From Cupriavidus pauculus (GTDB lineage: Bacteria; Pseudomonadota; Gammaproteobacteria; Burkholderiales; Burkholderiaceae): 64,000 nucleotides of DNA. A model generated the notes under the pieces. It was not told the origin of the DNA and did not search any database. It saw nothing but the letters and a program-made list of their open reading frames with translations. The position numbers and the translations under genes are program-made. Below, piece by piece: positions 1-64,000 of the stretch. Every line of letters starts with the position of its first letter. Position 1 is the stretch's first letter. The stretch covers positions 2,089,501-2,153,500 of the forward strand of contig NZ_CP044067.1 of NCBI RefSeq assembly GCF_008693385.1, given 5' to 3'.

Positions 1-99
1 TCGCACACGCACAGCAACGATCTGGTCGCCGACACAGCTTCAAACGTGTCGGTAAGCGCCGGACAAGCGGTCGAAGGGTTTTTTGGTAGCGGGGAAAAA

Positions 100-417
100 T
101 TGGAAAGCAGTGAAGTTCTCCAGGAGATCAGGGAGGTTAACCTCGCCTATCTGCTGCTCGCGCAACGACTGGTGCGCGAAAACCAGGTGGAAGCCATGTT
201 CAGGCTTGGCGTCAGCAAGGAAATTGCTGAGATTCTTGCCAAACTGACATCGGCGCAGCTCGTCAAGCTGGCGGCATCGAATATGGTGCTGTGCAGGTTC
301 CGTTTCGACGATCATGCGCTGCTATCCACGCTCACTCACACGGCCAAGAGCCATGATATGCAGCAGATCCATGCTGCAATCCTGCTTGCCCGGCAACCTG
401 TGGAGCAGCTCAATTGA
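100..417 (+). CDS. flhD: Flagellar master transcriptional regulator subunit FlhD
   Basis: FlhD forms the FlhD4C2 complex with FlhC and activates class 2 flagellar promoters. The 105-residue product contains the FlhD core [16 protein letters not shown] and the RFDDHALL segment. I choose the TTG at 100: it gives the usual FlhD length and an MESSEVLQ N-terminus, and a GGGG purine stretch lies just upstream. A GTG at 46 would add 18 residues that do not look like the family. The stop overlaps the TTG of flhC, so the two are translationally coupled. Promoter and 5' leader lie mostly to the left of the window. Identity is firm; the start is inferred. Confidence 0.9.
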
Positions 418-1019
418 CCGCTCTCCTTCAGGCCCAGCCGGCCCGCAGTTTCACGGCGACTCCCGTACCCAACCGAAAAAGTGTCCTGCAGGATGCCAAC
501 CAGACCCAGCTCGCCATCGAGCTGATCGGCCTGGGTGCGCGTCTTCAGGTGCTCGAAGCCGAGACCACGCTCTCGCGCGACCGGTTGATCCGTCTCTACA
601 AGGAGCTCCGCGGCGCCTCGCCGCCCAAGGGCATGCTCCCGTTCTCGACAGACTGGTTCACGACCTGGCTGCCGAATATCCATTCGTCCCTGTTCTTCTC
701 CGCTTACCAGTTCATGGTGCAGGAAGGCGAGACGTCGGGTATCCGCGCCGTGGTGGCGAGCTATCGCCTGTACCTCGAGCACGTTTCGCTGCTGGGCGGC
801 GAAATTGTCTTAAGTTTCACCCGTGCCTGGACGTTAGTACGGTTTTTCGAGAGCAATATGCTGCAGCTTTCCACGTGCACATGCTGCGGCGGACAGTTCG
901 TGACGCATGCCTATGAGCCGCACGCGAACTTTGTCTGCAGCCTGTGCCGTCCGCCCTCACGGGCAGGGAAAGTCAAGAAGCTCTCGAAGGACGCCGTAGC
1001 CGCGCAGACCCACGCCTGA
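414..1019 (+). CDS. flhC: Flagellar master transcriptional regulator subunit FlhC
   Basis: FlhC is the zinc-containing partner of FlhD in the flagellar master activator. The 201-residue protein has Cys155, Cys158, Cys175 and Cys178. Their spacing (3, 17, 3) equals the four zinc-ligand cysteines known in E. coli FlhC. The start is a TTG whose last two bases are the first two of the flhD TGA, giving a 4-base overlap and obligate coupling. Both subunits therefore appear to use rare TTG starts, which should hold their synthesis low. The C-terminal tail is Lys/Ala-rich and probably disordered. Confidence 0.93.
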
Positions 1020-1050
1020 TTCCCAGGCGACGTCCGCGGCGGCAAGGCGG

Positions 1051-1066
1051 GCCCCGAGATCGGGGC
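1051..1066. repeat. Perfect inverted repeat between flhC and motA
   Basis: GCCCCGA and TCGGGGC flank two bases in the 120-bp gap between flhC and motA. There is no T-tract, so it is not a classical terminator. It may slow or attenuate read-through from flhDC into motA. No sigma-28 promoter of the TAAA-N15-GCCGATAA type is visible in the gap, so motA may depend on upstream transcription. Confidence 0.4.
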
Positions 1067-1139
1067 GCGCGGTGACCCCGCGCGCCTGTACGAAGGGCCC
1101 TTGTGCGCTGACGCGTGTTTTCTAGACGGGGATCCGATC

Positions 1140-2003
1140 GTGCTTGTAGTTCTTGGCTATGTCGTCGTGCTTGGTGCGGTGCTGGGCGGGTATGCCATCA
1201 CCGGCGGCCACATGGGCGCGCTTTACCAACCGGCGGAACTCATCATCATCGGTGGTGCAGCGGTCGGCGCATTCATCAGTACCAACAGCGGCAAGGCCAT
1301 CAAGGGGACCATGAAGGCCCTGCCCAAGCTGTTGCGCGGCTCCAAGTACAACAAGGAGCTTTACCTGGACGTGATGGCACTGCTGTACGTGCTGCTGTCC
1401 AAGGCGCGCCGCGAGGGCATCCTGTTCCTCGAGAAGGAAATCGCCGACCCTGCCGCGAGCAGCGTGTTCAGCCAGTACCCACGTATCCTGGCCGACGCGG
1501 TGATGATGGAATTCCTCACCGACTATCTGCGCATGATGGTCAACGGCAACATGAACGCGTTCGAGATCGAGGCGCTCATGGACCACGAAATCGAAACGTA
1601 TCGCCACGAGGCCGAGGTCCCCGCCCATGCGCTGTCGCGCGTCGGCGACGGCCTGCCGGCCTTCGGTATCGTCGCCGCGGTGATGGGCGTGGTGCATGCA
1701 CTGGCCTCCGCCGATCTGCCGCCGGCCGAACTCGGCGCACTGATCGCCCACGCGATGGTCGGTACGTTCCTCGGTATTTTGCTCGCTTACGGTTTTGTCT
1801 CGCCGCTGGCCGCTCGCATCGAGCAGCAGGTGGACGAGAGCGTGAAGATGTACGAGTGCATCAAGGTCACGCTGCTTGCCTCGCTCAACGGTTATGCGCC
1901 GCTGGTTGCCGTGGAGTTCGGCCGCAAGGTCCTGTACTCCACCGTGCGTCCGTCCTTCCTTGAACTCGACGACCACGTTCGCGAAGTCAAGAGCCTGACC
2001 TGA
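1140..2003 (+). CDS. motA: Flagellar motor stator protein MotA
   Basis: MotA is the four-helix inner-membrane stator subunit that couples proton flow through MotA5B2 to flagellar rotation. The GTG at 1140 gives MLVVLGYVVVLGAVLGGY, which aligns with the E. coli MotA N-terminus, and GGGGA lies 8 bases upstream. The longer frame from 1101 adds 13 residues without homology. The 287-residue protein has the first helix pair, the cytoplasmic loop with the charged SKARREGILFLEKEI segment that contacts FliG, and the later helix pair with the conserved prolines (LPAFGIV; SPLAARIE). motB follows after 13 bases. Confidence 0.95.
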   Translation: MLVVLGYVVVLGAVLGGYAITGGHMGALYQPAELIIIGGAAVGAFISTNSGKAIKGTMKALPKLLRGSKYNKELYLDVMALLYVLLSKARREGILFLEKEIADPAASSVFSQYPRILADAVMMEFLTDYLRMMVNGNMNAFEIEALMDHEIETYRHEAEVPAHALSRVGDGLPAFGIVAAVMGVVHALASADLPPAELGALIAHAMVGTFLGILLAYGFVSPLAARIEQQVDESVKMYECIKVTLLASLNGYAPLVAVEFGRKVLYSTVRPSFLELDDHVREVKSLT

Positions 2004-2016
2004 CGGGAGAGCAGTC

Positions 2017-3054
2017 ATGAGCAGCGCCCAGGATCTGCGCCCCATCGTCATCAAGAAGGCGAAGTCGCGCGCCAAGCCGCACGGCAACCACAGCTGGAAG
2101 ATCGCTTACGCCGACTTCATGACGGCCATGATGGCCTTCTTCCTCGTGCTCTGGCTGCTGAGCTCGGCATCGCCGAAGGCCCTCGTCGGCGTGGCGGAGT
2201 ACTTCCGCACGCCGCTGAAGGTGGCGATCGCGGGTGGCGACAAGAGCAGCATGTCGAAGAGCGTCGTGCCCGGTGGCGGCAAGGATCCGATGGCCAAGGA
2301 TGGCGAGGTGATGCGCGCGCAGACCAACGATCCGTCGGATGCGCGCCGCCGCGAGCAGCAGGAATCCGAACGCCTGCGCCAGCTCAAGACCCGCCTCGAG
2401 ACGACCATCGAGAACAACCCCGTGCTGCGCGCGTTTCGCCCGCAGCTACTGCTGGACATCACGAGCGAAGGCCTGCGCATCCAGATTCTCGATACGCAAA
2501 ACCGCCCGATGTTCCGCACCGGCAGCGCCGCGGTGGAACCGTACATGCGCACCATCCTGCGCGAGATCGGTCCGGTGCTCAACGAGATGCCGAACAAGGT
2601 GAGCCTGTCGGGTCATACCGACTCGCAGACCTATATGGCGGGCGAGCGGGCGTACAGCAACTGGGAGCTGTCGGCCGATCGCGCCAACGCTTCGCGTCAG
2701 GAGCTGATCGCGGGCGGCATGAACGAAGGCAAGGTGCTGCGCGTGCTGGGCCTGGCCGACACGATGCCGCTGGACAAGAACGACCGTCTGGCGCCCGTCA
2801 ACCGGCGTATCAGCATCGTCGTGCTGAACAAGAAGGCTCAGGCGCAGTTCGAGTCCGAGAACGCGAGTGCCGCCGAAGTATCGGTGGCCGCGCAGAAGGG
2901 CAAGGCCGCACAGGAGCTGCAGGCTGGCGTGGCGGCGGCGGAAACGCCGGCGGCCAAGGCACCGGCAGCGACAGGCGCGCCAGCACCGGCGGCAACGCCG
3001 GCAGCGGGCGCGGCGGCAACCGCGGCGCCGGCGGCAGCAGGCAAGCGCGAATGA
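2017..3054 (+). CDS. motB: Flagellar motor stator protein MotB
   Basis: MotB anchors the stator to peptidoglycan and carries the proton-binding aspartate. That residue is Asp33, in AYADFMTAMMAF at the head of the single transmembrane helix (about 30-50). The plug/linker follows, then an OmpA-like peptidoglycan-binding domain (about 140-275) with the SLSGHTDSQTY motif. The last 70 residues are an Ala/Pro-rich low-complexity tail, which makes this MotB longer (345) than the E. coli protein (308). An RBS, GGGAGAG, precedes the ATG. It lies 13 bases after motA and 59 bases before cheA. Confidence 0.95.
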   Translation: MSSAQDLRPIVIKKAKSRAKPHGNHSWKIAYADFMTAMMAFFLVLWLLSSASPKALVGVAEYFRTPLKVAIAGGDKSSMSKSVVPGGGKDPMAKDGEVMRAQTNDPSDARRREQQESERLRQLKTRLETTIENNPVLRAFRPQLLLDITSEGLRIQILDTQNRPMFRTGSAAVEPYMRTILREIGPVLNEMPNKVSLSGHTDSQTYMAGERAYSNWELSADRANASRQELIAGGMNEGKVLRVLGLADTMPLDKNDRLAPVNRRISIVVLNKKAQAQFESENASAAEVSVAAQKGKAAQELQAGVAAAETPAAKAPAATGAPAPAATPAAGAAATAAPAAAGKRE

Positions 3055-3113
3055 GGCGCGCCGCGCGTGAAAGCGCGGCGCATCCAAAGGCAATTTAGCG
3101 GACCAGGACGGCC

Positions 3114-5135
3114 ATGTCTGTCGATATCGATATTACGCAGTTCTATCAGACCTTCTTCGAAGAGGCGGAAGAGCTGCTCGTAGAAATGGAGCAACTGCTG
3201 CTCGGGCTGGATCTCGATGCCCCCGATGCGGAAGAGCTCAATGCGATCTTTCGCGCGGCGCACTCGATCAAGGGCGGCGCCGCCACGTTCGGGTTCTCGG
3301 CGCTGACCGAGACCACGCACATCTTCGAGAACCTGCTCGACCGTGCACGTCGGCAGGAAATCGCGCTCACGCGGGCCATCATCGACACTTTTCTGGAAAC
3401 CAAGGACGTGTTGCAAGACCAGCTCAACGCCTATCGCAACGGGACCGAACCCGATCCGGAAACTCTGGCGCGAATCTGCGCGGTCCTGCAGCAGCTTGCG
3501 CAGGAAGCCGGTGGTGACGCCGGGGCGCATGCGCCCGCGGCCGCACCGGCACCCGTCGCCGCGTCTGCACCCGCCGCGGCTGCCGCGCCGGCGGGCGGCA
3601 ATCTCAAGATTCGCCTGATCAAGGTATCGCCGGCGGACCAGGCGCTGCTGCGCGAAGAGATTGCCAACCTCGGCGAGATCACCGGACAGCAGGAAGCCGA
3701 GGGCGACCTGACGATCTGGCTGAATAGCGCATGCAGCGCCGATGACATCATCGCGGTCTGTTGCTTCGTGATCGACGGCGACCAGATCGTGGTGGAGGCG
3801 TCCGATGGCACCGCGCCGCCGGCGGCCGCGCCCGCGCCCGCTCCGGCTCCGGTAGCCGCCGCCCCTGCGCCGGCTCCCGCGTCGGCCCCGGCCGCGCCGG
3901 CCGCCGCGAAGGAAAAAGCCAAGCCCGCGGCCGCCGCGGCGCACAGCCCCGACGCGGGTTCGATCCGTGTGCCGACCGAGAAGGTCGACCAGATCATCAA
4001 CCTGGTCGGCGAACTGGTCATCACGCAATCGATGCTCGCACAGACCGCGTCCTCGCTGGACCCGGTGCTGTTCGACCGGCTCTTCTCCGGCATGGGCCAG
4101 CTGGAACGCAACGCGCGCGACCTGCAGGAAGCGGTGATGTCGATCCGCATGATGCCGATGGACTACGTGTTCTCGCGCTTCCCGCGCCTGGTTCGCGACC
4201 TGGCCAGCAAGCTCGGCAAGCAGATCGACCTCGTGACGTTCGGCAAGGCGACCGAGCTGGACAAGGGCCTGATCGAACGGATCATCGACCCGCTGACCCA
4301 TCTCGTGCGGAACAGCCTCGACCATGGCATCGAGACGCCCGAGAAGCGTATCGCCGCCGGCAAGGAGCCGACGGGCCAGTTGATCCTCTCCGCGCAGCAC
4401 CACGGCGGCAATATCGTGATCGAGGTGAGCGACGACGGCGGTGGCCTGAACCGCGAGCGCATTCTCGCCAAGGCGATCCAGAACGGCTTGCCGGTGTCGG
4501 AAAACATCAGCGACGAGGAAGTGTGGCAGCTGATCTTCGCGCCGGGCTTCTCGACCGCCGAAGTGGTGACGGACGTGTCCGGCCGCGGCGTCGGCATGGA
4601 CGTGGTGAAGCGAAACATCCAGGAAATGGGCGGCCACGTGGAAATCGCGTCGCGCCCGGGCAATGGCACCACGACGCGCATCGTGCTGCCGCTGACGCTC
4701 GCGATTCTCGACGGCATGTCGGTGCGTGTGGGTGAGGAGACCTTCATCCTGCCGCTGAACTGCGTGATGGAGTCCCTGCAGCCGAAGGCCGAGGACGTGC
4801 ATACCGCCGCCAACGCCGAGCGCGTGATGAACGTGCGGGGCGAGTACCTGCCGCTGCTGGAGCTGCACCGCGTGTTCAACGTGGACGGCGCGCTGCAGGA
4901 ACCGACGCAGGGCATCGCCGTGATCCTGCAGGCCGAAGGCAAGCGCTTCGCGCTGCTGGTGGACCAGCTGATCGGTCAGCACCAGGTAGTGCTGAAGAAT
5001 CTGGAAACGAACTATCGCAAGGTGCCGTGCATCTCCGCCGCCACGATTCTGGGCGACGGTAGCGTGGCGCTGATCGTGGACGTCGCGGCGCTGCAGCGCA
5101 CCGGCGTGCGCCGTCAGGATCCGGTGCTCGCCTGA
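3114..5135 (+). CDS. cheA: Chemotaxis histidine kinase CheA
   Basis: CheA autophosphorylates in response to chemoreceptors and passes phosphate to CheY and CheB. The order seen is an HPt domain (1-130) with the phosphoacceptor His50 in [10 protein letters not shown], then a P2-like region set between two Ala/Pro-rich linkers (about 140-165 and 230-275). A dimerisation helix pair follows (about 282-345), then the ATPase domain with N-box [12 protein letters not shown] (about 395), DDGGGL and GRGVGMDVV, and a CheW-like regulatory domain from about 530. Length (673) is normal. AGGA precedes the ATG. It is the first che gene of the operon and reads on into cheW. Confidence 0.96.
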
Positions 5136-5175
5136 TCGGGCGGACGCGCGCAACACTCAGACAAGGAGAGCAAAC

Positions 5176-5670
5176 ATGGCCGGCATCGGACACATCGATA
5201 CCCAGGGGAGCGAGGCCTCGGGCCAGGAGTTCCTGGTCTTCACGCTCGGCACCGAGGAATATGGCATCGACATCCTCAAGGTGCAGGAGATTCGCAGCTA
5301 CGAGACGGTGACCCGCATCGCCAACGCGCCCGATTTCATCAAGGGCGTGACGAACCTGCGCGGCGTGATCGTCCCGATCGTCGATCTGCGGCTGAAGTTC
5401 CGCCTCGGCAACGTGCGTTACGACCATCAGACCGTCGTCATCATCCTCAACGTCGCGGGCCGCGTGGTCGGCATCGTCGTGGATGGCGTGTCGGACGTGC
5501 TGACGCTGACGGGCGACGATATTCGTCCCGCACCGGAGTTCGGCGTGTCGGTGTCCAACGAGCACCTGACGGGTCTGGGCTCTGTGGAAGGCCGCATGCT
5601 GATTCTGATCGATATCGAACGCATGATGACCAGCCCGGAAATGGCGTTGATCGAGGCCGAACTGGCCTGA
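5176..5670 (+). CDS. cheW: Chemotaxis coupling protein CheW
   Basis: CheW bridges chemoreceptors and CheA in the signalling array. The 164-residue product is a single CheW domain (about 18-155) with the family segments [20 protein letters not shown] and [20 protein letters not shown] precedes the ATG. It follows cheA by 40 bases. A GC-rich hairpin and a 69-base gap separate it from cheR. No chemoreceptor gene follows it, although one often sits here in related operons. Confidence 0.95.
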
Positions 5671-5700
5671 TCCCGTCCTCGCAAGCAACGATGCAAGCCT

Positions 5701-5724
5701 GCTCGCCCTTCGGGGCGGGCTTCT
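5701..5724 (+). terminator. TTCG-loop hairpin between cheW and cheR
   Basis: GCTCGCCC pairs with GGGCGGGC (one T-G wobble) around a stable TTCG tetraloop and is followed by TTCT. The weak T-run suggests partial termination or attenuation, not a full stop. It would lower cheRDBYZ output relative to motAB-cheAW, or protect the upstream transcript end. Confidence 0.5.
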
Positions 5725-5739
5725 ACCAAGACATTCATC

Positions 5740-6657
5740 ATGACGCAGCTCCGTTCTTCCGCCAGTGCCATCGGGAAGCCAGCGGGGGCTGTTTCGCCCA
5801 CGATGCCCGTGATCACGCCGCTGCGTGACGATATGCGCGACTTCCTGCTCACCGAGCGGGACTTCGAGAAGGTGCGCGCATTGATTCACAAGCGGGCCGG
5901 CATCTCGCTGGGCAGCCACAAGCGCGAGATGGTCTACAGCCGCCTCGCGCGCCGGCTCCGCGCGCTGCAGCTCACCGACTTCGGCAGCTATCTTGCGATG
6001 CTCGAGGCCGACGAAGGTTCGGTGGAGTGGGAATACTTCACGAACGCGCTGACCACGAACCTGACCTCGTTCTTCCGCGAGGCACATCACTTTCCGCTGC
6101 TGGCCGAGCACGCGAGGAAGACCGGACGTCCATACAGCGTGTGGTGCGCGGCCGCATCGACCGGCGAGGAGCCGTACTCGATTGCGATCACGCTCGCGGA
6201 GGCGCTTGGCGATCGTGCCGGCACCGTGCTGGCCACGGACATCGACACGCAGGTCCTGGCCAAGGCGCGGAACGGCGTCTACACGACCGAACAGGTGGCG
6301 CGCCTGTCGCAGGAACGGCTCAAACGCTTTTTCCTCAAGGGCACGGGCTCGCGCGCCGGCGCGGTCAAGGTCAAGCCAGACCTCGCCTCGACCATCACTT
6401 TCGACGCGCTGAACCTGCTCGCGCCGGACTGGGGCATTCGCGAGCAGTTCGACGCAATCTTCTGCCGCAACGTGATGATCTACTTCGACAAGCCGACGCA
6501 GGGCCGCATCCTCGAGCGGTTTGCGCCGCTGTTGAAGCCGAACGGCCTGCTCTTCGCGGGGCACTCGGAGAACTTCTCGTACGTCACGCGCGCGTTCCAG
6601 CTGCGCGGGCAGACCGTGTACGAACTCGCCGGCCGCGCCGGCGCGGGAGGTGCGTGA
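5740..6657 (+). CDS. cheR: Chemoreceptor glutamate methyltransferase CheR
   Basis: CheR transfers methyl groups from S-adenosylmethionine to receptor glutamates to adapt the chemotaxis signal. An N-terminal helical domain (about 30-100; [14 protein letters not shown]) precedes the SAM-binding domain with [13 protein letters not shown] (about 137-149), [12 protein letters not shown] and the [10 protein letters not shown] motif. The 305-residue length is normal for betaproteobacteria, with a short unconserved N-terminal extension. The Shine-Dalgarno sequence is poor, so an internal start is possible. The TGA overlaps the cheD ATG by one base. Confidence 0.95.
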
Positions 6658-7313
6658 TGCGAACTCCGCAGATGCCCGAGGCCATCGCCACGCGCAAGTA
6701 TTTCGATCGCGAGTTCGGCAAGCAGGCCATCAAGCTGCTGCCGAACGAGTACTACGTGACCGGTGACGACGTGGTGCTGACCACCGTGCTGGGCTCGTGC
6801 GTCGCGGCGTGCATCCGCGACGAGGTCGCCGGCGTCGGCGGCATGAACCATTTCATGCTGCCCGACGACGAGAACGCCGGACCCGACCGCGTGCTCTCGG
6901 CATCGATGCGCTACGGCTGCTACGCGCTGGAAGTGCTGATCAACGAACTGCTGAAGATGGGCGCGCGCCGCGAACGGCTGGAAGCGAAGGTTTTTGGCGG
7001 TGGCGCGGTGCTCGCGAACATGACGACCCTCAATATTGGGGATCGAAATGCCGATTTCGTATTGAAGTACCTGAGAACGGAAGAGATACGCGTGGCGGCA
7101 CAGGACTTGCGCGGTCCGCATGCCCGGCGTGTGAGCTATTTCCCGCTGACGGGGCTGGCGCTGGTACGCCGGCTGACCCGCCAGGACGACACGGTCGTCG
7201 TGGAGCGCGACGAACGGGCATTGGCCCGCGCGCTGTCCACGTCCACGAAAACGCCCGCGCGAGGCGCCGTGGAATTGTTTACGCGGCAGGCGACGTCGAA
7301 GACGTCGTCGTGA
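6657..7313 (+). CDS. cheD: Chemoreceptor glutamine deamidase CheD
   Basis: CheD deamidates receptor glutamines to glutamates, the substrates of CheR, and in some bacteria is also controlled by CheY-P. The catalytic Cys ([10 protein letters not shown]) and His ([10 protein letters not shown]) motifs and the VFGGGAVL segment are present. The ATG at 6657 overlaps the cheR stop (TGATG), and the 218-residue product begins [20 protein letters not shown]. The open frame runs much further upstream, but that part is antisense or alternate-frame to cheR and not coding. The C-terminal 30 residues are basic and Thr/Ser-rich. Confidence 0.93.
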
Positions 7314-7335
7314 AGACTACAAGAGACGCAGAACT

Positions 7336-8406
7336 ATGACCGCCGCAAAGATCAAGGTGCTGTGCGTGGATGACTCCGCGCTGATACGCAGCCTGATGAC
7401 GGAGATCATCAACAGCCAGCCCGACATGGAGGTCGTGGGCACGGCACCGGACCCGCTGGTCGCACGCGATGCGATCAAGCGTCTGAATCCGGACGTGCTG
7501 ACGCTGGACGTGGAAATGCCGCGCATGGACGGGCTCGACTTTCTCGAGCGCCTGATGCGCCTGCGGCCGATGCCGGTGCTCATGGTGTCGTCGCTGACCG
7601 AACGCGGTTCCGAAATCACGATGCGGGCGCTGGAGCTCGGTGCCGTGGACTTCGTGACCAAGCCGAAGCTCGGCATCCGCGACGGCCTCATCGACTATAC
7701 GGACACCATCGCCGACAAGATCCGCGCGGCATCGCGCGCGCGCGTGCGTTCCACGGCCACGGCACCCACCACCGCCGCGGCGGCACCGATCCTGCGCAGC
7801 CCGTTGCTGGGCACCGAAAAGCTGATCATCGTCGGCGCATCGACGGGCGGCACCGAGGCAATCAAGGAATTCCTGATGCCGCTGCCGCCGGATTGTCCCG
7901 CGGTCATGATCGTGCAACACATGCCGGCCGGATTCACACGCTCGTTTGCACAGCGCCTGAACGGCCTGTGCCGCATTACGGTCAAGGAAGCCGAACATGG
8001 CGAACGTGTGCTGCCCGGTTACGCGTATATTGCGCCCGGTGATTCGCACCTGATGCTCGCGCGCAGCGGCGCGAACTATGTCGCGCACCTGTCGCAGGAT
8101 CCGCCCGTGAACCGCCACCGGCCCTCCGTGGACGTGCTGTTCGATTCGGCGGCCGTGCATGGCGGCAAGAACGTGACGGGCGTGATCCTGACCGGCATGG
8201 GCAAGGACGGCGCTCAGGGCATGTTACGGATGCGCGATGCCGGCGCGTACAACCTTGCGCAGGACGAGCAGTCCTGCATCGTGTTTGGCATGCCGAAGGA
8301 GGCGATAGCCGCCGGTGGCGTGCATGAAGTGGTGCCTCTGCAGTCGATGAGCCAGCGCGTAATGGCGCATCTGGCGACATTCGGTGCACGGGCGCAGCGC
8401 GTTTAA
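7336..8406 (+). CDS. cheB: Chemotaxis response regulator methylesterase/deamidase CheB
   Basis: CheB removes receptor methyl esters when phosphorylated by CheA. The receiver domain (1-125) has phosphoacceptor Asp58 in [12 protein letters not shown]. After a Thr/Ala linker comes the methylesterase domain with catalytic Ser169 (GASTGG), His195 (VQHMPAGF) and Asp291 (GMGKDGAQG). All three sit exactly five residues beyond their E. coli counterparts. The 356-residue length is typical. It follows cheD by 22 bases and cheY follows after 30 bases. Confidence 0.96.
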
Positions 8407-8436
8407 ATTTATCCACAACTGTTTTGGAGCCGTAGA

Positions 8437-8826
8437 GTGGACAAGAACATCAAGATCCTGGTGGTCGACGACTTCCCGACCATGCGTCGGATCATCCGTA
8501 ACCTGCTCAAGGAGTTGGGCTTCAACAACGTCGACGAAGCCGAAGATGGCGCCGCCGGCCTGGAGAAGGTCAAGGACGGCAGCTTCAACTTCGTCGTGTC
8601 GGACTGGAATATGCCTAACATGGATGGCCTGACGATGCTGCAGTCGATCCGCGCGATTCCCGCGATCGCCAAGACGCCGGTGCTGATGGTCACGGCCGAG
8701 GCGAAGAAGGAAAACATCATTGCCGCCGCGCAGGCCGGTGCCAACGGCTACGTGGTCAAGCCGTTTACCGCCGCCACGCTCGACGAGAAGATCACCAAGA
8801 TCTTCGAGAAGCTGGGCAAGGAGTAA
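8437..8826 (+). CDS. cheY: Chemotaxis response regulator CheY
   Basis: CheY-P binds the flagellar switch protein FliM and reverses rotation. The 129-residue product is a lone receiver domain with the acidic pair Asp11/Asp12, phosphoacceptor Asp56 ([12 protein letters not shown]), the Thr in MVTAEAKKE and the Lys in YVVKPF. The start is GTG, preceded by GGAG. This is the flagellar-type CheY, not a general receiver: the [11 protein letters not shown] segment matches the enteric proteins. It lies just upstream of its phosphatase cheZ. Confidence 0.96.
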
Positions 8827-8835
8827 GGTGCTGCC

Positions 8836-9480
8836 ATGTCGACGACTCAGACTTCTGCCATTGATTCGGCCGAGCAGATCATCCATCGTATCGGCAACCT
8901 CACAAGGATGCTGCGCGACAACATGCGGGAGCTGGGGCTCGACAAGGAAATCGAGCGTGCCGCCCAGGCCATTCCCGACGCACGCGATCGCCTGAGCTAC
9001 ATCGCGACGATGACCGAGAAGGCGGCCGAGCGCAGCCTCAACGCGGTCGAGATCGCCCAGCCGCTGCAGTCCGCGCTCGAAACGCAAGCCGAGGCGCTGG
9101 ACAAGCGCTGGGAAGAGTGGTTCGCCAAGCCGGTGGAACTGCAGGACGCACGCGCGCTCGTGCTGGACACGCGCGAGTTCCTCGCCGATGTTCCGGTGAA
9201 GACGCGCGCGACCGGTAGCCAGCTGCTCGAGATCATGATGGCCCAGGACTTCCAGGATCTGACGGGCCAGGTCATCAAGAAGATGATGGACATGATCCGT
9301 TCGCTCGAGCAGGAACTGCTGCAGGTGCTGATCGACAACGTGCCCGCCGATCGCCGCGTGGATACGCAAGCCACGCAGGCCACGCTGCTCAACGGCCCGC
9401 AGATCAACCCCGAAGGCAAGGCGGACGTGGTGGCGGATCAGTCGCAGGTGGACGACCTGCTGGCAAGCCTCGGCTTCTGA
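8836..9480 (+). CDS. cheZ: CheY-P phosphatase CheZ
   Basis: CheZ accelerates CheY-P dephosphorylation. The 214-residue helical protein has catalytic Asp141 and Gln145 in [15 protein letters not shown], matching E. coli Asp143/Gln147. Its C-terminal tail [11 protein letters not shown] is the CheY-binding peptide after a flexible linker. It starts 9 bases after cheY and ends the che operon. Its last 77 bases are overlapped on the other strand by the 3' end of the PI-PLC-like gene. Confidence 0.95.
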
Positions 9481-10525
9481 TCGGCCTTGCGGGCACACGT
9501 GCCCGCGTGTTCGTGGCGATGATTTCCCGGATCAGCGATGGTCCGGGGAAATCCGCCATCACGACGCCGACATAGCGTGGCTGCCATCTGTACAGGTATG
9601 CGAGGGTCAGGTAGTTGATGCCCTCGAACGCGATGGTGCAGATGCCCAGAAAACAGTTCACGCGCGGAAAGTCCGGATACGCGTACTGGAACGCCGGCGA
9701 CGTGAGTCCCGTCGCCAGACGGCTCGCGCCTTCGTTGGCGGCAATCTGCCCGCTCGCGGCGAAGTAAGGAAAGGCGCCCCCCGATGCCGACAGGTAGGTG
9801 ACCTGCCCCCACGGTCGCGTGGCGTCGAACACGTCGCTGGCGCGCGCCTTGTCGAGCGCGCGCCGCACCCGCTCCCATTTCTCGTATAGATCCCAGTTCG
9901 TGCGCAGATACCACGCGTCGAAGACGTCGTGGTGCGTGAAGTACAGCCGCTCCGGAAACAGCACGATGCGGCCGCGCACGCGGCCGAGCCGGGGCACGGC
10001 AGGCGAGGCGATCTCTATCGCGTCGCGGTGCGGCGCGGTCTCCATGGCCACGGCCGCGTCGATCGACACGGTGCTCCATACCGGCGCGCTTTCCAGCCGC
10101 ACGCGCACCAGCAGCACTTCGCAGGGATGCCTGCGGAGGAACTGCCGCATGATGCCGAGGATCCGGCGCAGCGTCGCATATTGCCGTATCGGGCCGTGAT
10201 ACGCGTGCAGATGGTTGTCGACCAGCCGGACGCGAATGTCGAACGCGCGCACGCCCGCGTACAGCTGCGCGCGAAGCGGCATCGCCTGCGTGGCGACGGC
10301 ATCGCCGCCGAAGCGGCTCATCGAGTTATGGGTGCCCGGTATCGAGATATCGTTGAGAAAACGATCGTCCGGCAGGCGGGACATCCAGTCCGGATGCAGC
10401 CGGATCGGGTGCGGATGCTGCGAATAGGCGCCGGTGGGCCGGGCCTGCACCGGCGGCGCCGGGGCCGTGCAGGCAACGGCGAGCCAGAGGGCCAGCCAGC
10501 GGCCACGGTGATGGGAATCTTGCAT
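9404..10525 (-). CDS. Secreted PI-PLC X-domain-like phosphodiesterase
   Basis: Probable exported member of the phosphatidylinositol-specific phospholipase C-like superfamily. A signal peptide ([19 protein letters not shown]) precedes the X-domain, with SIPGTHNSM carrying the first catalytic His, AFDIRVR with a conserved acidic residue, and HLHAYHG with the second His. Substrate cannot be told; bacterial members cleave phosphatidylinositol or related phosphodiesters. The ATG at 10525 is preferred because AGGAG lies 9 bases upstream; the ATG at 10531 is only 3 bases from it. The last 30 residues are Arg/Pro-rich and run antisense into cheZ, suggesting a lost or shifted stop codon. Confidence 0.75.
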
Positions 10526-10636
10526 GACCATGCGCTCCTGTCTTCGTGGATCGGAGCTGTCATGCTGGAATGCGCGGCGCGCGATTTCCTTGACCAGGAT
10601 TCAATCGCGCCTCGATATCGGCGAATGGCGGCCCTG

Positions 10637-11206
10637 TCAGCGCCGCACGAGCGCGACCACGTAAACGCAGGGCGTCTTGCCGGGATTCACGAACGTGCAC
10701 GGCGCGGGCGCGCCGAGCTGCAGACAGTCGCCGGGCGCCAGCGTGTGCACGAGTTCGCCTTCCTCGAACACGAGCGTACCCTCGCGGACCCAGATTTGCT
10801 GGTGCTGGAACGTGAAGGCGGAGGACGGGTAGGACACGCGCGCATTGCCCGGCAGCGTGACTTCGATCAGTTCGATCATGCCGCCATTGCGGGGCGACAC
10901 CGCGCGTCGCGTATAGCCCGTTTCGGGATCCTGCCAGACCGGCTGGTCGTCGTGGCGGCTCAGCCGCTCCCCCGCCTGCTCGGCGAGCGCGAGCAGCATC
11001 GACAATTGCAGCCCGAAGGCGCCGGAGAGCTTGCCGAGGATCGTGGCGGTGGGACTTGCCTCGCCGCGCTCGATCTTGCTGATCATCGCCTTCGATACCC
11101 CGGACCGGTCGGCCAGTTCGGCAAGCGACCAGCCCCGCGATTCGCGCTCGATGCGGACACGGGCGGAGATGGCGTGGGTGGGGTCGGCGGCGAGTCGGCT
11201 ATCCAT
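10637..11206 (-). CDS. XRE-family transcriptional regulator with C-terminal cupin domain
   Basis: The 189-residue protein has an N-terminal lambda-repressor-type helix-turn-helix (about 15-70; SLAELADRSGVSKAMISKIERGE) and a C-terminal cupin domain (about 105-185; QIWVREGTLVFEEGE) that probably senses a small ligand. The ATG at 11206 has AAGGA upstream; the longer frame adds 21 residues across the promoter. It is divergent from the flavin monooxygenase gene, with a perfect palindrome between them, so it most likely controls that operon and itself. A perfect TATAAT lies upstream on its strand. Confidence 0.85.
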   Translation of the reverse strand: MDSRLAADPTHAISARVRIERESRGWSLAELADRSGVSKAMISKIERGEASPTATILGKLSGAFGLQLSMLLALAEQAGERLSRHDDQPVWQDPETGYTRRAVSPRNGGMIELIEVTLPGNARVSYPSSAFTFQHQQIWVREGTLVFEEGELVHTLAPGDCLQLGAPAPCTFVNPGKTPCVYVVALVRR

Positions 11207-11234
11207 GCGAGGGTCCTTGCTGGCGGAACGGCGA

Positions 11235-11240
11235 ATTATA
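11235..11240 (-). promoter_or_regulatory. Perfect -10 box of the XRE/cupin regulator
   Basis: TATAAT on the minus strand, 29 bases upstream of the regulator ATG. No good -35 sits at 17 bases; a TTGAGT lies 23 bases away, too far for a standard promoter. The start of transcription would be near 11228, so the palindrome at 11269-11280 falls about 40-50 bases upstream. Confidence 0.5.
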
Positions 11241-11268
11241 GGGTGCGCTGTGGCCCGGGCCCCACTCA

Positions 11269-11280
11269 AGGGTTAACCCT
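11269..11280. promoter_or_regulatory. Palindromic operator candidate AGGGTTAACCCT
   Basis: A perfect 12-bp palindrome lies between the divergent regulator and monooxygenase genes. It is 14 bases upstream of the monooxygenase -35 box. Position and symmetry fit a dimer site for the adjacent XRE/cupin protein. An activating role is possible given the location upstream of -35. This is inferred from position only. Confidence 0.5.
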
Positions 11281-11294
11281 GCTATGAGATCGGA

Positions 11295-11323
11295 TTGATT
11301 GGTAGTCGCACGTCCACTATAGT
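11295..11323 (+). promoter_or_regulatory. Sigma-70 promoter of the flavin monooxygenase operon
   Basis: TTGATT (11295-11300) and TATAGT (11318-11323) are separated by exactly 17 bases, matching 5 and 5 of 6 consensus positions. Transcription would begin near 11330, about 27 bases before the ATG at 11357. Confidence 0.65.
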
Positions 11324-11356
11324 AGACGAATATTCCAATTGGCCGGAGCCCCCACG

Positions 11357-12718
11357 ATGCCGCGCGAGATTCGCCTCAATGCCTTCGACATGAACTGTGT
11401 CGGTCATATCCAGCAGGGGCTGTGGACCCATCCGCGCGACGAGTCGGCGCGTTACACCGAACTCCAGTACTGGGCCGAGTACGCGCGCAAGCTCGAGGCC
11501 GGGCTGTTCGACGGCGTATTCTTCGCGGACGTCGTCGGCGTCTACGATGTCTATGGCGGCAACGCCGATGCCGCGCTGCGCGGCGGCGTGCAGGTGCCCG
11601 TCAACGACCCCACGCTGGTCATTCCCGCGATGGCCGCCGTGACGCGCCATCTGGGCTTCGGCGTGACCTGCAACCTCACTTACGAGCAGCCGTTCCTGTT
11701 CGCGCGCCGCATGTCGACGCTCGATCATCTGACCGGTGGCCGCGTGGGCTGGAATGTCGTGACCGGGTATCTCGACAGCGCCGCGCGCGCGATTGGCATC
11801 GACGGACAGATGGCGCACGACGATCGCTATGACCTCGCCGACGAGTACATGTCCGTGGTCTACAAGCTCTGGGAAGGCAGCTGGGACGACGACGCGGTGC
11901 TGGCCGACCGCGCGCGCGGCGTGTATGCCGATCCGGAAAAGGTGCGCGTGATCCATCATCACGGCAAGCAGTACAAGGTCGATGCGATGCATCTGTGTGC
12001 GCCGTCGCCGCAGCGTACGCCGGTGCTGTACCAGGCCGGATCTTCGACGCGCGGGCGCGAGTTCGCGGCCACGCACGCCGAATGCGTGTTCGTGAACGGC
12101 CAGAAGAAGGAAGCGGTGAAAGAGATCGTCGATGACATTCGCGCGCGCGCCGTCGGGCTCGGCCGCGGTGCGGACGACGTCAAGGTGTTCATGGGCGCGA
12201 CGCTGATCGTCGGGCGTACGGACGACGAGGCTCGCGAGAAGTTCGAGGCGTACAGGCGCTACGTGAGCGACGAAGCGGCGCTCGTGCATGCGGCCGCGTC
12301 GCTCGGCATCGACTTTTCGAAGTACGACCTCGACGAGCCGATTCAGACTGGAAAGAGCCAGGCGATCGTCTCCAACGTGGAGGCGATGAATCGCAGCGCG
12401 GGGCCGCAATGGACGCGCCGCAAGCTGCTCGAACAGATGGTGCTGGGCAGCCGGCAGGCGCCGTGGGTGGGGTCGGCGGATCGCCTGGCCGACATGCTCG
12501 TGGCATGGAGCGAGGAGACCGGCGTGGACGGCTTCAACCTGTCGCGCACGGTCGTGCCGGAATGCTTCGACGACGTGGTCGAGCTGCTGGTGCCGCGGCT
12601 GCAGGCGCGCGGTGTGTACAAGACCGCGTATCGGGACGGAACCTATCGCGAGAAGCTGTTCGGCCATGCGCGCCTGCCGGCGTCGCATACGGCCGCGCAG
12701 TATCGCAACGTGCGGTGA
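11357..12718 (+). CDS. NtaA/SnaA/DszA-type FMNH2-dependent monooxygenase
   Basis: A bacterial luciferase-like flavin monooxygenase of the NtaA/DszA class, which uses reduced FMN from a partner reductase to oxidise xenobiotic-like substrates. The 453-residue length, the early HIQQGLWTHP segment, the GRVGWNVVTGYLDSAARAIG motif and the PVLYQAGSSTRGREFAATHAE segment are typical. The ATG at 11357 has GGAG 9 bases upstream; the frame extends six residues further to a TTG. Its flavin reductase follows after 7 bases and an MFS carrier after that, so the three form an uptake-and-oxidation unit. The substrate is not evident. Confidence 0.87.
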   Translation: MPREIRLNAFDMNCVGHIQQGLWTHPRDESARYTELQYWAEYARKLEAGLFDGVFFADVVGVYDVYGGNADAALRGGVQVPVNDPTLVIPAMAAVTRHLGFGVTCNLTYEQPFLFARRMSTLDHLTGGRVGWNVVTGYLDSAARAIGIDGQMAHDDRYDLADEYMSVVYKLWEGSWDDDAVLADRARGVYADPEKVRVIHHHGKQYKVDAMHLCAPSPQRTPVLYQAGSSTRGREFAATHAECVFVNGQKKEAVKEIVDDIRARAVGLGRGADDVKVFMGATLIVGRTDDEAREKFEAYRRYVSDEAALVHAAASLGIDFSKYDLDEPIQTGKSQAIVSNVEAMNRSAGPQWTRRKLLEQMVLGSRQAPWVGSADRLADMLVAWSEETGVDGFNLSRTVVPECFDDVVELLVPRLQARGVYKTAYRDGTYREKLFGHARLPASHTAAQYRNVR

Positions 12719-12725
12719 GTGGGTG

Positions 12726-13241
12726 ATGGACATGGACAAGACTGCTTTCCGCGATGCCATGGCCGGCCTCGGTGCCGCCGTCAATATCGTGACGACCGAT
12801 GGCGATGCGGGGCTCGCGGGCTGCACGGCATCGGCCGTGTGCGCGGTGACGGACGACCCGCCCACGTTGCTCGTCTGCATCAACCGCGCGAGCCGTAATA
12901 ACGCGGCGATGCGCGAGAACGGCCGCCTGTGCGTGAATGTGCTGTCCGCCGACCAGCGCGATATCGCCACGCATTTCTCCACGCGCGACCTGTCGATTGC
13001 CGAGCGCTTTGCCTGCGCCGAGTGGGATCGGCTGGCCACGGGCGCGCCCGTGCTCCATGGCGCGGTCAGCGCGCTCGACTGCGAGATTGCTTCGGTGACC
13101 GAGGTCGGCACGCATACGGTGTTCTTCTGCGCGATCAAGGCCGCACGCACGGCCAGCGATCGTGACGGGCTGATCTACTTCGCGCGCGATTTCCATCGGG
13201 TGGCCGCACCCATGGCGTCGCCGGTCGCGTCGATCGCGTGA
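12726..13241 (+). CDS. Flavin reductase (HpaC/RutF-like) of the two-component monooxygenase
   Basis: Probable NAD(P)H:FMN oxidoreductase that supplies reduced flavin to the preceding monooxygenase. The 171-residue protein is one flavin-reductase-like domain: AVNIVTTDGDAGLAGCTASAVCAVTDDPPTLLVCINRASR is the usual flavin-binding N-terminal half, and HFSTRDLSIAERF and HTVFFCAI follow. The start is ATG 12726 or ATG 12732; both lack a strong RBS, consistent with coupling to the gene 7 bases upstream. Its stop overlaps the ATG of the MFS gene (TGATG). Confidence 0.85.
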   Translation: MDMDKTAFRDAMAGLGAAVNIVTTDGDAGLAGCTASAVCAVTDDPPTLLVCINRASRNNAAMRENGRLCVNVLSADQRDIATHFSTRDLSIAERFACAEWDRLATGAPVLHGAVSALDCEIASVTEVGTHTVFFCAIKAARTASDRDGLIYFARDFHRVAAPMASPVASIA

Positions 13242-14473
13242 TGGACGGTGGCGTGATCGATAGCCACACGATGCGTGGCAAGTTTGCCTCGCTCGTCATT
13301 CTGCTCGTGTCGCAGGTGGCGGCGATGGGCGTCTGGTTCTCGTCGAGCTCGGTCGTGGCCGTGATCAAGCACACGCATGCGATCGCCGCGTTCGACGAAG
13401 CACTGCTGACGAGTGCCGTGCAGTTCGGCTTCGTGGTCGGCACGATCGGCTCGGCCCTGCTGTCGCTGCCGGACCGCTATGACCTGCGGCGGCTGTTCGC
13501 GGCATCCGCGCTGATTGCGGCGCTGGCCACGGGCTTGCTCGCGTTCCTGCCTCCCACGGGCCCCATCGTCGTCTTGCTGCGCTGCCTGACCGGCATGTGC
13601 ATGGCGGGCGTCTATCCGGTGGGCATGCGGCTTGCGGCCACGTGGGCGCGCGGCGACCTCGGTTTGCTGATCGGCCTGCTGGTCGGCGCGCTGACGCTCG
13701 GCTCCGCGAGTCCCCATCTGCTGGCGGCGACCGGTGGCCTCGAATGGCGCACGATCTACGGCATCGCGGCAGGATGCGCGGCGGTGGCGGCGGTTCTGAT
13801 CGCGTTTGCGGGCATCGGTCCCAATATCCGGCGCGCCACGCGCATCGACGTCGCGAAGATGGCGCAGGCGTGGCGGCAGCCGTCGCTCCGGCTAGCGAAC
13901 CTCGGCTACCTCGGGCACATGTGGGAGCTCTACGCGATGTGGGCGTGGCTCGCGCTGTTCCTGCAGCAGACCTTCAGCGCGCGCGGCATGCCCGATGCGC
14001 GGCTGCAGGCGGAGTGGGTGACGTTCATCGTGATCGCGGTGGGCGCCGTGGGTGCCTGGTTCGGCGGCTGGCTTGCGGACCGCGTGGGCCGCACGGCCGT
14101 CACCATCGGCGCGATGGCGACCAGCGCCTGCTGCGCGGCGGCGATGGGATGGCTTGCACAGGCACCGATCGCGGTGCTCGTGATCGTCGCGCTGGTCTGG
14201 GGTGTCTCCGTGATTGCCGACTCCGCGCAGTTCTCGGCCAGCGTCACGGAGCTGGCCGAACCCACATCGGTGGGGACGCTGCTGACCGCGCAGACCTGCG
14301 CGGGCTTCCTGCTCACGCTTGTGAGCATCCATCTTGTTCCCGATATCGTCGCCGCGCTGGGCTGGCGCGGCGGGTTCGGGATGCTGGCGATCGGGCCGGC
14401 GCTGGGATGCATCGCGATGTGGCGGCTGCGAAACCATCCCGACGCCGTGCGGCTGGCCGGCGGCAAACGCTAG
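13241..14473 (+). CDS. MFS transporter of the flavin monooxygenase operon
   Basis: A 12-helix major facilitator protein of about 410 residues, with the intracellular-loop motif GGWLADRVGRTAV (about 275-287) between the two halves. It begins at the ATG overlapping the flavin reductase stop; an ATG at 13271 is an alternative. It is co-transcribed with the monooxygenase pair and probably imports their substrate, or exports product. Which it does cannot be read from sequence. A hairpin lies just past its stop. Confidence 0.8.
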   Translation: MDGGVIDSHTMRGKFASLVILLVSQVAAMGVWFSSSSVVAVIKHTHAIAAFDEALLTSAVQFGFVVGTIGSALLSLPDRYDLRRLFAASALIAALATGLLAFLPPTGPIVVLLRCLTGMCMAGVYPVGMRLAATWARGDLGLLIGLLVGALTLGSASPHLLAATGGLEWRTIYGIAAGCAAVAAVLIAFAGIGPNIRRATRIDVAKMAQAWRQPSLRLANLGYLGHMWELYAMWAWLALFLQQTFSARGMPDARLQAEWVTFIVIAVGAVGAWFGGWLADRVGRTAVTIGAMATSACCAAAMGWLAQAPIAVLVIVALVWGVSVIADSAQFSASVTELAEPTSVGTLLTAQTCAGFLLTLVSIHLVPDIVAALGWRGGFGMLAIGPALGCIAMWRLRNHPDAVRLAGGKR

Positions 14474-14475
14474 CC

Positions 14476-14494
14476 GCCGCCTGCGTCAGGCGGC
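14476..14494. terminator. Bidirectional hairpin between convergent MFS and SDR genes
   Basis: GCCGCCTG and CAGGCGGC flank a CGT loop, a perfect 8-bp stem. It lies at the junction of two convergent genes and overlaps the stop codon of the SDR gene. It lacks a long T-tract; TT follows on the plus strand. It may terminate both transcripts weakly. Confidence 0.45.
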
Positions 14495-15340
14495 TTCGGC
14501 GTGGTCGGTCGAGGCCGACAGTTCGCGCCACTGGGCCAGCTCGCGCTCGACGTAAGCGTGCTTCTGCTCGATACGCGCGATCGCGTCGGTGCCGAGCGGC
14601 AGGCGCAGCGGCGGGGTGTCGGCGTCGGCCAGCTGCAGAATCGCCTTCGAGAGCTTTCGCGGATCGCCGGGCTGCTTGTGGTTGAGATCGGCGGCAACGT
14701 CGCGCATCTTGCCGACGGTCTCCGCATAGTCTCCGATGCGCTCGACGGTGGAGACCAGCGAGTTGTCGTTGAGGAAGTCCGTGCGGAAGAAGCCGGGCTC
14801 GACCACCGTCACGCGGATGCCCAGCGGCGTCAGTTCCTGCGACATCGCCTCGGTGATGCCTTCCACGGCGAACTTGGTCGAGCCGTACACGCCCCAGCCG
14901 AAGTACGCGCCGTAGCCGCCCAGCGACGAGATATTGATGACATGGCCGCTCCGCTGGCGGCGCATCTGCGGCAGCACCGCGCGCGAGACGGCCAGCACGC
15001 CAAACACGTTGGTCTCGAACAGCCGGCGCGCTTCGGCGAGGCTGGTTTCCTCCACCGCGCCCAGCACGCCGAAGCCGGCGTTGTTCACGAGCACGTCGAT
15101 CCGGCCGAAGCGGGCCACGCCTTGCCCGACCGCCGCCGCTGCTTCAGCCTCGTCGGTCACGTCGAGCTTTACCGCCAGCAGGTTCGGATGCTCGCCCAGC
15201 GCGTCGATGATCTGCCGCGGATTGCGCGCCGTGGCGACCACCCGATCGCCACGTGCCAGCGCATCGCGCACGATCAGCGCGCCAAAGCCGCGCGAGGCAC
15301 CGGTCACAAACCAGACTTTTGCGTTGTTCGATTGCGCCAT
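14486..15340 (-). CDS. Short-chain dehydrogenase/reductase, classical type
   Basis: A 284-residue NAD(P)-dependent oxidoreductase. It has the cofactor motif TGASRGFG near residue 14, Asp after KLDVTD, NNAG, the catalytic Ser in NISSLGG and YGSTK as the YxxxK pair. The ATARNP segment after the second strand suggests NADP preference. The ATG at 15340 has AAGGAG upstream; the longer frame would add 31 residues. It stands alone, convergent with the MFS gene. The substrate is unknown; close relatives are annotated only as oxidoreductases. Confidence 0.85.
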   Translation of the reverse strand: MAQSNNAKVWFVTGASRGFGALIVRDALARGDRVVATARNPRQIIDALGEHPNLLAVKLDVTDEAEAAAAVGQGVARFGRIDVLVNNAGFGVLGAVEETSLAEARRLFETNVFGVLAVSRAVLPQMRRQRSGHVINISSLGGYGAYFGWGVYGSTKFAVEGITEAMSQELTPLGIRVTVVEPGFFRTDFLNDNSLVSTVERIGDYAETVGKMRDVAADLNHKQPGDPRKLSKAILQLADADTPPLRLPLGTDAIARIEQKHAYVERELAQWRELSASTDHAEAA

Positions 15341-15484
15341 GATCCAACTCCTTTGCTTTGTTCGTTGAGGGTCGGTGCCGAGGTGTCGGTCACCGTTGAC
15401 AGCAATGGTAGGCAGCGGTCGATCCACAAACAATGGTGGTTTGAATTGGATGAATCACAACGGATGGTTGTGAATCATGGCAAC

Positions 15485-15509
15485 AAAAAGGCCCGGAATA
15501 TCCGGGCCT
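15485..15509 (-). terminator. Rho-independent terminator of the MFS gene at 15534-16994
   Basis: On the minus strand an 8-bp perfect stem (GGCCCGGA/TCCGGGCC, ATA loop, 15490-15508) is followed by five Ts. It starts 25 bases after the MFS stop. Confidence 0.8.
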
Positions 15510-15533
15510 CTGTGGTGCTTGCGGTGGCGACGA

Positions 15534-16994
15534 TCAGAAGTCTTCCGCGTCCACGTCGTAATTCGCGGGCTCCCAGCGGATGGCCAGCAGCGACAGCAGG
15601 CCGGCCAGCGGCGCCAGCGCGATGACCCAGAACACCTTGGTGCTCAGGGCGGCGGCAAGCACCGGGAACAGGAACAGCGACACCGTGGAGCTGGCGCGCA
15701 TCAGCGTCTGATTCAGGCCCACGCCCACGCCGCGCAGCGAGGTCGGGTAGCTCAGCGACGCGTAGGTCATCGTATGCGCGCCGGGACCGAAGCCCTGGCC
15801 GAGCAGGAATACCGCCAGGCAGCCGATCGCCGCCACTACCTCGCCGCCGCCGTGCGGCTTCCCGATGATGGCCAGCCCGATCAGCGCGGCCAGCTGGAAC
15901 GCGTAACCGACCGTGGTCAGCTTCCACGCGCCGGTCTTCGGCACGAGGTGCACGCCGATAAGGCCGCCGACGAACGCGAACAGCAGGTTCAGCGCCAGCG
16001 AGACCAGGATCGTGGTCAGCATCGACTGCGCGAGGAAGCTCGCAATGATGACCGGGAGGCCGAAGGCCACCGCGTTGTAGGCGAACGACGAGGCAATCGA
16101 CATGATCGTGGCCAGCGCCGTGCGGCGGGCGTAGACGCCCTTGAGCAATACCGCGTAGTTGCTCCACGCGGCCTTGCGTTTGGCCGGCGCGGCCACCGCG
16201 TCGGGCGCGACCACGGCATCGATGCCGTAGGACCGCTTGAGGATGGCCGCGGCACTCTTGAGGTCGCCCTGATTGGCCGCCCATACCGGCGATTCGCTCA
16301 TATAACGGCTGCGCACGGCGATGATGACCAGCGCGGGGACCGCGCCGAAGCCGAGGATGATGCGCCACAGCAGGCCGCCATGTCCTTCGGGCAGTGCCGC
16401 ATAGCAGAGCAGCACGAGCAGATAGGACACGCAAATGGCCGCATACCAGGTGGGGCACCACATGGCCACCCGCGCAGCCTTGTTGCCCTTGCCCTGCAGC
16501 TTGGAGAACTCGGCCAGGAACGCCATGGCCACGGGCAGGTCGATGCCGACGCCGAGGCCCATCACGAAACGGGCGCCCGCCAGCACGTACTCGTTCGGGG
16601 CCAGCGCGCACGCGATGGCCGCAACCACGAAGAACAGCATGTCGGCCATGAACACGCGGTAGCGGCCGATGCGGTCGGTGAAGTAGCCACCGAGGAACGC
16701 GCCGACGATCGCGCCGAATGTGATGGCGGAGGCGACCATGCCGGTGCCGGCCGGCGTCAGGTTGAATTCCTTCGCGACATCCTTGAGGCCGAAGGCCAGC
16801 GCGCCGAGGTCATAGGCGTCCAGGAACACCCCGCCCAGCGCGATGGCCACGACCATGCGGGCATTGCTGACTTTGGCGCCGCCTTCGTTGACGAGCCGTG
16901 CCACGTCGGCGGCGGAACGGATGGTGGCCTTGCTGCTGGAGGATGCGGCGGCATTGGCCGCGGTGCCCGGAGAGAGGGCGAGATCGACTGACAT
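15534..16994 (-). CDS. MFS transporter, sugar/organic-acid porter type
   Basis: A 486-residue, 12-helix major facilitator. The first-loop motif GGYFTDRIGRYRVF (about 100-113) and the RFVMGLGVGIDLPVAMAFLAEF segment resemble the metabolite:H+ symporter and aromatic-acid/sugar porter families. A cytoplasmic N-terminus of about 45 residues and a large central loop (about 245-290) are present. The substrate cannot be assigned. It is monocistronic with its own terminator. The 212-bp gap upstream is less GC-rich than the genes and should hold its promoter and that of the divergent DUF4153 gene. Confidence 0.82.
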   Translation of the reverse strand: MSVDLALSPGTAANAAASSSSKATIRSAADVARLVNEGGAKVSNARMVVAIALGGVFLDAYDLGALAFGLKDVAKEFNLTPAGTGMVASAITFGAIVGAFLGGYFTDRIGRYRVFMADMLFFVVAAIACALAPNEYVLAGARFVMGLGVGIDLPVAMAFLAEFSKLQGKGNKAARVAMWCPTWYAAICVSYLLVLLCYAALPEGHGGLLWRIILGFGAVPALVIIAVRSRYMSESPVWAANQGDLKSAAAILKRSYGIDAVVAPDAVAAPAKRKAAWSNYAVLLKGVYARRTALATIMSIASSFAYNAVAFGLPVIIASFLAQSMLTTILVSLALNLLFAFVGGLIGVHLVPKTGAWKLTTVGYAFQLAALIGLAIIGKPHGGGEVVAAIGCLAVFLLGQGFGPGAHTMTYASLSYPTSLRGVGVGLNQTLMRASSTVSLFLFPVLAAALSTKVFWVIALAPLAGLLSLLAIRWEPANYDVDAEDF

Positions 16995-17206
16995 GTGATG
17001 GTGATGAGGGCAGGTTTTCCCTGTCTGGCGAAGCGCCGCATGCTACGCGGACATGGCGGGACAACAAAATGGTTTGTCGTTATATGTTTATCGCCTGCGG
17101 ATCGTTGACGTTTTTACATCACACCTTGGGATGTCCATTGCCGTAAAGTGATCTGAATTATCATGGCGTGGCATTTCCGACAGATATCCGAATAACAGGA
17201 AAGTCC

Positions 17207-19093
17207 ATGCACATGATGATGGCGGGGTCGGCCACCAGGGAGGCAAGACAACGGGAGAGGGCATTGTTTCTGGGGCGCGTGCTGGTCGGCGCCGGGCAAG
17301 GGATTCTTCTGTACTCGCTGTACCGCGCCGCGCAGGATCATTCCGCGCTCGCGCGCGATTATGTTTTCGCTCCGATGCTGCTGGCGGCGCTGATGATTCC
17401 GCCCGTCGCGATTCTCGGTTTCTCGCAGTTGCGCGCGCCGCGCCTCGTTTTCTGGTGCGTGCTGCTGGCGGCCGTGGTGGCCATGCTCGGTTTTCACGAT
17501 GCCTGGCGCCATATCGATCCGGCCGGCGTGGAACTGGCCCGCGCGCGCTATCCGTCCACGCACGTGGCATTTATCGCGGCCACGATCATGTTCATCGCCT
17601 ATGCGATCGTGGTGGCCGCCGATACCGCGGGGACCTATCTCGCGCCCTATCCGGCCTATTTCCGCATCGGCTGGAAGATCGGTATCCAGGGCCACCTCGC
17701 GGCCCTGTTCGCGGCGGTGCTGTACCTCGTGCTGTGGATCGGCGCCGAATTGTTCGAGTTGCTCGGCCTGCGCTTTCTCGAAACCCTGCTGCGGCAGGCG
17801 TGGTTCAACATTCCCGTGCTGACCATGGCGTTTGCGGCGGGCCTGCACATTACCGATGTGCGCGACGAATTCGTGCGCGGCGTACGGACCCTCGTGCTCA
17901 CGCTGCTGTCCTGGGTGCTGCCGCTGCTGGTGGCGCTGCTGCTGGGCTTCCTGGTGACGCTCGCGGTCAGGGGGCTGGCGCCGCTGTGGGCCACGCGCTC
18001 GGCGGCGACGCTGCTGCTGGGCGCGGCGGCGCTGCTCGTCGTGCTGATCAATGCGGTGTACAAGAGCGGTCTTGCCGAAGGGCCGGTGCCGCGCGTGCTG
18101 CGGCTCGCGACGTCGGCCGCCTGCCTGATCCTCGTCCCCCTCGTGTGCATCGCGGGCTATGCCCTGTTCCTGCGCATCCAGCAGTACGGCCTGACCGAGC
18201 GCCGCGTGCTGACCGCCGCGGCATTGCTGCTGGCCGGCTGCTATGCGGTCGGCTATGCGTGGGCCGCGCTCGAACGCAATGCCGGCATGCTCCGTATCGC
18301 CTCGACCAACGTGCTGACCGCGTGCCTCACGGTCGTGGTACTCGTCGCGCTCTACACGCCCGTGGCGGATCCCGCGCGGCTGTCGGTCAAGAGTCAGGTC
18401 GCGCGGCTGGAGGCCGGCCGCATCGCGCCCGACAAATTCGACTTCCACTACCTGAAAGCGCATGCCGGGCGCTATGGCCGCGAGGCATTGGCCCGGCTGG
18501 TCGCGGAGGGCGATGGCCCGAACGCCGAGGCGATCCGGCGGCATGCTGCCAGCGCGACCCGTCCGCCCGCGTCGGGCGAGCTGCCCGACGCGAAGGCGAT
18601 TGCCAGCCTGATCGACCAGCGCACGCCCGGGCGTCCCGTGCCGGCGTCCTTTTTCGACAATGCATGGGGCGATGCCGCCGCGCGGCAGTTTCTGCCGGGC
18701 TGCCTCATGGCGCGGACGAAGCGCTGCGACGCCTTCGTGGTGGATTTCCTGCCCGGCAGCGGCGGCAACGTGGTGCTGATGGAGGTCAACCGGCAGGACG
18801 CGCAGGTGTTCGCGCGGGAGGCAGACGGCATATGGCGCCGCGCCGCGCGGTTCCAGGTGCGCGCGGAATGCGCGGATGCCGTGCGCGAGAGCATGGCGAG
18901 GGGGACGTACGCGCAGGTGCCGCAGGCCCTCCCGCAGATCGACATGGGCGATCAGGTCGTCCGGCTGCTGCCGGCCGAGTCCGGCCCGCCGCCGTGCCAT
19001 ATGCCGGTGCCCCGGCCCTCGGCCCTGCTCGATGCGTCGCCGTCGGAAGCGGCCGCGCCGGCGTCGGCCCCTTCGACGTCCACTGGCGGATAA
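17207..19093 (+). CDS. DUF4153 multi-spanning membrane protein
   Basis: An integral membrane protein of unknown function (628 residues). About ten hydrophobic helices occupy residues 20-410. The second half (about 415-600) is soluble, with no catalytic motif that I recognise. The pattern, including [26 protein letters not shown], matches DUF4153 proteins. The ATG at 17207 has AGGAAA upstream; a GTG at 17168 would add 13 residues. The C-terminus is Ala/Ser/Pro-rich. An SDR gene follows by 79 bases in the same direction, with no evident functional link. Confidence 0.75.
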
Positions 19094-19172
19094 TCACCGG
19101 CACGGCATTTCCGTATCGGACACCGTATTACCGACACAGGACAACTTGGCATCCGCAACAGGAGACATAGGC

Positions 19173-19931
19173 ATGGCACAGGCAGGAAAGGTGGCACTGG
19201 TCACGGGCGCGGCCCGGGGCATTGGCAAGGCAACGGCGCTGGCGCTGGCCGAGGCGGGTTACCGCGTGGTATTCGCGGGCCGCACCGCGGAAACCGTCGA
19301 GGCGGTCGCGGCGGAAGCCCGCGCGGCGGGGCACGATGCGCTGGCCGTGCAATGCGACGTTGCCGACGAGGCTTCGGTGGACCAGCTGTTCGCGCGGATC
19401 CGCGAGACCTACGGGCGACTGGACCTGTTGTTCAACAACGCGGGCATCAACGCGCCGGGCATCCCCATCGACGAACTGACCGTCGCGCAATGGAAGGCGG
19501 TGGTCGATATCAACCTGACGGGTTCGTTCCTGTGCGCGCGCGCCGCGTTCGCGCTGATGAAGTCGCAGGACCCGCGCGGCGGCCGCATCATCAACAACGG
19601 ATCGATTTCCGCTCACGCGCCGCGGCCCAACACGGCGCCGTACACGTCGACCAAGCACGCGATCACGGGTTTGACCAAGGCGCTCTCGCTCGATGGGCGT
19701 GCCTTCGACATCGCGTGCGGGCAGATCGATATCGGCAATGCGGGGACCGATCTCGCCTCGCGCATGGCGCGCGGTGTGCCGCAGGCCAACGGCGAGATTC
19801 GCCCCGAGCCGCTGATGGATGTCGCGCATGTGGCCAATGCCGTGGTGCATATGGCCAACCTGCCGCTCGAGACCAACGTCCAGTTCATGACCGTGATGGC
19901 CACGAAGATGCCCTTTGTCGGGCGCGGATAA
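19173..19931 (+). CDS. Short-chain dehydrogenase/reductase, classical type
   Basis: A 252-residue SDR oxidoreductase with TGAARGIG at residue 11, NNAG, NNGSIS carrying the catalytic Ser, and YTSTK as the YxxxK pair. The arginine-containing FAGRT after beta-2 suggests NADP binding. The C-terminal half carries a [16 protein letters not shown] segment typical of a subgroup annotated only as SDR. The ATG at 19173 has GGAG 8 bases upstream. It is convergent with the DUF1275 gene across a hairpin. Confidence 0.85.
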
Positions 19932-19957
19932 GGCCGGCCGCGGTTAAGAACGGTGGA

Positions 19958-19982
19958 GGCCGATCAGCGCTGGCGATCGGCC
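19958..19982. terminator. Hairpin between convergent SDR and DUF1275 genes
   Basis: GGCCGATC and GATCGGCC form a perfect 8-bp stem around a 9-base loop that itself contains AGCGCT. There is no T-tract. Its position between two convergent stops suggests a 3'-end structure for both messages. Confidence 0.4.
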
Positions 19983-20716
19983 AGCCGGTCCAGCAGGTCG
20001 TCGCAAACCGGCACCGCCGCGAGCAGGAACACGAGCAGCGCGAGCGGCACCGTGGCGGCGAACCCTACGTGCTTGAACCCGAGCGCGCCCAGCACGCCGC
20101 CGAGGAAGAACATGGCCAGCAGCGAACCCAGCAGCCGTAATCGCGCGCGGTTGGCCAGAACCTTTTCGCCATTGGCATCCACGTTCCAGTAGAAGAGCTT
20201 GCCGAGTTCGATGCCAAGGTCCGTCACGATGCCCGTGACGTGCGTGGTGCGGATTTCCGCACGCGAGACCTTCGTGACCAGCGCGTTCTGCAGGCCCATG
20301 ATGAAGCAGAGCACGGCCACCGTGGCCGGCACGAACATCCAGTTGTGGCCGACGAAGGCATGCCCGAGCAGGCCGAAGCAGAGCAGCAGCAGCGACTCGA
20401 GCATCAGCGGCGCGGCGAATTCGCTGCGCAGATGCTGGCGCCGTGCCCAGTTGACGAGCACCGCGCAGGCCGAGGCCCCGACCAGAAAGCACACCACGGC
20501 GCCGATGCCGGCCGAGACCGCGACCAGCTCGCCCAGGGCGAGTTCGTCCGCGATATGCGAGACGATGCCCGTCATATGGGATGTGTACTGCTGCACGGCC
20601 AGGAAGCCCCCGGCATTGGTCGCGCCTGCGACGAACGCCAGCAGCAGGCCCAGGTGCTGGTTCGCACTCGGCGAGCGTTCGCGGGCGGAAAGTCCGCGAA
20701 GGTAATGTATCGGCAT
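19964..20716 (-). CDS. DUF1275 (YoaK-like) membrane protein
   Basis: A six-helix inner-membrane protein of 250 residues in the DUF1275/YoaK family, whose function is unknown. Diagnostic parts are LAFVAGATNAGGFLAVQQYTSHMTG near residue 25, a repeated-half arrangement, and GLQNALVTKVSRAEIRTTHVTGIVTDLG at about 140-167. The ATG at 20716 follows GAGGGG. The longer frame adds 30 basic residues with no hydrophobicity. It is probably monocistronic; no partner is suggested by neighbours. Confidence 0.82.
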   Translation of the reverse strand: MPIHYLRGLSARERSPSANQHLGLLLAFVAGATNAGGFLAVQQYTSHMTGIVSHIADELALGELVAVSAGIGAVVCFLVGASACAVLVNWARRQHLRSEFAAPLMLESLLLLCFGLLGHAFVGHNWMFVPATVAVLCFIMGLQNALVTKVSRAEIRTTHVTGIVTDLGIELGKLFYWNVDANGEKVLANRARLRLLGSLLAMFFLGGVLGALGFKHVGFAATVPLALLVFLLAAVPVCDDLLDRLADRQR

Positions 20717-20809
20717 GACCAACCCCTCAAGTCGGCGGGACGATGCACGATGGCATTTTTGCGAGGTTGTGTAAAGACGCGACGCCTGAACGTGTCGCGC
20801 CGTCACCCG

Positions 20810-21331
20810 TCAGTGCAGCGGCCCCAGCTGGACGCCACCGCGGCCTGCCATGAAGGCCGCCGCGTCCGCCGCCGTCATGCCGCGGCTGTCGCGGGCGTCG
20901 GGGTTGGCGCCGTGGGCGATCAGCAGTTCGACGATCTCGGTACGGTTGAACATTGCCGCGGTCATCAGCGCCGTGCGGCCGTCGGGCGACGCGCCCTCGA
21001 CATCGGCGCCATGCGTCAGGAGCAGTTCGACGATATCGCGAAAGCCCTTGAAGGCCGCGCCCGCCAGCGGCGTCTGGCCGGCCTCGTTGCGCAGGTCCGG
21101 ATTGGCGCCATGGTCGAGCAGCGCGCGCACGGCGTCCGCGTGACCGTAATAGCTGGCCAGCATCAGCAGGCTGTCGCCCTTCTCGTTGCGCAGGTTGGGC
21201 GGCAGGCCACGCTCGATCAGTGCCGCGAGGCTCTCGCCGTCGCCACTGCGCGCCAGCGTGAACACTTCCTGCATGGCTTCGAGCAGCCGTTCCTCGTCGC
21301 CCGGTGCCGGCGATTGTTGTGCGTCACTCAT
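20810..21331 (-). CDS. Ankyrin-repeat protein linked to catalase
   Basis: A 173-residue protein made mainly of four ankyrin repeats (about 25-160), each with the G-x-TPL / LLxxGAD pattern (GQTPLAGAAFKGFRDIVELLLTHGAD, GRTALMTAAMFNRTEIVELLIAHGAN). No signal peptide is evident. It lies directly downstream of the catalase gene on the same strand. In Pseudomonas aeruginosa an ankyrin protein encoded beside katB is needed for full catalase activity, so a chaperone-like or membrane-antioxidant role is plausible here; that is inference from context. A hairpin lies in the 89-base gap to katA. Confidence 0.82.
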   Translation of the reverse strand: MSDAQQSPAPGDEERLLEAMQEVFTLARSGDGESLAALIERGLPPNLRNEKGDSLLMLASYYGHADAVRALLDHGANPDLRNEAGQTPLAGAAFKGFRDIVELLLTHGADVEGASPDGRTALMTAAMFNRTEIVELLIAHGANPDARDSRGMTAADAAAFMAGRGGVQLGPLH

Positions 21332-21352
21332 GATCGGTATTCCTGAAGGATG

Positions 21353-21380
21353 GCCCCGCTCCCCCGAGGGAGCGCGGGGC
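21353..21380 (-). repeat. GC hairpin between katA and the ankyrin gene
   Basis: GCCCCGCTCCC pairs with GGGAGCGCGGGGC around CCGA, with a two-base bulge. It lacks a T-run. It may stabilise the katA message end and reduce read-through into the ankyrin gene. Confidence 0.45.
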
Positions 21381-21393
21381 AAAGCGCGAACAG

Positions 21394-21419
21394 CTTGCTT
21401 CTTCGTCTTGCTTCTTCGT
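21394..21419. repeat. 13-bp tandem repeat just past the katA stop
   Basis: CTTGCTTCTTCGT occurs twice in perfect tandem. A degenerate third copy covers the katA stop codon and last codons (GTTACTTCTTCGC). It looks like slippage or duplication of the katA 3' end. Confidence 0.7.
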
Positions 21420-21420
21420 G

Positions 21421-22869
21421 TTACTTCTTCGCGTCGAACGCCTCGATGGCCGCGGCCACGCCGGCACCGTAGGCCGGATCGGCCTGCGTGCAGTGCTTGA
21501 TGTGCAGGTCCTTGATCGGCCGCGAGACACCGGCCATCGCGCGCGCGGTATTCTCGAACAGGCGCTGTTGCGCATCGGGCGGCATCAGGCGGAACAGGTC
21601 ACCAGGCTGCGAGAAGTAGTCGTCGTCCACGCGATGGTTCCAGTGGTCGGCGGCGCCTTCCAGCGACAGCGGCGGCTCGCGGAAGTCGGCCTGCTCCTGC
21701 CATTCGCCACGCGTGTTCGGCTCGTAGCCGATGCGGCCGCCGAAGTTGCCATCCACGCGCATTACGCCATCGCGATGGTAGAAGTTCACGTTCTTGGCCG
21801 CGCGCGGCGCGTTGACCGGAATCTGGAAGTGATTGACGGTCAGGCGGTAGCGTGCCGCATCGCCGTACGAGAACAGACGGCCCTGCAGCATCTTGTCGGG
21901 CGAGAAGCCGATACCCGGCACGATGGTGGACGGCGCGAACGCGGCCTGTTCGACATCGGCGAAGAAGTTTTCCGGGTTGCGGTTCAGTTCCATCACGCCG
22001 ACTTCGATCAGCGGATAGTCCTTGTGCGGCCACACCTTGGTCAGGTCGAACGGGTTGATGCGATACGAACCGGCCTCCTTCTCGGGCATGATCTGCACGA
22101 ACAGCTTCCAGCTCGGGAATTCACGGCGTTCGATGGCTTCGTACAGATCGCGCTGGTTCGACTCGCGGTCGCGGCCCACCACCTCGGCGGCTTCCGCGTC
22201 GGTCAGGTTCTCGATGCCCTGCTGCGAGACGAAGTGGAACTTCACCCAGAAACGTTCCTGCTGCGCGCTGATAAAGCTGTACGTGTGGCTGCCAAAGCCG
22301 TGCATATGGCGGAACGAACGCGGAATGCCGCGATCGCCCATCACGTACGTCACCTGGTGGAACGACTCCGGCGACTGCGTCCACCAGTCCCAGTTGCTTT
22401 CGGCGCTGCGCAGGCCGGTGCGCGGATCGCGCTTGACCACGTGATTCAGGTCCGGGAACTTCAGCGGGTCCTTGATAAAGAACACGGGCGTGTTGTTGCC
22501 GACCAGATCCCAGTTGCCTTCCTCGGTATAGAACTTCACCGCGAAGCCGCGGATATCGCGTTCCGCATCGGCCGCGCCACGCTCGCCAGCCACGCTCGAG
22601 AAGCGCACGAACAGCTCGGTCTTCTTGCCCACTTCCGAAAACAGCTTGGCGCGGGTGTACTTCGTGATGTCATGCGTGACGGTGAACGTGCCGAAAGCGC
22701 CCGCGCCCTTGGCGTGCATGCGCCGCTCGGGAATCACCTCGCGGTCGAAGTGCGCCATCTTTTCGAGGAACCAGACGTCCTGCAGCAGCGCGGGGCCACG
22801 GGGGCCGGCGGTCTGGATGTTCTGGTTATCGGGTACGGGTGCGCCGAAGGCGGTGGTCAATTTGCTCAT
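21421..22869 (-). CDS. katA: Monofunctional haem catalase, small-subunit type
   Basis: Catalase converts hydrogen peroxide to water and oxygen. The 482-residue length fits clade 3 small-subunit enzymes. The distal-site His is in [13 protein letters not shown] (near residue 52), the Asn in VGNNTPVFF, and the proximal haem-ligand Tyr in [13 protein letters not shown]. No signal peptide is visible, so it is cytoplasmic. The ATG at 22869 has AAGGAT upstream. The ankyrin gene follows. A TATCGAA-N12-TTCGATA inverted repeat sits 153 bases upstream and could bind a peroxide regulator; none is encoded nearby. The symbol rests on length and clade and is not certain. Confidence 0.92.
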
Positions 22870-23021
22870 GACGATATCCTTGATGCGGGCTGGCATGCCA
22901 TCGGTGAGTCATGCCTTGTCGTTGTGGAACACCACGGGGGGTGGCCCCGCGGCGGGTTCCGGGACCCCTGCGTTCCCGGTGAAGTTCGAATGCACTATGG
23001 CAGAAGGCCGCCGCGGCGTCA

Positions 23022-23047
23022 TATCGAATTGTTCAATTGTTTCGATA
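23022..23047. promoter_or_regulatory. Inverted repeat between katA and the divergent small gene
   Basis: TATCGAA and TTCGATA are separated by 12 bases, with AATTG/CAATT nested inside. It is an AT-rich island in the 298-bp divergent intergenic region and has the size of a LysR/OxyR-type dimer site. It does not match the four-part ATAG/CTAT OxyR pattern well. Confidence 0.4.
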
Positions 23048-23167
23048 GCGGCCGCCGCCGTCTTTCTGCCAATCCTTAAATCTCCGTTAAGGTTTCGAAT
23101 TCGCACGGTGGCATCGGCGCAACAAGCGTTCGGCGTTTTATGACGCGATGGCCGATAGAATGGCGGC

Positions 23168-23581
23168 ATGGAACCGATTTCTTTCGAGTTTGTGAGTGTC
23201 GCCGAAGCCAGGCGGATCCTCGACGGGGAACCGCGCAAGCGCGAAGGCGCGGACTGGACCGAATTGCGCGACCCGCAGACGATGGTCCCGCAGAAGCTTT
23301 CGGCCGGCGCACTGCGGTGGCTGCGCGAACTGCCGCCGCTGGCGCGCCCGCTCGAGCTGTTCCATGGATACCCGCGCATTGCGAACCAGCTGGCGGTGCT
23401 GGCCACGAACGAGGCCGCGCTGCTGGCCTATCTGGCGGATCTGCTGATCGACCGGCGCGGCGACCGGCAGGGGTTTCCCGGCAATATCGCGCAGGAACTG
23501 TCGCGGCTCAACGCGCATCTGATGGGGATGTTGCCGACGGAGGAGGACGCCGTCCCACCTCCGCGCCCCGTTGACGAGTAA
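23168..23581 (+). CDS. Conserved hypothetical protein, 137 residues
   Basis: I do not recognise a domain. The protein is soluble and predicted mostly helical, with no signal peptide or cysteine pattern, and a Pro-rich C-terminus (DAVPPPRPVDE). The segment RPLELFHGYPRIANQLAVLA followed by LLAYLADLLIDRRGDRQGFP looks like a real folded core. Codon use and GC3 match the neighbours, which supports coding. It is divergent from katA and convergent with the GGDEF gene five bases away. No role can be proposed. Confidence 0.6.
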   Translation: MEPISFEFVSVAEARRILDGEPRKREGADWTELRDPQTMVPQKLSAGALRWLRELPPLARPLELFHGYPRIANQLAVLATNEAALLAYLADLLIDRRGDRQGFPGNIAQELSRLNAHLMGMLPTEEDAVPPPRPVDE

Positions 23582-23586
23582 CCGGA

Positions 23587-24780
23587 TCAATGGCTGCCGG
23601 CCGCGGTCTCGTGCTCGGCCGCCGCGAATTCGTAGCGTCCCTTGCCCTGCGCCTTGGCCATATACAGCGCCCGGTCGGCCATATTGAGAATGGCGTCGGC
23701 GTTCTGGCCCTCGGGCCGGACGTGCGCGATGCCGATGCTCACGCCGAGCCGTACCTGCAATCCTCCGGATAGCTCGTACCCTTCGCCGATCTCTCTCAGC
23801 AACTGCTGCGCCAGCGCCTGCACGCTCTCGCGGCTTTCGTTACGCAGCATGATCACGAACTCGTCGCCGCCGATCCGGTAGACCTGGCCCCGCCCCGGCA
23901 CCGCGTCGCGCAGCCGGGCGCCCACGCGTACGAGCAGTTCGTCGCCGCAGCCGTGGCCGTACGAGTCGTTGACCGGCTTGAAACCGTCCAGATCGAGATA
24001 GAGCAGTGTCAGGTAGCGCCCCGCGGCCATGCGCGCGGCGCTCGCCTCGCGGATCTCGGCGATCAGGCTCGCGCGGTTGAGCAGCCCCGTCAGCGAGTCG
24101 TGCCGCGCGCGATGCGCGTTTTCGCGTTCCGAACGCATCGTGGCCACGACCATCGCGTTCATGCGGAACGACGCGCTCGACATGCTGACGACATACACCG
24201 GCAACTGCAGCAGCGTCAGCAGGAACAGCGGCTCGCCGACGACGATCGCCCCCACGCAGGTCGGCCCCAGGCTCAGCAGGATCATCAGCGTGGTCATGCG
24301 CGGCGCGCCGTAGTTGCGGAAGCAGATGCCGCCGCACATTGCCGCCGCGGAGAGGCATGCCATCGCGGCGGAGAGCCAGTCGCCCCGCGTCACGCAGAAG
24401 TACGTGCCGAGGCCCACGCTGCCTGCCCACGCGAGCGCGAGCGCGATATGGATATCGGTGGGCGTGGGCTGCCTTGCCAGGCCCGCGCGGCGCGCGATGG
24501 TCATCACGACGATGCGCGCGACGCAGATCGCCACCTCGATGCCCAGCCACCCATAGAACGGCGCGGTACGCATATGCAGCGTGATGACGACCGCCACCAG
24601 CACGGTGTTGAGCATGCCGCCATAGAAGATGGATAGCGTGCCGAACAGGCTGCCGACCAGCGCTTCGCGGATTTCAGGCGTGACGTCGCGGCCCGGATCC
24701 GCAATCCAGCGAATTGGGCGCCACCGCGGGGACGAATAGACCCGGGGTGACAGGAACATGGGCGAGTACGGTTGCGTCAT
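23587..24780 (-). CDS. Membrane diguanylate cyclase (GGDEF domain)
   Basis: Probably synthesises cyclic di-GMP. About six hydrophobic helices (residues 45-205) form an uncharacterised membrane sensor. A short linker leads into a GGDEF domain (about 225-390) with an intact GGDEF active site at residues 304-308 (YRIGGDEFVIML) and substrate-binding DSLTGLLNR and LDLDGFKPVND. The RxxD inhibitory site expected five residues before GGDEF is absent, so product inhibition may be lacking. It is divergent from the hybrid kinase operon, with a 249-bp intergenic region. The start is uncertain, as the RBS is weak. Confidence 0.88.
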   Translation of the reverse strand: MTQPYSPMFLSPRVYSSPRWRPIRWIADPGRDVTPEIREALVGSLFGTLSIFYGGMLNTVLVAVVITLHMRTAPFYGWLGIEVAICVARIVVMTIARRAGLARQPTPTDIHIALALAWAGSVGLGTYFCVTRGDWLSAAMACLSAAAMCGGICFRNYGAPRMTTLMILLSLGPTCVGAIVVGEPLFLLTLLQLPVYVVSMSSASFRMNAMVVATMRSERENAHRARHDSLTGLLNRASLIAEIREASAARMAAGRYLTLLYLDLDGFKPVNDSYGHGCGDELLVRVGARLRDAVPGRGQVYRIGGDEFVIMLRNESRESVQALAQQLLREIGEGYELSGGLQVRLGVSIGIAHVRPEGQNADAILNMADRALYMAKAQGKGRYEFAAAEHETAAGSH

Positions 24781-25029
24781 CTGCCGGCATTCTGCCAGAC
24801 CGGGTGGAAAATTCCGCGCGCCCGAAGGGGGGGTATCGGGCGGTTCGATGCCGTGCCCGGGACCCCGGCCATTGCCCCGGAACGCCGCCGCACCGCATCA
24901 ATTGTCGGCGGTACACCGACAGCCAGGCGCGGACACGCGCGGTAGGATGGAGCGCCTTGCGCCCGGCTCGCCGCCTGCCCACCGCCTCTGGCAAACGGTC
25001 CGGACGCCCGACCACTTCCGTCGACCTTC

Positions 25030-28000
25030 ATGACCGGTTTGCTACAAACCTCGTTTCAACGTTTCCTGATTGGCACGATCGTGGTGCCCGTCGCACTCGC
25101 GGTTGTGTTCGTCGCGGACGCCCTGACGCCGCTGGGCGTCACTGCGTGGCTGTTCTACCTCGTGCCGGTCTGCCTGGCACTGTTCTCGGACAGCCCGCGC
25201 CTGCCGTTGCTGACCGCCGCCAGCACGTCGATCCTGCTCGTGGCGGGCTATTACCTGTCGCCGCCGGGGGCCAGCCCCATCGTTGCCATCGTCAACCGCA
25301 GCTTTGGCTTCGCGGTCATCTGGTTCCTCGCGGTGGTGATCTATCGCTATACCGTCTCGCGGCTGGCGGTGCAACGGAGCGCCTGGCTCCACCAGTCGCA
25401 GGTCCGGATCCACCAGGCCGTGCGCAACCCGCAGTCGGCCGGCAATGTGGGCGACGCGCTCGTGCGCGCGCTGGCGCAGACGCTGGGCGCGCATGTCGGC
25501 GCCGTCTACGAGTGCGAAGGCGGCACGCTGCGGCGGCTCGCGGGCTGGGCCTTGCCGCAATCGACACCCGAGGTGCTGGTGTCGGGGCAGACCATCGCGG
25601 GTCAGGCGGCGGCCGAAGGCAGGGTGATCGCCATCGGCGGGCTGCCCGCCGACTATCTGCCCGTGTCGTCGGCGCTGGGCCGCACCGGCGCGGGCGAGAT
25701 CGTTGCCGCGCCGCTGACCGCGGAAGGCGAGACCGTCGGCGTGGTCGAGCTTGGCTTTGTCGGCACTCAGCGCGAGACCGCGGACGTGGTCGAACTGTTC
25801 GAACGCATCGGCGAGCCGATCGGCATGCTGCTGCGCGCCGCGCTCTACCGGCACCGGCTGGAGGCCCTGCTTACCGAGACGCAGCGCCAAAGCGAGGAAA
25901 TGCAGGTTCAGCAGGAAGAGTTGCGCGTCTCCAACGAGGAACTCGAGGAGCGCGGCCGCGCGCTCATGGAATCGCAGGCGCGTCTCGAGTCGCAGCAGGC
26001 CGAGCTCGAGCAGACCAATGTCCAGCTCGAGGAACACGCGCAGCGGCTGGAAACGCAAAAACGCGAGATGCTCGCGTTCCAGGCGGAACTGGCCGCCAAC
26101 GCGCGCGCGCTCGAACGCTCGAACCAGTACAAGAGCGAGTTCCTCGCCAATATGTCGCACGAGCTGCGCACGCCGCTGAACAGCGCGCTGATTCTTGCCA
26201 AGCTGCTGCAGGAGAACAAGCCCGGCACGCTCAATGAAGAGCAGGTGCGTTATGCCGCGACGATCCATGCGGCCAACACCGACCTGCTGAACCTGATCAA
26301 CGACATTCTCGACCTGTCGAAGATCGAGGCCGGCCACCTGACCATCGAGCCGGAACCGGTCGACGTCGAGACGTTCGCGCGCACGCTCGAGCAGATGTTC
26401 CAGCCCGTGGCCACGCAGAAACGCCTGGCCATGCGCGTGGAGGTGATGCCGGGCACGCCGCCGGCGATCGTTACAGACGGCCAGCGCCTGCAGCAGGTGC
26501 TCAAGAACCTGCTGTCCAACGCGTTCAAGTTCACCGAACAGGGCGCCGTGACGCTTGCCATCGCCGCGCAGGGCGACGACGCGGTCCGGTTCGAGGTACG
26601 CGACACCGGGATCGGTATTCCGCGCGAGAAGCAACAGGTCATCTTCGAGGCATTCCAGCAGGCGGACGGCACCACGAGCCGGCGCTTCGGCGGCACGGGG
26701 CTGGGGCTGTCGATCTCGCGCGAGCTGACGCGGTTGCTCGGCGGGTCGATCGCGGTGGCCAGCGAACCGGGGCAAGGCAGCGTGTTCTCGCTGACGGTGC
26801 CGCGCGTACTCGGTGCCGACGAGGCCGCGCGCGCGGGGTTCGTGACGACGGGCGTACCGTTCCCGCAGGCGGCGCAGGTCGCCCGTGCGGTGCCCGCACC
26901 CGCCGCACCGGCCGCCACGCCGCCATCGTCACCGTCGCGCGCGCCGGCCCCCGAGCGGTCCGCGCACGTCAATGGCACCCCGGCAGGCACACCGGCAGCC
27001 ACCCCGGGAGGCACCCCCCATTGGCCCGCGCCGATCGCCGACGATCGCGCGAAACGGTCGCGTGGCAGCCGCCTGATCCTCGTGGTCGAGGACGACATCG
27101 CGTTTGCCAATATCCTGTACAACCTCGCGCACGAACTGGACTTCGACTGCATTCACGCAACGACGTCCGGCGCGGGCCTGGAACTGGCGCGCGAGCATCA
27201 GCCGTGCGGGATCCTGCTCGACGTGGCGCTGCCGGACCAATCGGGCCTGACGCTGCTCGACTGGCTCAAGCACGACCCCGCGACGCGCCATATCCCGACG
27301 CACCTGATCTCGGTGAGCGATCATGCGGAAGCCGCGCTCCATCGCGGCGCCATCGGCTACACGTTCAAGCCGAGCGGCCGCGACCAGCTGGCCGCCGCCA
27401 TCCGCGGACTCGAGGCCCGCATGGTGCAGGGCATGCGGCGCGTGCTCGTGGTGGAGGACGATGCGGTGCTGCGCGAGAGCATTCGCGCGCTGCTGCGCTC
27501 GCTCGACGTGGAGATCGTCACGGCGGACAGCATCGCCGAGGGCGTCGCCGCACTTTCGGGCCAGCGCTTCGACTGCGTGGTCATGGACATGGCCCTGCCC
27601 GATGGCACGGGCCACGATCTGCTCGCCCGCATGGCGGCGGATGCCGGCAACGGCGGACAGGCCATGCCGCCGGTCATCGTCTACACGGGACGCCAGTTGT
27701 CCGCCGAGGACGAGCAGCGCCTGCGCCGGCATTCGAAGTCGATCATCATCAAGGGCGCGCGCTCGCCCGAGCGATTGCTCGACGAGGTGACGCTGTTTCT
27801 GCATAGTGTCGAGTCCGCGCTGCCGCCCGAGCAACAGCGCATGCTGCGCGACGCGCGCAGCCGCGACGATGCGTTCGACGGGCGCAAGGTGCTGCTGGCC
27901 GAGGACGATGCGCGCAATATCTTCGCGCTGTCCCGCGTGCTGGAGCCGCTCGGCGCGACCGTGGAGATCGCGCGCAGCGGCCGCGAGGCGCTCGACAAGC

Positions 28001-28251
28001 TCGCCGAGCACGACGATGTCGACCTCGTGTTGATGGACATCATGATGCCGGAGATGGACGGCATTACCGCGATGCGCGCCATTCGCGCGATGCCGCAGCA
28101 TGGTCGGCTGCCGATCATCGCGCTGACCGCCAAGGCCATGCCGTCGGACCGCGAGGCCTGCCTGCAGGCCGGCGCCAACGACTACATCGCCAAGCCCATC
28201 GACGTCGATAAACTTCTTTCCCTCTGCCGCGTATGGCTACACGCAAGCTGA
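25030..28251 (+). CDS. Membrane GAF/coiled-coil hybrid histidine kinase with three receivers
   Basis: A 1073-residue sensor kinase. Order: four hydrophobic helices (about 10-105), a GAF domain (about 125-275), a long Glu/Gln-rich coiled coil (about 278-370), HisKA with phosphoacceptor His377 (NMSHELRTPLN), HATPase (about 480-595, DTGIGIP and GGTGLGLSIS), a Pro/Ala linker, and three receivers with Asp731, Asp853 and Asp1003. The first receiver departs from the usual pattern (LLDVALPDQSG). Downstream genes encode CheR, CheB and a receiver-kinase, and the CheR ORF overlaps this one by 19 bases. The coiled coil resembles those in CheB/CheR fusion proteins and may be the methylation target. No signal for the sensor can be deduced. 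Confidence 0.87.
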   Translation: MTGLLQTSFQRFLIGTIVVPVALAVVFVADALTPLGVTAWLFYLVPVCLALFSDSPRLPLLTAASTSILLVAGYYLSPPGASPIVAIVNRSFGFAVIWFLAVVIYRYTVSRLAVQRSAWLHQSQVRIHQAVRNPQSAGNVGDALVRALAQTLGAHVGAVYECEGGTLRRLAGWALPQSTPEVLVSGQTIAGQAAAEGRVIAIGGLPADYLPVSSALGRTGAGEIVAAPLTAEGETVGVVELGFVGTQRETADVVELFERIGEPIGMLLRAALYRHRLEALLTETQRQSEEMQVQQEELRVSNEELEERGRALMESQARLESQQAELEQTNVQLEEHAQRLETQKREMLAFQAELAANARALERSNQYKSEFLANMSHELRTPLNSALILAKLLQENKPGTLNEEQVRYAATIHAANTDLLNLINDILDLSKIEAGHLTIEPEPVDVETFARTLEQMFQPVATQKRLAMRVEVMPGTPPAIVTDGQRLQQVLKNLLSNAFKFTEQGAVTLAIAAQGDDAVRFEVRDTGIGIPREKQQVIFEAFQQADGTTSRRFGGTGLGLSISRELTRLLGGSIAVASEPGQGSVFSLTVPRVLGADEAARAGFVTTGVPFPQAAQVARAVPAPAAPAATPPSSPSRAPAPERSAHVNGTPAGTPAATPGGTPHWPAPIADDRAKRSRGSRLILVVEDDIAFANILYNLAHELDFDCIHATTSGAGLELAREHQPCGILLDVALPDQSGLTLLDWLKHDPATRHIPTHLISVSDHAEAALHRGAIGYTFKPSGRDQLAAAIRGLEARMVQGMRRVLVVEDDAVLRESIRALLRSLDVEIVTADSIAEGVAALSGQRFDCVVMDMALPDGTGHDLLARMAADAGNGGQAMPPVIVYTGRQLSAEDEQRLRRHSKSIIIKGARSPERLLDEVTLFLHSVESALPPEQQRMLRDARSRDDAFDGRKVLLAEDDARNIFALSRVLEPLGATVEIARSGREALDKLAEHDDVDLVLMDIMMPEMDGITAMRAIRAMPQHGRLPIIALTAKAMPSDREACLQAGANDYIAKPIDVDKLLSLCRVWLHAS

Positions 28252-29114
28252 AACCCCAGATGACGCTGCCGGAAGATGCCGACGGCGATATTCGTCTGCC
28301 CGATGCGACGTTCGAGATCGAGCTGGACCTGTTGCTGGAAGCCATCTTCCGCAAGTACCAGCACGACTTCCGCAGCTACGCGCGCGCGTCGCTGCGGCGC
28401 CGGTTGAGCCAGGCCACGCAGGACTTCGGACTGGACACGCTGTCGCAGCTGCAGGACCGCATGCTGCGCGACAGCGCGGTGTTCGCGCGGCTGCTGCAGT
28501 ACCTCACCGTGCAGGTCAGCGAGATGTTCCGGGACCCGAGCTACTTCCGCGCGATTCGCGAGCACGTGGTGCCCGTGCTGCAGACGTATCCGTCCGTCAA
28601 CGTCTGGGTGGCCGGCTGCAGCAGCGGCGAGGAACTGTGGTCGCTCGCGATCCTCTTCGAAGAAGAAGGCCTGGCCGAGCGCACGGTGTTCTATGCCACC
28701 GATATCAACCCGGAAGCGCTTGTCGCCGCGCGCGCGGGCGTCTACGATGCGGGCCGGTTGCGCGTGTTCGGCGAGAACTACCTCGCGGCCGGCGGGCGCC
28801 GTTCGTTGTCGGACTACTATCACGCGGCGTACGGCAAGGCGAAGTTCAGCGCCAACCTGATCCGGCAGTCGGTCTTCGCGGACCATAGCCTGGCCACCGA
28901 CAGCGTGTTTCAGGAAGCGCAGCTGATCTCGTGCCGCAATGTGCTGATCTACTTCGATCGCGCGTTGCAGGATCGCGCGATCGGCCTGTTCCGCGATGCG
29001 CTCGCGCGGCGCGGTTTCCTTGGGCTCGGCAGCAAGGAGAGCCTGCAGTTCACCACCCATGCGGGCGACTTCGAGACCGTCGATGCGCGCGAACGGCTGT
29101 ATCGCAAAGTCTGA
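28233..29114 (+). CDS. CheR-family methyltransferase of the hybrid-kinase operon
   Basis: A second CheR-type protein glutamate methyltransferase (293 residues), distinct from the flagellar cheR. It has the N-terminal helical domain (about 30-100; YARASLRRRLSQ) and the SAM-binding domain with VAGCSSGEELWSLAI (about 127-141), YATDINPEAL and SCRNVLIYFD. The variant motif GCSSGEELWS replaces the common STGEEPYS, as in CheRs tied to sensor kinases and unlike those tied to flagellar receptors. It overlaps the kinase gene by 19 bases and precedes a CheB, so its substrate is probably within the kinase. Confidence 0.88.
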   Translation: MATRKLKPQMTLPEDADGDIRLPDATFEIELDLLLEAIFRKYQHDFRSYARASLRRRLSQATQDFGLDTLSQLQDRMLRDSAVFARLLQYLTVQVSEMFRDPSYFRAIREHVVPVLQTYPSVNVWVAGCSSGEELWSLAILFEEEGLAERTVFYATDINPEALVAARAGVYDAGRLRVFGENYLAAGGRRSLSDYYHAAYGKAKFSANLIRQSVFADHSLATDSVFQEAQLISCRNVLIYFDRALQDRAIGLFRDALARRGFLGLGSKESLQFTTHAGDFETVDARERLYRKV

Positions 29115-29123
29115 GGCACAGCG

Positions 29124-29756
29124 ATGAGCGCACGCCAGCCTTCACCCATCGCCGCGCGGTCCACGACAGTGGCCGGCAGGCGGCCGGCCGCGATCGTGAT
29201 CGGTGCGTCGGCGGGGGGCATCGAGGCGCTGGGCATGCTGCTGCCGCAGTTGCCCGCGGACTTCGCGCCGCCGGTGATCGTGGTCGTGCATCTCCGGCCC
29301 GATGTGCCGAGCCTGTTGCCCGAGGTGTTCGGCGAACGTTGTGCGCTGCCGGTGCGCGAGGCGGAGGACAAGATGCCCGTGCTGCCGCGACATATCTACA
29401 CGGCACCGTCGGACTACCATCTGCTGGTCGAGCGGGCGGGGATCGACGATGCATCGTTCTCGCTGTCGGTCGAGCCGCCGGTGCGCTTCTCGCGGCCGTC
29501 CATCGACGTGCTGTTCGAATCGGCCGCCGTCGCATGGCGCGAGCGCGTGCTGGGCATCCTGCTGTCCGGCGCCAACGACGACGGTGCCCGCGGGCTGAGC
29601 GCGATTCGCGCGGGCGGCGGTATTACCTGGGTGCAGTCCCCCGCGAGCGCGGCGGTGGCGACGATGCCCGAACACGCGATCGCGCGCGGCGCCGCCGATC
29701 GTATCCTGCCATTGGCCGATATGGGCGAGGCATTGCGCCGCGAGTTCAGCGAATGA
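29124..29756 (+). CDS. Receiver-less CheB methylesterase of the hybrid-kinase operon
   Basis: A 210-residue CheB_methylest domain protein with catalytic Ser29 (IGASAGG), His56 (VVHLRPD) and Asp153 (SGANDDGARG). Unlike the flagellar CheB at 7336-8406, it has no N-terminal receiver, so it is not controlled by direct phosphorylation. It may be constitutive or controlled by binding to a receiver of the kinase. It follows the cheR-like gene by 9 bases and is followed by the receiver-kinase gene after 34 bases. Confidence 0.88.
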   Translation: MSARQPSPIAARSTTVAGRRPAAIVIGASAGGIEALGMLLPQLPADFAPPVIVVVHLRPDVPSLLPEVFGERCALPVREAEDKMPVLPRHIYTAPSDYHLLVERAGIDDASFSLSVEPPVRFSRPSIDVLFESAAVAWRERVLGILLSGANDDGARGLSAIRAGGGITWVQSPASAAVATMPEHAIARGAADRILPLADMGEALRREFSE

Positions 29757-29790
29757 AGCGGTAACAGAGCAACAGACGATCACGATCACT

Positions 29791-30930
29791 ATGTCCACAC
29801 CCATCAAGATCCTTGCAGTCGACGACATCGCCAGCAACCTGACGGCGCTCGATGCCGTGCTGGCCAAGCCCGATGTCGAGATCGTCCATGCCAACTCGGG
29901 CGCGCAGGCGCTCGAACTGCTGCTCGAGCACGAATTCGGCCTTGCCATTCTCGACGTGCACATGCCGGAGATGGACGGGTTCGAACTGGCCGAGCTCATG
30001 CGGGGCAGCAAGCGCACGAGCCATATCCCGATCCTGTTTCTGACTGCCGCGGGCGAAGACAGCCAGCGCGCGTTCCGTGGCTACGCGAGCGGTGCGGTGG
30101 ACTTCCTGTTCAAGCCGATCGACGCGCGCGTGCTCGCGGCCAAGGTCGATGTGTTCGTGCAGCTCGCGCGCAACAAGCAACAGATGGCGGAGCAGCTCAA
30201 GACGGCCGAACAGCTGCTCAAGACCAACGAGATGCTCATGGCGGTGCTCGCGCACGACCTGCGCACGCCGCTGTCCGCGATCATCGCGTCCGCGTCCTTC
30301 CTCGGACGTTTCGGTGGCGAAGAGAAGCTGCGGCCCGCGACGGACCGTATCCAGCGCAGCAGCGAGCGCATGGCGCGCATGGTCGACCAGCTGCTGCACG
30401 TGGCGCGGCTGCATGGCGGCCGCGTGCACCTGAATCCGCTAAAGGAGGATGTCCACGCGATCTGCACGGCCATCGTCGACGAGTACGAGGTGGCTTACGG
30501 CAAGGGCCGTATCGTCATCGCCTCGCAGGGCAACACGATGGCGCAGATCGATCCGGACCTGATCGCGCAGGTCATGACCAACCTGATCGGCAATGCGCTG
30601 CATCATGGAGATGCGGAGACACCGATCGCCGTGCATGTGGATGGAGGCGATCGCTCGCGCGTTGTCATTACCGTGCGCAATGGCGGCACGATCGATCCCG
30701 CCGTGCTGCCGCATATCTTCGAGGCGTTCCGTTCGGGGTCCTCGACCAACGGGAACCAGGGTGCGCTCGGTGGCGTCGCCAATAGCGGCATGTCGCAGGG
30801 ACTCGGTCTCGGCCTCTACATCACGCGCGAGCTCGTGACGCTGCATGGCGGCAGTGTGGACGCGCAGTCGGGGGACGGGGAGACGATCTTTGTGGTGACG
30901 CTGCCGCGCGAGTGTTCCGCGGGCGAATGA
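29791..30930 (+). CDS. Receiver-histidine kinase (REC-HisKA-HATPase)
   Basis: A soluble 379-residue protein with an N-terminal receiver (phosphoacceptor Asp55, LAILDVHMPEMDG), a short coiled linker, HisKA with His155 (VLAHDLRTPLSA) and an HATPase domain (about 270-375, GLGLGLYITRELV). Such proteins receive phosphate from an upstream kinase and act as a second kinase. Here the giver is probably the three-receiver hybrid kinase. It ends the four-gene operon. No DNA-binding output is encoded, so the final target lies elsewhere. Confidence 0.88.
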   Translation: MSTPIKILAVDDIASNLTALDAVLAKPDVEIVHANSGAQALELLLEHEFGLAILDVHMPEMDGFELAELMRGSKRTSHIPILFLTAAGEDSQRAFRGYASGAVDFLFKPIDARVLAAKVDVFVQLARNKQQMAEQLKTAEQLLKTNEMLMAVLAHDLRTPLSAIIASASFLGRFGGEEKLRPATDRIQRSSERMARMVDQLLHVARLHGGRVHLNPLKEDVHAICTAIVDEYEVAYGKGRIVIASQGNTMAQIDPDLIAQVMTNLIGNALHHGDAETPIAVHVDGGDRSRVVITVRNGGTIDPAVLPHIFEAFRSGSSTNGNQGALGGVANSGMSQGLGLGLYITRELVTLHGGSVDAQSGDGETIFVVTLPRECSAGE

Positions 30931-30985
30931 GCGGGCGGACGAACGACTCGGGCAGCAGGTGACTGGCGTGGTACGTGAGGCGGTG

Positions 30986-31183
30986 TCAGGCAGGCATGCT
31001 GCGGGCGCTGACTTCGCCGTTGCTGCCGTGTACGAGCAGCTCGACCTTCGTCAGTCGCGCGCGGCGCGTACCCGCGGCAATTGCCTCGTCGAGCGTGGCG
31101 TGATGGGACTCGGCATAGCGCGAACCTTCGTGAATAACGTCCCAGCCGGCACCGTACGGCATGACATGAAGCGTGGCTTCCAT
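30986..31183 (-). CDS. DUF2188-like small protein
   Basis: A 65-residue basic protein whose pattern (HVMPYGAGWDVIHEG, AIAAGTRRARLTKVELLVHGSNGEV) matches DUF2188, a small beta-rich family of unknown function. AAGGAG sits at good spacing before the ATG at 31183, which supports expression. It is isolated: the flanking genes are on the other strand, and a 269-bp region with no gene lies upstream of it. Confidence 0.7.
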   Translation of the reverse strand: MEATLHVMPYGAGWDVIHEGSRYAESHHATLDEAIAAGTRRARLTKVELLVHGSNGEVSARSMPA

Positions 31184-31452
31184 CGTGATCTCCTTCTGTG
31201 TTTCAGTCTGGTGGCATCAATCTTGCGCGCCGCGGCGATGGTGGACTATCCGGCGCTGTCTGACACGTTTGTCAGTTTCGAGCGAAGCAAGGCCCGTGCC
31301 AGTTGATGCGATCTGGCGCGGAAAGTGACGCAGGCGCGGGCACGATATGCGGCCAACATGGCGTGAAGACGCCCGTCGCGCACTTCATTATGCGAATCGG
31401 CGACGCGATCCTATCCTTCAGAAATACGAGATTCGACGCGCAGGAGTTGACC

Positions 31453-31764
31453 ATGCAAGCGAGGTTCGCACGCGGCATCGCGCAGATGCCTCTGACGGTG
31501 GCGGCCCGGGAAGTCCCCATGGCGGAAGAGGCCGCCATGCCCGAGGTGGGCGATCTGGTAACCGTCTGCAGCCGTGACCAGGAGACCGAATTCAGCATTC
31601 GCCTGACGGGTGTGGCGGGGCCCGATCTCTGGTACGGCAAGATCTATGCGATCAGCCGCGGCGCCGAGATGCTCGTGGTGGCGGAGGGGCTCGAGCTCGA
31701 CGACTGCGTCAGCGTGCGTCGCGCCGAGATCGCGTCGGTCATTCCCGCGGAGCGTCCGCACTGA
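31453..31764 (+). CDS. Hypothetical protein, 103 residues
   Basis: I do not recognise the family. The ATG at 31453 has CAGGAG six bases upstream and gives MQARFARGIAQM. Residues 30-95 look like a small beta-barrel (VGDLVTVCSRDQETEFSIRL, DLWYGKIYAIS). There is no signal peptide or transmembrane helix. An alternative ATG at 31303 would add 50 residues of unlikely composition. It lies 103 bases before the hydrolase gene on the same strand. Confidence 0.55.
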   Translation: MQARFARGIAQMPLTVAAREVPMAEEAAMPEVGDLVTVCSRDQETEFSIRLTGVAGPDLWYGKIYAISRGAEMLVVAEGLELDDCVSVRRAEIASVIPAERPH

Positions 31765-31867
31765 TCTCCGGAACCCAGGCTTTGGCAAATCCGTTCGCAC
31801 GCGCCGTTGCAGCGCGGGGCGCGCTGCGGGTATGCTGCGTTTGCACATCGCACGCATTCATCTCCCA

Positions 31868-32593
31868 ATGGCTTCGTCCTCCCCTTCCTCATCCCCGTCC
31901 ACGCTGTCCACGCCTTCCGCCGCTGTCGCACCCACCCGCAGGGAATCGTTCCCCGGTCCCGCGGGCGCCCTCGAGGTTCTGATCGATGCGCCCACCGGCG
32001 CGCCGGCCGGCATCGCCGTGGTCGCGCACCCGCACCCGAGCCAGGGCGGTACCGCCGAGCACAAGATTCCACAGGTCCTCGCGCGCGCGCTGCAGGCCCA
32101 CGGCTTCCTGGTCGCGCGCCCGAACTATCGCGGTGTCGGCGCGAGCGAAGGCACCTACGACGGCGGCCCCGGCGAAGCGCAGGACGTGCTGGCCGTGGTG
32201 CGCGAGCTGCGCGCGCAATACCCGGGTCTGCCGCTCGCGCTGGCCGGATTTTCGTTCGGCGCCTATGTGCTGACGCTCGGCATCGGCGAACTCGGGGACA
32301 GCGGCGAGTCGATCGCGCACCTGATCCTGTCCGGCATGCCCGATGGGCGCCTGTCGGAAACGCTGGCTTATGAAACGCCCGCGGTCGCGGCGATCGCGCC
32401 GGGCGCGCTGGTCATCCATGGCGAACGCGACGAGCGCGTGCCGCTGGTCAACGTCTTCGAGTGGGCCCGGCCGCAGGAACTGCCGGTGGTCGTCATTCCG
32501 GGCGCCGGGCATTTCTTCACGGGCAAGCTGCCGGCCCTACGCACCGCGGTGGAGGGATACCTGCGCCGGCCGCCGCCCGCGGATCAGAACTGA
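31868..32593 (+). CDS. Alpha/beta hydrolase
   Basis: A 241-residue hydrolase-fold protein. The nucleophile elbow GFSFGAY (Ser near residue 124), an acidic residue in HGERDERVPL and the terminal His in GAGHFF form the catalytic triad. AHPHPSQGGTAEHKIPQ and RPNYRGVGASEG are typical of the CocE/dienelactone-like alpha/beta hydrolases annotated as acylpeptidase-like. The first 30 residues are Ser/Pro-rich and the start is uncertain. It is convergent with the MipA/OmpV gene, with a 10-base overlap. The substrate is unknown. Confidence 0.78.
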   Translation: MASSSPSSSPSTLSTPSAAVAPTRRESFPGPAGALEVLIDAPTGAPAGIAVVAHPHPSQGGTAEHKIPQVLARALQAHGFLVARPNYRGVGASEGTYDGGPGEAQDVLAVVRELRAQYPGLPLALAGFSFGAYVLTLGIGELGDSGESIAHLILSGMPDGRLSETLAYETPAVAAIAPGALVIHGERDERVPLVNVFEWARPQELPVVVIPGAGHFFTGKLPALRTAVEGYLRRPPPADQN

Positions 32594-33492
32594 TAGTTGA
32601 CGGAGATATCGCCGGTCAGGTTGGTCGAGCGCTGCACAATGGGGCTGTTGCGCGCATCGCCGACCAGGGCCGACACGCCGAAGTCGGCGGTGGCGAACCA
32701 GTGCTTGCTGAACATCCAGATCGCCGACACACCGCCGCCATACGACTTGATGCCGCCGCCAGGGTGATATTCCGCGTATTGGGAACGTGCCGCCTGCTGG
32801 GCGTTCACGCCGAACCATGTCTGCATATAGCGAGAGTCGGCAAAGGACATGGTCGGGCCCAGGAACCAGAAGAATTTCTCCGAGCTGCCGGGCATTGGCA
32901 TATACGCCCCCACGTCGCCGATCCAGCCGTCGGAGCCGCCGAGCTGACGCCGGATATTCGCGCGAATCACGAGCGGAAACTCTTTCGAGACCACGTATTC
33001 GGCGAAGATCTTCGTCTCGGGCACGATGCCGATATTGCCCATGCCGGCCAGATGATCGTGGTCCTTCTTCTCGCGGCGCCCCATGTCATAGGTGATGGCC
33101 AGGCCCATGCGGACGCGCTCGGTATGAATCGCGTTGAAGCCGATGCCCTCGCCCGTGGAGGCAAACGCGAGGTCCTTGTAGCGGACGTCGATGCTGGGGC
33201 CGCCAAGGATGTAGTAGTCGTTTGCCCCCTCATAGCGCGGCCGCACGGTCATCGCGGCGCCGACGCGGACTTCCCAGGTCGGGATATCGGGTGCATAGAG
33301 CTTGCGCAGCGGGACGCCGACCGAATACTGCCACTCGGGCAGCGGGGACGGGGTCTGGGCATGCGCCTGCGAGGTGTAGAACGTCGCGAAAAGGGTCGCG
33401 AAAAGGGGCACGAAAAGGGGCGCAAAAAGGGCCAGCAGCATGCCAAGCCGTGCGCGCAAGGGCGCGGATTTTTTCTTGTTGGTGGTCGGCAC
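32584..33492 (-). CDS. MipA/OmpV family outer-membrane protein
   Basis: A 302-residue predicted outer-membrane beta-barrel of the MipA/OmpV family. It has an N-terminal signal peptide ending AHAQ (about residue 45), family segments VGVGAA-like YEGANDYYILGGPSIDVRYKD, and a C-terminal Phe (DISVNYQF) typical of proteins inserted by BamA. The signal core is made of 12-bp tandem repeats. Some family members scaffold murein synthesis, others act in adhesion or stress; no role can be chosen here. Confidence 0.83.
   Translation of the reverse strand: MPTTNKKKSAPLRARLGMLLALFAPLFVPLFATLFATFYTSQAHAQTPSPLPEWQYSVGVPLRKLYAPDIPTWEVRVGAAMTVRPRYEGANDYYILGGPSIDVRYKDLAFASTGEGIGFNAIHTERVRMGLAITYDMGRREKKDHDHLAGMGNIGIVPETKIFAEYVVSKEFPLVIRANIRRQLGGSDGWIGDVGAYMPMPGSSEKFFWFLGPTMSFADSRYMQTWFGVNAQQAARSQYAEYHPGGGIKSYGGGVSAIWMFSKHWFATADFGVSALVGDARNSPIVQRSTNLTGDISVNYQF
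33385..33432. repeat. Four 12-bp tandem repeats in the MipA/OmpV signal peptide
   Basis: Units CGCGAAAAGGGT, CGCGAAAAGGGG, CACGAAAAGGGG and CGCAAAAAGGGC lie in direct tandem. On the coding strand each adds four residues of the type LFA(P/T/V) to the hydrophobic core (residues 21-36). In-frame copy-number change would alter signal length without a frameshift. Confidence 0.85.
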
Positions 33493-33676
33493 GATTCCCT
33501 CCGAAGGTGAGCAGACAGCGCCGTGGATGACGGCAACTTATCTTTTCATCGAACGCCTAGCCGTCGCAACTTCCTCGAATCTCACAAGTTTGTAGGAGGG
33601 ACGCCGATTTCGTGCGTGGCCGCCAATGCTTATGATCGCCTCCGGTAATGTCGCCGTCATTGTCACTTCGGCGATC

Positions 33677-34138
33677 TCAGGCGCTGTCGTCCACCTCGTC
33701 CGCGCGCCAGTCGCGCCGCATCTGGAGAAAGGTGAACGACGTCGACCAGCCGATCAGCATCAGGCCGACGACCGGTTCCACCGCAGCCACGAGCCGCAGG
33801 GGACCCACCGGAAAGATGTCGCCGATACTCTGCGTCGTAAAGGTTTCGAGCGAGAAGTAGATGTACGCCGCGGTACCGTGGTCGGGCATGCCCTTGAGGG
33901 AGCCCAGATGCAGGATGTCGGTACCGAGCCAGTACCCCAGGCCGAACACCATGGCTTCGGCGCAATGGGCCGCGATGATCAGCACGATCATCGCGCCGAT
34001 ATTGACCTTGCCGCTCCAGCGGCGGGGATGCATGGCGGAGATCAGTCGCAGCGCTTCATAGTGCAGCGCCACGGTAATGATGGTGAGCACCGCCGTCATG
34101 GCAATGGCGATCAGGTAGGAACCCGTGGTGTCTTGCAT
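33677..34138 (-). CDS. Two-TM ion channel family protein
   Basis: A 153-residue membrane protein with hydrophobic helices near residues 8-30, 48-72 and 112-135 and a short re-entrant segment YFSLETFTTQSIGDIFPVGPLRL between the last two. This fits the two-pore potassium channel-like family. The segment TTQSIGD is a variant of the TVGYGD potassium filter, so potassium selectivity is uncertain. The ATG lacks a clear RBS. It is monocistronic and divergent from the large kinase gene. Confidence 0.75.
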   Translation of the reverse strand: MQDTTGSYLIAIAMTAVLTIITVALHYEALRLISAMHPRRWSGKVNIGAMIVLIIAAHCAEAMVFGLGYWLGTDILHLGSLKGMPDHGTAAYIYFSLETFTTQSIGDIFPVGPLRLVAAVEPVVGLMLIGWSTSFTFLQMRRDWRADEVDDSA

Positions 34139-34309
34139 GGCAGGCAGGTTCGGGAGGAGTCGGGGACACTATACGCCGGAGTCGGCGCGCGCTGGTCGGG
34201 CATTTGTACCGGTTGCGTTACCGCGCGTACGCGGCGATGATCACAATCACGCCCTTTTGGGCGCGGAGGATGCGATGTCGATGGTGCTGTCGCGGGGCGG
34301 GAGACAGGG

Positions 34310-37300
34310 ATGACCAACTCCGAGATGACCAACTCCGGAATGACCCACTCGGGGACCACCACGTCCTCCGGCACCGGGATGTCCGGTGACGACGGTTCGC
34401 CCGCGTTTCTCGCCGGCGGCGGGGAGATGGGTGCGCGCATCCGTGCGTTCGACTGGACCGGCACGCCGCTCGGCGCTCCCGCGCAATGGCCGCAGAGCCT
34501 CAAGACCGCGATCCGCATCATTCTGACCTCGCGGCAGCCGATCTGGATCGGCTGGGGCGAAGATCTCCTCTTCTTCTACAACGACGCATACAAGGCCATT
34601 ATCGGCGGCCGCCATCCCGCGGCGCTCGGGCAGCCGACGAGGTCGGTATGGCGCGAGATCTGGGACGACATCGGGCCGCTGCTCGCGACGGCGATGGCCG
34701 GCGTCGAAGGGATCTTCGTCGAGCAGAAGCTCCTGATCATGGAGCGCAACGGGTATCCCGAGGAAACCTATTACACGTTCTCGTACAGCCCGGTGCCCGA
34801 CGATCAAGGCGGGACCGGCGGCATCATCTGCGCGAACAGCGACGGCACCGAACGCGTGCTGGCCGAGCGGCAACTGACGCTGCTGCGCGAGCTGGGCGCC
34901 TCCACCGCGGAAGCGCGCACGCGCGACGAGGTCTGCAGGGTGGCCATGCAGTCGCTGCGAACCAATCCGCACGATGTCACGTTCGCACTGCTCTACCTTG
35001 GGGATCGCGGTGCCGGCGAACTCGCGCTGGCCGGCAGCGAAGGCATTGCGGCCGATCATGCGATGGCGCCTGCCACTTTGCGTTGCGATGCGCCAGATTC
35101 CCCCGCGGCATGGCCCGCTTACGACGCGCTCCAGCAGGGCCGCGTGGTGGTCGTCGATTCGCCCGCCGAGGGCGAGCGGCTGCCCGGCGGCGCATGGAGC
35201 GTGCCGCCGAAGCAGGTCGCCATCGTGCCGGTGTCTCCGTCGGGCGAGACATCCCAGCACGGGGTGCTGGTGCTCGGCCTGAACCCGTACCGTCTCGTCG
35301 GCGACCGCTATCGCAGCTTTCTCGGGCTTGTCGCGGGGCAGATCAGCGGCGCGTTCGGCTACGTCGATGCCTACGAGGAGGAGCGCCGGCGCGCGGAGGC
35401 GCTGGCCGAGATCGATCGCGTCAAGACGACGTTCTTCTCGAATATCAGTCACGAGTTCCGCACGCCGCTGACGCTGATGCTCGGGCCGCTCGAGGAGATG
35501 CTGAACCGTCCCGGCGCCGACGACGACCGTGCGCTGCTGGAGATCACGCATCGCAACGGCATGCGATTGCTCAAGCTCGTCAATGCGCTGCTCGACTTCT
35601 CGCGCATCGAGGCGGGCCGGCTGCAGATGCAGCCGCAACCGACCGACCTCCCTGCGTTCACGGCGGAACTGGCCTCGCTGTTTCGCTCCGCCATCGAGTC
35701 GGCGGGCCTGCAGCTCGTCGTGGACTGCCCGCCGATGCCGGCACCGGTCGCGATCGATCGGACGATCTGGGAGACCGTCGTCCTGAACCTGCTGTCGAAC
35801 GCGTACAAGTTCACGTTCCAGGGAACGATCGAAGTCGCGGTGAACGCCACCTCCGAGGGCGACGTCGAACTCAGCGTGCGCGATACGGGTATCGGCATTC
35901 CGGAGGCCGAGCTGCCGCGGCTGTTCGAACGCTTTCACCGCGTGGCCGGCGCAATGGGCCGTTCCATCGAAGGCAGCGGCATCGGGCTCGCCCTGGTGCA
36001 GGAACTCGTGAAGCAGCACGGCGGCGTCATCGCGGTGGAAAGCCGGCTCGGCGAAGGCACGCGCGTCGTCGTGCGCCTGCCGCGCGCGTCGCAGCAGACG
36101 CCGCTGCCGGCGCCCGCGCCCGTGGAGATGAGCACGCAGGCACGCGCCTATGCGGAGACCGCAACGCGCTGGGGTGCCATGGCCGAAGCGGTGGCCACAC
36201 CGGCTGCCGCCACGGGGGATGCCGCCGCCAACGACGCCATGGACGACAGTGCGCGCGCGACCATGATCGTCGCGGACGACAACGCCGATCTGCGCGAGTA
36301 CATGCGGCGGCTGCTCGAGGGCGCGGGGCACGAGGTGCGCCTGGCCAACGATGGCGGCGAAGCGCTGGCCCTCGCCCGCGCGCAGGCGCCCGACCTGATC
36401 GTCTCCGACGTGATGATGCCCGGCATGGACGGTGTGGAACTGGTGCGCATGTTGCGCGAGGATGCCACGCTGCGGGACACGCCCGTGCTGTTGCTCTCGG
36501 CTCGCGCAGGAGAAGAAGCCCGCGTGAGCGGCCTCGCGAGCGGCGCCGACGATTACCTGATCAAACCGTTCTCCGCGCGCGAGTTGCTGGCACGCGTGGC
36601 GAGCAACCTGCAGCTGTCGCGCTTGCGGCGCGAGACCGAACGCCGGCTGCGCGACGAGTCGCGGGTGCTGGAAGTGCTCAATGCCGTCGGTACGACGGTC
36701 GCGGCCGAACTCGACCTCGGCCGCGCGGTGCAGGTGGTCACCGATGCCGCGACCGAGCTGACCGGCGCGGCGTTCGGCGCGTTCTTCTACAACGTGCTCG
36801 ACGACAAGGGCGGCTCCTACATGCTGTATTCGCTGTCGGGCGTGCCGAAGGAAGCGTTCGACAAGTTCCCGATGCCGCGCAATACCGCCGTATTCGCGCC
36901 GACGTTTCTCGGGCAGGGCATCGTGCGGTCCGACGATATCACCCGCGATCCGCGCTTCGGCCGCAATCCGCCGCACCGCGGCATGCCGGAAGGGCATCTG
37001 CAGGTGTGCAGCTATCTGGCCGCGCCCGTGATTTCACGCAACGGCGATGTGCTGGGGGGCCTGTTCTTCGGTCATCCGCAAGCCGGCATGTTCACCGAGC
37101 GCGCGGAGCGCGTGCTCGTGGGGATTGCCGCGCAGGCCGCGGTCGCCATCGACAATGCGCGGCTCTATCAGGCCGCGCAGGCCGAGATCGCCAAGCGCAC
37201 CAAGGCGCAGGATGCACTGCGCGAACTCAACACGACGCTGGAGCGCCGGGTCAACGAGGCCGTGGCCGACCGTGACCGGCTGTGGGATCTCAGCGAAGAC

Positions 37301-39205
37301 CTGCTGATGGTGGCGGCCGCGGACGGGACGCTCGAGCGCGTGAGTCCGTCATGGCAGCGCACGCTGGGCCTGTCGCCCGACGTGCTCCTCGGACGCTCGT
37401 GCCTCGTGTTCATTCATCCCGACGATCTCGTGTCGATGACCGAACAGATGATCGCGTTGCGCCGCGAGGGCAGCGCTGTCCGGCACGAATGCCGGTTCGG
37501 GCGGCAGGATGGGCAGTGGCGGTGGATCGCGTGGACGCTCACACTGGATCCGTCGTCGAGCCGCATCCATGGCGTGGGCCGCGATGTGACGGGCGATCGC
37601 GAGGCGGCCGAGGCGTTGCGGCAGGCCGACGAGGCGCTGCGCATGGCGCAGAAAATGGAAGCCATCGGCAAGCTCACCGGTGGCGTGGCTCATGACTTCA
37701 ACAACCTGTTGCAGGTGATTGGCGGCAACCTCCAGCTGCTTGCCACCGATGTCGCCACCGAGGCGCGTCCGACACAGCGCGTGCGCAATGCGCTGGCCGG
37801 TGTGGCACGCGGCGCCAAGCTCGCGGCGCAATTGCTCGCGTTCGGCCGGCGGCAGCCGCTCGCGCCGAAGGTGGTCAATCTTGGACGCTTTATCCGCGGG
37901 CTCGACGACATGCTGCGGCGCGCGCTCGGCGATGGCGTCGAGATCGAGACCATCGTCGCGGGCGGCCTGTGGAACACGCTCGTCGATCCGTTCCAGGTCG
38001 AGAACGCGCTGCTCAACCTGGCCATCAACGCGCGCGACGCGATGGCGGGCCATGGCAGGCTGACGATCGAGGCCGGCAATGCGTCGCTCGACGAAGCGTA
38101 CGCGCAGCGCCATGCCGACGTGACGCCGGGCCAGTATGTGATGGTGGCCGTAACCGATACGGGCATGGGCATGACGCCGGACGTGCAGGAACACGTATTC
38201 GAGCCGTTCTTCACGACCAAGCCGGAAGGGCAGGGCACGGGACTCGGGCTGTCGATGGTCTATGGCTTCGTCAAGCAGTCGGGCGGGCATGTGAAGATCT
38301 ACAGCGAGTCGGGCCTCGGCACGACCGTGCGGCTGTACCTGCCGCGCGAACGTCAGGAAGAAGATCTCGAAACCGATGTCGATGTGGGCGCCGCCACGGG
38401 CGGCACCGAGACCGTGCTCGTGGTCGAGGACGACGAGGACGTGCGCAATACCGTGGTCGATATGCTGTCGAATCTCGGCTACCGCGTGCTCAAGGCCAAG
38501 GATGCGCTGAGCGCGCTCGCCATCGTCGAGAGCGGGGTATCCGTGGACGTGCTGTTCAGCGACGTCGTGATGCCGGGACCCATGCGCAGTCCCGAGATGG
38601 CGCGCAAGGTGCGCGAGCGGCTGCCCGGTATCGCGGTGCTGTTCACCTCCGGCTATACGGACAATGCGATCGTGCATTCGGGACGGCTCGATGCGGGTAT
38701 CGAACTGCTGTCCAAGCCGTATTCGCACGAGGCGCTGGCGCGCAAGATCCGCTATGTGATCGCGTGCGGGGGCGCCGTGCTCCATCCCGTGCCGGTGCCG
38801 GAAGCGCACAAGCAGGCGGGGCCGGTGCCGCGGCTTGCCGAGATGCGGCTGCTGTTCGTCGATGACGACGACCTTGTGCGCACGAGTTCGGCGGAACTGC
38901 TGCGCAGCTTCGGCATCGAGGTCATCGAGGCCAGCAACGAAGAGGAAGCCATGCGTGCCATGCGCGCGAACCGCATCGACGTGCTGTTGACCGATGTGGG
39001 GCTCGGGAGCGCGTCGGGGATCGACCTTGCGATGGAAGCGGCTCTCGAATGGCCGGCATTGCAGATCGTTTTCGTCAGCGGTTATGACGTGACGCTGACA
39101 CCGGAACAGCATCGGATACTGCCGCACGCGATCTCGCTGCGCAAACCGTATGCGCTCGATACGTTTATCGGCGCGCTACAGGGCGTGATGTCGCGAGATC
39201 GGTAA
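34310..39205 (+). CDS. Double hybrid histidine kinase with two kinase cores and three receivers
   Basis: A soluble 1631-residue signalling protein. Order: a Met/Thr/Ser-rich start, a PAS-like domain (about 45-175), GAF (about 185-350), a first kinase core with His381 (NISHEFRTPL), receiver 1 with Asp700, GAF 2 (about 800-960), PAS (about 1000-1110), a second kinase core with His1128 (GGVAHDFNNLLQ), receiver 2 with Asp1418 and receiver 3 with Asp1562. The first core is of the ordinary HisKA type, the second of the HDFNN type usual in oxygen/light PAS kinases. Receiver 3 has TDVGLGSASG in place of DxxMP. No output domain is present and no partner gene adjoins it. Confidence 0.87.
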   Translation: MTNSEMTNSGMTHSGTTTSSGTGMSGDDGSPAFLAGGGEMGARIRAFDWTGTPLGAPAQWPQSLKTAIRIILTSRQPIWIGWGEDLLFFYNDAYKAIIGGRHPAALGQPTRSVWREIWDDIGPLLATAMAGVEGIFVEQKLLIMERNGYPEETYYTFSYSPVPDDQGGTGGIICANSDGTERVLAERQLTLLRELGASTAEARTRDEVCRVAMQSLRTNPHDVTFALLYLGDRGAGELALAGSEGIAADHAMAPATLRCDAPDSPAAWPAYDALQQGRVVVVDSPAEGERLPGGAWSVPPKQVAIVPVSPSGETSQHGVLVLGLNPYRLVGDRYRSFLGLVAGQISGAFGYVDAYEEERRRAEALAEIDRVKTTFFSNISHEFRTPLTLMLGPLEEMLNRPGADDDRALLEITHRNGMRLLKLVNALLDFSRIEAGRLQMQPQPTDLPAFTAELASLFRSAIESAGLQLVVDCPPMPAPVAIDRTIWETVVLNLLSNAYKFTFQGTIEVAVNATSEGDVELSVRDTGIGIPEAELPRLFERFHRVAGAMGRSIEGSGIGLALVQELVKQHGGVIAVESRLGEGTRVVVRLPRASQQTPLPAPAPVEMSTQARAYAETATRWGAMAEAVATPAAATGDAAANDAMDDSARATMIVADDNADLREYMRRLLEGAGHEVRLANDGGEALALARAQAPDLIVSDVMMPGMDGVELVRMLREDATLRDTPVLLLSARAGEEARVSGLASGADDYLIKPFSARELLARVASNLQLSRLRRETERRLRDESRVLEVLNAVGTTVAAELDLGRAVQVVTDAATELTGAAFGAFFYNVLDDKGGSYMLYSLSGVPKEAFDKFPMPRNTAVFAPTFLGQGIVRSDDITRDPRFGRNPPHRGMPEGHLQVCSYLAAPVISRNGDVLGGLFFGHPQAGMFTERAERVLVGIAAQAAVAIDNARLYQAAQAEIAKRTKAQDALRELNTTLERRVNEAVADRDRLWDLSEDLLMVAAADGTLERVSPSWQRTLGLSPDVLLGRSCLVFIHPDDLVSMTEQMIALRREGSAVRHECRFGRQDGQWRWIAWTLTLDPSSSRIHGVGRDVTGDREAAEALRQADEALRMAQKMEAIGKLTGGVAHDFNNLLQVIGGNLQLLATDVATEARPTQRVRNALAGVARGAKLAAQLLAFGRRQPLAPKVVNLGRFIRGLDDMLRRALGDGVEIETIVAGGLWNTLVDPFQVENALLNLAINARDAMAGHGRLTIEAGNASLDEAYAQRHADVTPGQYVMVAVTDTGMGMTPDVQEHVFEPFFTTKPEGQGTGLGLSMVYGFVKQSGGHVKIYSESGLGTTVRLYLPRERQEEDLETDVDVGAATGGTETVLVVEDDEDVRNTVVDMLSNLGYRVLKAKDALSALAIVESGVSVDVLFSDVVMPGPMRSPEMARKVRERLPGIAVLFTSGYTDNAIVHSGRLDAGIELLSKPYSHEALARKIRYVIACGGAVLHPVPVPEAHKQAGPVPRLAEMRLLFVDDDDLVRTSSAELLRSFGIEVIEASNEEEAMRAMRANRIDVLLTDVGLGSASGIDLAMEAALEWPALQIVFVSGYDVTLTPEQHRILPHAISLRKPYALDTFIGALQGVMSRDR

Positions 39206-39210
39206 ACGGG

Positions 39211-39246
39211 AAACCGGCGGCCATGGGGGCCGCCGGTTTCTTCTTG
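39211..39246 (+). terminator. Rho-independent terminator of the double hybrid kinase
   Basis: AAACCGGCGGCC and GGCCGCCGGTTT form a 12-bp stem around ATGGG and are followed by CTTCTT. It starts five bases after the kinase stop. Confidence 0.85.
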
Positions 39247-39306
39247 CACCCCTCGTTTGCGGTGGGAGGGTCCGCTTGCGAGGGTACGGAGCAACCTGGC
39301 TACCGA

Positions 39307-39816
39307 TCAGACGAGGGCGCCGTCGGTGAAGGGGTCGGCCTTGCCGACGCGGGCGCCGTCCTTGTACGGATCGACGGTGCGGCTCGGTTCGGCGGAGACA
39401 CCCACGCGGTCCAGACCGGCGACCGTCTGGGTACCCACCCGCGCTCCGTCGGTGAAGGGGTCGGCCTTGCCGACGCGGGCGCCGTCCTTGTACGGATCGA
39501 CGGTGCGGCTCGGTTCGGCGGAGACGCCCACGCGGTCCAGACCAGCAACCGTCTGGGTACCCACCCGCGCTCCGTCGGTGAAGGGGTCGGCCTTGCCAAC
39601 ACGGGCACCATCCAGATACGGGTCGGCGGTACGAGCACCGTCGGTGAAGCCATCGCGATTGCCGATACGGGCGCCGTCGGTAAAGGTGCTGCGCGGCTCG
39701 CTGATGGTGCGGGCACCGTCGAGGTACGGGTCACGCGAACCCTGGGCGGCTTGGGCGGCACCACCGATGAAAGCAACGGCGAGGGCGGCGGCGGTAAGGA
39801 TGGTCTTGGCGGTCAT
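39307..39816 (-). CDS. Secreted DGAR-repeat protein
   Basis: A 169-residue exported protein of unknown function. A signal peptide (TILTAAALAVAFIGGAAQA) precedes a mature part made entirely of short repeats with the core DP(F/Y)xDGARVG, at least nine copies. Residues from about 78 to the end are a 42-residue super-unit repeated twice plus a partial copy, from a 126-bp DNA repeat. It has no cysteine and would be unstructured or a repetitive ligand-binding fold. CAGGAG precedes the ATG. It has its own promoter with an operator between -35 and -10, so it is tightly controlled. I do not recognise the family beyond similar repeat proteins in related genomes. Confidence 0.72.
   Translation of the reverse strand: MTAKTILTAAALAVAFIGGAAQAAQGSRDPYLDGARTISEPRSTFTDGARIGNRDGFTDGARTADPYLDGARVGKADPFTDGARVGTQTVAGLDRVGVSAEPSRTVDPYKDGARVGKADPFTDGARVGTQTVAGLDRVGVSAEPSRTVDPYKDGARVGKADPFTDGALV
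39321..39608. repeat. 126-bp tandem repeat, two full copies plus a partial
   Basis: Copies begin at 39321, 39447 and 39573. The first two differ at about three of 126 positions, and the third keeps only its first 35 or so bases. The unit is a multiple of three and encodes 42 residues of the DGAR protein, so copy number can change in frame. The near identity implies a recent duplication. Confidence 0.9.
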
Positions 39817-39846
39817 GATTGGCTCCTGGGTCTGTCCGGTTCCTGC

Positions 39847-39864
39847 ATCTACTACTAGGTAGGT
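39847..39864. promoter_or_regulatory. Second operator copy in the DGAR gene leader
   Basis: ATCTACTACTAGGTAGGT repeats the sequence found in the promoter spacer, with CTAC/GTAG inverted halves. It lies 31 bases upstream of the ATG and about 25 bases downstream of the -10. The centre-to-centre distance to the first copy is 38 bp, between three and four helical turns. Confidence 0.6.
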
Positions 39865-39879
39865 GCGTCGATGGACTGA

Positions 39880-39908
39880 ATATTATCTACTACTAGATAG
39901 ATAAGCAA
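39880..39908 (-). promoter_or_regulatory. Promoter of the DGAR gene with operator in the spacer
   Basis: On the minus strand TTGCTT (39908-39903) and TAATAT (39885-39880) are exactly 17 bases apart. The 17-base spacer is the operator-like sequence ATCTATCTAGTAGTAGA. A repressor there would exclude RNA polymerase directly. Confidence 0.65.
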
Positions 39909-39971
39909 GGGGAAAGTTTAGAAACGTCGCTCTAACCGCAAACGACGTTCTATAAGAGAGGTATGCGTAAC

Positions 39972-41159
39972 TTAATCGCGGTCAGAAGCGACGAATAGCG
40001 CGCCTAGCGATACCAACGCGAGCCCGCTGCCGGTCGCGACCACGCCGTGCCAGCCGACATGCGCATACAGCGCGCTCGCCACGGCCGACCCCAGCGCCCC
40101 GCCGGCAAAGATCGCGGTCATATACAGCGCGTTCAGCCGACCGCGGCTCGCGGGATCGAGCGCATAGATCGCGCGCTGGCCCAGCACCATGTTCATCTGC
40201 ACGGCGAAGTCGAGCACGATGCCGGTCAGCGCCAGCGCATAGAGCCCAACCGCCCCACCGGCCAGCCCGGGGAGAAAGCTCAGAGCTGCCAGGATCATCG
40301 CGACGTACGAGGCGACGCGGGTGTGCCCGGCATCGGCAAGCCGCCCCGCAATGGGCGCGGCCACCGCGCCCAGCGCTCCGACCAGCGCAAAGATGCCGAT
40401 CTGCGATTGCGACAGCCCGTAGTGCGCGGCCAGCTCCAGCGGTGCGGCGGTCCAGAACAGGCTGAACGCGGCGAACAGCAGCGCCTGGTACAGGGCGCGC
40501 CGGCGCAGCACGGCATGGCGGGTGAACAGATGCCACAGCGACACCAGCAGTTCCCCATAGCTGGCCCGATGGCCGGGCACGCGGCGGGGCAGCGTGAGCG
40601 CGATGATGGCGACGGTCGCCAGCGTCATGGCCGCGGCAATCAGGAACACCGCGCGCCAGCCCAGGTATTGCGCGAGCATGCTCGAGAGCGGCCGCGCCAG
40701 CAGGATGCCGGTGAGCAGCCCACCCATGATCGTACCGACCGTCCGCCCGCGCTGCGCTTCCGGCGCGAGATGCGCGGCCAGCGGAATCAGGATCTGCACG
40801 CTGACCGAACTCAGGCCGAGCAGCAGCGAGACCAGCAGGAACGGCCCCGGGTGGGAGGACACCGCCGCGCCGAGCAGGCTCGCGGCGGTGGCGATGCCGC
40901 TGATGACGAGCAGGCGCCGGTTCTCGAGCAGATCCGCGAGCGGCACGAGGAAGAACAGCCCGATCGCGTAGCCGATCTGCGTCAGCGACACGATAAAGCT
41001 CGCGCTCGGGACGGACAGGCCCACTGCGGGCGCGATCAGTTCGATGATCGGCTGCGCGTAGTACAGGTTGGCGACGAGCAGGCCCGCGCAGAGCGCGAAC
41101 AGTGCGACCAGCGTGCCGGACATGCCGGCGTGGTCGGCGGTGGGTGAGGACGAGTGCAT
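39972..41159 (-). CDS. MFS transporter, drug/sugar efflux-like
   Basis: A 395-residue, 12-helix major facilitator of the DHA1/YnfM-like kind. Useful parts are YYAQPIIELIAP in helix 1, the loop PLADLLENRRLLV and the half-molecule repeat AGRLADAGHTRVASY (about 265-279). The ATG at 41159 begins MHSSSPTADHAG; the open frame extends 24 residues further. Probably an exporter. It lies downstream of the LysR gene on the same strand, with a 120-base gap, so it could be a LysR target. No terminator is visible between it and the DGAR gene. Confidence 0.8.
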   Translation of the reverse strand: MHSSSPTADHAGMSGTLVALFALCAGLLVANLYYAQPIIELIAPAVGLSVPSASFIVSLTQIGYAIGLFFLVPLADLLENRRLLVISGIATAASLLGAAVSSHPGPFLLVSLLLGLSSVSVQILIPLAAHLAPEAQRGRTVGTIMGGLLTGILLARPLSSMLAQYLGWRAVFLIAAAMTLATVAIIALTLPRRVPGHRASYGELLVSLWHLFTRHAVLRRRALYQALLFAAFSLFWTAAPLELAAHYGLSQSQIGIFALVGALGAVAAPIAGRLADAGHTRVASYVAMILAALSFLPGLAGGAVGLYALALTGIVLDFAVQMNMVLGQRAIYALDPASRGRLNALYMTAIFAGGALGSAVASALYAHVGWHGVVATGSGLALVSLGALFVASDRD

Positions 41160-41279
41160 GATTCCGATCCGAAAGACGAGGGAGGACGATGGACGGATCG
41201 TAGAGGCTTGTATGCGCGCGGGGAAGCGCAACGCCGGACAAATCAGCGTTGCGGGCGACGCAATGCGCGCGCGACGGCC

Positions 41280-42206
41280 CTAGGCTGCGGGCGAAGGACG
41301 CAACGTGGGCAACGTCTGCAGGAATGCGAGAAACGCGGCGACGCGCCGCGAGCCTCGCTGATTGGGCAGATATAGCGCAGAAACCACAGACATCGACTGG
41401 TCGGGATGAATGTCCCAGTCGCCGAACAATGCCGTTACGCGTCCGCTGGCGATATCGTCATCGACGAGCCAGTCCGGCAGCAGCGCGATGCCGCCGTCGG
41501 CGCGCAATACCTCGAGCAGCACCTCGGTATTGTTGCTGCGGAAATGGCCGGCGATCGGCACCGTCTCGCTTGCGTCGTCCCGCCGGAAGGTCCAGACCTG
41601 ATCGCGCGTGCCGTAGCTGAAGCGCAGGCATCGATGCTCGACGAGATCCATCGGCGCCGCGGGCGTGCCGTGACGGGCCAGATAGGCGGGCGTGGCGACC
41701 ACGCGCCGATGAAAGCGGCCGATCTCGCGCGCGATCACGTTGTCGTACGCGGCCGCGCCGCCCAGCCGCACCGATACGTCGATGCGCGCGGTGAGCAGAT
41801 CGACGATATCGTCCGTGAGCGTGACTTCGAGTTCGAGCTGCGGATGGGCGGCGAGCCACGCGCCGAGATAGGGCGCGATGCAGCGGCGCCCGAAGGCCAC
41901 CGGTATCGAGACGCGCAACTGTCCGACGGGCGGGTGCGATGCGTCGCCGCGATCGGCGATCATCGCATCGGCTTCCTCTACCGCTTCGAGAATGCCACGT
42001 GCCTGCCGGTAGTACGCGGCGCCGGCCTCGGTCACGGTGACCTGCCGCGTCGAGCGGTTGAGCAGCACCGCGCCGAGCGATGCCTCCAGTCCGTCCAGCG
42101 CGCGCGTGACCGACGAAGTGGCCAGTTGCAGGCGCCGCGCGGCCGCGGAGAAACCCTTGGCGTCGACGGTCTCGACGAACATCTTCAGCGCGAGCAGTTT
42201 GTCCAT
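41280..42206 (-). CDS. LysR-family transcriptional regulator
   Basis: A 308-residue LysR regulator with an N-terminal winged helix-turn-helix (1-60; GFSAAARRLQLATSSVTRALDGLE) and a periplasmic-binding-protein-like effector domain (about 90-300) of the subgroup with SVRLGGAAAYDNVIAREIG. It starts four bases after the TetR stop, so the two regulators are co-transcribed. Its target may be the upstream hydroxylase/symporter cluster or the MFS gene downstream. Confidence 0.87.
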   Translation of the reverse strand: MDKLLALKMFVETVDAKGFSAAARRLQLATSSVTRALDGLEASLGAVLLNRSTRQVTVTEAGAAYYRQARGILEAVEEADAMIADRGDASHPPVGQLRVSIPVAFGRRCIAPYLGAWLAAHPQLELEVTLTDDIVDLLTARIDVSVRLGGAAAYDNVIAREIGRFHRRVVATPAYLARHGTPAAPMDLVEHRCLRFSYGTRDQVWTFRRDDASETVPIAGHFRSNNTEVLLEVLRADGGIALLPDWLVDDDIASGRVTALFGDWDIHPDQSMSVVSALYLPNQRGSRRVAAFLAFLQTLPTLRPSPAA

Positions 42207-42210
42207 CGGC

Positions 42211-42885
42211 TTACTTGCCGGTGTCGCGCAGCTTGCGCATCGCGGCCGGCGCGCCGTGCAGGAACATATCGACCTTCTGGCGGATGACCGCGTCGAGGTC
42301 GGTCGGCACTTTCAGCCCGTAGATCCATTTGCGCACACCAATATAGAAGATCGCGGCATGCAGGCTCCAGATCATCTCGATCTCGGCATCGGTCTCGGCC
42401 GCGCCGCGCGGCGGCCCAATCTCGTATGCCTCGCGCACTTCGGCCAGTACCGGCAGGAAGACCTTGCTGCGCAGCTTGCTCAGGTACTTGTTGTTGATGC
42501 CTTCGTGCGTCAGGCCAGCGAAGATGAACAGGCGAATCCACTCCTCGCGCAGGATCACGGACGAATAGTCGACATAGAACGCATGGAGCCGCTCCGTCAG
42601 CGGGACCGACCGATCCGCGATCTGGCGCTCCCAGACCGGACGCCACTGGAACACTTCGTTGTACACGCGTTCGATCAGCGCTTCCTTGCTGTCGAAGTAG
42701 CGGTACAGCAGGGGCTGCGTGACGCCGATCTGCCGCGCAAGCTCGCGCGTGCTGCCCGCGAACCCGTTGCGCGTGAAGTGCTCGATCGCCTTTTCCACGA
42801 TCTGCTGCTCGCGCTCTTCGGGCAGAAGCCGCCGCGTGGTCTTCGCGGTGCCGTCGTCGCGGGCGGGCGCGTTGCTGGACTCCAT
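42211..42885 (-). CDS. TetR-family transcriptional regulator
   Basis: A 224-residue TetR regulator. The DNA-binding domain (about 20-72) includes GFAGSTRELARQIGVTQPLLYRYFDSKEALI. The C-terminal helical domain would bind an inducer. It lies at the 3' end of the leftward cluster VOC-hydroxylase-DUF485-ActP, with an 82-base gap after the symporter, and LysR follows immediately. The TTTATCA-N17-TGATAAA repeat at the cluster promoter is a good candidate for its operator. Confidence 0.86.
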   Translation of the reverse strand: MESSNAPARDDGTAKTTRRLLPEEREQQIVEKAIEHFTRNGFAGSTRELARQIGVTQPLLYRYFDSKEALIERVYNEVFQWRPVWERQIADRSVPLTERLHAFYVDYSSVILREEWIRLFIFAGLTHEGINNKYLSKLRSKVFLPVLAEVREAYEIGPPRGAAETDAEIEMIWSLHAAIFYIGVRKWIYGLKVPTDLDAVIRQKVDMFLHGAPAAMRKLRDTGK

Positions 42886-42967
42886 GGATGTGGACCTCTG
42901 GCGATGGGATGGCGGATGACGTACGGATTCTACCGTCCGCCATCGCGCTGCGTCATTCCCGCGTGTG

Positions 42968-44539
42968 TCATCCCGCGGTATCGAGCTTGCCGAGTTCGCA
43001 ATCGACGCGCTGGTTCTGGTAGGCCGTGCGTTCCCACGCGCCGCGCGCCGAACGATCCGTCACCGAGAACAGGAAGATGCCGGCGAAAGCGACCGCCATC
43101 GAGAACAGCGCGGGATACTCGTACGGATAGATCGCCGTCGCGTGACCGAGCACCTGCACCCAGACCGTCGGACTCAGCACCGTCAGGACCACGGCCGTGA
43201 CGAGCCCCAGCGTGCCGCCCGCCACCGCGCCGCGCGTGGTGAGGCCGCGCCAGTAGATCGACAGCAGCAGCACCGGAAAGTTGGAGCTGGCGGCGATCGA
43301 GAACGTCAGGCTGACGATAAACGCGATGGTCTGCTTCTCGAACAAAATGCCGAGCAGGATCGACAGTACGCCGAGCACGAGCGTGGTCAGGCGCGAGACG
43401 CGCATTTCGTCGCGGTCCGAGGCTTTGCCGCCGCGCATCACGGTGGCATAGAGATCGTGCGACACCGCCGAGGCGCCCGCGAGCGTCAGGCCCGCGACCA
43501 CGGCGAGGATCGTCGAGAACGCCACCGCGCAGATAAAGCCGAGGAACACGTTGCCGCCGACGGCATGGGCGAGATGCACCGCCACCATGTTCACGCCGCC
43601 GATGACCTTGCCCGCGCCGTCGTGATAGCTCGCATCGTTGGCCACGAGCGCGATGGTGCCGAAGCCGATCACGATGATCAGCGCGTAGCCGGTGCCGACG
43701 ATGCCCGTCGCGTACAGCACGCTCTTGCGCGCGGCCTTGACGTCGCCGACCGTGAAGAAGCGCATGAGGATGTGCGGCAGGCCCGCGGTACCGAAAATCA
43801 GCGCAAGCCCGAGCGACACCGCGGACACGGGATCGGAGACGAGCCCGCCGGGCCGCATGATGCCGTCGTGCTTCGCATGCGCGGCGATTGCGCTCGAAAA
43901 CAGGCTGTCCAGGCTGAAGCCGAAGCGGCTCAGCACCATGAAGGCCATGAACGCGGCGCCGGCCAGCAGCATCACGGCCTTGATGATCTGGATCCACGTG
44001 GTGGCGAGCATGCCGCCAAAGAACACGTAGACGACCATCAGCACGCCGACGATGACCACGGCGGACGTATAGCTGAAGCCGAACAGCAGTTCGACCAGCT
44101 TGCCGGCGCCGACCATCTGCGAGACGAGGTACAGCAGCACGATCACGATCGAGCTCGATGCCGAGAACGCGCGGATCGGCCGCTGGCGCAGGCGGTACGA
44201 GAGCACGTCCGCGAGCGTGTAGCGTCCGAGATTGCGCAGCGGTTCGGCAATCAGGAACAGGATGATCGGCCAGCTCGCGAGGAAGCCGATGGAGTAGATC
44301 AGGCCGTCGTAGCCGCTCGTGAACACAAGTGCGGAGATGCCGAGCAGCGAGGCCGCGGACATATAGTCGCCGGCGATGGCCCAGCCGTTCTGCATCGCGG
44401 TGATCCTGCCGCCCGCCGCGTAATGGTCGGCCACGCTATGGTTGCGGCGCGCGGCCCAGCGCGTGACCGCGAGTGTCGCGATCACGAACACGAGGAACAT
44501 GCCGATGGCAATGGTGTTGAGTCCCTGGCCGATGCTCAT
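42968..44539 (-). CDS. actP: ActP-type sodium:solute (acetate/organic acid) symporter
   Basis: A 523-residue, 13-helix sodium:solute symporter of the ActP group, which takes up acetate, glycolate and related short acids. Landmarks are [28 protein letters not shown] (about 40-67), [17 protein letters not shown] (about 250) and [24 protein letters not shown]. The ATG at 44539 follows AAGGAG and overlaps the DUF485 stop (ATGA). Frame upstream is not coding. Its place between an aromatic-type hydroxylase and two regulators suggests it may carry a substrate or product of that pathway instead of acetate; the symbol reflects family only. Confidence 0.85.
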
Positions 44540-44904
44540 GATGATGCTCCTTCGCGCAGCGCCGCGATCTGGCGGTCGTACACCGTGTTGGTCCGATACA
44601 CGTAGACCGCGACGAGCGCGAACGTGAACACGAACATGCCGAAGCCGATGGGAATGCCGACCGTCGTCGGGTATCCGGCCGCGACGGGCGTGGCCAGCCA
44701 GGCGGGCCGGAACGCCAGCGTGAGGATGAAGCCGAAGTAGACGGCCAGCATCGTGGCGGTGAGGGTCCACGAAAAGCGGCGGCGCGCGCGTTGCAGGCGC
44801 TCGAAGGCCGGCTGGCCGAGCATCGGGTGCGGCGCCACTGGCGGGGGCGTCGCATCGTGCGGATGCCGCGCGGCGGCGGACATCGTGGGGGCGGTATGGG
44901 TCAT
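44536..44904 (-). CDS. DUF485 membrane protein, symporter partner (YjcH-like)
   Basis: A 122-residue protein with two transmembrane helices (about 47-70 and 84-106). Its middle [33 protein letters not shown] is the DUF485 signature. These proteins (YjcH in E. coli) are encoded with ActP symporters and are thought to be accessory subunits. Its TGA overlaps the actP ATG, so it is translationally coupled. The hydroxylase gene lies 28 bases upstream on the same strand. Confidence 0.85.
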
Positions 44905-44932
44905 CGATTGTCTCCGTCCGTATGACGTGTCT

Positions 44933-46168
44933 TCAGAAGCGGCGCGAAATCGCGGTTTCGCGCATCACGGCTTCCGGCGTGCGATAGCGTTCGGCCATGG
45001 CGCGGTCGGTATCGCTCTTGAGTTGTGCCTGCATATAGGCGCCAAGGTGCCGCGCGTGCTCGACGATCGCGTGGCCGATGGGCACGCGCGTGGCCTCGTA
45101 CGCCTGCAGCGCGTCGGCGATCGACGGCGTGCCGCGCAGTGCCTGCGCGAGTGCCATCGCGTCGCCGGCCGCCTTGGTCACGCCCATGCCGCAGTGCGGT
45201 CGCGCGACAAACGCCGCATCGCCGAGCAGGGCCACGCGGCCGAACGCCATGCGCGGAACCGCAAGGTCGAAGATCGGCTGGAATAGCGGCTGGGGTGTGC
45301 GCGTGACGACTTCCGCGAATTGCGGGGCGAGCAGCGCCGTGGCGGCATCTTCCATCTCGTCGAGCACGTCGCGGCGGATCAGGCCCGGCGGAATGCCGTG
45401 CGCCCAGTACTTGCCGCCGGCATCGGTAAGCAGGTCCGGCAACTGGTCTTCCTCGCGTGTGGCGCGGTACCACACGAAGTTGTAGCGGCGCTGGCCCGGG
45501 ACGATGCTGTTGGCATCGCCGGCGACCGGATAGCCAAGGATCTGCTCGCGTGGCGGCAGGCAGAATGCGAACTTGCCGAAGATATCGGCGTGCGTGCGCG
45601 GGGACAGGCGCGACTCGTCCACGAGGCCGCGCCAGGCGATATAGCCCGCATATTGCAGATCGACATCGGGCAGCAACTGGGCGCGCACGCAGGATCGAAA
45701 GCCGTCCGCCGCGATGACCATGTCCGCATGGTGGCGCGTGCCGTCCTGCAGCGTGACGGTGGCCTGCGCGGCATCGCTATCGACGCGCGCGACCACCGCG
45801 CCCGAACGATAGCTGCCGGTGTAGCCGCGGCGCAGCACTTCATACATCTTGCCCCAGGCCGTCAGCGTCTGCGGCAACTGGCGTTCCGACAGCACCGTGC
45901 CGTCGCGCGAGAGCGTAACGCGCGCATCGACCTGTACGCCGATGCCGTCATCGACGGCGATGCCCGCCGCCGCGAGCGCCTCGAACAGCTCGGGGTGCGT
46001 CACGATACCGGCGCCACGGCCGGCGAGGGCCTCGGGCGTGCGTTCGAAGACTTCCACTTTCCAGCCGTCGCGAGACAGCATGTTGGCCGCGAAGAGGCCG
46101 CCGAGCGAGCCGCCGACGACGATGGCGGTCTTGCGGCCGACCGCGTGGGTTGACGAGGCGGCGTTCAT
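44933..46168 (-). CDS. FAD-dependent aromatic hydroxylase-like monooxygenase (cluster 1)
   Basis: A 411-residue class A flavoprotein monooxygenase. It has the dinucleotide motif VVGGSLGGLFAA at residue 17, the DG motif in VIAADGFRSCVRAQLL and the GD motif in RVALLGDAAFVARPHCGMG. Family members hydroxylate aromatic or N-heteroaromatic acids with NAD(P)H. The ATG at 46168 overlaps the VOC stop by four bases, so the two are co-translated. The segment AYIAWRG-like GYIAWRGLVDE links it to the 2,6-dihydroxypyridine/salicylate hydroxylase branch. A paralogue lies at 51832-53001. The substrate is unknown. Confidence 0.82.
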   Translation of the reverse strand: MNAASSTHAVGRKTAIVVGGSLGGLFAANMLSRDGWKVEVFERTPEALAGRGAGIVTHPELFEALAAAGIAVDDGIGVQVDARVTLSRDGTVLSERQLPQTLTAWGKMYEVLRRGYTGSYRSGAVVARVDSDAAQATVTLQDGTRHHADMVIAADGFRSCVRAQLLPDVDLQYAGYIAWRGLVDESRLSPRTHADIFGKFAFCLPPREQILGYPVAGDANSIVPGQRRYNFVWYRATREEDQLPDLLTDAGGKYWAHGIPPGLIRRDVLDEMEDAATALLAPQFAEVVTRTPQPLFQPIFDLAVPRMAFGRVALLGDAAFVARPHCGMGVTKAAGDAMALAQALRGTPSIADALQAYEATRVPIGHAIVEHARHLGAYMQAQLKSDTDRAMAERYRTPEAVMRETAISRRF

Positions 46169-46647
46169 GCGTGTGCTCCCGTCGCGCTCGCTTGCGTCTG
46201 TTCGGGCAGCGTCAGTCCCGCGACTTCCGCCGCGGGGTAGTTCAGCTCGATGGTGACGCCCGAGGGGTCTTCGATAAAGACCTGATGCAGGCCGAGGCTT
46301 GGTACCGTGCGGTCGCGCCAGGCGATCCCTTCCGCGCGCAGCCGCGCCCACATTTCCGTGACGCCTGTGGCGAGGAACGCGATATGGTCGAGCGTGCCCG
46401 TGCCCGTTGCGGGGGTCCCGCGGTCGCCGAGATAACGCGCGAGGCCGGCGCTGTCGTTCGGATCGACGCCGATGATGTGGACCGTGCCGAACTCGCGCTC
46501 GTCGTCGCCGAGGTAGAGCCATGCGCCCGGGAAGTCGAACGGTGGCCGGTAGCCGCGGCGGAACCCGAGCACGCGCTCGTAGAATGCGCACGACCGTTCG
46601 AGGTCGGTCGTGCGGATGGAGTAATGGGCCAGTTTCGTGAGGGCCAT
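46165..46647 (-). CDS. VOC-family (glyoxalase/extradiol dioxygenase-fold) protein
   Basis: A 160-residue vicinal oxygen chelate protein, with paired beta-alpha-beta modules: YSIRTTDLERSCAFYERVLGF, then LDHIAFLATG and VFIEDPSGVTIELNYP. His8, His in TLDHIAF and Glu in TIELNYP are likely metal ligands. It could be a ring-cleavage dioxygenase, a glyoxalase or an isomerase; being first in a hydroxylase operon favours a catabolic step. A very strong AAAGGAGG precedes the ATG. Its promoter and operator candidate are directly upstream. Confidence 0.82.
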   Translation of the reverse strand: MALTKLAHYSIRTTDLERSCAFYERVLGFRRGYRPPFDFPGAWLYLGDDEREFGTVHIIGVDPNDSAGLARYLGDRGTPATGTGTLDHIAFLATGVTEMWARLRAEGIAWRDRTVPSLGLHQVFIEDPSGVTIELNYPAAEVAGLTLPEQTQASATGAHA

Positions 46648-46662
46648 CGCTGCCTCCTTTAA

Positions 46663-46693
46663 TTTATCAATCGATTAGTGATCGTGTGATAAA
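46663..46693. promoter_or_regulatory. Inverted-repeat operator candidate of the VOC/hydroxylase cluster
   Basis: TTTATCA and TGATAAA are 17 bases apart. The right arm touches the -10 box, and the repeat spans the expected start of transcription, a usual repressor position. The TetR encoded in the same cluster is the natural candidate to bind it. Confidence 0.55.
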
Positions 46694-46720
46694 TATAGGG
46701 GCATGCAGCAGGAACGCCAA
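46692..46720 (-). promoter_or_regulatory. Sigma-70 promoter of the VOC/hydroxylase/symporter cluster
   Basis: On the minus strand TTGGCG (46720-46715) and TATATT (46697-46692) are 17 bases apart. The start of transcription is expected near 46685, about 38 bases before the VOC ATG. Confidence 0.6.
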
Positions 46721-46789
46721 GCCGCATCGGGTGAGTAGTTTCCCCGATGGCGGTTTTATTTTTCGATCGATAAATGGAGAAGTAGTGGC

Positions 46790-48283
46790 TTACTTCTCTA
46801 TCGGGACGTCGCTGGGCACAACGGCGGTCGGGCGCGCGTCGTCGCCCGCCGCCAGCGGCAGCCGTACGATCAGCGTGGCACCGCCGCCCGGCGGGGACTC
46901 GGCCTCGATCGTGCCGCCATGGCGCTCGACGATGCCGCGGCAGATCGACAGTCCCAGACCCATGCCGTTGGTCTTGGTGGTGTGGAACGCGTGGAAGAGG
47001 CGGGTCATTTGCTCGGCGGGGATGCCCGGACCCGTATCGCTGACGATCACGGTCACGGCGTCGTCCGGCGCGGTACGGCTGGATACCGTGAGCTGCCTGC
47101 GGCCGGGCACCGCGGTCATGGCCTGCACGGCGTTGACCATCAGGTTGACGAGCACCTGCTGCAGTTGCGTCCAGTCGCCGCGAATGGTGGCGGACCTGGC
47201 GGCCAGATCGATGTCGGCGGCCACGCGATGGTCGTGCAGTTCCCTCCGTACCACCTCGAGCGCGCCGACCACGAGCCGGTTCACGTCGATCTGTTCGTAC
47301 TTCGGCGTCGATTTGCGCGCCATTGCGCGAATGCGCTGGATGATCTCCGTGGCGCGGCTCGCATCGCGCACGATCTGCTCGACGGACTCAGCGGCTTCCT
47401 CGAGGTTCGGCTGCGGCCGGCGCAGCCAGCGCAGCGCCGAATTGCCGCAGGCGATCACGGCGGCCATCGGCTGCGTGACCTCGTGCGCGATCGATGCCGC
47501 GAGCTGGCCCAGCGTGGCCACGCGCGCGGCATGCGCGAGCTCGGCCATCGTGCCCTGCAATGCCTGTTGCGTGCGCACCGTTTCCGTCACGTCCATCAGC
47601 GCGCCCACGTACTCATGGCGATCGCCATCGCTGACCGTGCGCCGCGCCACGACGTGCACGTGCAGGATCTCGTCGTCCGGCATGCGCAGCCGGTGCTTGA
47701 TCTCGATGAGCGGCGCGCCCCCGAGCATCGCGGCATGGGTGCGCTGCACATCCGCGAGATCGTCGGGATGCACGCGCGGCATGATGCGGTTCAGATGCGC
47801 GTCTTCGGTGGTCGGATAGCCGAGGATGCGATACGACTCCGTGGACCACACCATCGAGCCCTCGGGCAAGCGGATGAAGATACTGCCGGTCTTGCTGAGC
47901 TTCTGCGCTTCCGCGAGGAACGCCTCGCTGCGCGCGAGCGCGGCCTCGGCGAGGCGCCGTTGCGCCATGTCGGCGAGCATGCGCAGCGCGAGCAGCGTGG
48001 TGGTGCAGATGGCCAGCAGCGCGAACAGGCAGCGCACGAGGTGGCCATGATCGTCCATATGCGGCGGCGCCACGCCATAGGCGGTCAGCGTGAGCACGGC
48101 CGACGCACCGCCCGCGAGCCGCGTGGCCGGCATCGAACCGGTGAGCGCCACCATCAGGATGACGAGCACATAGAGCACCGCGATCGCGAAGTCGAGCGTG
48201 GTCAGCGCGTCGATCAGGAAGATGGCTACCGCCAGCACGCATGCGGCGCTTATCAGTAGTCGGTTGGTCGTCTCGTTACGCAT
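46790..48283 (-). CDS. Membrane PAS sensor histidine kinase
   Basis: A 497-residue kinase. Three or four transmembrane helices (about 8-105) form the sensor region, followed by a PAS domain with PAC (about 120-240; SESYRILGYP-like STESYRILGYPTTEDAHLN). HisKA follows with His267 (ASIAHEVTQPM), then HATPase (about 360-480; DTGPGIPAEQMTRLFHAFHTTK and GMGLGLSICRGI). The HEVTQP form is the HisKA type often found in C4-dicarboxylate/FixL-like kinases. No response regulator gene adjoins it. It is divergent from dps. Confidence 0.88.
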   Translation of the reverse strand: MRNETTNRLLISAACVLAVAIFLIDALTTLDFAIAVLYVLVILMVALTGSMPATRLAGGASAVLTLTAYGVAPPHMDDHGHLVRCLFALLAICTTTLLALRMLADMAQRRLAEAALARSEAFLAEAQKLSKTGSIFIRLPEGSMVWSTESYRILGYPTTEDAHLNRIMPRVHPDDLADVQRTHAAMLGGAPLIEIKHRLRMPDDEILHVHVVARRTVSDGDRHEYVGALMDVTETVRTQQALQGTMAELAHAARVATLGQLAASIAHEVTQPMAAVIACGNSALRWLRRPQPNLEEAAESVEQIVRDASRATEIIQRIRAMARKSTPKYEQIDVNRLVVGALEVVRRELHDHRVAADIDLAARSATIRGDWTQLQQVLVNLMVNAVQAMTAVPGRRQLTVSSRTAPDDAVTVIVSDTGPGIPAEQMTRLFHAFHTTKTNGMGLGLSICRGIVERHGGTIEAESPPGGGATLIVRLPLAAGDDARPTAVVPSDVPIEK

Positions 48284-48512
48284 GCGGCAGGAAGTCGTCT
48301 GTGTATGGCGTGAATACCATGACCCGATCGTGATACTAAGCCAATGTCTCGGCTGTTGTAATCATATGAAAGTATGACTGCCTGTCTACATGGCAAGGCA
48401 TGGCCGGGGCGGTGTGCGGGCAATTGCGAAAACCGCCGTTCCGATGCAAAGCGCGAGTCACGGTCGGGGCGCACTATGAGCATGCACCCCCGAACCACTC
48501 CCTGGAGCCAAC

Positions 48513-48989
48513 ATGCTAGATCCTTCGCGCGCCGCCGATCCCGGCCTTGCCGTCACCGAAATCTCCGATTCGCTCAACCGCCTGCTGGCGGATGTTTTCG
48601 CGCTGTACCTGAAAACCAAGAATTTCCACTGGCACATGTCCGGTCCGCATTTCCGCGACTATCACCTGATGCTCGACGAGCAGTCGGAGCAGATCTTCGC
48701 GATCACCGACGATATCGCCGAGCGCGTGCGCAAGATCGGCGGCACCACGCTGCGGTCCATCGGGAATATTGCCCGCCTGCAGCGCCTGCGCGACAACGAT
48801 GAGGAATCGGTCACGCCGCATGCAATGCTACGCGAACTGCATGCCGACAATCTCGCGATTGTCGCCGCGATGCTGGAATCGCACGATCTTTGCGACGACC
48901 ATGCCGACGTCGCCACGGCGAGCCTGCTCGAGAACTGGATCGACGAGGCGCAGCGCCGTGCGTGGTTCCTGGCCGAGGCGGCAAAGTAA
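48513..48989 (+). CDS. dps: Dps-family DNA-protection ferritin
   Basis: Dps dodecamers oxidise and store iron and shield DNA in stress. The 158-residue ferritin-fold protein has ferroxidase residues His39, His51, Asp66 and Glu70, with the same spacing as E. coli His51, His63, Asp78 and Glu82 (KNFHWHMSGPHFRDYHLMLDEQSEQ). The N-terminal tail is short and not Lys-rich, so direct DNA binding may be weak. GGAG precedes the ATG. It is monocistronic and convergent with cydB. No clear OxyR site is visible in the 229-bp upstream gap. Confidence 0.93.
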   Translation: MLDPSRAADPGLAVTEISDSLNRLLADVFALYLKTKNFHWHMSGPHFRDYHLMLDEQSEQIFAITDDIAERVRKIGGTTLRSIGNIARLQRLRDNDEESVTPHAMLRELHADNLAIVAAMLESHDLCDDHADVATASLLENWIDEAQRRAWFLAEAAK

Positions 48990-49011
48990 TTGGCGATGTC
49001 CGTCACGGAAC

Positions 49012-49023
49012 TGTCACGTGACA
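49012..49023. repeat. 12-bp palindrome TGTCACGTGACA at the dps/cydB junction
   Basis: A perfect palindrome covering the cydB stop, 22 bases past the dps stop. It may be part of a bidirectional end structure. A second GC inverted repeat (GGCCCG/CGGGCC, 49025-49044) follows inside cydB. Confidence 0.5.
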
Positions 49024-50093
49024 CGGCCCGCGGACGGGCGGGCCATGCTTCGCAGATTCCGATACAGCGTATAGCCGATCATGATCGGCAACAGTACGGC
49101 AACGCCGGCGAGCATCAGGGCAAGGACGCGATCTTCCGACGCCGCTTCGGCAAGCGTGAGGTGTCCGGGCACAATATAGGGAAACACGCTCGACGCGAGC
49201 GCCGCCAGCGATACCAGAAACAGCAGCACCGCCATGACGAACGGTGTGCGCCGCGCGCCGGCATGGCCCGTCTGCGCCACATCGCGCAGCGAGGCGACGA
49301 CCTGGGCCAGATACAACGCGAGCGCGAGCGCGACCGCCCCCAGCGCGAGCGGCAGCAGCGGCAACGCCTGCACCGTTTCGCGCCGATGCCACAGCAGATC
49401 GCCGGCCAGCAGCAGCGCGCCCGATACGGCCAGCAGCAGCGCGCACAGCGTCCATCGTCGCGCACGGCGATCCACGGACGCCAGGCCCTTCGACGCCATA
49501 TCGTGGCCGATCGCGCGGCCGATCAGATATGTGGAACCCAGCAGCGCGTACCCCGCGGTGACGCCGACCATGGCGGCCACCACGAGCAGGCCATGCCACG
49601 TGCCGGGCCGCATCCCGGTGAGGATGCGGCCAAGAATCGCGCCCTGCGACACGGCCGCCACCAGGCTGCCGGCGCCAAGCAGACCGTCCCACGTGGTGCG
49701 TCCCCACCGGGCCCGGCGTTGCGTATCGGGCAGCCCCGGTAGCTGCGGACCCGGCTCGGGTGCGGTACCGCGCAGTTCGACGGCCGCGCCGCGGACGATC
49801 AGGCCGAGGATCATCGTGATCACCGGCACATACAACTGCGGCAACAGCATCGCGTACGCGGCGGGAAACGCGCCGAACAGACCGCCCCCGAGCACGACCA
49901 GCCAGGTCTCGTTGGCGTCGCGCACGTGCAGGATCGTGTCGATCATCACCTCGCGCGTGGCGCGGTCCGGCGCCAGCAGGCTCAGGATGCCGATGCCGAG
50001 ATCGAATCCGTCGGAGACCACATAGCACGCGGCCATGAGCGCGAGGATGCAGAACCAGACGTCGACGAGCAACGAATGGGGAAGGGAGTCCAT
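49014..50093 (-). CDS. cydB: Cytochrome bd-type quinol oxidase subunit II, without subunit I nearby
   Basis: CydB pairs with the haem-bearing CydA in bd oxidases, which reduce oxygen with quinol electrons. The 359-residue protein has eight or nine helices and the CydB signature YVVSDGFDLGIGILSLL near residue 25, then VRDANETWLVVLGGGLFGAFPAAYA (about 57-81). GGAAG precedes the ATG. No cydA is found anywhere in this window. It stands last in a leftward run of hydroxylase, 33-residue peptide, AraC and DUF3331 genes. It may serve a CydA encoded elsewhere. Confidence 0.86.
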   Translation of the reverse strand: MDSLPHSLLVDVWFCILALMAACYVVSDGFDLGIGILSLLAPDRATREVMIDTILHVRDANETWLVVLGGGLFGAFPAAYAMLLPQLYVPVITMILGLIVRGAAVELRGTAPEPGPQLPGLPDTQRRARWGRTTWDGLLGAGSLVAAVSQGAILGRILTGMRPGTWHGLLVVAAMVGVTAGYALLGSTYLIGRAIGHDMASKGLASVDRRARRWTLCALLLAVSGALLLAGDLLWHRRETVQALPLLPLALGAVALALALYLAQVVASLRDVAQTGHAGARRTPFVMAVLLFLVSLAALASSVFPYIVPGHLTLAEAASEDRVLALMLAGVAVLLPIMIGYTLYRNLRSMARPSAGRVT

Positions 50094-50117
50094 CGAGTGC
50101 TTCCGGTATGGCCCGTA

Positions 50118-50645
50118 TCAGCGTCCGTGTGCGCGATAGCGGAATACCGGACGCGGCTCGTCGCGCACGGGCTCGTTGACGTGGCATGCCTGTTCGAGCG
50201 CCGCCGCGAGAATCATCGCGCCGGCATTGAGCGCGGCGGGCCGCGAACGCTGCGGGCGGAAGATCGCCTCGCCGCGCGCGATGGGCCGGCCCGTGAGCGC
50301 GCACGTTCCCGACGAACGCGCCGACGCGGCGGTCCAGATCTGCTCGCCGTAGCGGCAATGCGTCGCATCGCGCCAGCTCACGATCGCCAGCGTCGGGCTC
50401 GGCCGTTCGATGACGGTGACCATCGGCGCATGCGGACGCTGGACCCGCTGTGCGCGGTGAGCGTCCGCATCGGCCGCGTGGGCCGTCATCGATGCCAGCG
50501 AGCCGGGCGGAATGCGTTGGGGGGCGAGCAGCGCGACGGTGCGCGACCACGTGTCGTGCGCGGTGCTCCGATGGCTGTCATGCATCTCTTGCGGGTCGGA
50601 CGACTCGCGATTGGCGTCCAGGGCGGTGTACGCGGAATCAAGCAT
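50118..50645 (-). CDS. DUF3331 domain protein
   Basis: A 175-residue protein with the DUF3331 core MVTVIERPSPTLAIVSWRDA followed by RYGEQIWTAASARSSGTCALTGRPIARGEAIFRP (about 75-140). The Cys/Gly pattern CxLTGxxIxxGExIF resembles a small treble-clef-like fold. The family is restricted mainly to Burkholderiaceae and has no known function. The ATG at 50645 overlaps the AraC stop by eight bases, so the two are coupled; the open frame upstream is antisense-like and was dropped. cydB follows after 24 bases. Confidence 0.78.
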   Translation of the reverse strand: MLDSAYTALDANRESSDPQEMHDSHRSTAHDTWSRTVALLAPQRIPPGSLASMTAHAADADAHRAQRVQRPHAPMVTVIERPSPTLAIVSWRDATHCRYGEQIWTAASARSSGTCALTGRPIARGEAIFRPQRSRPAALNAGAMILAAALEQACHVNEPVRDEPRPVFRYRAHGR

Positions 50646-51657
50646 GGGAGCTCCCGGTGGATGCTGCCTTGACGCGCCAGCAATGCGGCGTATCGCCAAC
50701 GAAGCGTTTGAAGACCGTGGTGAAGTGCGCCTGCGAGCGGAAGCCGCAGCGCAGCGCGACGTCGAGCACGCTGCCCTCGGTCTGCCGCAGCAGATCCTGC
50801 GCGTGTTCGATACGGCGGCGCAGCAGGTACTCGTGCGGGCGCATGCCCGTGGTGCGGCGGAACTGCGCCGCAAAATGCATACGTGTCATACCCGTGCTCT
50901 CCGCGATATCGGCGAGGCCGATCGGCGTGTCGAGGTTGGCATCGATATATTCGAGCGCGCGGCGCAGGCGCCATTGGGGCAGCTTGGCGCGTGTGCGCTG
51001 GCCCGTGGCCGCGCGGTGGAAGTGCGCGGCCACCACGCGGGAGACGATTGCCAGCGCCACGCTGTCCGCGAACATGCGGCCGAGCCCCGGGTCCTGCGTC
51101 TGCGCCACCGCGAGTGCCTGGCCGAGCCGTTCGAGCGCCGGGTCCGTGTGCAAGAACGGATCGTCGAGAATCACATCGCCGTCCGGCGCATGGCCGAACT
51201 GGTCGGTATGGCACCGTGCCAGCACCGCTTGCGGCACGAACAGATGCAGCACGTCGCACGCGCCTTCGTAGGTCGCGGTGGCGGCCACGCCGGGCGCCGT
51301 GATCTGTACCGCGCCCGGTGCCAGGCGGCCGTCGAAGATCGGCTTGCCGCCGCAGAGCAGACGTACCGACGCGGTGCGCAGGTTCAGGCTGATGCAATGC
51401 CAGCGCGCATCGCCGGGATGGGACACGGTCTGCGTTTCGCCGACTTCGCACTTCCAGCGCGAGACGAGGATGGTATCGAGCTCGCTCGGCGCGGCCTGCG
51501 GCGGATAACGCCATGCCCGTTCCGGCTGGACCGGGTCCGGCATCCGCGCGGCACGCGTCAGGTCCAGCAAGGGCGCCGCGTCGCGCTGCATGGGCAGGGC
51601 TGCCGGGTGGGGCAGGTATGCGGGCGACACAGGCACCGGCATCGAAACGTCTTTCAT
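50638..51657 (-). CDS. AraC-family transcriptional regulator
   Basis: A 339-residue AraC/XylS regulator. An N-terminal sensing domain (about 40-200) of the cupin-like subgroup (SRWKCEVGETQTVSHPGDARWHCISL) precedes two helix-turn-helix motifs (about 225-325; GLADIAESTGMTRMHFAAQFRRTTGMRPHEYLLRRR and DVALRCGFRSQAHFTTVFKRF). The ATG at 51657 has GGAG upstream. It sits between the 33-residue peptide gene and DUF3331 on the same strand, so it likely regulates this run or the divergent efflux genes. Confidence 0.86.
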   Translation of the reverse strand: MKDVSMPVPVSPAYLPHPAALPMQRDAAPLLDLTRAARMPDPVQPERAWRYPPQAAPSELDTILVSRWKCEVGETQTVSHPGDARWHCISLNLRTASVRLLCGGKPIFDGRLAPGAVQITAPGVAATATYEGACDVLHLFVPQAVLARCHTDQFGHAPDGDVILDDPFLHTDPALERLGQALAVAQTQDPGLGRMFADSVALAIVSRVVAAHFHRAATGQRTRAKLPQWRLRRALEYIDANLDTPIGLADIAESTGMTRMHFAAQFRRTTGMRPHEYLLRRRIEHAQDLLRQTEGSVLDVALRCGFRSQAHFTTVFKRFVGDTPHCWRVKAASTGSSHA

Positions 51658-51688
51658 GGGAAAAACTCCGTAATTTCGGTGGTGGACG

Positions 51689-51790
51689 TCAGTCCGTGTA
51701 CTGGATGAACGCAACGGCAATCAGCACCAGATTCATCACGGCGAGGGCGATCCATCCGTACATCAGCAACAGGCTCTCGTTCTCGTTCAT
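51689..51790 (-). CDS. 33-residue single-helix membrane peptide
   Basis: A small gene with a strong AAGGAG nine bases before its ATG at 51790. The peptide starts MNENESLLLMYGWIA and has one hydrophobic helix (about 10-28) ending FIQYTD, so it should be a type of single-pass membrane microprotein. It fits between the hydroxylase and AraC genes on the same strand with gaps of 41 and 31 bases. I do not recognise it. Oxidase-associated small subunits such as CydX have a similar size but a different sequence, and a cydB lies downstream; a link is only a guess. Confidence 0.65.
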   Translation of the reverse strand: MNENESLLLMYGWIALAVMNLVLIAVAFIQYTD

Positions 51791-51831
51791 CACAATGACT
51801 CCTTGCTTCCTTCCTGCGGCATCGAGCGGGC

Positions 51832-53001
51832 TCATGCTGGCTGTGCCACGTCCATGATCCGGCGCCCGAGTGCAATGCCCCAGCGCACCAGGCGCCGGTC
51901 GGCGGGCAGCTGCGCGAGCTCCCAGCCGGCCAGCGCGCTATCGATGTCCTCGACGTCATGCATCACGTTCTGCAGGGCGCGCGCCAGCGCGAGCGCGTTG
52001 CCCGCGGCCTTGCCAGCGCCGGCACCGGTGTGCGGACGCGCGACGAATGCGGCATCGCCGAGCAGCGCCACGCGGCCAAACACCATGCGCGGCGCTTCGT
52101 AGTCGTGAATCAGCTGCACGAACGGATCGGGCGTCGCGGTGACGAGGCTCGCGAGCGCCGGCGCGAGCATGTGGCGCGCGTCGCGCTGCAGCGCATGCAT
52201 TTCGGTTTCGCGCAGCGCGCCAGGCGGGAGCGAATGGGTGTGACGGTGGCCGGTTCGGTCCTCGAGCAGCGCCTCGAGTGCGGGGCCCTGGGCGACGCGG
52301 CGATACCAGACCCAGTTCTGGCGACGTTCTCCGGCCCGCACGCTGCCGTCCTCGCCCGGAATGCGATAGGTGAGGAACTGATGGCCCGGACCATCCTGGA
52401 AGGCGAAAGCGTCGTCGAGCAGCGCGCGGCTGGATTCGCCGAGCCCGTCTTCGGGCAGCACGCCGCGCCACGCGACATAGCCGGCGTAAGTCGGCGTATC
52501 GGCCGGGAGCAGCTGCGCGCGGACGCTCGACAGCGGCCCGTCGGCGCCGATCAGCAGGTCGCCCTGCGCGCTGCGGCCCGATGCAAAGTGGGCGGTGACA
52601 CGAGCGGCTGCCGGCGGCGAAGCGGGGTCTTGCGTGAACGATACGAAGGTCTCGCCCGCATGGACCAGCGGTCCGAGCGCTTCACGCATCCGCAGGTACA
52701 GGCCATTCCACGCGATCTGCACCTGCGGCATATACATGCGGCGCACGGTGCCGTCGCGCGAGACGAAGATGCGGTCCCGCGAGGGCACACCGAAGCCGGG
52801 GCCGTAAGTGACACCGGAGAAATCCAGTGCATCGGTGACATCGGGCTGCAGGACAAGTCCGCCGCCGCGGCTGTCGAGATCGCGCGGCGAGCGCTCGAAG
52901 ACTTCGACGTCCCAGCCGATCGCGCGGAGGCAGATCGCGGTGAAGAGCCCGCCGAGCGAGCCGCCGACGATGATGGCGCGAGGACGCTGGAAGAGAGGCA
53001 T
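51832..53001 (-). CDS. FAD-dependent aromatic hydroxylase-like monooxygenase (cluster 2)
   Basis: A 389-residue class A flavoprotein monooxygenase, paralogous to the enzyme at 44933-46168. It has IVGGSLGGLFTA at residue 11, the DG motif LIGADGPLSSVRAQLL and the GD motif RVALLGDAAFVARPHTGAG. The shared GRVALLGDAAFVARPH stretch and GYVAWRG segment place both in one branch, near the 2,6-dihydroxypyridine/salicylate hydroxylase-like proteins. No ring-cleavage gene is adjacent. It starts 15 bases after the small lipoprotein gene's stop on the same strand. The substrate is unknown. Confidence 0.82.
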   Translation of the reverse strand: MPLFQRPRAIIVGGSLGGLFTAICLRAIGWDVEVFERSPRDLDSRGGGLVLQPDVTDALDFSGVTYGPGFGVPSRDRIFVSRDGTVRRMYMPQVQIAWNGLYLRMREALGPLVHAGETFVSFTQDPASPPAAARVTAHFASGRSAQGDLLIGADGPLSSVRAQLLPADTPTYAGYVAWRGVLPEDGLGESSRALLDDAFAFQDGPGHQFLTYRIPGEDGSVRAGERRQNWVWYRRVAQGPALEALLEDRTGHRHTHSLPPGALRETEMHALQRDARHMLAPALASLVTATPDPFVQLIHDYEAPRMVFGRVALLGDAAFVARPHTGAGAGKAAGNALALARALQNVMHDVEDIDSALAGWELAQLPADRRLVRWGIALGRRIMDVAQPA

Positions 53002-53016
53002 GTCGGTATCCGTGGA

Positions 53017-53295
53017 TCAGCGTGGCTGGTGCGTGGGCGTCGTGTTGACATAGACGCGCAGGTCGGCCGGACGCAGGCCGCGCATGTCGCGGTCCATGTC
53101 CGGATTGACGTTGCGATCGGTGGCGAGGCTCGCCCGGCCCGCGCGGTTCGCGTATTCACCATTCCGGTGCGAAGCGCCGAGCGTGCTCGTGCCGATCGAG
53201 GACTCCGTCGTCAGGCATGCGGCAAGTGCCATCGATACGATTGCCGCGCCGCCGAACGCGATCAGGAGCTGGAGCCAAAGATGCCGGTACGTCAT
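53017..53295 (-). CDS. Small putative lipoprotein, 92 residues
   Basis: The N-terminus MTYRHLWLQLLIAFGGAAI leads to a lipobox MALAAC, with the lipidated Cys at about residue 27, so it is probably anchored to the inner or outer membrane. The mature part is polar and carries DRNVNPDMDRDMRGLRPADL. GGAGG precedes the ATG at 53295. I do not recognise a family. It heads the leftward run that includes the second hydroxylase. A much longer open frame in the same register runs antisense through the efflux gene and is not coding. Confidence 0.65.
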   Translation of the reverse strand: MTYRHLWLQLLIAFGGAAIVSMALAACLTTESSIGTSTLGASHRNGEYANRAGRASLATDRNVNPDMDRDMRGLRPADLRVYVNTTPTHQPR

Positions 53296-53604
53296 GTTCG
53301 GACCTCCATTGCCATATGTGTGCTTGTTGTACGGAATCGTAGGAGCCAGGGCATGGTGGTAACAATTGGCGCGTGGTCGGTGAGGCGTTACACGAAGGTA
53401 TGAGTCAAGGGAAACCTCGTGCAGTTGACTTGGCACCAATGGTCCAAAGTCGTTCCATTTGGAAATGGCGTCGGGATCGCGAAGATGGCGGCCGGCCGCG
53501 CGACCGGACAATGGCGGGGACGTTGCAGGGCGCACTGTCCCGCACGAATGGGTTGCACTTCCGATACACCTTTCGCGATGTTTCGCGGACCACTGGAGTC
53601 GGTC
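53296..53604. other. 309-bp divergent intergenic region
   Basis: The region separates the lipoprotein/hydroxylase run from the efflux genes. It is less GC-rich than the genes around it and holds an inverted repeat at 53455-53468. A TTGACT at 53425 has no matching -10 at 16-18 bases. I see no small gene with an RBS in it. Confidence 0.6.
53455..53468. promoter_or_regulatory. Inverted repeat CCATTT-GG-AAATGG upstream of the efflux genes
   Basis: A perfect 6+6 inverted repeat with a two-base centre, 137 bases before the efflux lipoprotein start. Candidate regulator site; the AraC protein or an unlinked factor might bind. Confidence 0.4.
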
Positions 53605-55095
53605 ATGGCCTCGCTGGCATTCGCGGCCTTTCCTGTATCCCGCATGCGCGACGCACCACGATGGACCGCGTCGATGCTTGCCGCCGTCACCATGGCGGCG
53701 CTCGGCGGCTGTGCGGACTTTGGCGCCGGACACACGACGCAGACCCTCGCGCCGGTGGCCGCGACGGCCCGCAGCCTGCCCGCCGAGCATGGGGCATGGC
53801 CCGATGCGGGATGGGTGGACCGCTTCGGCGATCCGCAGTTGCGCACGCTCGTCGATGAGGCCGTGGCGGGCAGTCCCACGCTGCAGGCCGCGATCGCGCG
53901 GGTGGAGATGGCGCGAGCGATGGCGCAGGGCGCGCGCAGCGGGTTGTATCCCCACGCGGATATCCAGGGCGGTATCGCGCGCGAGCGCATTTCCGAGACG
54001 GATGTCTTGCGTGGCACGTCGCTGGCGGGCAAGTGGTTCGATCAGGTGCACCTCAGCGCGGGGCTGACCTACGACCTCGATTTCTGGGGCAAGCACCGCT
54101 CGGCGTTGCAATCGGCGCTGTCCACCGTGCGCGAGGCCGATGCGGAGCAACAGTCCGCGCGGCTGCTGCTGACCACGAGCGTCGCGCGCGTGTATGCCCG
54201 GCTGGCCACGCTGTATGCGCTGCGCGACGTGACCGCGACGACCGTCGCGCAGCGGCGCGACCTGGCGTCGCTGGAGCAGGCGCGGCATGCGGCCGGGCTC
54301 GATACGCAGGTGGGCATCACGCTGCAGAGCGCCGGCGTGGCGAGCATCGAGGCCGAGCTCACGCAGCTCGACGATGCGATCGACGTCACCGGGCACCAGA
54401 TTGCCGCGTTGATGGGGGAAGGGCCCGATCGGGGGCTGAACATTGCGCGGCCCACATTGTTCGCTTCGCACGAGGGGCCGGGCGCGGGGCCGTTCGACAG
54501 GCTGCCGGACGACGCGCGCATCGGTCTGCTGTCGCGCCGGCCCGATCTCGTGGCCGCGCGCTGGCGGGTCGAGGCGGCGTCGCAGGATATCGATGTCGCA
54601 AAGGCGGAGTTCCTGCCCGATATCAGCGTGTCGGCGATGGGCGGCTTGACCACCATCACCCCGTCGGATTTCCTGCTTGGCGCGAGCCGCGCGTTTTCGT
54701 TCGGCCCTTCGGTCACGCTGCCCGTCTTCGAGGGTGGGAAGCTGCGTGCGGATCTCCACGGGCGGTACGCGCAATACGATCTGGCCGTGGCGGACTACAA
54801 CCAGACGCTCGCCGACGCGTTGCGCCAGACCGCGGACACGGTGGGGAGCCTGCATGCGGTGGCTACCGAGCGGACGCAGCAGGCGCAGGCCCTGGACCTG
54901 TCGCGGCGGGCGTGGCAGCTGGCGACGGATCGCTGGCATGTGGGACTGCTGGACCAGCTTGCGGTGCTCGATGCGCAGACGGCGGTGCTGGAGCAGCAGC
55001 GGCAGGCGGCGCAATTGCGGGGGCAGCAGGTGGATTTGCTGATGGCGCTGGTTTGGGATCTGGGTGGGGGATATTTGGAAAAGGGCGTGCCATGA
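53605..55095 (+). CDS. NodT-family outer-membrane efflux lipoprotein
   Basis: A TolC-like trimeric outer-membrane channel of the NodT/OprM kind. The 496-residue product has a lipobox ALGGC (Cys36 from this start) and two outer-membrane efflux repeats (about 85-280 and 300-480; GLTYDLDFWGKHRSAL, RRPDLVAARWRVEAASQDIDVAKAEFLPDIS). The ATG at 53605 has GGAG at good spacing. An ATG at 53644 would place the Cys at position 23, more like a usual lipoprotein signal. It is coupled to the fusion-protein gene by an ATGA overlap. Confidence 0.86.
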   Translation: MASLAFAAFPVSRMRDAPRWTASMLAAVTMAALGGCADFGAGHTTQTLAPVAATARSLPAEHGAWPDAGWVDRFGDPQLRTLVDEAVAGSPTLQAAIARVEMARAMAQGARSGLYPHADIQGGIARERISETDVLRGTSLAGKWFDQVHLSAGLTYDLDFWGKHRSALQSALSTVREADAEQQSARLLLTTSVARVYARLATLYALRDVTATTVAQRRDLASLEQARHAAGLDTQVGITLQSAGVASIEAELTQLDDAIDVTGHQIAALMGEGPDRGLNIARPTLFASHEGPGAGPFDRLPDDARIGLLSRRPDLVAARWRVEAASQDIDVAKAEFLPDISVSAMGGLTTITPSDFLLGASRAFSFGPSVTLPVFEGGKLRADLHGRYAQYDLAVADYNQTLADALRQTADTVGSLHAVATERTQQAQALDLSRRAWQLATDRWHVGLLDQLAVLDAQTAVLEQQRQAAQLRGQQVDLLMALVWDLGGGYLEKGVP

Positions 55096-56267
55096 CAGTG
55101 CAGAACTCCGGTCCCGCGACCAGTCCGACTCCGATCGGCACACCCCCGCACCTCTCGCGCCGCAAGATCGCCGCCATCGCCGCGGCAATTGCCGTCGCCG
55201 GTATCGCGGCTGGGCTCTACTGGTGGCATGACGTCCACGACTTCGCCTCCACCGAGGACGCTTACGTCGGTGGCAACGTGGTGCAGGTGACCCCGCTCAC
55301 CACCGGCACGGTCGTTTCCATCGCCGGCGACGACACGCAATACGTGCGCGAAGGGCAGCCGCTGGTCGAGCTCGACCGCGCGGATAGCGAAGTCGCGATG
55401 GAGCAGGCGGCGGCGCAGCTGGCCGCGACCGTGCGGCAGGTACGCACGCTCTACGTCAACAACGCGACGCTGTCGGCCAATATCGCCCAGCGCGCGGCGG
55501 ACCTCGCGCGTGCGCAGGACGATCTGCGGCGACGCCAGGCGGTCACGAACCCGGGCGCCGTGTCGGGGGAGGAAGTCGAGCATGCGCAGACCGCCGTGCG
55601 CACGGCTGCCGCCGCTTTGCGCGCGGCGCAGGAGCAACTGGTATCCAACCGTGCGCTGACGGACCGCACGACGCTGGCCGCGCATCCCGACGTCGCCCGT
55701 GCGGCGGCTACTTACCGCGCCGCGTACCTCGCGTTTGCGCGCTCGGCTTTGCCTGCTCCCGTCGATGGCTTTATCGCGCGCCGCGCCGTGCAGGTGGGGC
55801 AGCGCGTGGCACCGGGCACCCCGCTGATGGCCGTGGTGCCGCTGAACCAGGTATGGGTGGACGCCAACTTCAAGGAAAACCAGCTACGGCGCGTGCGCGT
55901 GGGCCAGCCGGTTGCGCTGTACGCGGACCTGTACGGCAATCGTGTGCGCTACGACGGCAAGGTGGCGGGGTTCTCGGCGGGCACCGGCGCGGCGTTCTCG
56001 CTGCTGCCGGCGCAGAATGCGACGGGTAACTGGATCAAGGTCGTGCAGCGGCTGCCGGTGCGCATCGCCCTGGAGCCCGCGCAGCTGGCCGCGCATCCGC
56101 TGCGGATTGGACTGTCGATGAGTGTGTCGGTGGATACGCGCGACGATCGGGGCGCGTCGCTCGCCACGCTGCCGCCGCTCACGCCGTTGCGTACCGACGT
56201 TTATGCCGAAGTTGCGCGCGAGGCCGACGCGCATATCGCGCGGATCATCGCGGCCAATGCGGGATAG
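55092..56267 (+). CDS. EmrA/HlyD-type membrane-fusion protein
   Basis: A periplasmic adaptor of a tripartite exporter, 391 residues. An N-terminal anchor helix (about 25-45) is followed by a biotinyl-lipoyl-like domain (DAYVGGNVVQVTPLTTGTVVSI), a coiled-coil hairpin (about 95-195) and the second lipoyl half with APVDGFIARRAVQVGQRVAPGTPLMAVVPL. It starts inside the stop of the outer-membrane gene (ATGA). The convergent gene two bases past its stop encodes the likely inner-membrane pump. Together they would export drugs or aromatic compounds. Confidence 0.87.
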   Translation: MTVQNSGPATSPTPIGTPPHLSRRKIAAIAAAIAVAGIAAGLYWWHDVHDFASTEDAYVGGNVVQVTPLTTGTVVSIAGDDTQYVREGQPLVELDRADSEVAMEQAAAQLAATVRQVRTLYVNNATLSANIAQRAADLARAQDDLRRRQAVTNPGAVSGEEVEHAQTAVRTAAAALRAAQEQLVSNRALTDRTTLAAHPDVARAAATYRAAYLAFARSALPAPVDGFIARRAVQVGQRVAPGTPLMAVVPLNQVWVDANFKENQLRRVRVGQPVALYADLYGNRVRYDGKVAGFSAGTGAAFSLLPAQNATGNWIKVVQRLPVRIALEPAQLAAHPLRIGLSMSVSVDTRDDRGASLATLPPLTPLRTDVYAEVAREADAHIARIIAANAG

Positions 56268-56269
56268 GG

Positions 56270-57781
56270 CTACCGCAGCCAGCGCTGCCAGCCGGCAAAG
56301 ACCGCCACCAACAGGCACCCGCATCCGACGATCGCCAGCAGGTTGGCCGTCGCCACCAGCGTGGCCTGCTGGTCGATCTGCTGCGACAGCGTGGCCAGGG
56401 CCGTCGCCGACGGCACGCCACCCAGGCGGAACGGATCCACGCGATCGACAAGCTGCGTGCGCGCAACGGCCTCGCCGAACTGCAATCCCTGCGCGGCCAG
56501 CCCCGTCCCCGCCGCGGTCGCCAGTTGCCGCACGATGTTCTTGAACTGGTAGGCATGCGGAAAATCCTCGAGCGACGTCTCGAGGAACGACAACCGCGCC
56601 ACCAACAGCAGCGTGAACGGTAGCGAAGCCGCCTGAAGCAGCAGCACCGGCATGATGCGCGCCATCGACAGATCAGTCTCGATACGCGTGGAGAACAGCC
56701 ACGCGGCGGCGGCCGTCATCAGGTAGCCCAGCGCGAGGTAACGGCGCGTGCCCGGCAGCTGCATGCCATACCAGACGAACAGGATGGCCATGCAGACGCC
56801 GAACGCCTCGGTCAGCGTGAGAATGCGTCCGCTGGACTCGAACGTGAAGCCGAACCCCAGCTGCAGCAGGTTGGGAATCAGATAGTTCCACAGCCCCGCG
56901 AAGACCGCATAGATGGCATAGAACAGGACGCCGGTCTGGTATCGCCTGCCGCCAAGACGGCGCGGGCTGAGCCACGCATCGGGCCGCCGGCGCAGGCGCG
57001 CGAAGGCCAGCACCATGAGCACCGCGCCCGTGAGCGGCCATAGCAATACCTCGGGCGTATCGAGCGCGGTATAGATCCGCAGGTTGGCGAGCCCATGGAT
57101 CAGGATCAGCGCCCCCGCGCCCAGCACGATCACGGTCAGCCAGTCCAGCGCCGCCAGCGTATCGAGGTCCGGCAGCACCGGCGGCCGCACGCGCCGCGGA
57201 TAGGTGCAGGCAACGAGCAGCCATGTACATGCGATGACGACCGCCTGCAGCACGAAGATCATGCGCCAGCCCGCATCGAGCATCAGGATGGCCGTGGTCC
57301 ACGGCGCGGTCGCATTGAGTCCGAGCGCGCCGATGACGAATGGCCAGAGCAGTTTCGCACGCTCCTGCGGGGCCGCCAGCAACTGGATGAGCGTGCGCGA
57401 GGCCGCGAACAGCCCACCCGCGCCAAGGCCCTGCACGGCCAGCGCCAGCGAGAGCTGCACCACGTTGTCGGAGAGCGCGCATAGCACGCTGCCCGCGATG
57501 GCGATGGCCAGCCCGAGCAGCGTAGCGCCGCGATAGCTGATGAAGTCCGCCACACCGCGCAGGATCAGGTTGGCGACGACGGCCGCGCCCGCGTAGGCGG
57601 CAAGGCACCACAGAAAATCGTCCGGCGTCGCATAGACCCCGGCACGGATATGCACGGCTCCCGTCGCCAGCATCGACGTCGCGATGAAGTCGACGCCGGT
57701 CGCGCACCCGAGGGCGAGACCGAGCGTAAAGACGGCGGGGCGCCCCAGCGTGGGCAGCGCGCTCAGTGGGACGGCCGGCAT
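56270..57781 (-). CDS. DHA2-type MFS efflux pump, convergent with its partner genes
   Basis: A 503-residue, 14-helix major facilitator resembling EmrB-like DHA2 pumps. It has VDFIATSMLATGAVHI in helix 1, the GLGAGGLFAASRTLIQLL segment (about 117-134) and NIVRQLATAAGTGLAAQ near 420. EmrB partners are usually encoded on the same strand directly after emrA, but here the gene faces the fusion-protein gene with a two-base gap between stops. It needs its own promoter in the 103-base gap before the large kinase gene. Pump identity is inferred from family and location. Confidence 0.8.
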   Translation of the reverse strand: MPAVPLSALPTLGRPAVFTLGLALGCATGVDFIATSMLATGAVHIRAGVYATPDDFLWCLAAYAGAAVVANLILRGVADFISYRGATLLGLAIAIAGSVLCALSDNVVQLSLALAVQGLGAGGLFAASRTLIQLLAAPQERAKLLWPFVIGALGLNATAPWTTAILMLDAGWRMIFVLQAVVIACTWLLVACTYPRRVRPPVLPDLDTLAALDWLTVIVLGAGALILIHGLANLRIYTALDTPEVLLWPLTGAVLMVLAFARLRRRPDAWLSPRRLGGRRYQTGVLFYAIYAVFAGLWNYLIPNLLQLGFGFTFESSGRILTLTEAFGVCMAILFVWYGMQLPGTRRYLALGYLMTAAAAWLFSTRIETDLSMARIMPVLLLQAASLPFTLLLVARLSFLETSLEDFPHAYQFKNIVRQLATAAGTGLAAQGLQFGEAVARTQLVDRVDPFRLGGVPSATALATLSQQIDQQATLVATANLLAIVGCGCLLVAVFAGWQRWLR

Positions 57782-57884
57782 CCGTGGCTCCTGAAACCTG
57801 GTTCATGGAGCATATCGATGCCGCGCCGGCGCGTCAGTCGTCCGGTGGTCGCAGCGTTCCTACCTGATCGTATGGGTCTCGCCG

Positions 57885-60800
57885 TCAGGTGGCGGGTGCG
57901 TGCAGCGGAATCGTGAAGGAGAAGGTGCTGCCGTACGGGACCAGCGCGGCCGCGCGCAGCTGGCCGCGATGTGCCTCGATGATCGAGCGGCAGATTGCGA
58001 GGCCCATCCCCATACCGTTGACCTTGGTCGTGTAGAACGGCTCGAACACCTGCTCGGCCGCCTCCGCGCCGATCCCCACGCCGGTGTCGCCGACGCTCAC
58101 CTCGATCGCATCGCCATCGACAATGCGCGTCGCGATGCGCAGGATGCGCGCGCGGCCCTCGATATCGCCCATTGCCTCGATCGCGTTGACGACGAGGTTG
58201 AGAATGACCTGCTGCAGCTGCACGCTGTCCCCGAACGCATGCGACGGCTCCGCGCCGAGTTCCAGCTGCACCGTCACGTTGCGCCGCGCGATCTCGCTGC
58301 GGGAGATCGCGAGGATATGGCGAATGGCTTCGTGGATATCCACGGAGGCCAGTACCGGCGCGGCGTTGCGCGTCAGGCCCTGCAGGCTGCGGATCATGTC
58401 GCCCGCGCGCTGGCCTTCGCTCGCGATGGCCACGAGCCCCTCGCGCGCATTGTCGATATCGGGCGTGGCGCGCGCGAGCCAGCGCAGGCTCGCCCCGGCG
58501 TTGGAGACGATCGACATCAGCGGCTGGTTGATCTCATGCGCGATGGACGCGGTGAGCTGCCCCACCGTGGTCGCGCGCGCGACGCGGGCCAGGTCCGCCT
58601 GCGCGTTGCGCACGGCATCTTCCGCCTGCCTGCGCGCGGTGATGTCCGTTACCGTGCCGAAATACCGCAGCGGTTCCTCGTCGCCCGACGTTGTGGCGTC
58701 GGGCGCGGCGTTTTCCGGCGGCATCGGCTTGCCGATCACCGCCACGTGCACGATCGACCCGTCGCGGCGCACGATGCGATGCTCCACCTGCACGGGCAGC
58801 CGCTGCGCGGTATTGATCTCGACCAGCCGCTGTATCGCGGGCCGGTCCTCGGGATGCATGCGCGACAGGAACACCTCGAATGGCGAATCGCGCTCGGTCG
58901 GGTCGAGGTCGTAGATGCGCAGAAGCTCGTCAGAGCAATAGAAGCGATCTTCGCGCAGGTCCCATCGCCAGCTGCCGGTATGGCTCACGCTCTCGCCCAT
59001 CGCCAGCGTGGCCTCGCTCGTGCGGAGCTCGCGCTCCACGCGCTGGCGCCGTTCGTTCTCGACGAGCAGATCGTCATAGAGGCGGGCGGTGCGCAGGGAG
59101 ATCGCGGCCTGCGCGGCCACGAGCTCCAGCAGGCGGGTTTGATCGAGCGTGAAGGCATCGCGCACGAGCCGGTTCTCGAGGTAGAGCGCGCCGATGACCT
59201 CGTTGTGCCGCACCATCGGAATGCAGATGGCCGAACAGTCCGGCTGCTGCGCGAGATACGGATCGATCGCGAACGGACTGGCGCGCGTCGACGCCCCGAC
59301 CATTGCCACCTGTCCCGTGCGAGTGGCGGTATGGAACATCGACAGCGGCAGCATGTCGGCGCGCAGCTGGTCCTGCGCGATGCGGACGCGCACGCCATCG
59401 ACCGCGGTATCGGCACACGCTTCCACGAGCGGCCCTTCCGGGTAGATGCGGATGAGCAGGCCGCGCTGCGCGGCCGCATACTCGAGCGCGATCGTCATCA
59501 GCTTGTCGATGAGCCCCTCGATCCGGATCTCCTCGGTCAGCGCGCGGGAGGCCTTGATCACGCTCTCGATATCGACGGTGTGAAAGCCTTCGCCAAGCTG
59601 CCACGTGCGCGGCTGCTTCGGATCGACGAGTTCCGGGAAGCGCGCCTCGAGCTGCCGCGCCTTCGTCATCGCGCCCCAGCGCACATAGGCATCGCGCGCG
59701 TCGCGGCGGTGCGCGTGCGCGGCGGCGGCAAGGCCCAGCGTGGCGCAGTGCTGGGCCGCGCGTTCGTGGGCGAGGGCCACGGTCTGCACGAACCCGTGCG
59801 CCGTCGCATGCGCGATCGCCTGCTCGTACTGGGTCATCGCGCGCATGGCGTCGCCTTCGCGCCGCGCGATCTCCGCCTCCACGAGCAGCGCCTTGTCCGT
59901 GAACGTGACCGGATTGACCGTGGCCCAGCCGCGAATCTTGCGCGCGTCGGCGCGCAGCGTATTCCATGCCTCGTGGTCGGGCTCGTCGGGCACGGCCGCG
60001 ATGGTCAGCGCGCGCAGCAGGCGGAAGTCGAGCTGATGGATATGCGCCGGTGCGGACCACGCGAACGTGGCGGCGCGATCGAGGCACATCGCGGCCGCCT
60101 CGTGGCGGTCCGCGAGCAGCAGCATCGTCGCGCGGTAGAGCCAGTGCCAGAACTGGAACGTCGAGAGCCGCTCGCCGCGCGGCATGCCTTCGCCGTCGGG
60201 GCCCACCTCGTCGATCCAGCGCTGCGCGGCGGTGTCGTGCGCATCCACGCCCGCGCGCAGGCCATCGACGAAGCGCTGCTGTGCAAGCAGGATCGACTCG
60301 ACATCGTGGAATCCTGCGCGCCGCACGAACTCGAGGCCGCGCGCGATCTCCACCGCGACGTCGTCGAGGCGGTCGCCACGGACCAGCATCGCGGCGACGA
60401 CATGGCAGCACGCATAGCACGCGCTGGTCACGTCGCCGTGAGCAACGCCCGTCGCGAAACCCGCGCGCGCGCATTCGATCGAATACGACAGCGGCTGCGT
60501 CCATACGCTGAGCTGGTCGAGCGGCAGCTGCACGCGCGCCATATGGGCCGCGTAGCCATGATGATTGACGAGCCGCCGGGCCATCTCGCCATAGCGGAAG
60601 CCGTCCGAGTAGGCATCGAAGCGATGGCAGACCTGCACGCCGAGCCAGGCGAGCGCGGACGTGGCCGCGGCCGTCATGCCGTGCCGCAGCGTCAGCCGCA
60701 GCATCTGGCACAGGCTCAGGAAAGCGAGGTTCTCGTCCGTGAAGCTGGCCGGGACCATCAGCGCGGCCAGCAGGCTCATCGCGGCTTCGGTATCGGCATC

Positions 60801-63602
60801 GTCCATCACGGGCAACGCCAGCATCGCGTTCAGCGTGGCGGCCGCAAGCATGGGCTGGATGGTTGCGTACAGCGTATTGCAGGCGGTGGCGGACGGATGC
60901 GCGTGCAATTCGATGCCGAACAGGCGCAGACCCGCGATCGCGGTTTCCACCGCGAGCATGTTCTCGGACCGGCGCGAATGCATTTCCACCTTGAGCCGGT
61001 ACACGCTCGCGCGCTGCAGCACGTCGCCAGGACCGTCGATCAGCTGCGTGACCAGCGCGAGCGCCGCGTCGAGGCGGCCCTGCAGGAACCAGCACATCGC
61101 CTGTTCCTCGCGCAGCGCGTGGTACAGGCCCTTGCCGTCCACGGAGGCTGCCGCCTGCTGCAGATAATCGAGGCCGTTGCTCACGTAGCGGAGCGCCGCG
61201 TCGTATGCGGCCGCACGCCGCGCGCGCTGTGCGGCGGCCAGAAGCAGCAGGGCCGTATCGAACGCCTCGGCATCCGACGATGCCATCGCGTTGGCCTGGG
61301 CCAGCAGGCCGGCCGCGCGAAACAGCACGTCGTCCCGCATGCCGTCGCCGCGCGCGTGGTCGCGGATATCGCCCGCGTACCCGGTGCCTTCGCCGGCAGA
61401 GAGCGCACGCGCGAGCAGCCGCCCGGCGCGCAGGCTCACGCGCGCGCGCGCGTCATCGTCGAGCCATGCATGCGCGGCCTCGAGGATGCGGTCATGCGCA
61501 AAAAGGTAATCGTGCCGCGTCGGTACCAGCAGACCCGCCGCGCAGGCCGGTGCGAGCCGCGCATGCAATGCCGCTTCGTCGATCGCGAAGGTGTCGCACA
61601 GCAGCGCGAACGACGAGACGCTGCCGAGGCAGGCCATGCCACCGATCAGCCGGCGCGTGTCGTCGGGCAGTTGCTGCAGATGTTGGAGGCTGTATTCGGC
61701 GACGTTGTCCGTGCACGTCCGTGCATCGATCTCGGCAAGGTCGTAGCGCCATCCGCTCGTCTCGGACCCGGCGTCCGCGGCATAGGCGATCAACCGTTCG
61801 TCGGCCATCGTCTTGAAGAACTGCCGCACGAAGAACGGATTGCCGAGCGTTTTCGCATGGACGACCTCCGCAAGCGGACGCATGGCGGCATCGGGCGCGC
61901 GCAGCGTCTGCGCAAGCATCGCCGCCACGGCATCGACGGGCAGGCCGGAGACGGGAATATCGTGCACCGCGACGCGCTCGCGCAATGCAGCCAGCGACGT
62001 GGCATCGGCGGTCCGCGCGGTGCAGACGAGCAGCAGGCGCAGCGGTCCCGTGCCGCCCGCGAGGCGCGAGAGCAGTTCGAGTGTCGGCCGGTCGAGCCAT
62101 TCGATGTCGTCGATCAGCAGCACGAAGGGCCGGTCCGGTTGCGCGAACGCATGGATCAGGCACCGCATCGCCAGATCGACGTGCATGTCCGGTTCGACCG
62201 GCTCGGCGGAGGGCAACTCCGGAAACTCGTCCACGAGCAGCCGCAGCGCGGGCGCGATGCTCGACGCCACGCGGCCATAGGCGCCCAGTGCCTGCTGCAG
62301 GCGCATGCGCCACATGCGGACCGCGTCCTCGGGCAGGCCCACGATCTGGTGCACGAGGCCGCGGAACGCGTCGGCGAGAACGGCATAGGGAACGTCGCGC
62401 CGGATCGGATCGGCCTTGCCGGCCGCGCACCATACGCGCCGCTGCGGCATGCCCTGCGCGAACGTGCGCATCAGCGCGGACTTGCCAATGCCGGACGGCC
62501 CCGTCAGCGCCACGGCGATGGGCCGCGAGTTCGCGGCCACGCGCGTGCAGAGGTCGGCCATCCGCGCGAGTTCGGGCTCGCGCGCGAACAACTGGTCCGG
62601 CAACTCGAGGGCACCCGGCCGGTCGCGCGTGCCAGGCTCGAATGGATCGATGCGGCCGTCGCGGGCCAACGCTTCGGCGCAGCGCGCGAGGTCGGCTTCG
62701 AGGCCGGCCGCGGACTGATAGCGGTGTGCGGGACGCTTGTCGAGCAGCTTCAGCGCGATGTTCGCCAGCATCTCGGGCACATCGGGCGCGATCTCGTGCG
62801 GCGGTGCGGGCGTGCCCGCGACATGGCTGTGTATCCACTCGGTCAGGTCCGACGGATTCCGCGCGCTGAACGGCAATTGCCCGGTGAGCAGCTGGTAGAG
62901 GACCACGCCGAACGAGTACAGGTCGCTGCGGACGTCGATCGCATGGTGCGTGCGCCCCGTATGCTCGGGCGACATGTAGGCCGGCGCCTGGTCCGCGATC
63001 GTGATCATCGGGCCCGCGTTGAAGCCGCCCTGATAGTGGGTGCCGTTGCGGCTGCCGTTCTGGCTCGTGCTGCCATCGACCGCGTGCTGCGCGAAATCGA
63101 AGCGTCCCAGGCGACAGCGGCCGCCGGGCTCGACAAGCAGGCTGCAGGGCGTGAGCGAGCAGTGGACCAGGCCCGACTCGTGCGCGGCGCGCAGCGCGGC
63201 GCTGGCGCTGACGGCAATGGCCAGCACGCGCGCAAGCGGCTGGCGTTCGGCCATCAAGAGGGTCAGCGGGGTGCCGGTATGGTCGTCGTAGATCGCGGCC
63301 ACGCCGTTGCGATAGCGCGCGAGTCCGCGTGGCTTGATGGCCCACTCTGGGCGCAGCAGCGCGCGGAGGCCGAACTCGTTCTCGAGCCGGCGCGCGGCCT
63401 CCGCTTCCACCTGTGCCGAAGCCGCATGGGCGAGCACGATCGTATGGCCGGTGCCGGGATGCACACCGCGCGCGAACGCGACGATGCCATCCTGATGGAT
63501 GGTCTCGAAGCGGTACTCAGGTAACGCGATGGCGTCGGGCGGGGTGACGGGGGTAACGTCAGGCAGGCCTCGCTCCGGTAAGCCAATTCGTTCGCTCGTC
63601 AT
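57885..63602 (-). CDS. Pseudokinase/AAA-ATPase/TPR/GAF/PAS histidine kinase, 1905 residues
   Basis: A giant sensor related to proteins that join a Ser/Thr kinase, a large ATPase and a histidine kinase. Order: a kinase-like domain (about 30-300) with SPEHTGRTHHAIDVRSDLYSFGVVLYQLLTG, an ATPase with Walker A GPSGIGKS (Lys374) and Walker B Asp498-Asp499, a long helical TPR-like region (about 700-1280), GAF (about 1340-1500), PAS/PAC (about 1535-1650) and HisKA with His1689 (SIAHEINQPL) plus HATPase. The kinase catalytic loop reads HCSLTPCSLL at 147-156, so the Asp, Lys and Asn of HRDLKPxN are gone. Phosphotransfer by that domain is therefore unlikely. A receiver gene lies just upstream. Confidence 0.87.
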   Translation of the reverse strand: MTSERIGLPERGLPDVTPVTPPDAIALPEYRFETIHQDGIVAFARGVHPGTGHTIVLAHAASAQVEAEAARRLENEFGLRALLRPEWAIKPRGLARYRNGVAAIYDDHTGTPLTLLMAERQPLARVLAIAVSASAALRAAHESGLVHCSLTPCSLLVEPGGRCRLGRFDFAQHAVDGSTSQNGSRNGTHYQGGFNAGPMITIADQAPAYMSPEHTGRTHHAIDVRSDLYSFGVVLYQLLTGQLPFSARNPSDLTEWIHSHVAGTPAPPHEIAPDVPEMLANIALKLLDKRPAHRYQSAAGLEADLARCAEALARDGRIDPFEPGTRDRPGALELPDQLFAREPELARMADLCTRVAANSRPIAVALTGPSGIGKSALMRTFAQGMPQRRVWCAAGKADPIRRDVPYAVLADAFRGLVHQIVGLPEDAVRMWRMRLQQALGAYGRVASSIAPALRLLVDEFPELPSAEPVEPDMHVDLAMRCLIHAFAQPDRPFVLLIDDIEWLDRPTLELLSRLAGGTGPLRLLLVCTARTADATSLAALRERVAVHDIPVSGLPVDAVAAMLAQTLRAPDAAMRPLAEVVHAKTLGNPFFVRQFFKTMADERLIAYAADAGSETSGWRYDLAEIDARTCTDNVAEYSLQHLQQLPDDTRRLIGGMACLGSVSSFALLCDTFAIDEAALHARLAPACAAGLLVPTRHDYLFAHDRILEAAHAWLDDDARARVSLRAGRLLARALSAGEGTGYAGDIRDHARGDGMRDDVLFRAAGLLAQANAMASSDAEAFDTALLLLAAAQRARRAAAYDAALRYVSNGLDYLQQAAASVDGKGLYHALREEQAMCWFLQGRLDAALALVTQLIDGPGDVLQRASVYRLKVEMHSRRSENMLAVETAIAGLRLFGIELHAHPSATACNTLYATIQPMLAAATLNAMLALPVMDDADTEAAMSLLAALMVPASFTDENLAFLSLCQMLRLTLRHGMTAAATSALAWLGVQVCHRFDAYSDGFRYGEMARRLVNHHGYAAHMARVQLPLDQLSVWTQPLSYSIECARAGFATGVAHGDVTSACYACCHVVAAMLVRGDRLDDVAVEIARGLEFVRRAGFHDVESILLAQQRFVDGLRAGVDAHDTAAQRWIDEVGPDGEGMPRGERLSTFQFWHWLYRATMLLLADRHEAAAMCLDRAATFAWSAPAHIHQLDFRLLRALTIAAVPDEPDHEAWNTLRADARKIRGWATVNPVTFTDKALLVEAEIARREGDAMRAMTQYEQAIAHATAHGFVQTVALAHERAAQHCATLGLAAAAHAHRRDARDAYVRWGAMTKARQLEARFPELVDPKQPRTWQLGEGFHTVDIESVIKASRALTEEIRIEGLIDKLMTIALEYAAAQRGLLIRIYPEGPLVEACADTAVDGVRVRIAQDQLRADMLPLSMFHTATRTGQVAMVGASTRASPFAIDPYLAQQPDCSAICIPMVRHNEVIGALYLENRLVRDAFTLDQTRLLELVAAQAAISLRTARLYDDLLVENERRQRVERELRTSEATLAMGESVSHTGSWRWDLREDRFYCSDELLRIYDLDPTERDSPFEVFLSRMHPEDRPAIQRLVEINTAQRLPVQVEHRIVRRDGSIVHVAVIGKPMPPENAAPDATTSGDEEPLRYFGTVTDITARRQAEDAVRNAQADLARVARATTVGQLTASIAHEINQPLMSIVSNAGASLRWLARATPDIDNAREGLVAIASEGQRAGDMIRSLQGLTRNAAPVLASVDIHEAIRHILAISRSEIARRNVTVQLELGAEPSHAFGDSVQLQQVILNLVVNAIEAMGDIEGRARILRIATRIVDGDAIEVSVGDTGVGIGAEAAEQVFEPFYTTKVNGMGMGLAICRSIIEAHRGQLRAAALVPYGSTFSFTIPLHAPAT

Positions 63603-63618
63603 GATGCGGCGCAGGGCG

Positions 63619-64000
63619 TCAGGCGGTCGGTGGTCTCAGGCGTGGCAGCAATGCACTTTCGATGCAGCGGATGATATCAGTGTCCTGGAACGGCTTGTTC
63701 AGAAAGCACGAAGCGCCCGCGTCGCGGGCGCGCTGCTCGTAACCTTCCTGGGCAAAAGCGGTCATGAAGACCACCGGCATGTCGTAGCCGCGCGCGCGCA
63801 GCGCTTCGCACAATGCGAAACCGTTCATCGCGGGCATCTGGATATCGGTGATCAGGCATGCAATGTGGTCGATCGACGCGGACTGCAGCAATTCGGGGCC
63901 ACTGCTGAAGAGTTCCACATCCAGGTCGAACGAGCGCACCAATCGTCCCATGGCATGCCTGACGGAAGCGTCGTCGTCGACGATGGCAATCACGGGGGTG
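63619..64000 (-). CDS. Single-domain response regulator receiver, start cut by the window edge
   Basis: A receiver domain of at least 124 residues: acidic AIVDDD, phosphoacceptor Asp in CLITDIQMPAMNG, Thr in FMTAFAQEG and Lys in FLNKPFQ. FixJ-type receivers share the FSSGPELLQS segment, but this frame ends shortly after the receiver with no DNA-binding domain. A GTG at 63993 could start it, yet the frame stays open to base 64000 (Thr-Pro), and FixJ-like proteins usually have a few residues before this point. The true start is probably beyond the window. The giant kinase gene follows after 16 bases, so it likely gives or receives phosphate here. Confidence 0.8.
   Translation of the reverse strand, partial: TPVIAIVDDDASVRHAMGRLVRSFDLDVELFSSGPELLQSASIDHIACLITDIQMPAMNGFALCEALRARGYDMPVVFMTAFAQEGYEQRARDAGASCFLNKPFQDTDIIRCIESALLPRLRPPTA

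Follow-up and report, generated by a model that had tools for sequence, protein, structure and literature searches.

A cfcABCD-type operon with a hybrid histidine kinase, CheR, and receiver-less CheB in Cupriavidus pauculus

Methylation of receptors is generally taught in the context of chemoreceptors. What, then, is modified by a CheR and a CheB encoded next to a hybrid histidine kinase? Such genes were found in the 64,000 bp stretch of contig NZ_CP044067.1 of Cupriavidus pauculus analyzed here (the window; all coordinates refer to it). Our analysis indicates that the methylation enzymes of this operon most likely serve to adjust the kinase itself, not swimming.

Organization of the operon and its enzymes

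Coordinates and Pfam domains agreed with the preliminary description of four same-strand genes: a three-receiver hybrid kinase is followed by a CheR, a CheB that lacks a receiver, and a receiver-kinase. The single overlap (kinase/CheR) was 19 bases long, and the subsequent gaps of 9 and 34 bases were as described. The reported absence of CheA, CheW, and chemoreceptors from the operon was also confirmed, none of them being present among the Pfam domains of the four genes. The following features were identified:

23587–24780, minus strand: divergent membrane diguanylate cyclase (GGDEF; Pfam), upstream, outside the conserved unit
25030–28251, plus strand: hybrid histidine kinase of CfcA/RsbK type, 1073 aa (Pfam; 50% identity to the counterpart of P. 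putida strain 31303), made up of membrane module, GAF, signalling helix, HisKA, HATPase, and three receivers
25051–25422, plus strand: N-terminal membrane module of the kinase, residues 8–131, without a Pfam family (Pfam, hydropathy, model)
25447–25833, plus strand: GAF domain, residues 140–268 (Pfam)
25894–25950, plus strand: signalling-helix motif, residues 289–307, containing three heptad-spaced glutamate pairs
26131–26334, plus strand: HisKA domain with phospho-acceptor His377 (Pfam)
26476–26805, plus strand: HATPase_c domain (Pfam)
27076–27405, plus strand: kinase receiver 1 (converted to window coordinates)
27442–27786, plus strand: kinase receiver 2 (converted likewise)
27889–28221, plus strand: kinase receiver 3 (converted likewise)
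28233–29114, plus strand: CheR-type glutamate O-methyltransferase of RsbM/CfcB type, 293 aa (Pfam, alignment, identity)
29124–29756, plus strand: receiver-less CheB methylesterase of CfcC type, 210 aa (Pfam, alignment)
29791–30930, plus strand: receiver-histidine kinase of CfcD type, 379 aa (Pfam, identity), with receiver (29809–30147), HisKA (30232–30417), and HATPase (30550–30909)

Pfam matches comprised GAF, HisKA, HATPase_c, and three Response_reg domains in the kinase; CheR_N and CheR in the methyltransferase; CheB_methylest alone, with no receiver, in the esterase; and Response_reg, HisKA, and HATPase_c in the fourth protein. Among the NCBIfam matches listed, no family scored above cut-off for the four proteins. 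The membrane module was predicted to form four helices (8–32, 39–52, 58–76, and 83–131; model of kinase residues 1–620), and its hydropathy profile contained three hydrophobic stretches above the cut-off. The divergent diguanylate cyclase was rejected as a fixed output, a divergent GGDEF gene being located within 3 kb upstream of only 3 of 128 CheR-adjacent kinases.

Residues Arg100 and Asp157 and the CRNxxIYF segment of CheR, which have a catalytic role, did not vary among the aligned sequences, that of flagellar CheR being one of them. In the CheB alignment, Ser29, His56, and Asp153, presumably the catalytic triad, were invariant. The activity of both enzymes is predicted from sequence, and they could act here as scaffolds or SAM sensors; such a non-catalytic role is, however, very improbable given that both keep the residues known from canonical enzymes.

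Relatives in Pseudomonas putida and Bacillota

Close relatives of the operon are already known: one in P. putida, controlling a biofilm messenger, and one in B. cereus, involved in the stress response. According to the available part of PMC4951495, the cfcABCDE genes of P. putida encode the hybrid kinase CfcA, the CheR/CheB pair CfcB/CfcC, and CfcD with a receiver; in strain KT2440, CfcA activates the diguanylate cyclase CfcR (see also the available part of PMC6849547). The same part of PMC4951495 excludes a chemotaxis role for CfcB/CfcC and mentions, as an unpublished result, that the crinkle phenotype was retained in mutants of the other cfc genes, a point against the mechanism proposed below.

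The operon of C. pauculus had the cfcABCD gene order on one strand (hybrid kinase with three receivers, CheR, CheB, and receiver-kinase), with homology throughout all four proteins. Identity to the proteins of P. putida strain 31303 (locus L224) was 50% for the kinase (residues 114–1070), 57% for CheR, 53% for CheB, and 36% for the receiver-kinase. Gene order and domains, which are the same as in our operon, as is the helix motif, suggest that L224 is the cfc cluster of that strain. Where our kinase has its membrane module, L224 has a CHASE3 sensor. Within Burkholderiaceae, CHASE3 was found in at least one operon (L108), but Pfam showed none in our kinase; the sensor is thus a variable slot. 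No counterpart of cfcE was identified here. A CfcR-type receiver-GGDEF-EAL partner was not found in the genome, its sole detected receiver-GGDEF protein being WspR-like and encoded in a Wsp-like cluster (L127).

RsbK of B. cereus, in the available part of PMC4574943, consists of GAF, a long signalling helix, a histidine kinase, and a receiver, and its operon includes a methyltransferase, RsbM, which methylates the S-helix ahead of the kinase domain; the individual methylated residues are not named there. RsbM is considered in that source to be an orphan enzyme that has no cognate esterase. The same feature, a CheR-type gene straight after a GAF/signalling-helix hybrid kinase, was found in C. 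pauculus. Moreover, 14 Bacillota loci retrieved with the CheR alignment look like the RsbK–RsbM module: 10 of them contained RsbY-like receiver-SpoIIE genes, restricted to Bacillota among the context loci compared, and none contained CheB. Of the three Bacillota kinases scanned, two (L268, L271) had the architecture CHASE3-HAMP-GAF-kinase-receiver and one (L240) had 4HB_MCP. The two types differ in the number of receivers: RsbK has a single one, as do the kinases of 8 of these 14 loci (an approximate count), and our kinase has three. They also differ in CheB, which our operon contains, and in output: the receiver-phosphatase RsbY serves RsbK–RsbM, whereas the fourth gene of our operon encodes a receiver-kinase in place of a receiver-PP2C protein.

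Less similar systems share only parts of this arrangement. CheB-CheR-PAS-histidine kinase fusions contain the same enzyme pair and a heptad-glutamate coil between CheR and PAS; two of them (L124, L125), with heptad glutamate pairs after CheR, are encoded in the same genome. They are, however, single chains with PAS, whereas our operon has separate genes, GAF, and a membrane module, and none of its polypeptides combines CheB, CheR, and kinase. Wsp and other chemosensory pathways are built on CheA, CheW, and chemoreceptors; those with alternative functions also combine CheR with multidomain response regulators, but all three components are missing from this operon. Links of CheR to multidomain response regulators, including receiver-HK and receiver-GGDEF, are described in the available part of PMC3447774, which deals with CheR-TPR clusters. 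Caulobacter HmrABCX was rejected as kin, no CheR or CheB being seen in its cluster as described in the part of the source available.

Distribution of the module and relation to chemotaxis

In the host genus, CheR and the kinase occurred together in 20 of 60 genomes and were both absent from the other 40. Loss of CheR/CheB where the kinase stays, named in the preliminary description as a ground for refutation, was therefore not seen: all 20 kinase-bearing genomes had CheR. A search for the gene order in relatives, suggested there as a check, pointed to more than a chance arrangement. CheR, CheB, and receiver-kinase followed each other in 45 of 45 genus and family loci, with the kinase ahead in 44 (both counts read by eye); the set comprised the 19 genus loci other than that of the window itself and, from the rest of the family, 26 of 28 loci, those of G494 and G512 being cut by contig ends and left out. 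An automatic tally of the same loci was lower (kinase 43, CheB 42) because some ORF starts were over-extended.

Members of several phyla possessed relatives of the operon, whose outputs were exchangeable (GGDEF, GGDEF-EAL, PilZ, and kinase). Of the 69 kinase-linked named loci, 49 had CheB; beside the other 20 it was not found. CheR without a kinase in front occurred in L061, L062 (near a contig end), L205, L241, L244, L251, and L276. When the CheA and CheW sequences of the window were used as BLAST queries, neither protein was found in 148 context loci.

Chemoreceptors are the normal substrates of CheR, and the operon enzymes could modify them in trans, the kinase merely sharing the transcript. 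The genome does encode a system for flagellar chemotaxis, and CheR was located at seven places in it. An ordinary cluster encoding MotB, CheA, CheW, CheR, receiver-bearing CheB, and CheZ is located in the same window (2017–9480), approximately 15.5–23 kb upstream of the operon. However, the operon CheR was 24% identical to this flagellar CheR in a MAFFT alignment vs. 40–47% to the CheR of the 14 Bacillota loci in the best tblastn segment; these are different measures. Strict co-inheritance of CheR with the kinase in the genus, the lack of CheA and CheW in the context loci, and the exclusion of a chemotaxis role for CfcB/CfcC also argue against modification in trans, which we consider unlikely. 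Thus, the proposed link of CheR/CheB with the hybrid kinase holds by gene order and co-inheritance, and their separation from the flagellar system by CheR divergence and the context loci. The statement that such an arrangement has no described function does not hold, since an output (CfcA to CfcR) is described for the equally arranged cfcABCDE genes of P. putida, and RsbK–RsbM is a published case of kinase methylation by a CheR-type enzyme.

The signalling helix and the proposed mechanism

A helix was predicted at kinase residues 250–339, confidently to about residue 330 (model of residues 1–620), and its residues 289–307 represent a candidate methylation region. Conservation of the first three heptad glutamate pairs was 75–96% among 68 non-redundant CheR-adjacent kinases, and the equivalent positions of later heptads averaged about 38% glutamate, except for position 325 (90%). 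The seven-residue periodicity is as expected for any coiled coil. The chemoreceptor methylation consensus (PMC6391922) had no match in the kinase, nor did its relaxed form in the kinase coil; the strict form occurred in 2 of 153 CheR-adjacent coils. It was therefore rejected as support.

CheR was associated with the coil: in the HK-only sample, a same-strand CheR was present within the fetched stretch for 28 of the 38 coil-bearing kinases and for 0 of the 39 others, and the remaining 10 coil-bearing kinases lacked one there. The coil was missing from at least one CheR-adjacent kinase (L266). Before coil presence was controlled, the contrast in glutamate pairs was strong, with 69 of 78 CheR-adjacent kinases vs. 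13 of 64 others. Among coil-bearing kinases, the values were 67/75 beside CheR vs. 12/16 without it (P=0.21), 10/17 vs. 8/12 in the HK-only sample, and 69/77 vs. 12/19 at a laxer coil threshold (P=0.01). In the HK-only sample divided by kinase identity, P<0.05 was obtained only in the smallest, most similar group (9 kinases). The contrast was thus gone at the two stricter coil thresholds, so the pairs were rejected as proof of methylation; CheR is associated with the coil class, not with the pairs as such.

The absence of the chemoreceptor consensus and the independence of the pairs from CheR once coil presence is controlled would also suit another target in the kinase complex (a receiver, the fourth protein, or a partner), the heptad glutamates being only structural. 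This is rather unlikely because the S-helix is where RsbM modifies a related kinase, as stated in the available part of PMC4574943, glutamates are kept in the first three heptads and mostly not in later ones, and CheR accompanies coil-bearing kinases.

The operon is thus probably a cfcABCD-type module of the RsbK–RsbM class, in which CheR methylates the kinase helix, CheB reverses this, and the receiver-kinase is the output. Signals would enter through the membrane module and GAF domain and be relayed by the long signalling helix to HisKA, with phosphorylation of His377. Glutamates of the helix would be methylated by CheR, setting kinase activity (in RsbK, lowering it), and the dedicated receiver-less CheB would remove the methyl groups without the phosphorylation feedback of chemotaxis CheB. 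Phosphate would pass to the kinase's own receivers and to that of the fourth protein, whose kinase activity would be directed towards a partner. Gene set, enzyme residues, co-inheritance, coil–CheR link, and kinship with P. putida and Bacillota are evident at the sequence level. Activation of a c-di-GMP enzyme by CfcA and methylation of the RsbK S-helix by RsbM are published for those relatives, and methylation in our operon, the particular glutamates, their demethylation by CheB, and the final output are inferred.

If the methyl groups of a histidine kinase are indeed added and removed by an enzyme pair of its own, ordinary two-component signalling can include adaptation. As many operon versions include CheB, reversibility is directly testable in P. 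putida KT2440 with a c-di-GMP read-out. More tentatively, and with somewhat less than even confidence, such modules may represent a pan-bacterial class of hybrid kinases that accept methyl groups reversibly, in which CheR and a dedicated, feedback-free CheB directly set helix gain without chemoreceptor, CheA, or CheW, with swappable sensors and outputs, and in which some Burkholderiaceae pairs also serve a solo kinase encoded elsewhere. The operon's CheR was found in 10 of 10 sampled genomes with the solo kinase vs. 26 of 140 others, a weak link given that one genus accounts for 8 of the 10 and that scoring was limited to the ten best candidates of each genome. Genome G477 contained the operon without its own kinase, and in the genome of C. 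pauculus a solo paralogous kinase with no CheR nearby carried the helix motif.

Genes of the operon and the CheR complement of the genome

Four genes on the forward strand formed the operon (25030–30930). Their coordinates were re-derived from the window and bore out the positions, the overlap and the gaps claimed in the preliminary description. Pfam domains were assigned as follows:

25030–28251, forward strand: hybrid kinase (GAF, HisKA, HATPase_c, and three receivers)
28233–29114, forward strand: CheR (CheR_N and CheR)
29124–29756, forward strand: CheB (CheB_methylest alone)
29791–30930, forward strand: fourth protein, a receiver-kinase (receiver, HisKA, and HATPase_c)

The same window also encoded an ordinary chemotaxis cluster (2017–9480), in which CheA and CheW were accompanied by a separate CheR and by a CheB that does have a receiver. 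CheR was found in seven places in the genome: the flagellar one, the operon, three CheB-CheR fusions on contig C2 (a kinase is present in two of them), a second CheA/CheW cluster (locus L126), and a Wsp-like cluster (locus L127). The three fusions were packed in about 25 kb of this 249-kb contig (L124:4548-12703, L125:8704-12522); both fusions with a kinase and receiver had runs of heptad glutamate pairs in a coil C-terminal of CheR.

Relation to described systems and conservation

The preliminary description attributed no described function to this gene arrangement; in fact, the operon belongs to a described class, represented by cfcABCDE of P. putida and RsbK-RsbM of B. cereus. The same four genes were found in P. 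putida strain 31303, with 50, 57, 53, and 36% identity to those of the window, respectively. A cluster of this kind in strain KT2440 was named cfcABCDE, and the diguanylate cyclase activity of CfcR, described as a GGDEF/EAL response regulator, requires the hybrid kinase CfcA via its phospho-acceptor histidine (PMC4951495, PMC6849547); cfcB and cfcC are described as a CheR/CheB pair with no role in chemotaxis (PMC4951495). In B. cereus, as stated in PMC4574943, RsbM methylates the signalling helix of the hybrid kinase RsbK, which represses sigma-B; RsbM is described there as an orphan methyltransferase with no cognate esterase, and an earlier paper of the same group is cited for 127 RsbK-like kinases in 10 phyla. 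The likeness to RsbK-RsbM was evident in two of the three scanned Bacillota kinases (CHASE3-HAMP-GAF-kinase-receiver) and in RsbY-like receiver-SpoIIE genes at 10 of 14 Bacillota loci; the third kinase (L240) had a 4HB_MCP sensor and three receivers. CheB was found in none of these 14 loci. A literature search, covering few subscription papers, turned up no study in which a dedicated CheB acts on a kinase of this type. The unexplored part is the dedicated receiver-less CheB.

CheR orthologs (E up to 1e-40) were encoded in 20 of 60 genus, 36 of 150 family, and 21 of 369 class-sample genomes, own genome included in each. Of the 60 genus genomes, exactly the 20 with CheR also had the N-terminal third of the kinase (residues 1–365), and the remaining 40 lacked it; loss of CheR/CheB with retention of the kinase, which would have spoken against the preliminary description, was not seen in the genus. 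As read by eye, CheR, CheB, and the receiver-kinase were complete in all 45 loci fetched from the genus and family, a set without two family loci cut by contig ends, and the hybrid kinase preceded CheR in 44. The exception, L109 (genome G477, 83% complete), had the last three genes without the hybrid kinase; no kinase remnant was found in its fetched stretch except matches to receivers, and G477 encodes a solo kinase elsewhere. Among 23 class-sample loci, the hybrid kinase was found in 16 by automatic tally (17 with L057, by its map); six of those 16 had a receiver-GGDEF output and five a receiver-kinase. In L064–L066, a kinase comes after CheR rather than before it. L061 and L062 carried a CfcB-like CheR with neither a kinase nor a CheB adjoining.

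A named scan with the CheR alignment gave at least 80 loci. The 80 matches listed, many of them metagenome bins, came by record titles from Pseudomonadota, Bacteroidota, Bacillota, Gemmatimonadota, Planctomycetes, Verrucomicrobiota, Cyanobacteria, and others. By automatic tally, a hybrid kinase was immediately upstream of CheR in 69 of them and CheB was present in 55. The 11 loci in which the tally saw no kinase comprise L206 and L237, which do carry one on the locus map; L212, L216, L246, and L256, which start close to the end of a contig; and L205, L241, L244, L251, and L276, which had none before CheR (L241 and L244 are cyanobacterial). The first downstream receiver protein in the 69 kinase-linked loci was a receiver-kinase (33), receiver-GGDEF (10), or another receiver (12), with none recognised in 14. 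Pfam searches of selected kinases identified CHASE3 or 4HB_MCP sensors, and selected fourth proteins were receiver-GGDEF, receiver-PAS-GGDEF, receiver-PAS-GGDEF-EAL, receiver-PAS-PilZ, receiver-HWE kinase, and receiver-HisKA kinase; this variety indicates that sensor and output are exchangeable around a kinase-CheR core. Neither CheA nor CheW was found in 148 context loci by BLAST with those of the window as queries. This is a real, strongly co-inherited operon, and its proposed independence from flagellar chemotaxis was supported.

Signalling helix of the hybrid kinase

In 75 of 78 CheR-adjacent kinases left after de-duplication, HisKA was preceded by a long coil of leucine heptads; L266 is among those that lack it. 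As a control, a kinase-domain query over 120 phylum genomes gave 80 hand-picked loci with 77 usable kinases, 38 with the coil and 39 without; CheR was on the same strand of the fetched stretch in 28 of the 38 versus 0 of the 39, kinship being ignored. Among the coil-bearing kinases, glutamate pairs did not discriminate, at the two stricter coil thresholds, between kinases with and without a linked CheR. The comparison is blunt, since the 16 kinases counted as "unlinked" include four that share their locus with a CheR and one more that shares it with a CheB.

In 68 non-redundant CheR-adjacent kinases, glutamates at residues 289/290/296/297/303/304 were 81/82/87/96/75/82% conserved, against an average of about 38% (computed from per-position values) at equivalent positions of later heptads, except for residue 325 (90%). 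The motif QQEELRVSNEELEE was among the best conserved stretches apart from kinase and receiver motifs. We infer a heptad register with leucine at d and glutamates at b and c. AlphaFold predicted a helix at 250–339, confident to about residue 330, and another at 354–394 carrying His377, with low confidence at 336–375. Because the chemoreceptor methylation consensus was absent from the kinase, designation of the signalling helix as the putative CheR substrate draws mainly on the likeness to RsbK, the coil-CheR association, and the conserved glutamates.

Solo paralog, output, and neighbouring genes

The same genome encoded a paralog of the operon kinase (L184:7075-10656), a CHASE3-GAF-helix hybrid kinase with three receivers and 58% identity across the helix and kinase domain; no CheR or CheB neighbour was present, and no CheR was found in the surrounding 19 kb. 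Such solo kinases were found in 10 of 150 family genomes, all ten with the CheR of the operon, a co-occurrence that is no more than suggestive, since eight of the ten belong to one genus. Possibly, one CheR/CheB pair serves two kinases.

Among 109 receiver matches in the genome, only one shared its open reading frame with a match to GGDEF, within the Wsp-like cluster; therefore, a CfcR-like partner is missing. The output is most likely the fourth protein. For such receiver-kinases, PMC3447774 suggests control of the autokinase by receiver phosphorylation, and the autokinase of the fourth protein may by analogy be controlled in this way.

Several other signalling proteins were encoded in the window. 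A divergent membrane GGDEF protein (23587–24780), with the GGDEF motif itself and an RxxD motif resembling an inhibitory site, occupied the same position in L079 and L080, the two closest relatives. A 1631-aa hybrid kinase (34310–39205, forward strand) followed the operon after about 3.4 kb and combined two HATPase domains with three receivers, GAF, and PAS. Genus loci L079, L080, L081, and L092 likewise had a kinase ORF at a comparable distance. On the reverse strand, a 1905-aa protein (57885–63602) combined a protein-kinase-like domain, AAA ATPase, GAF, PAS, and histidine kinase.
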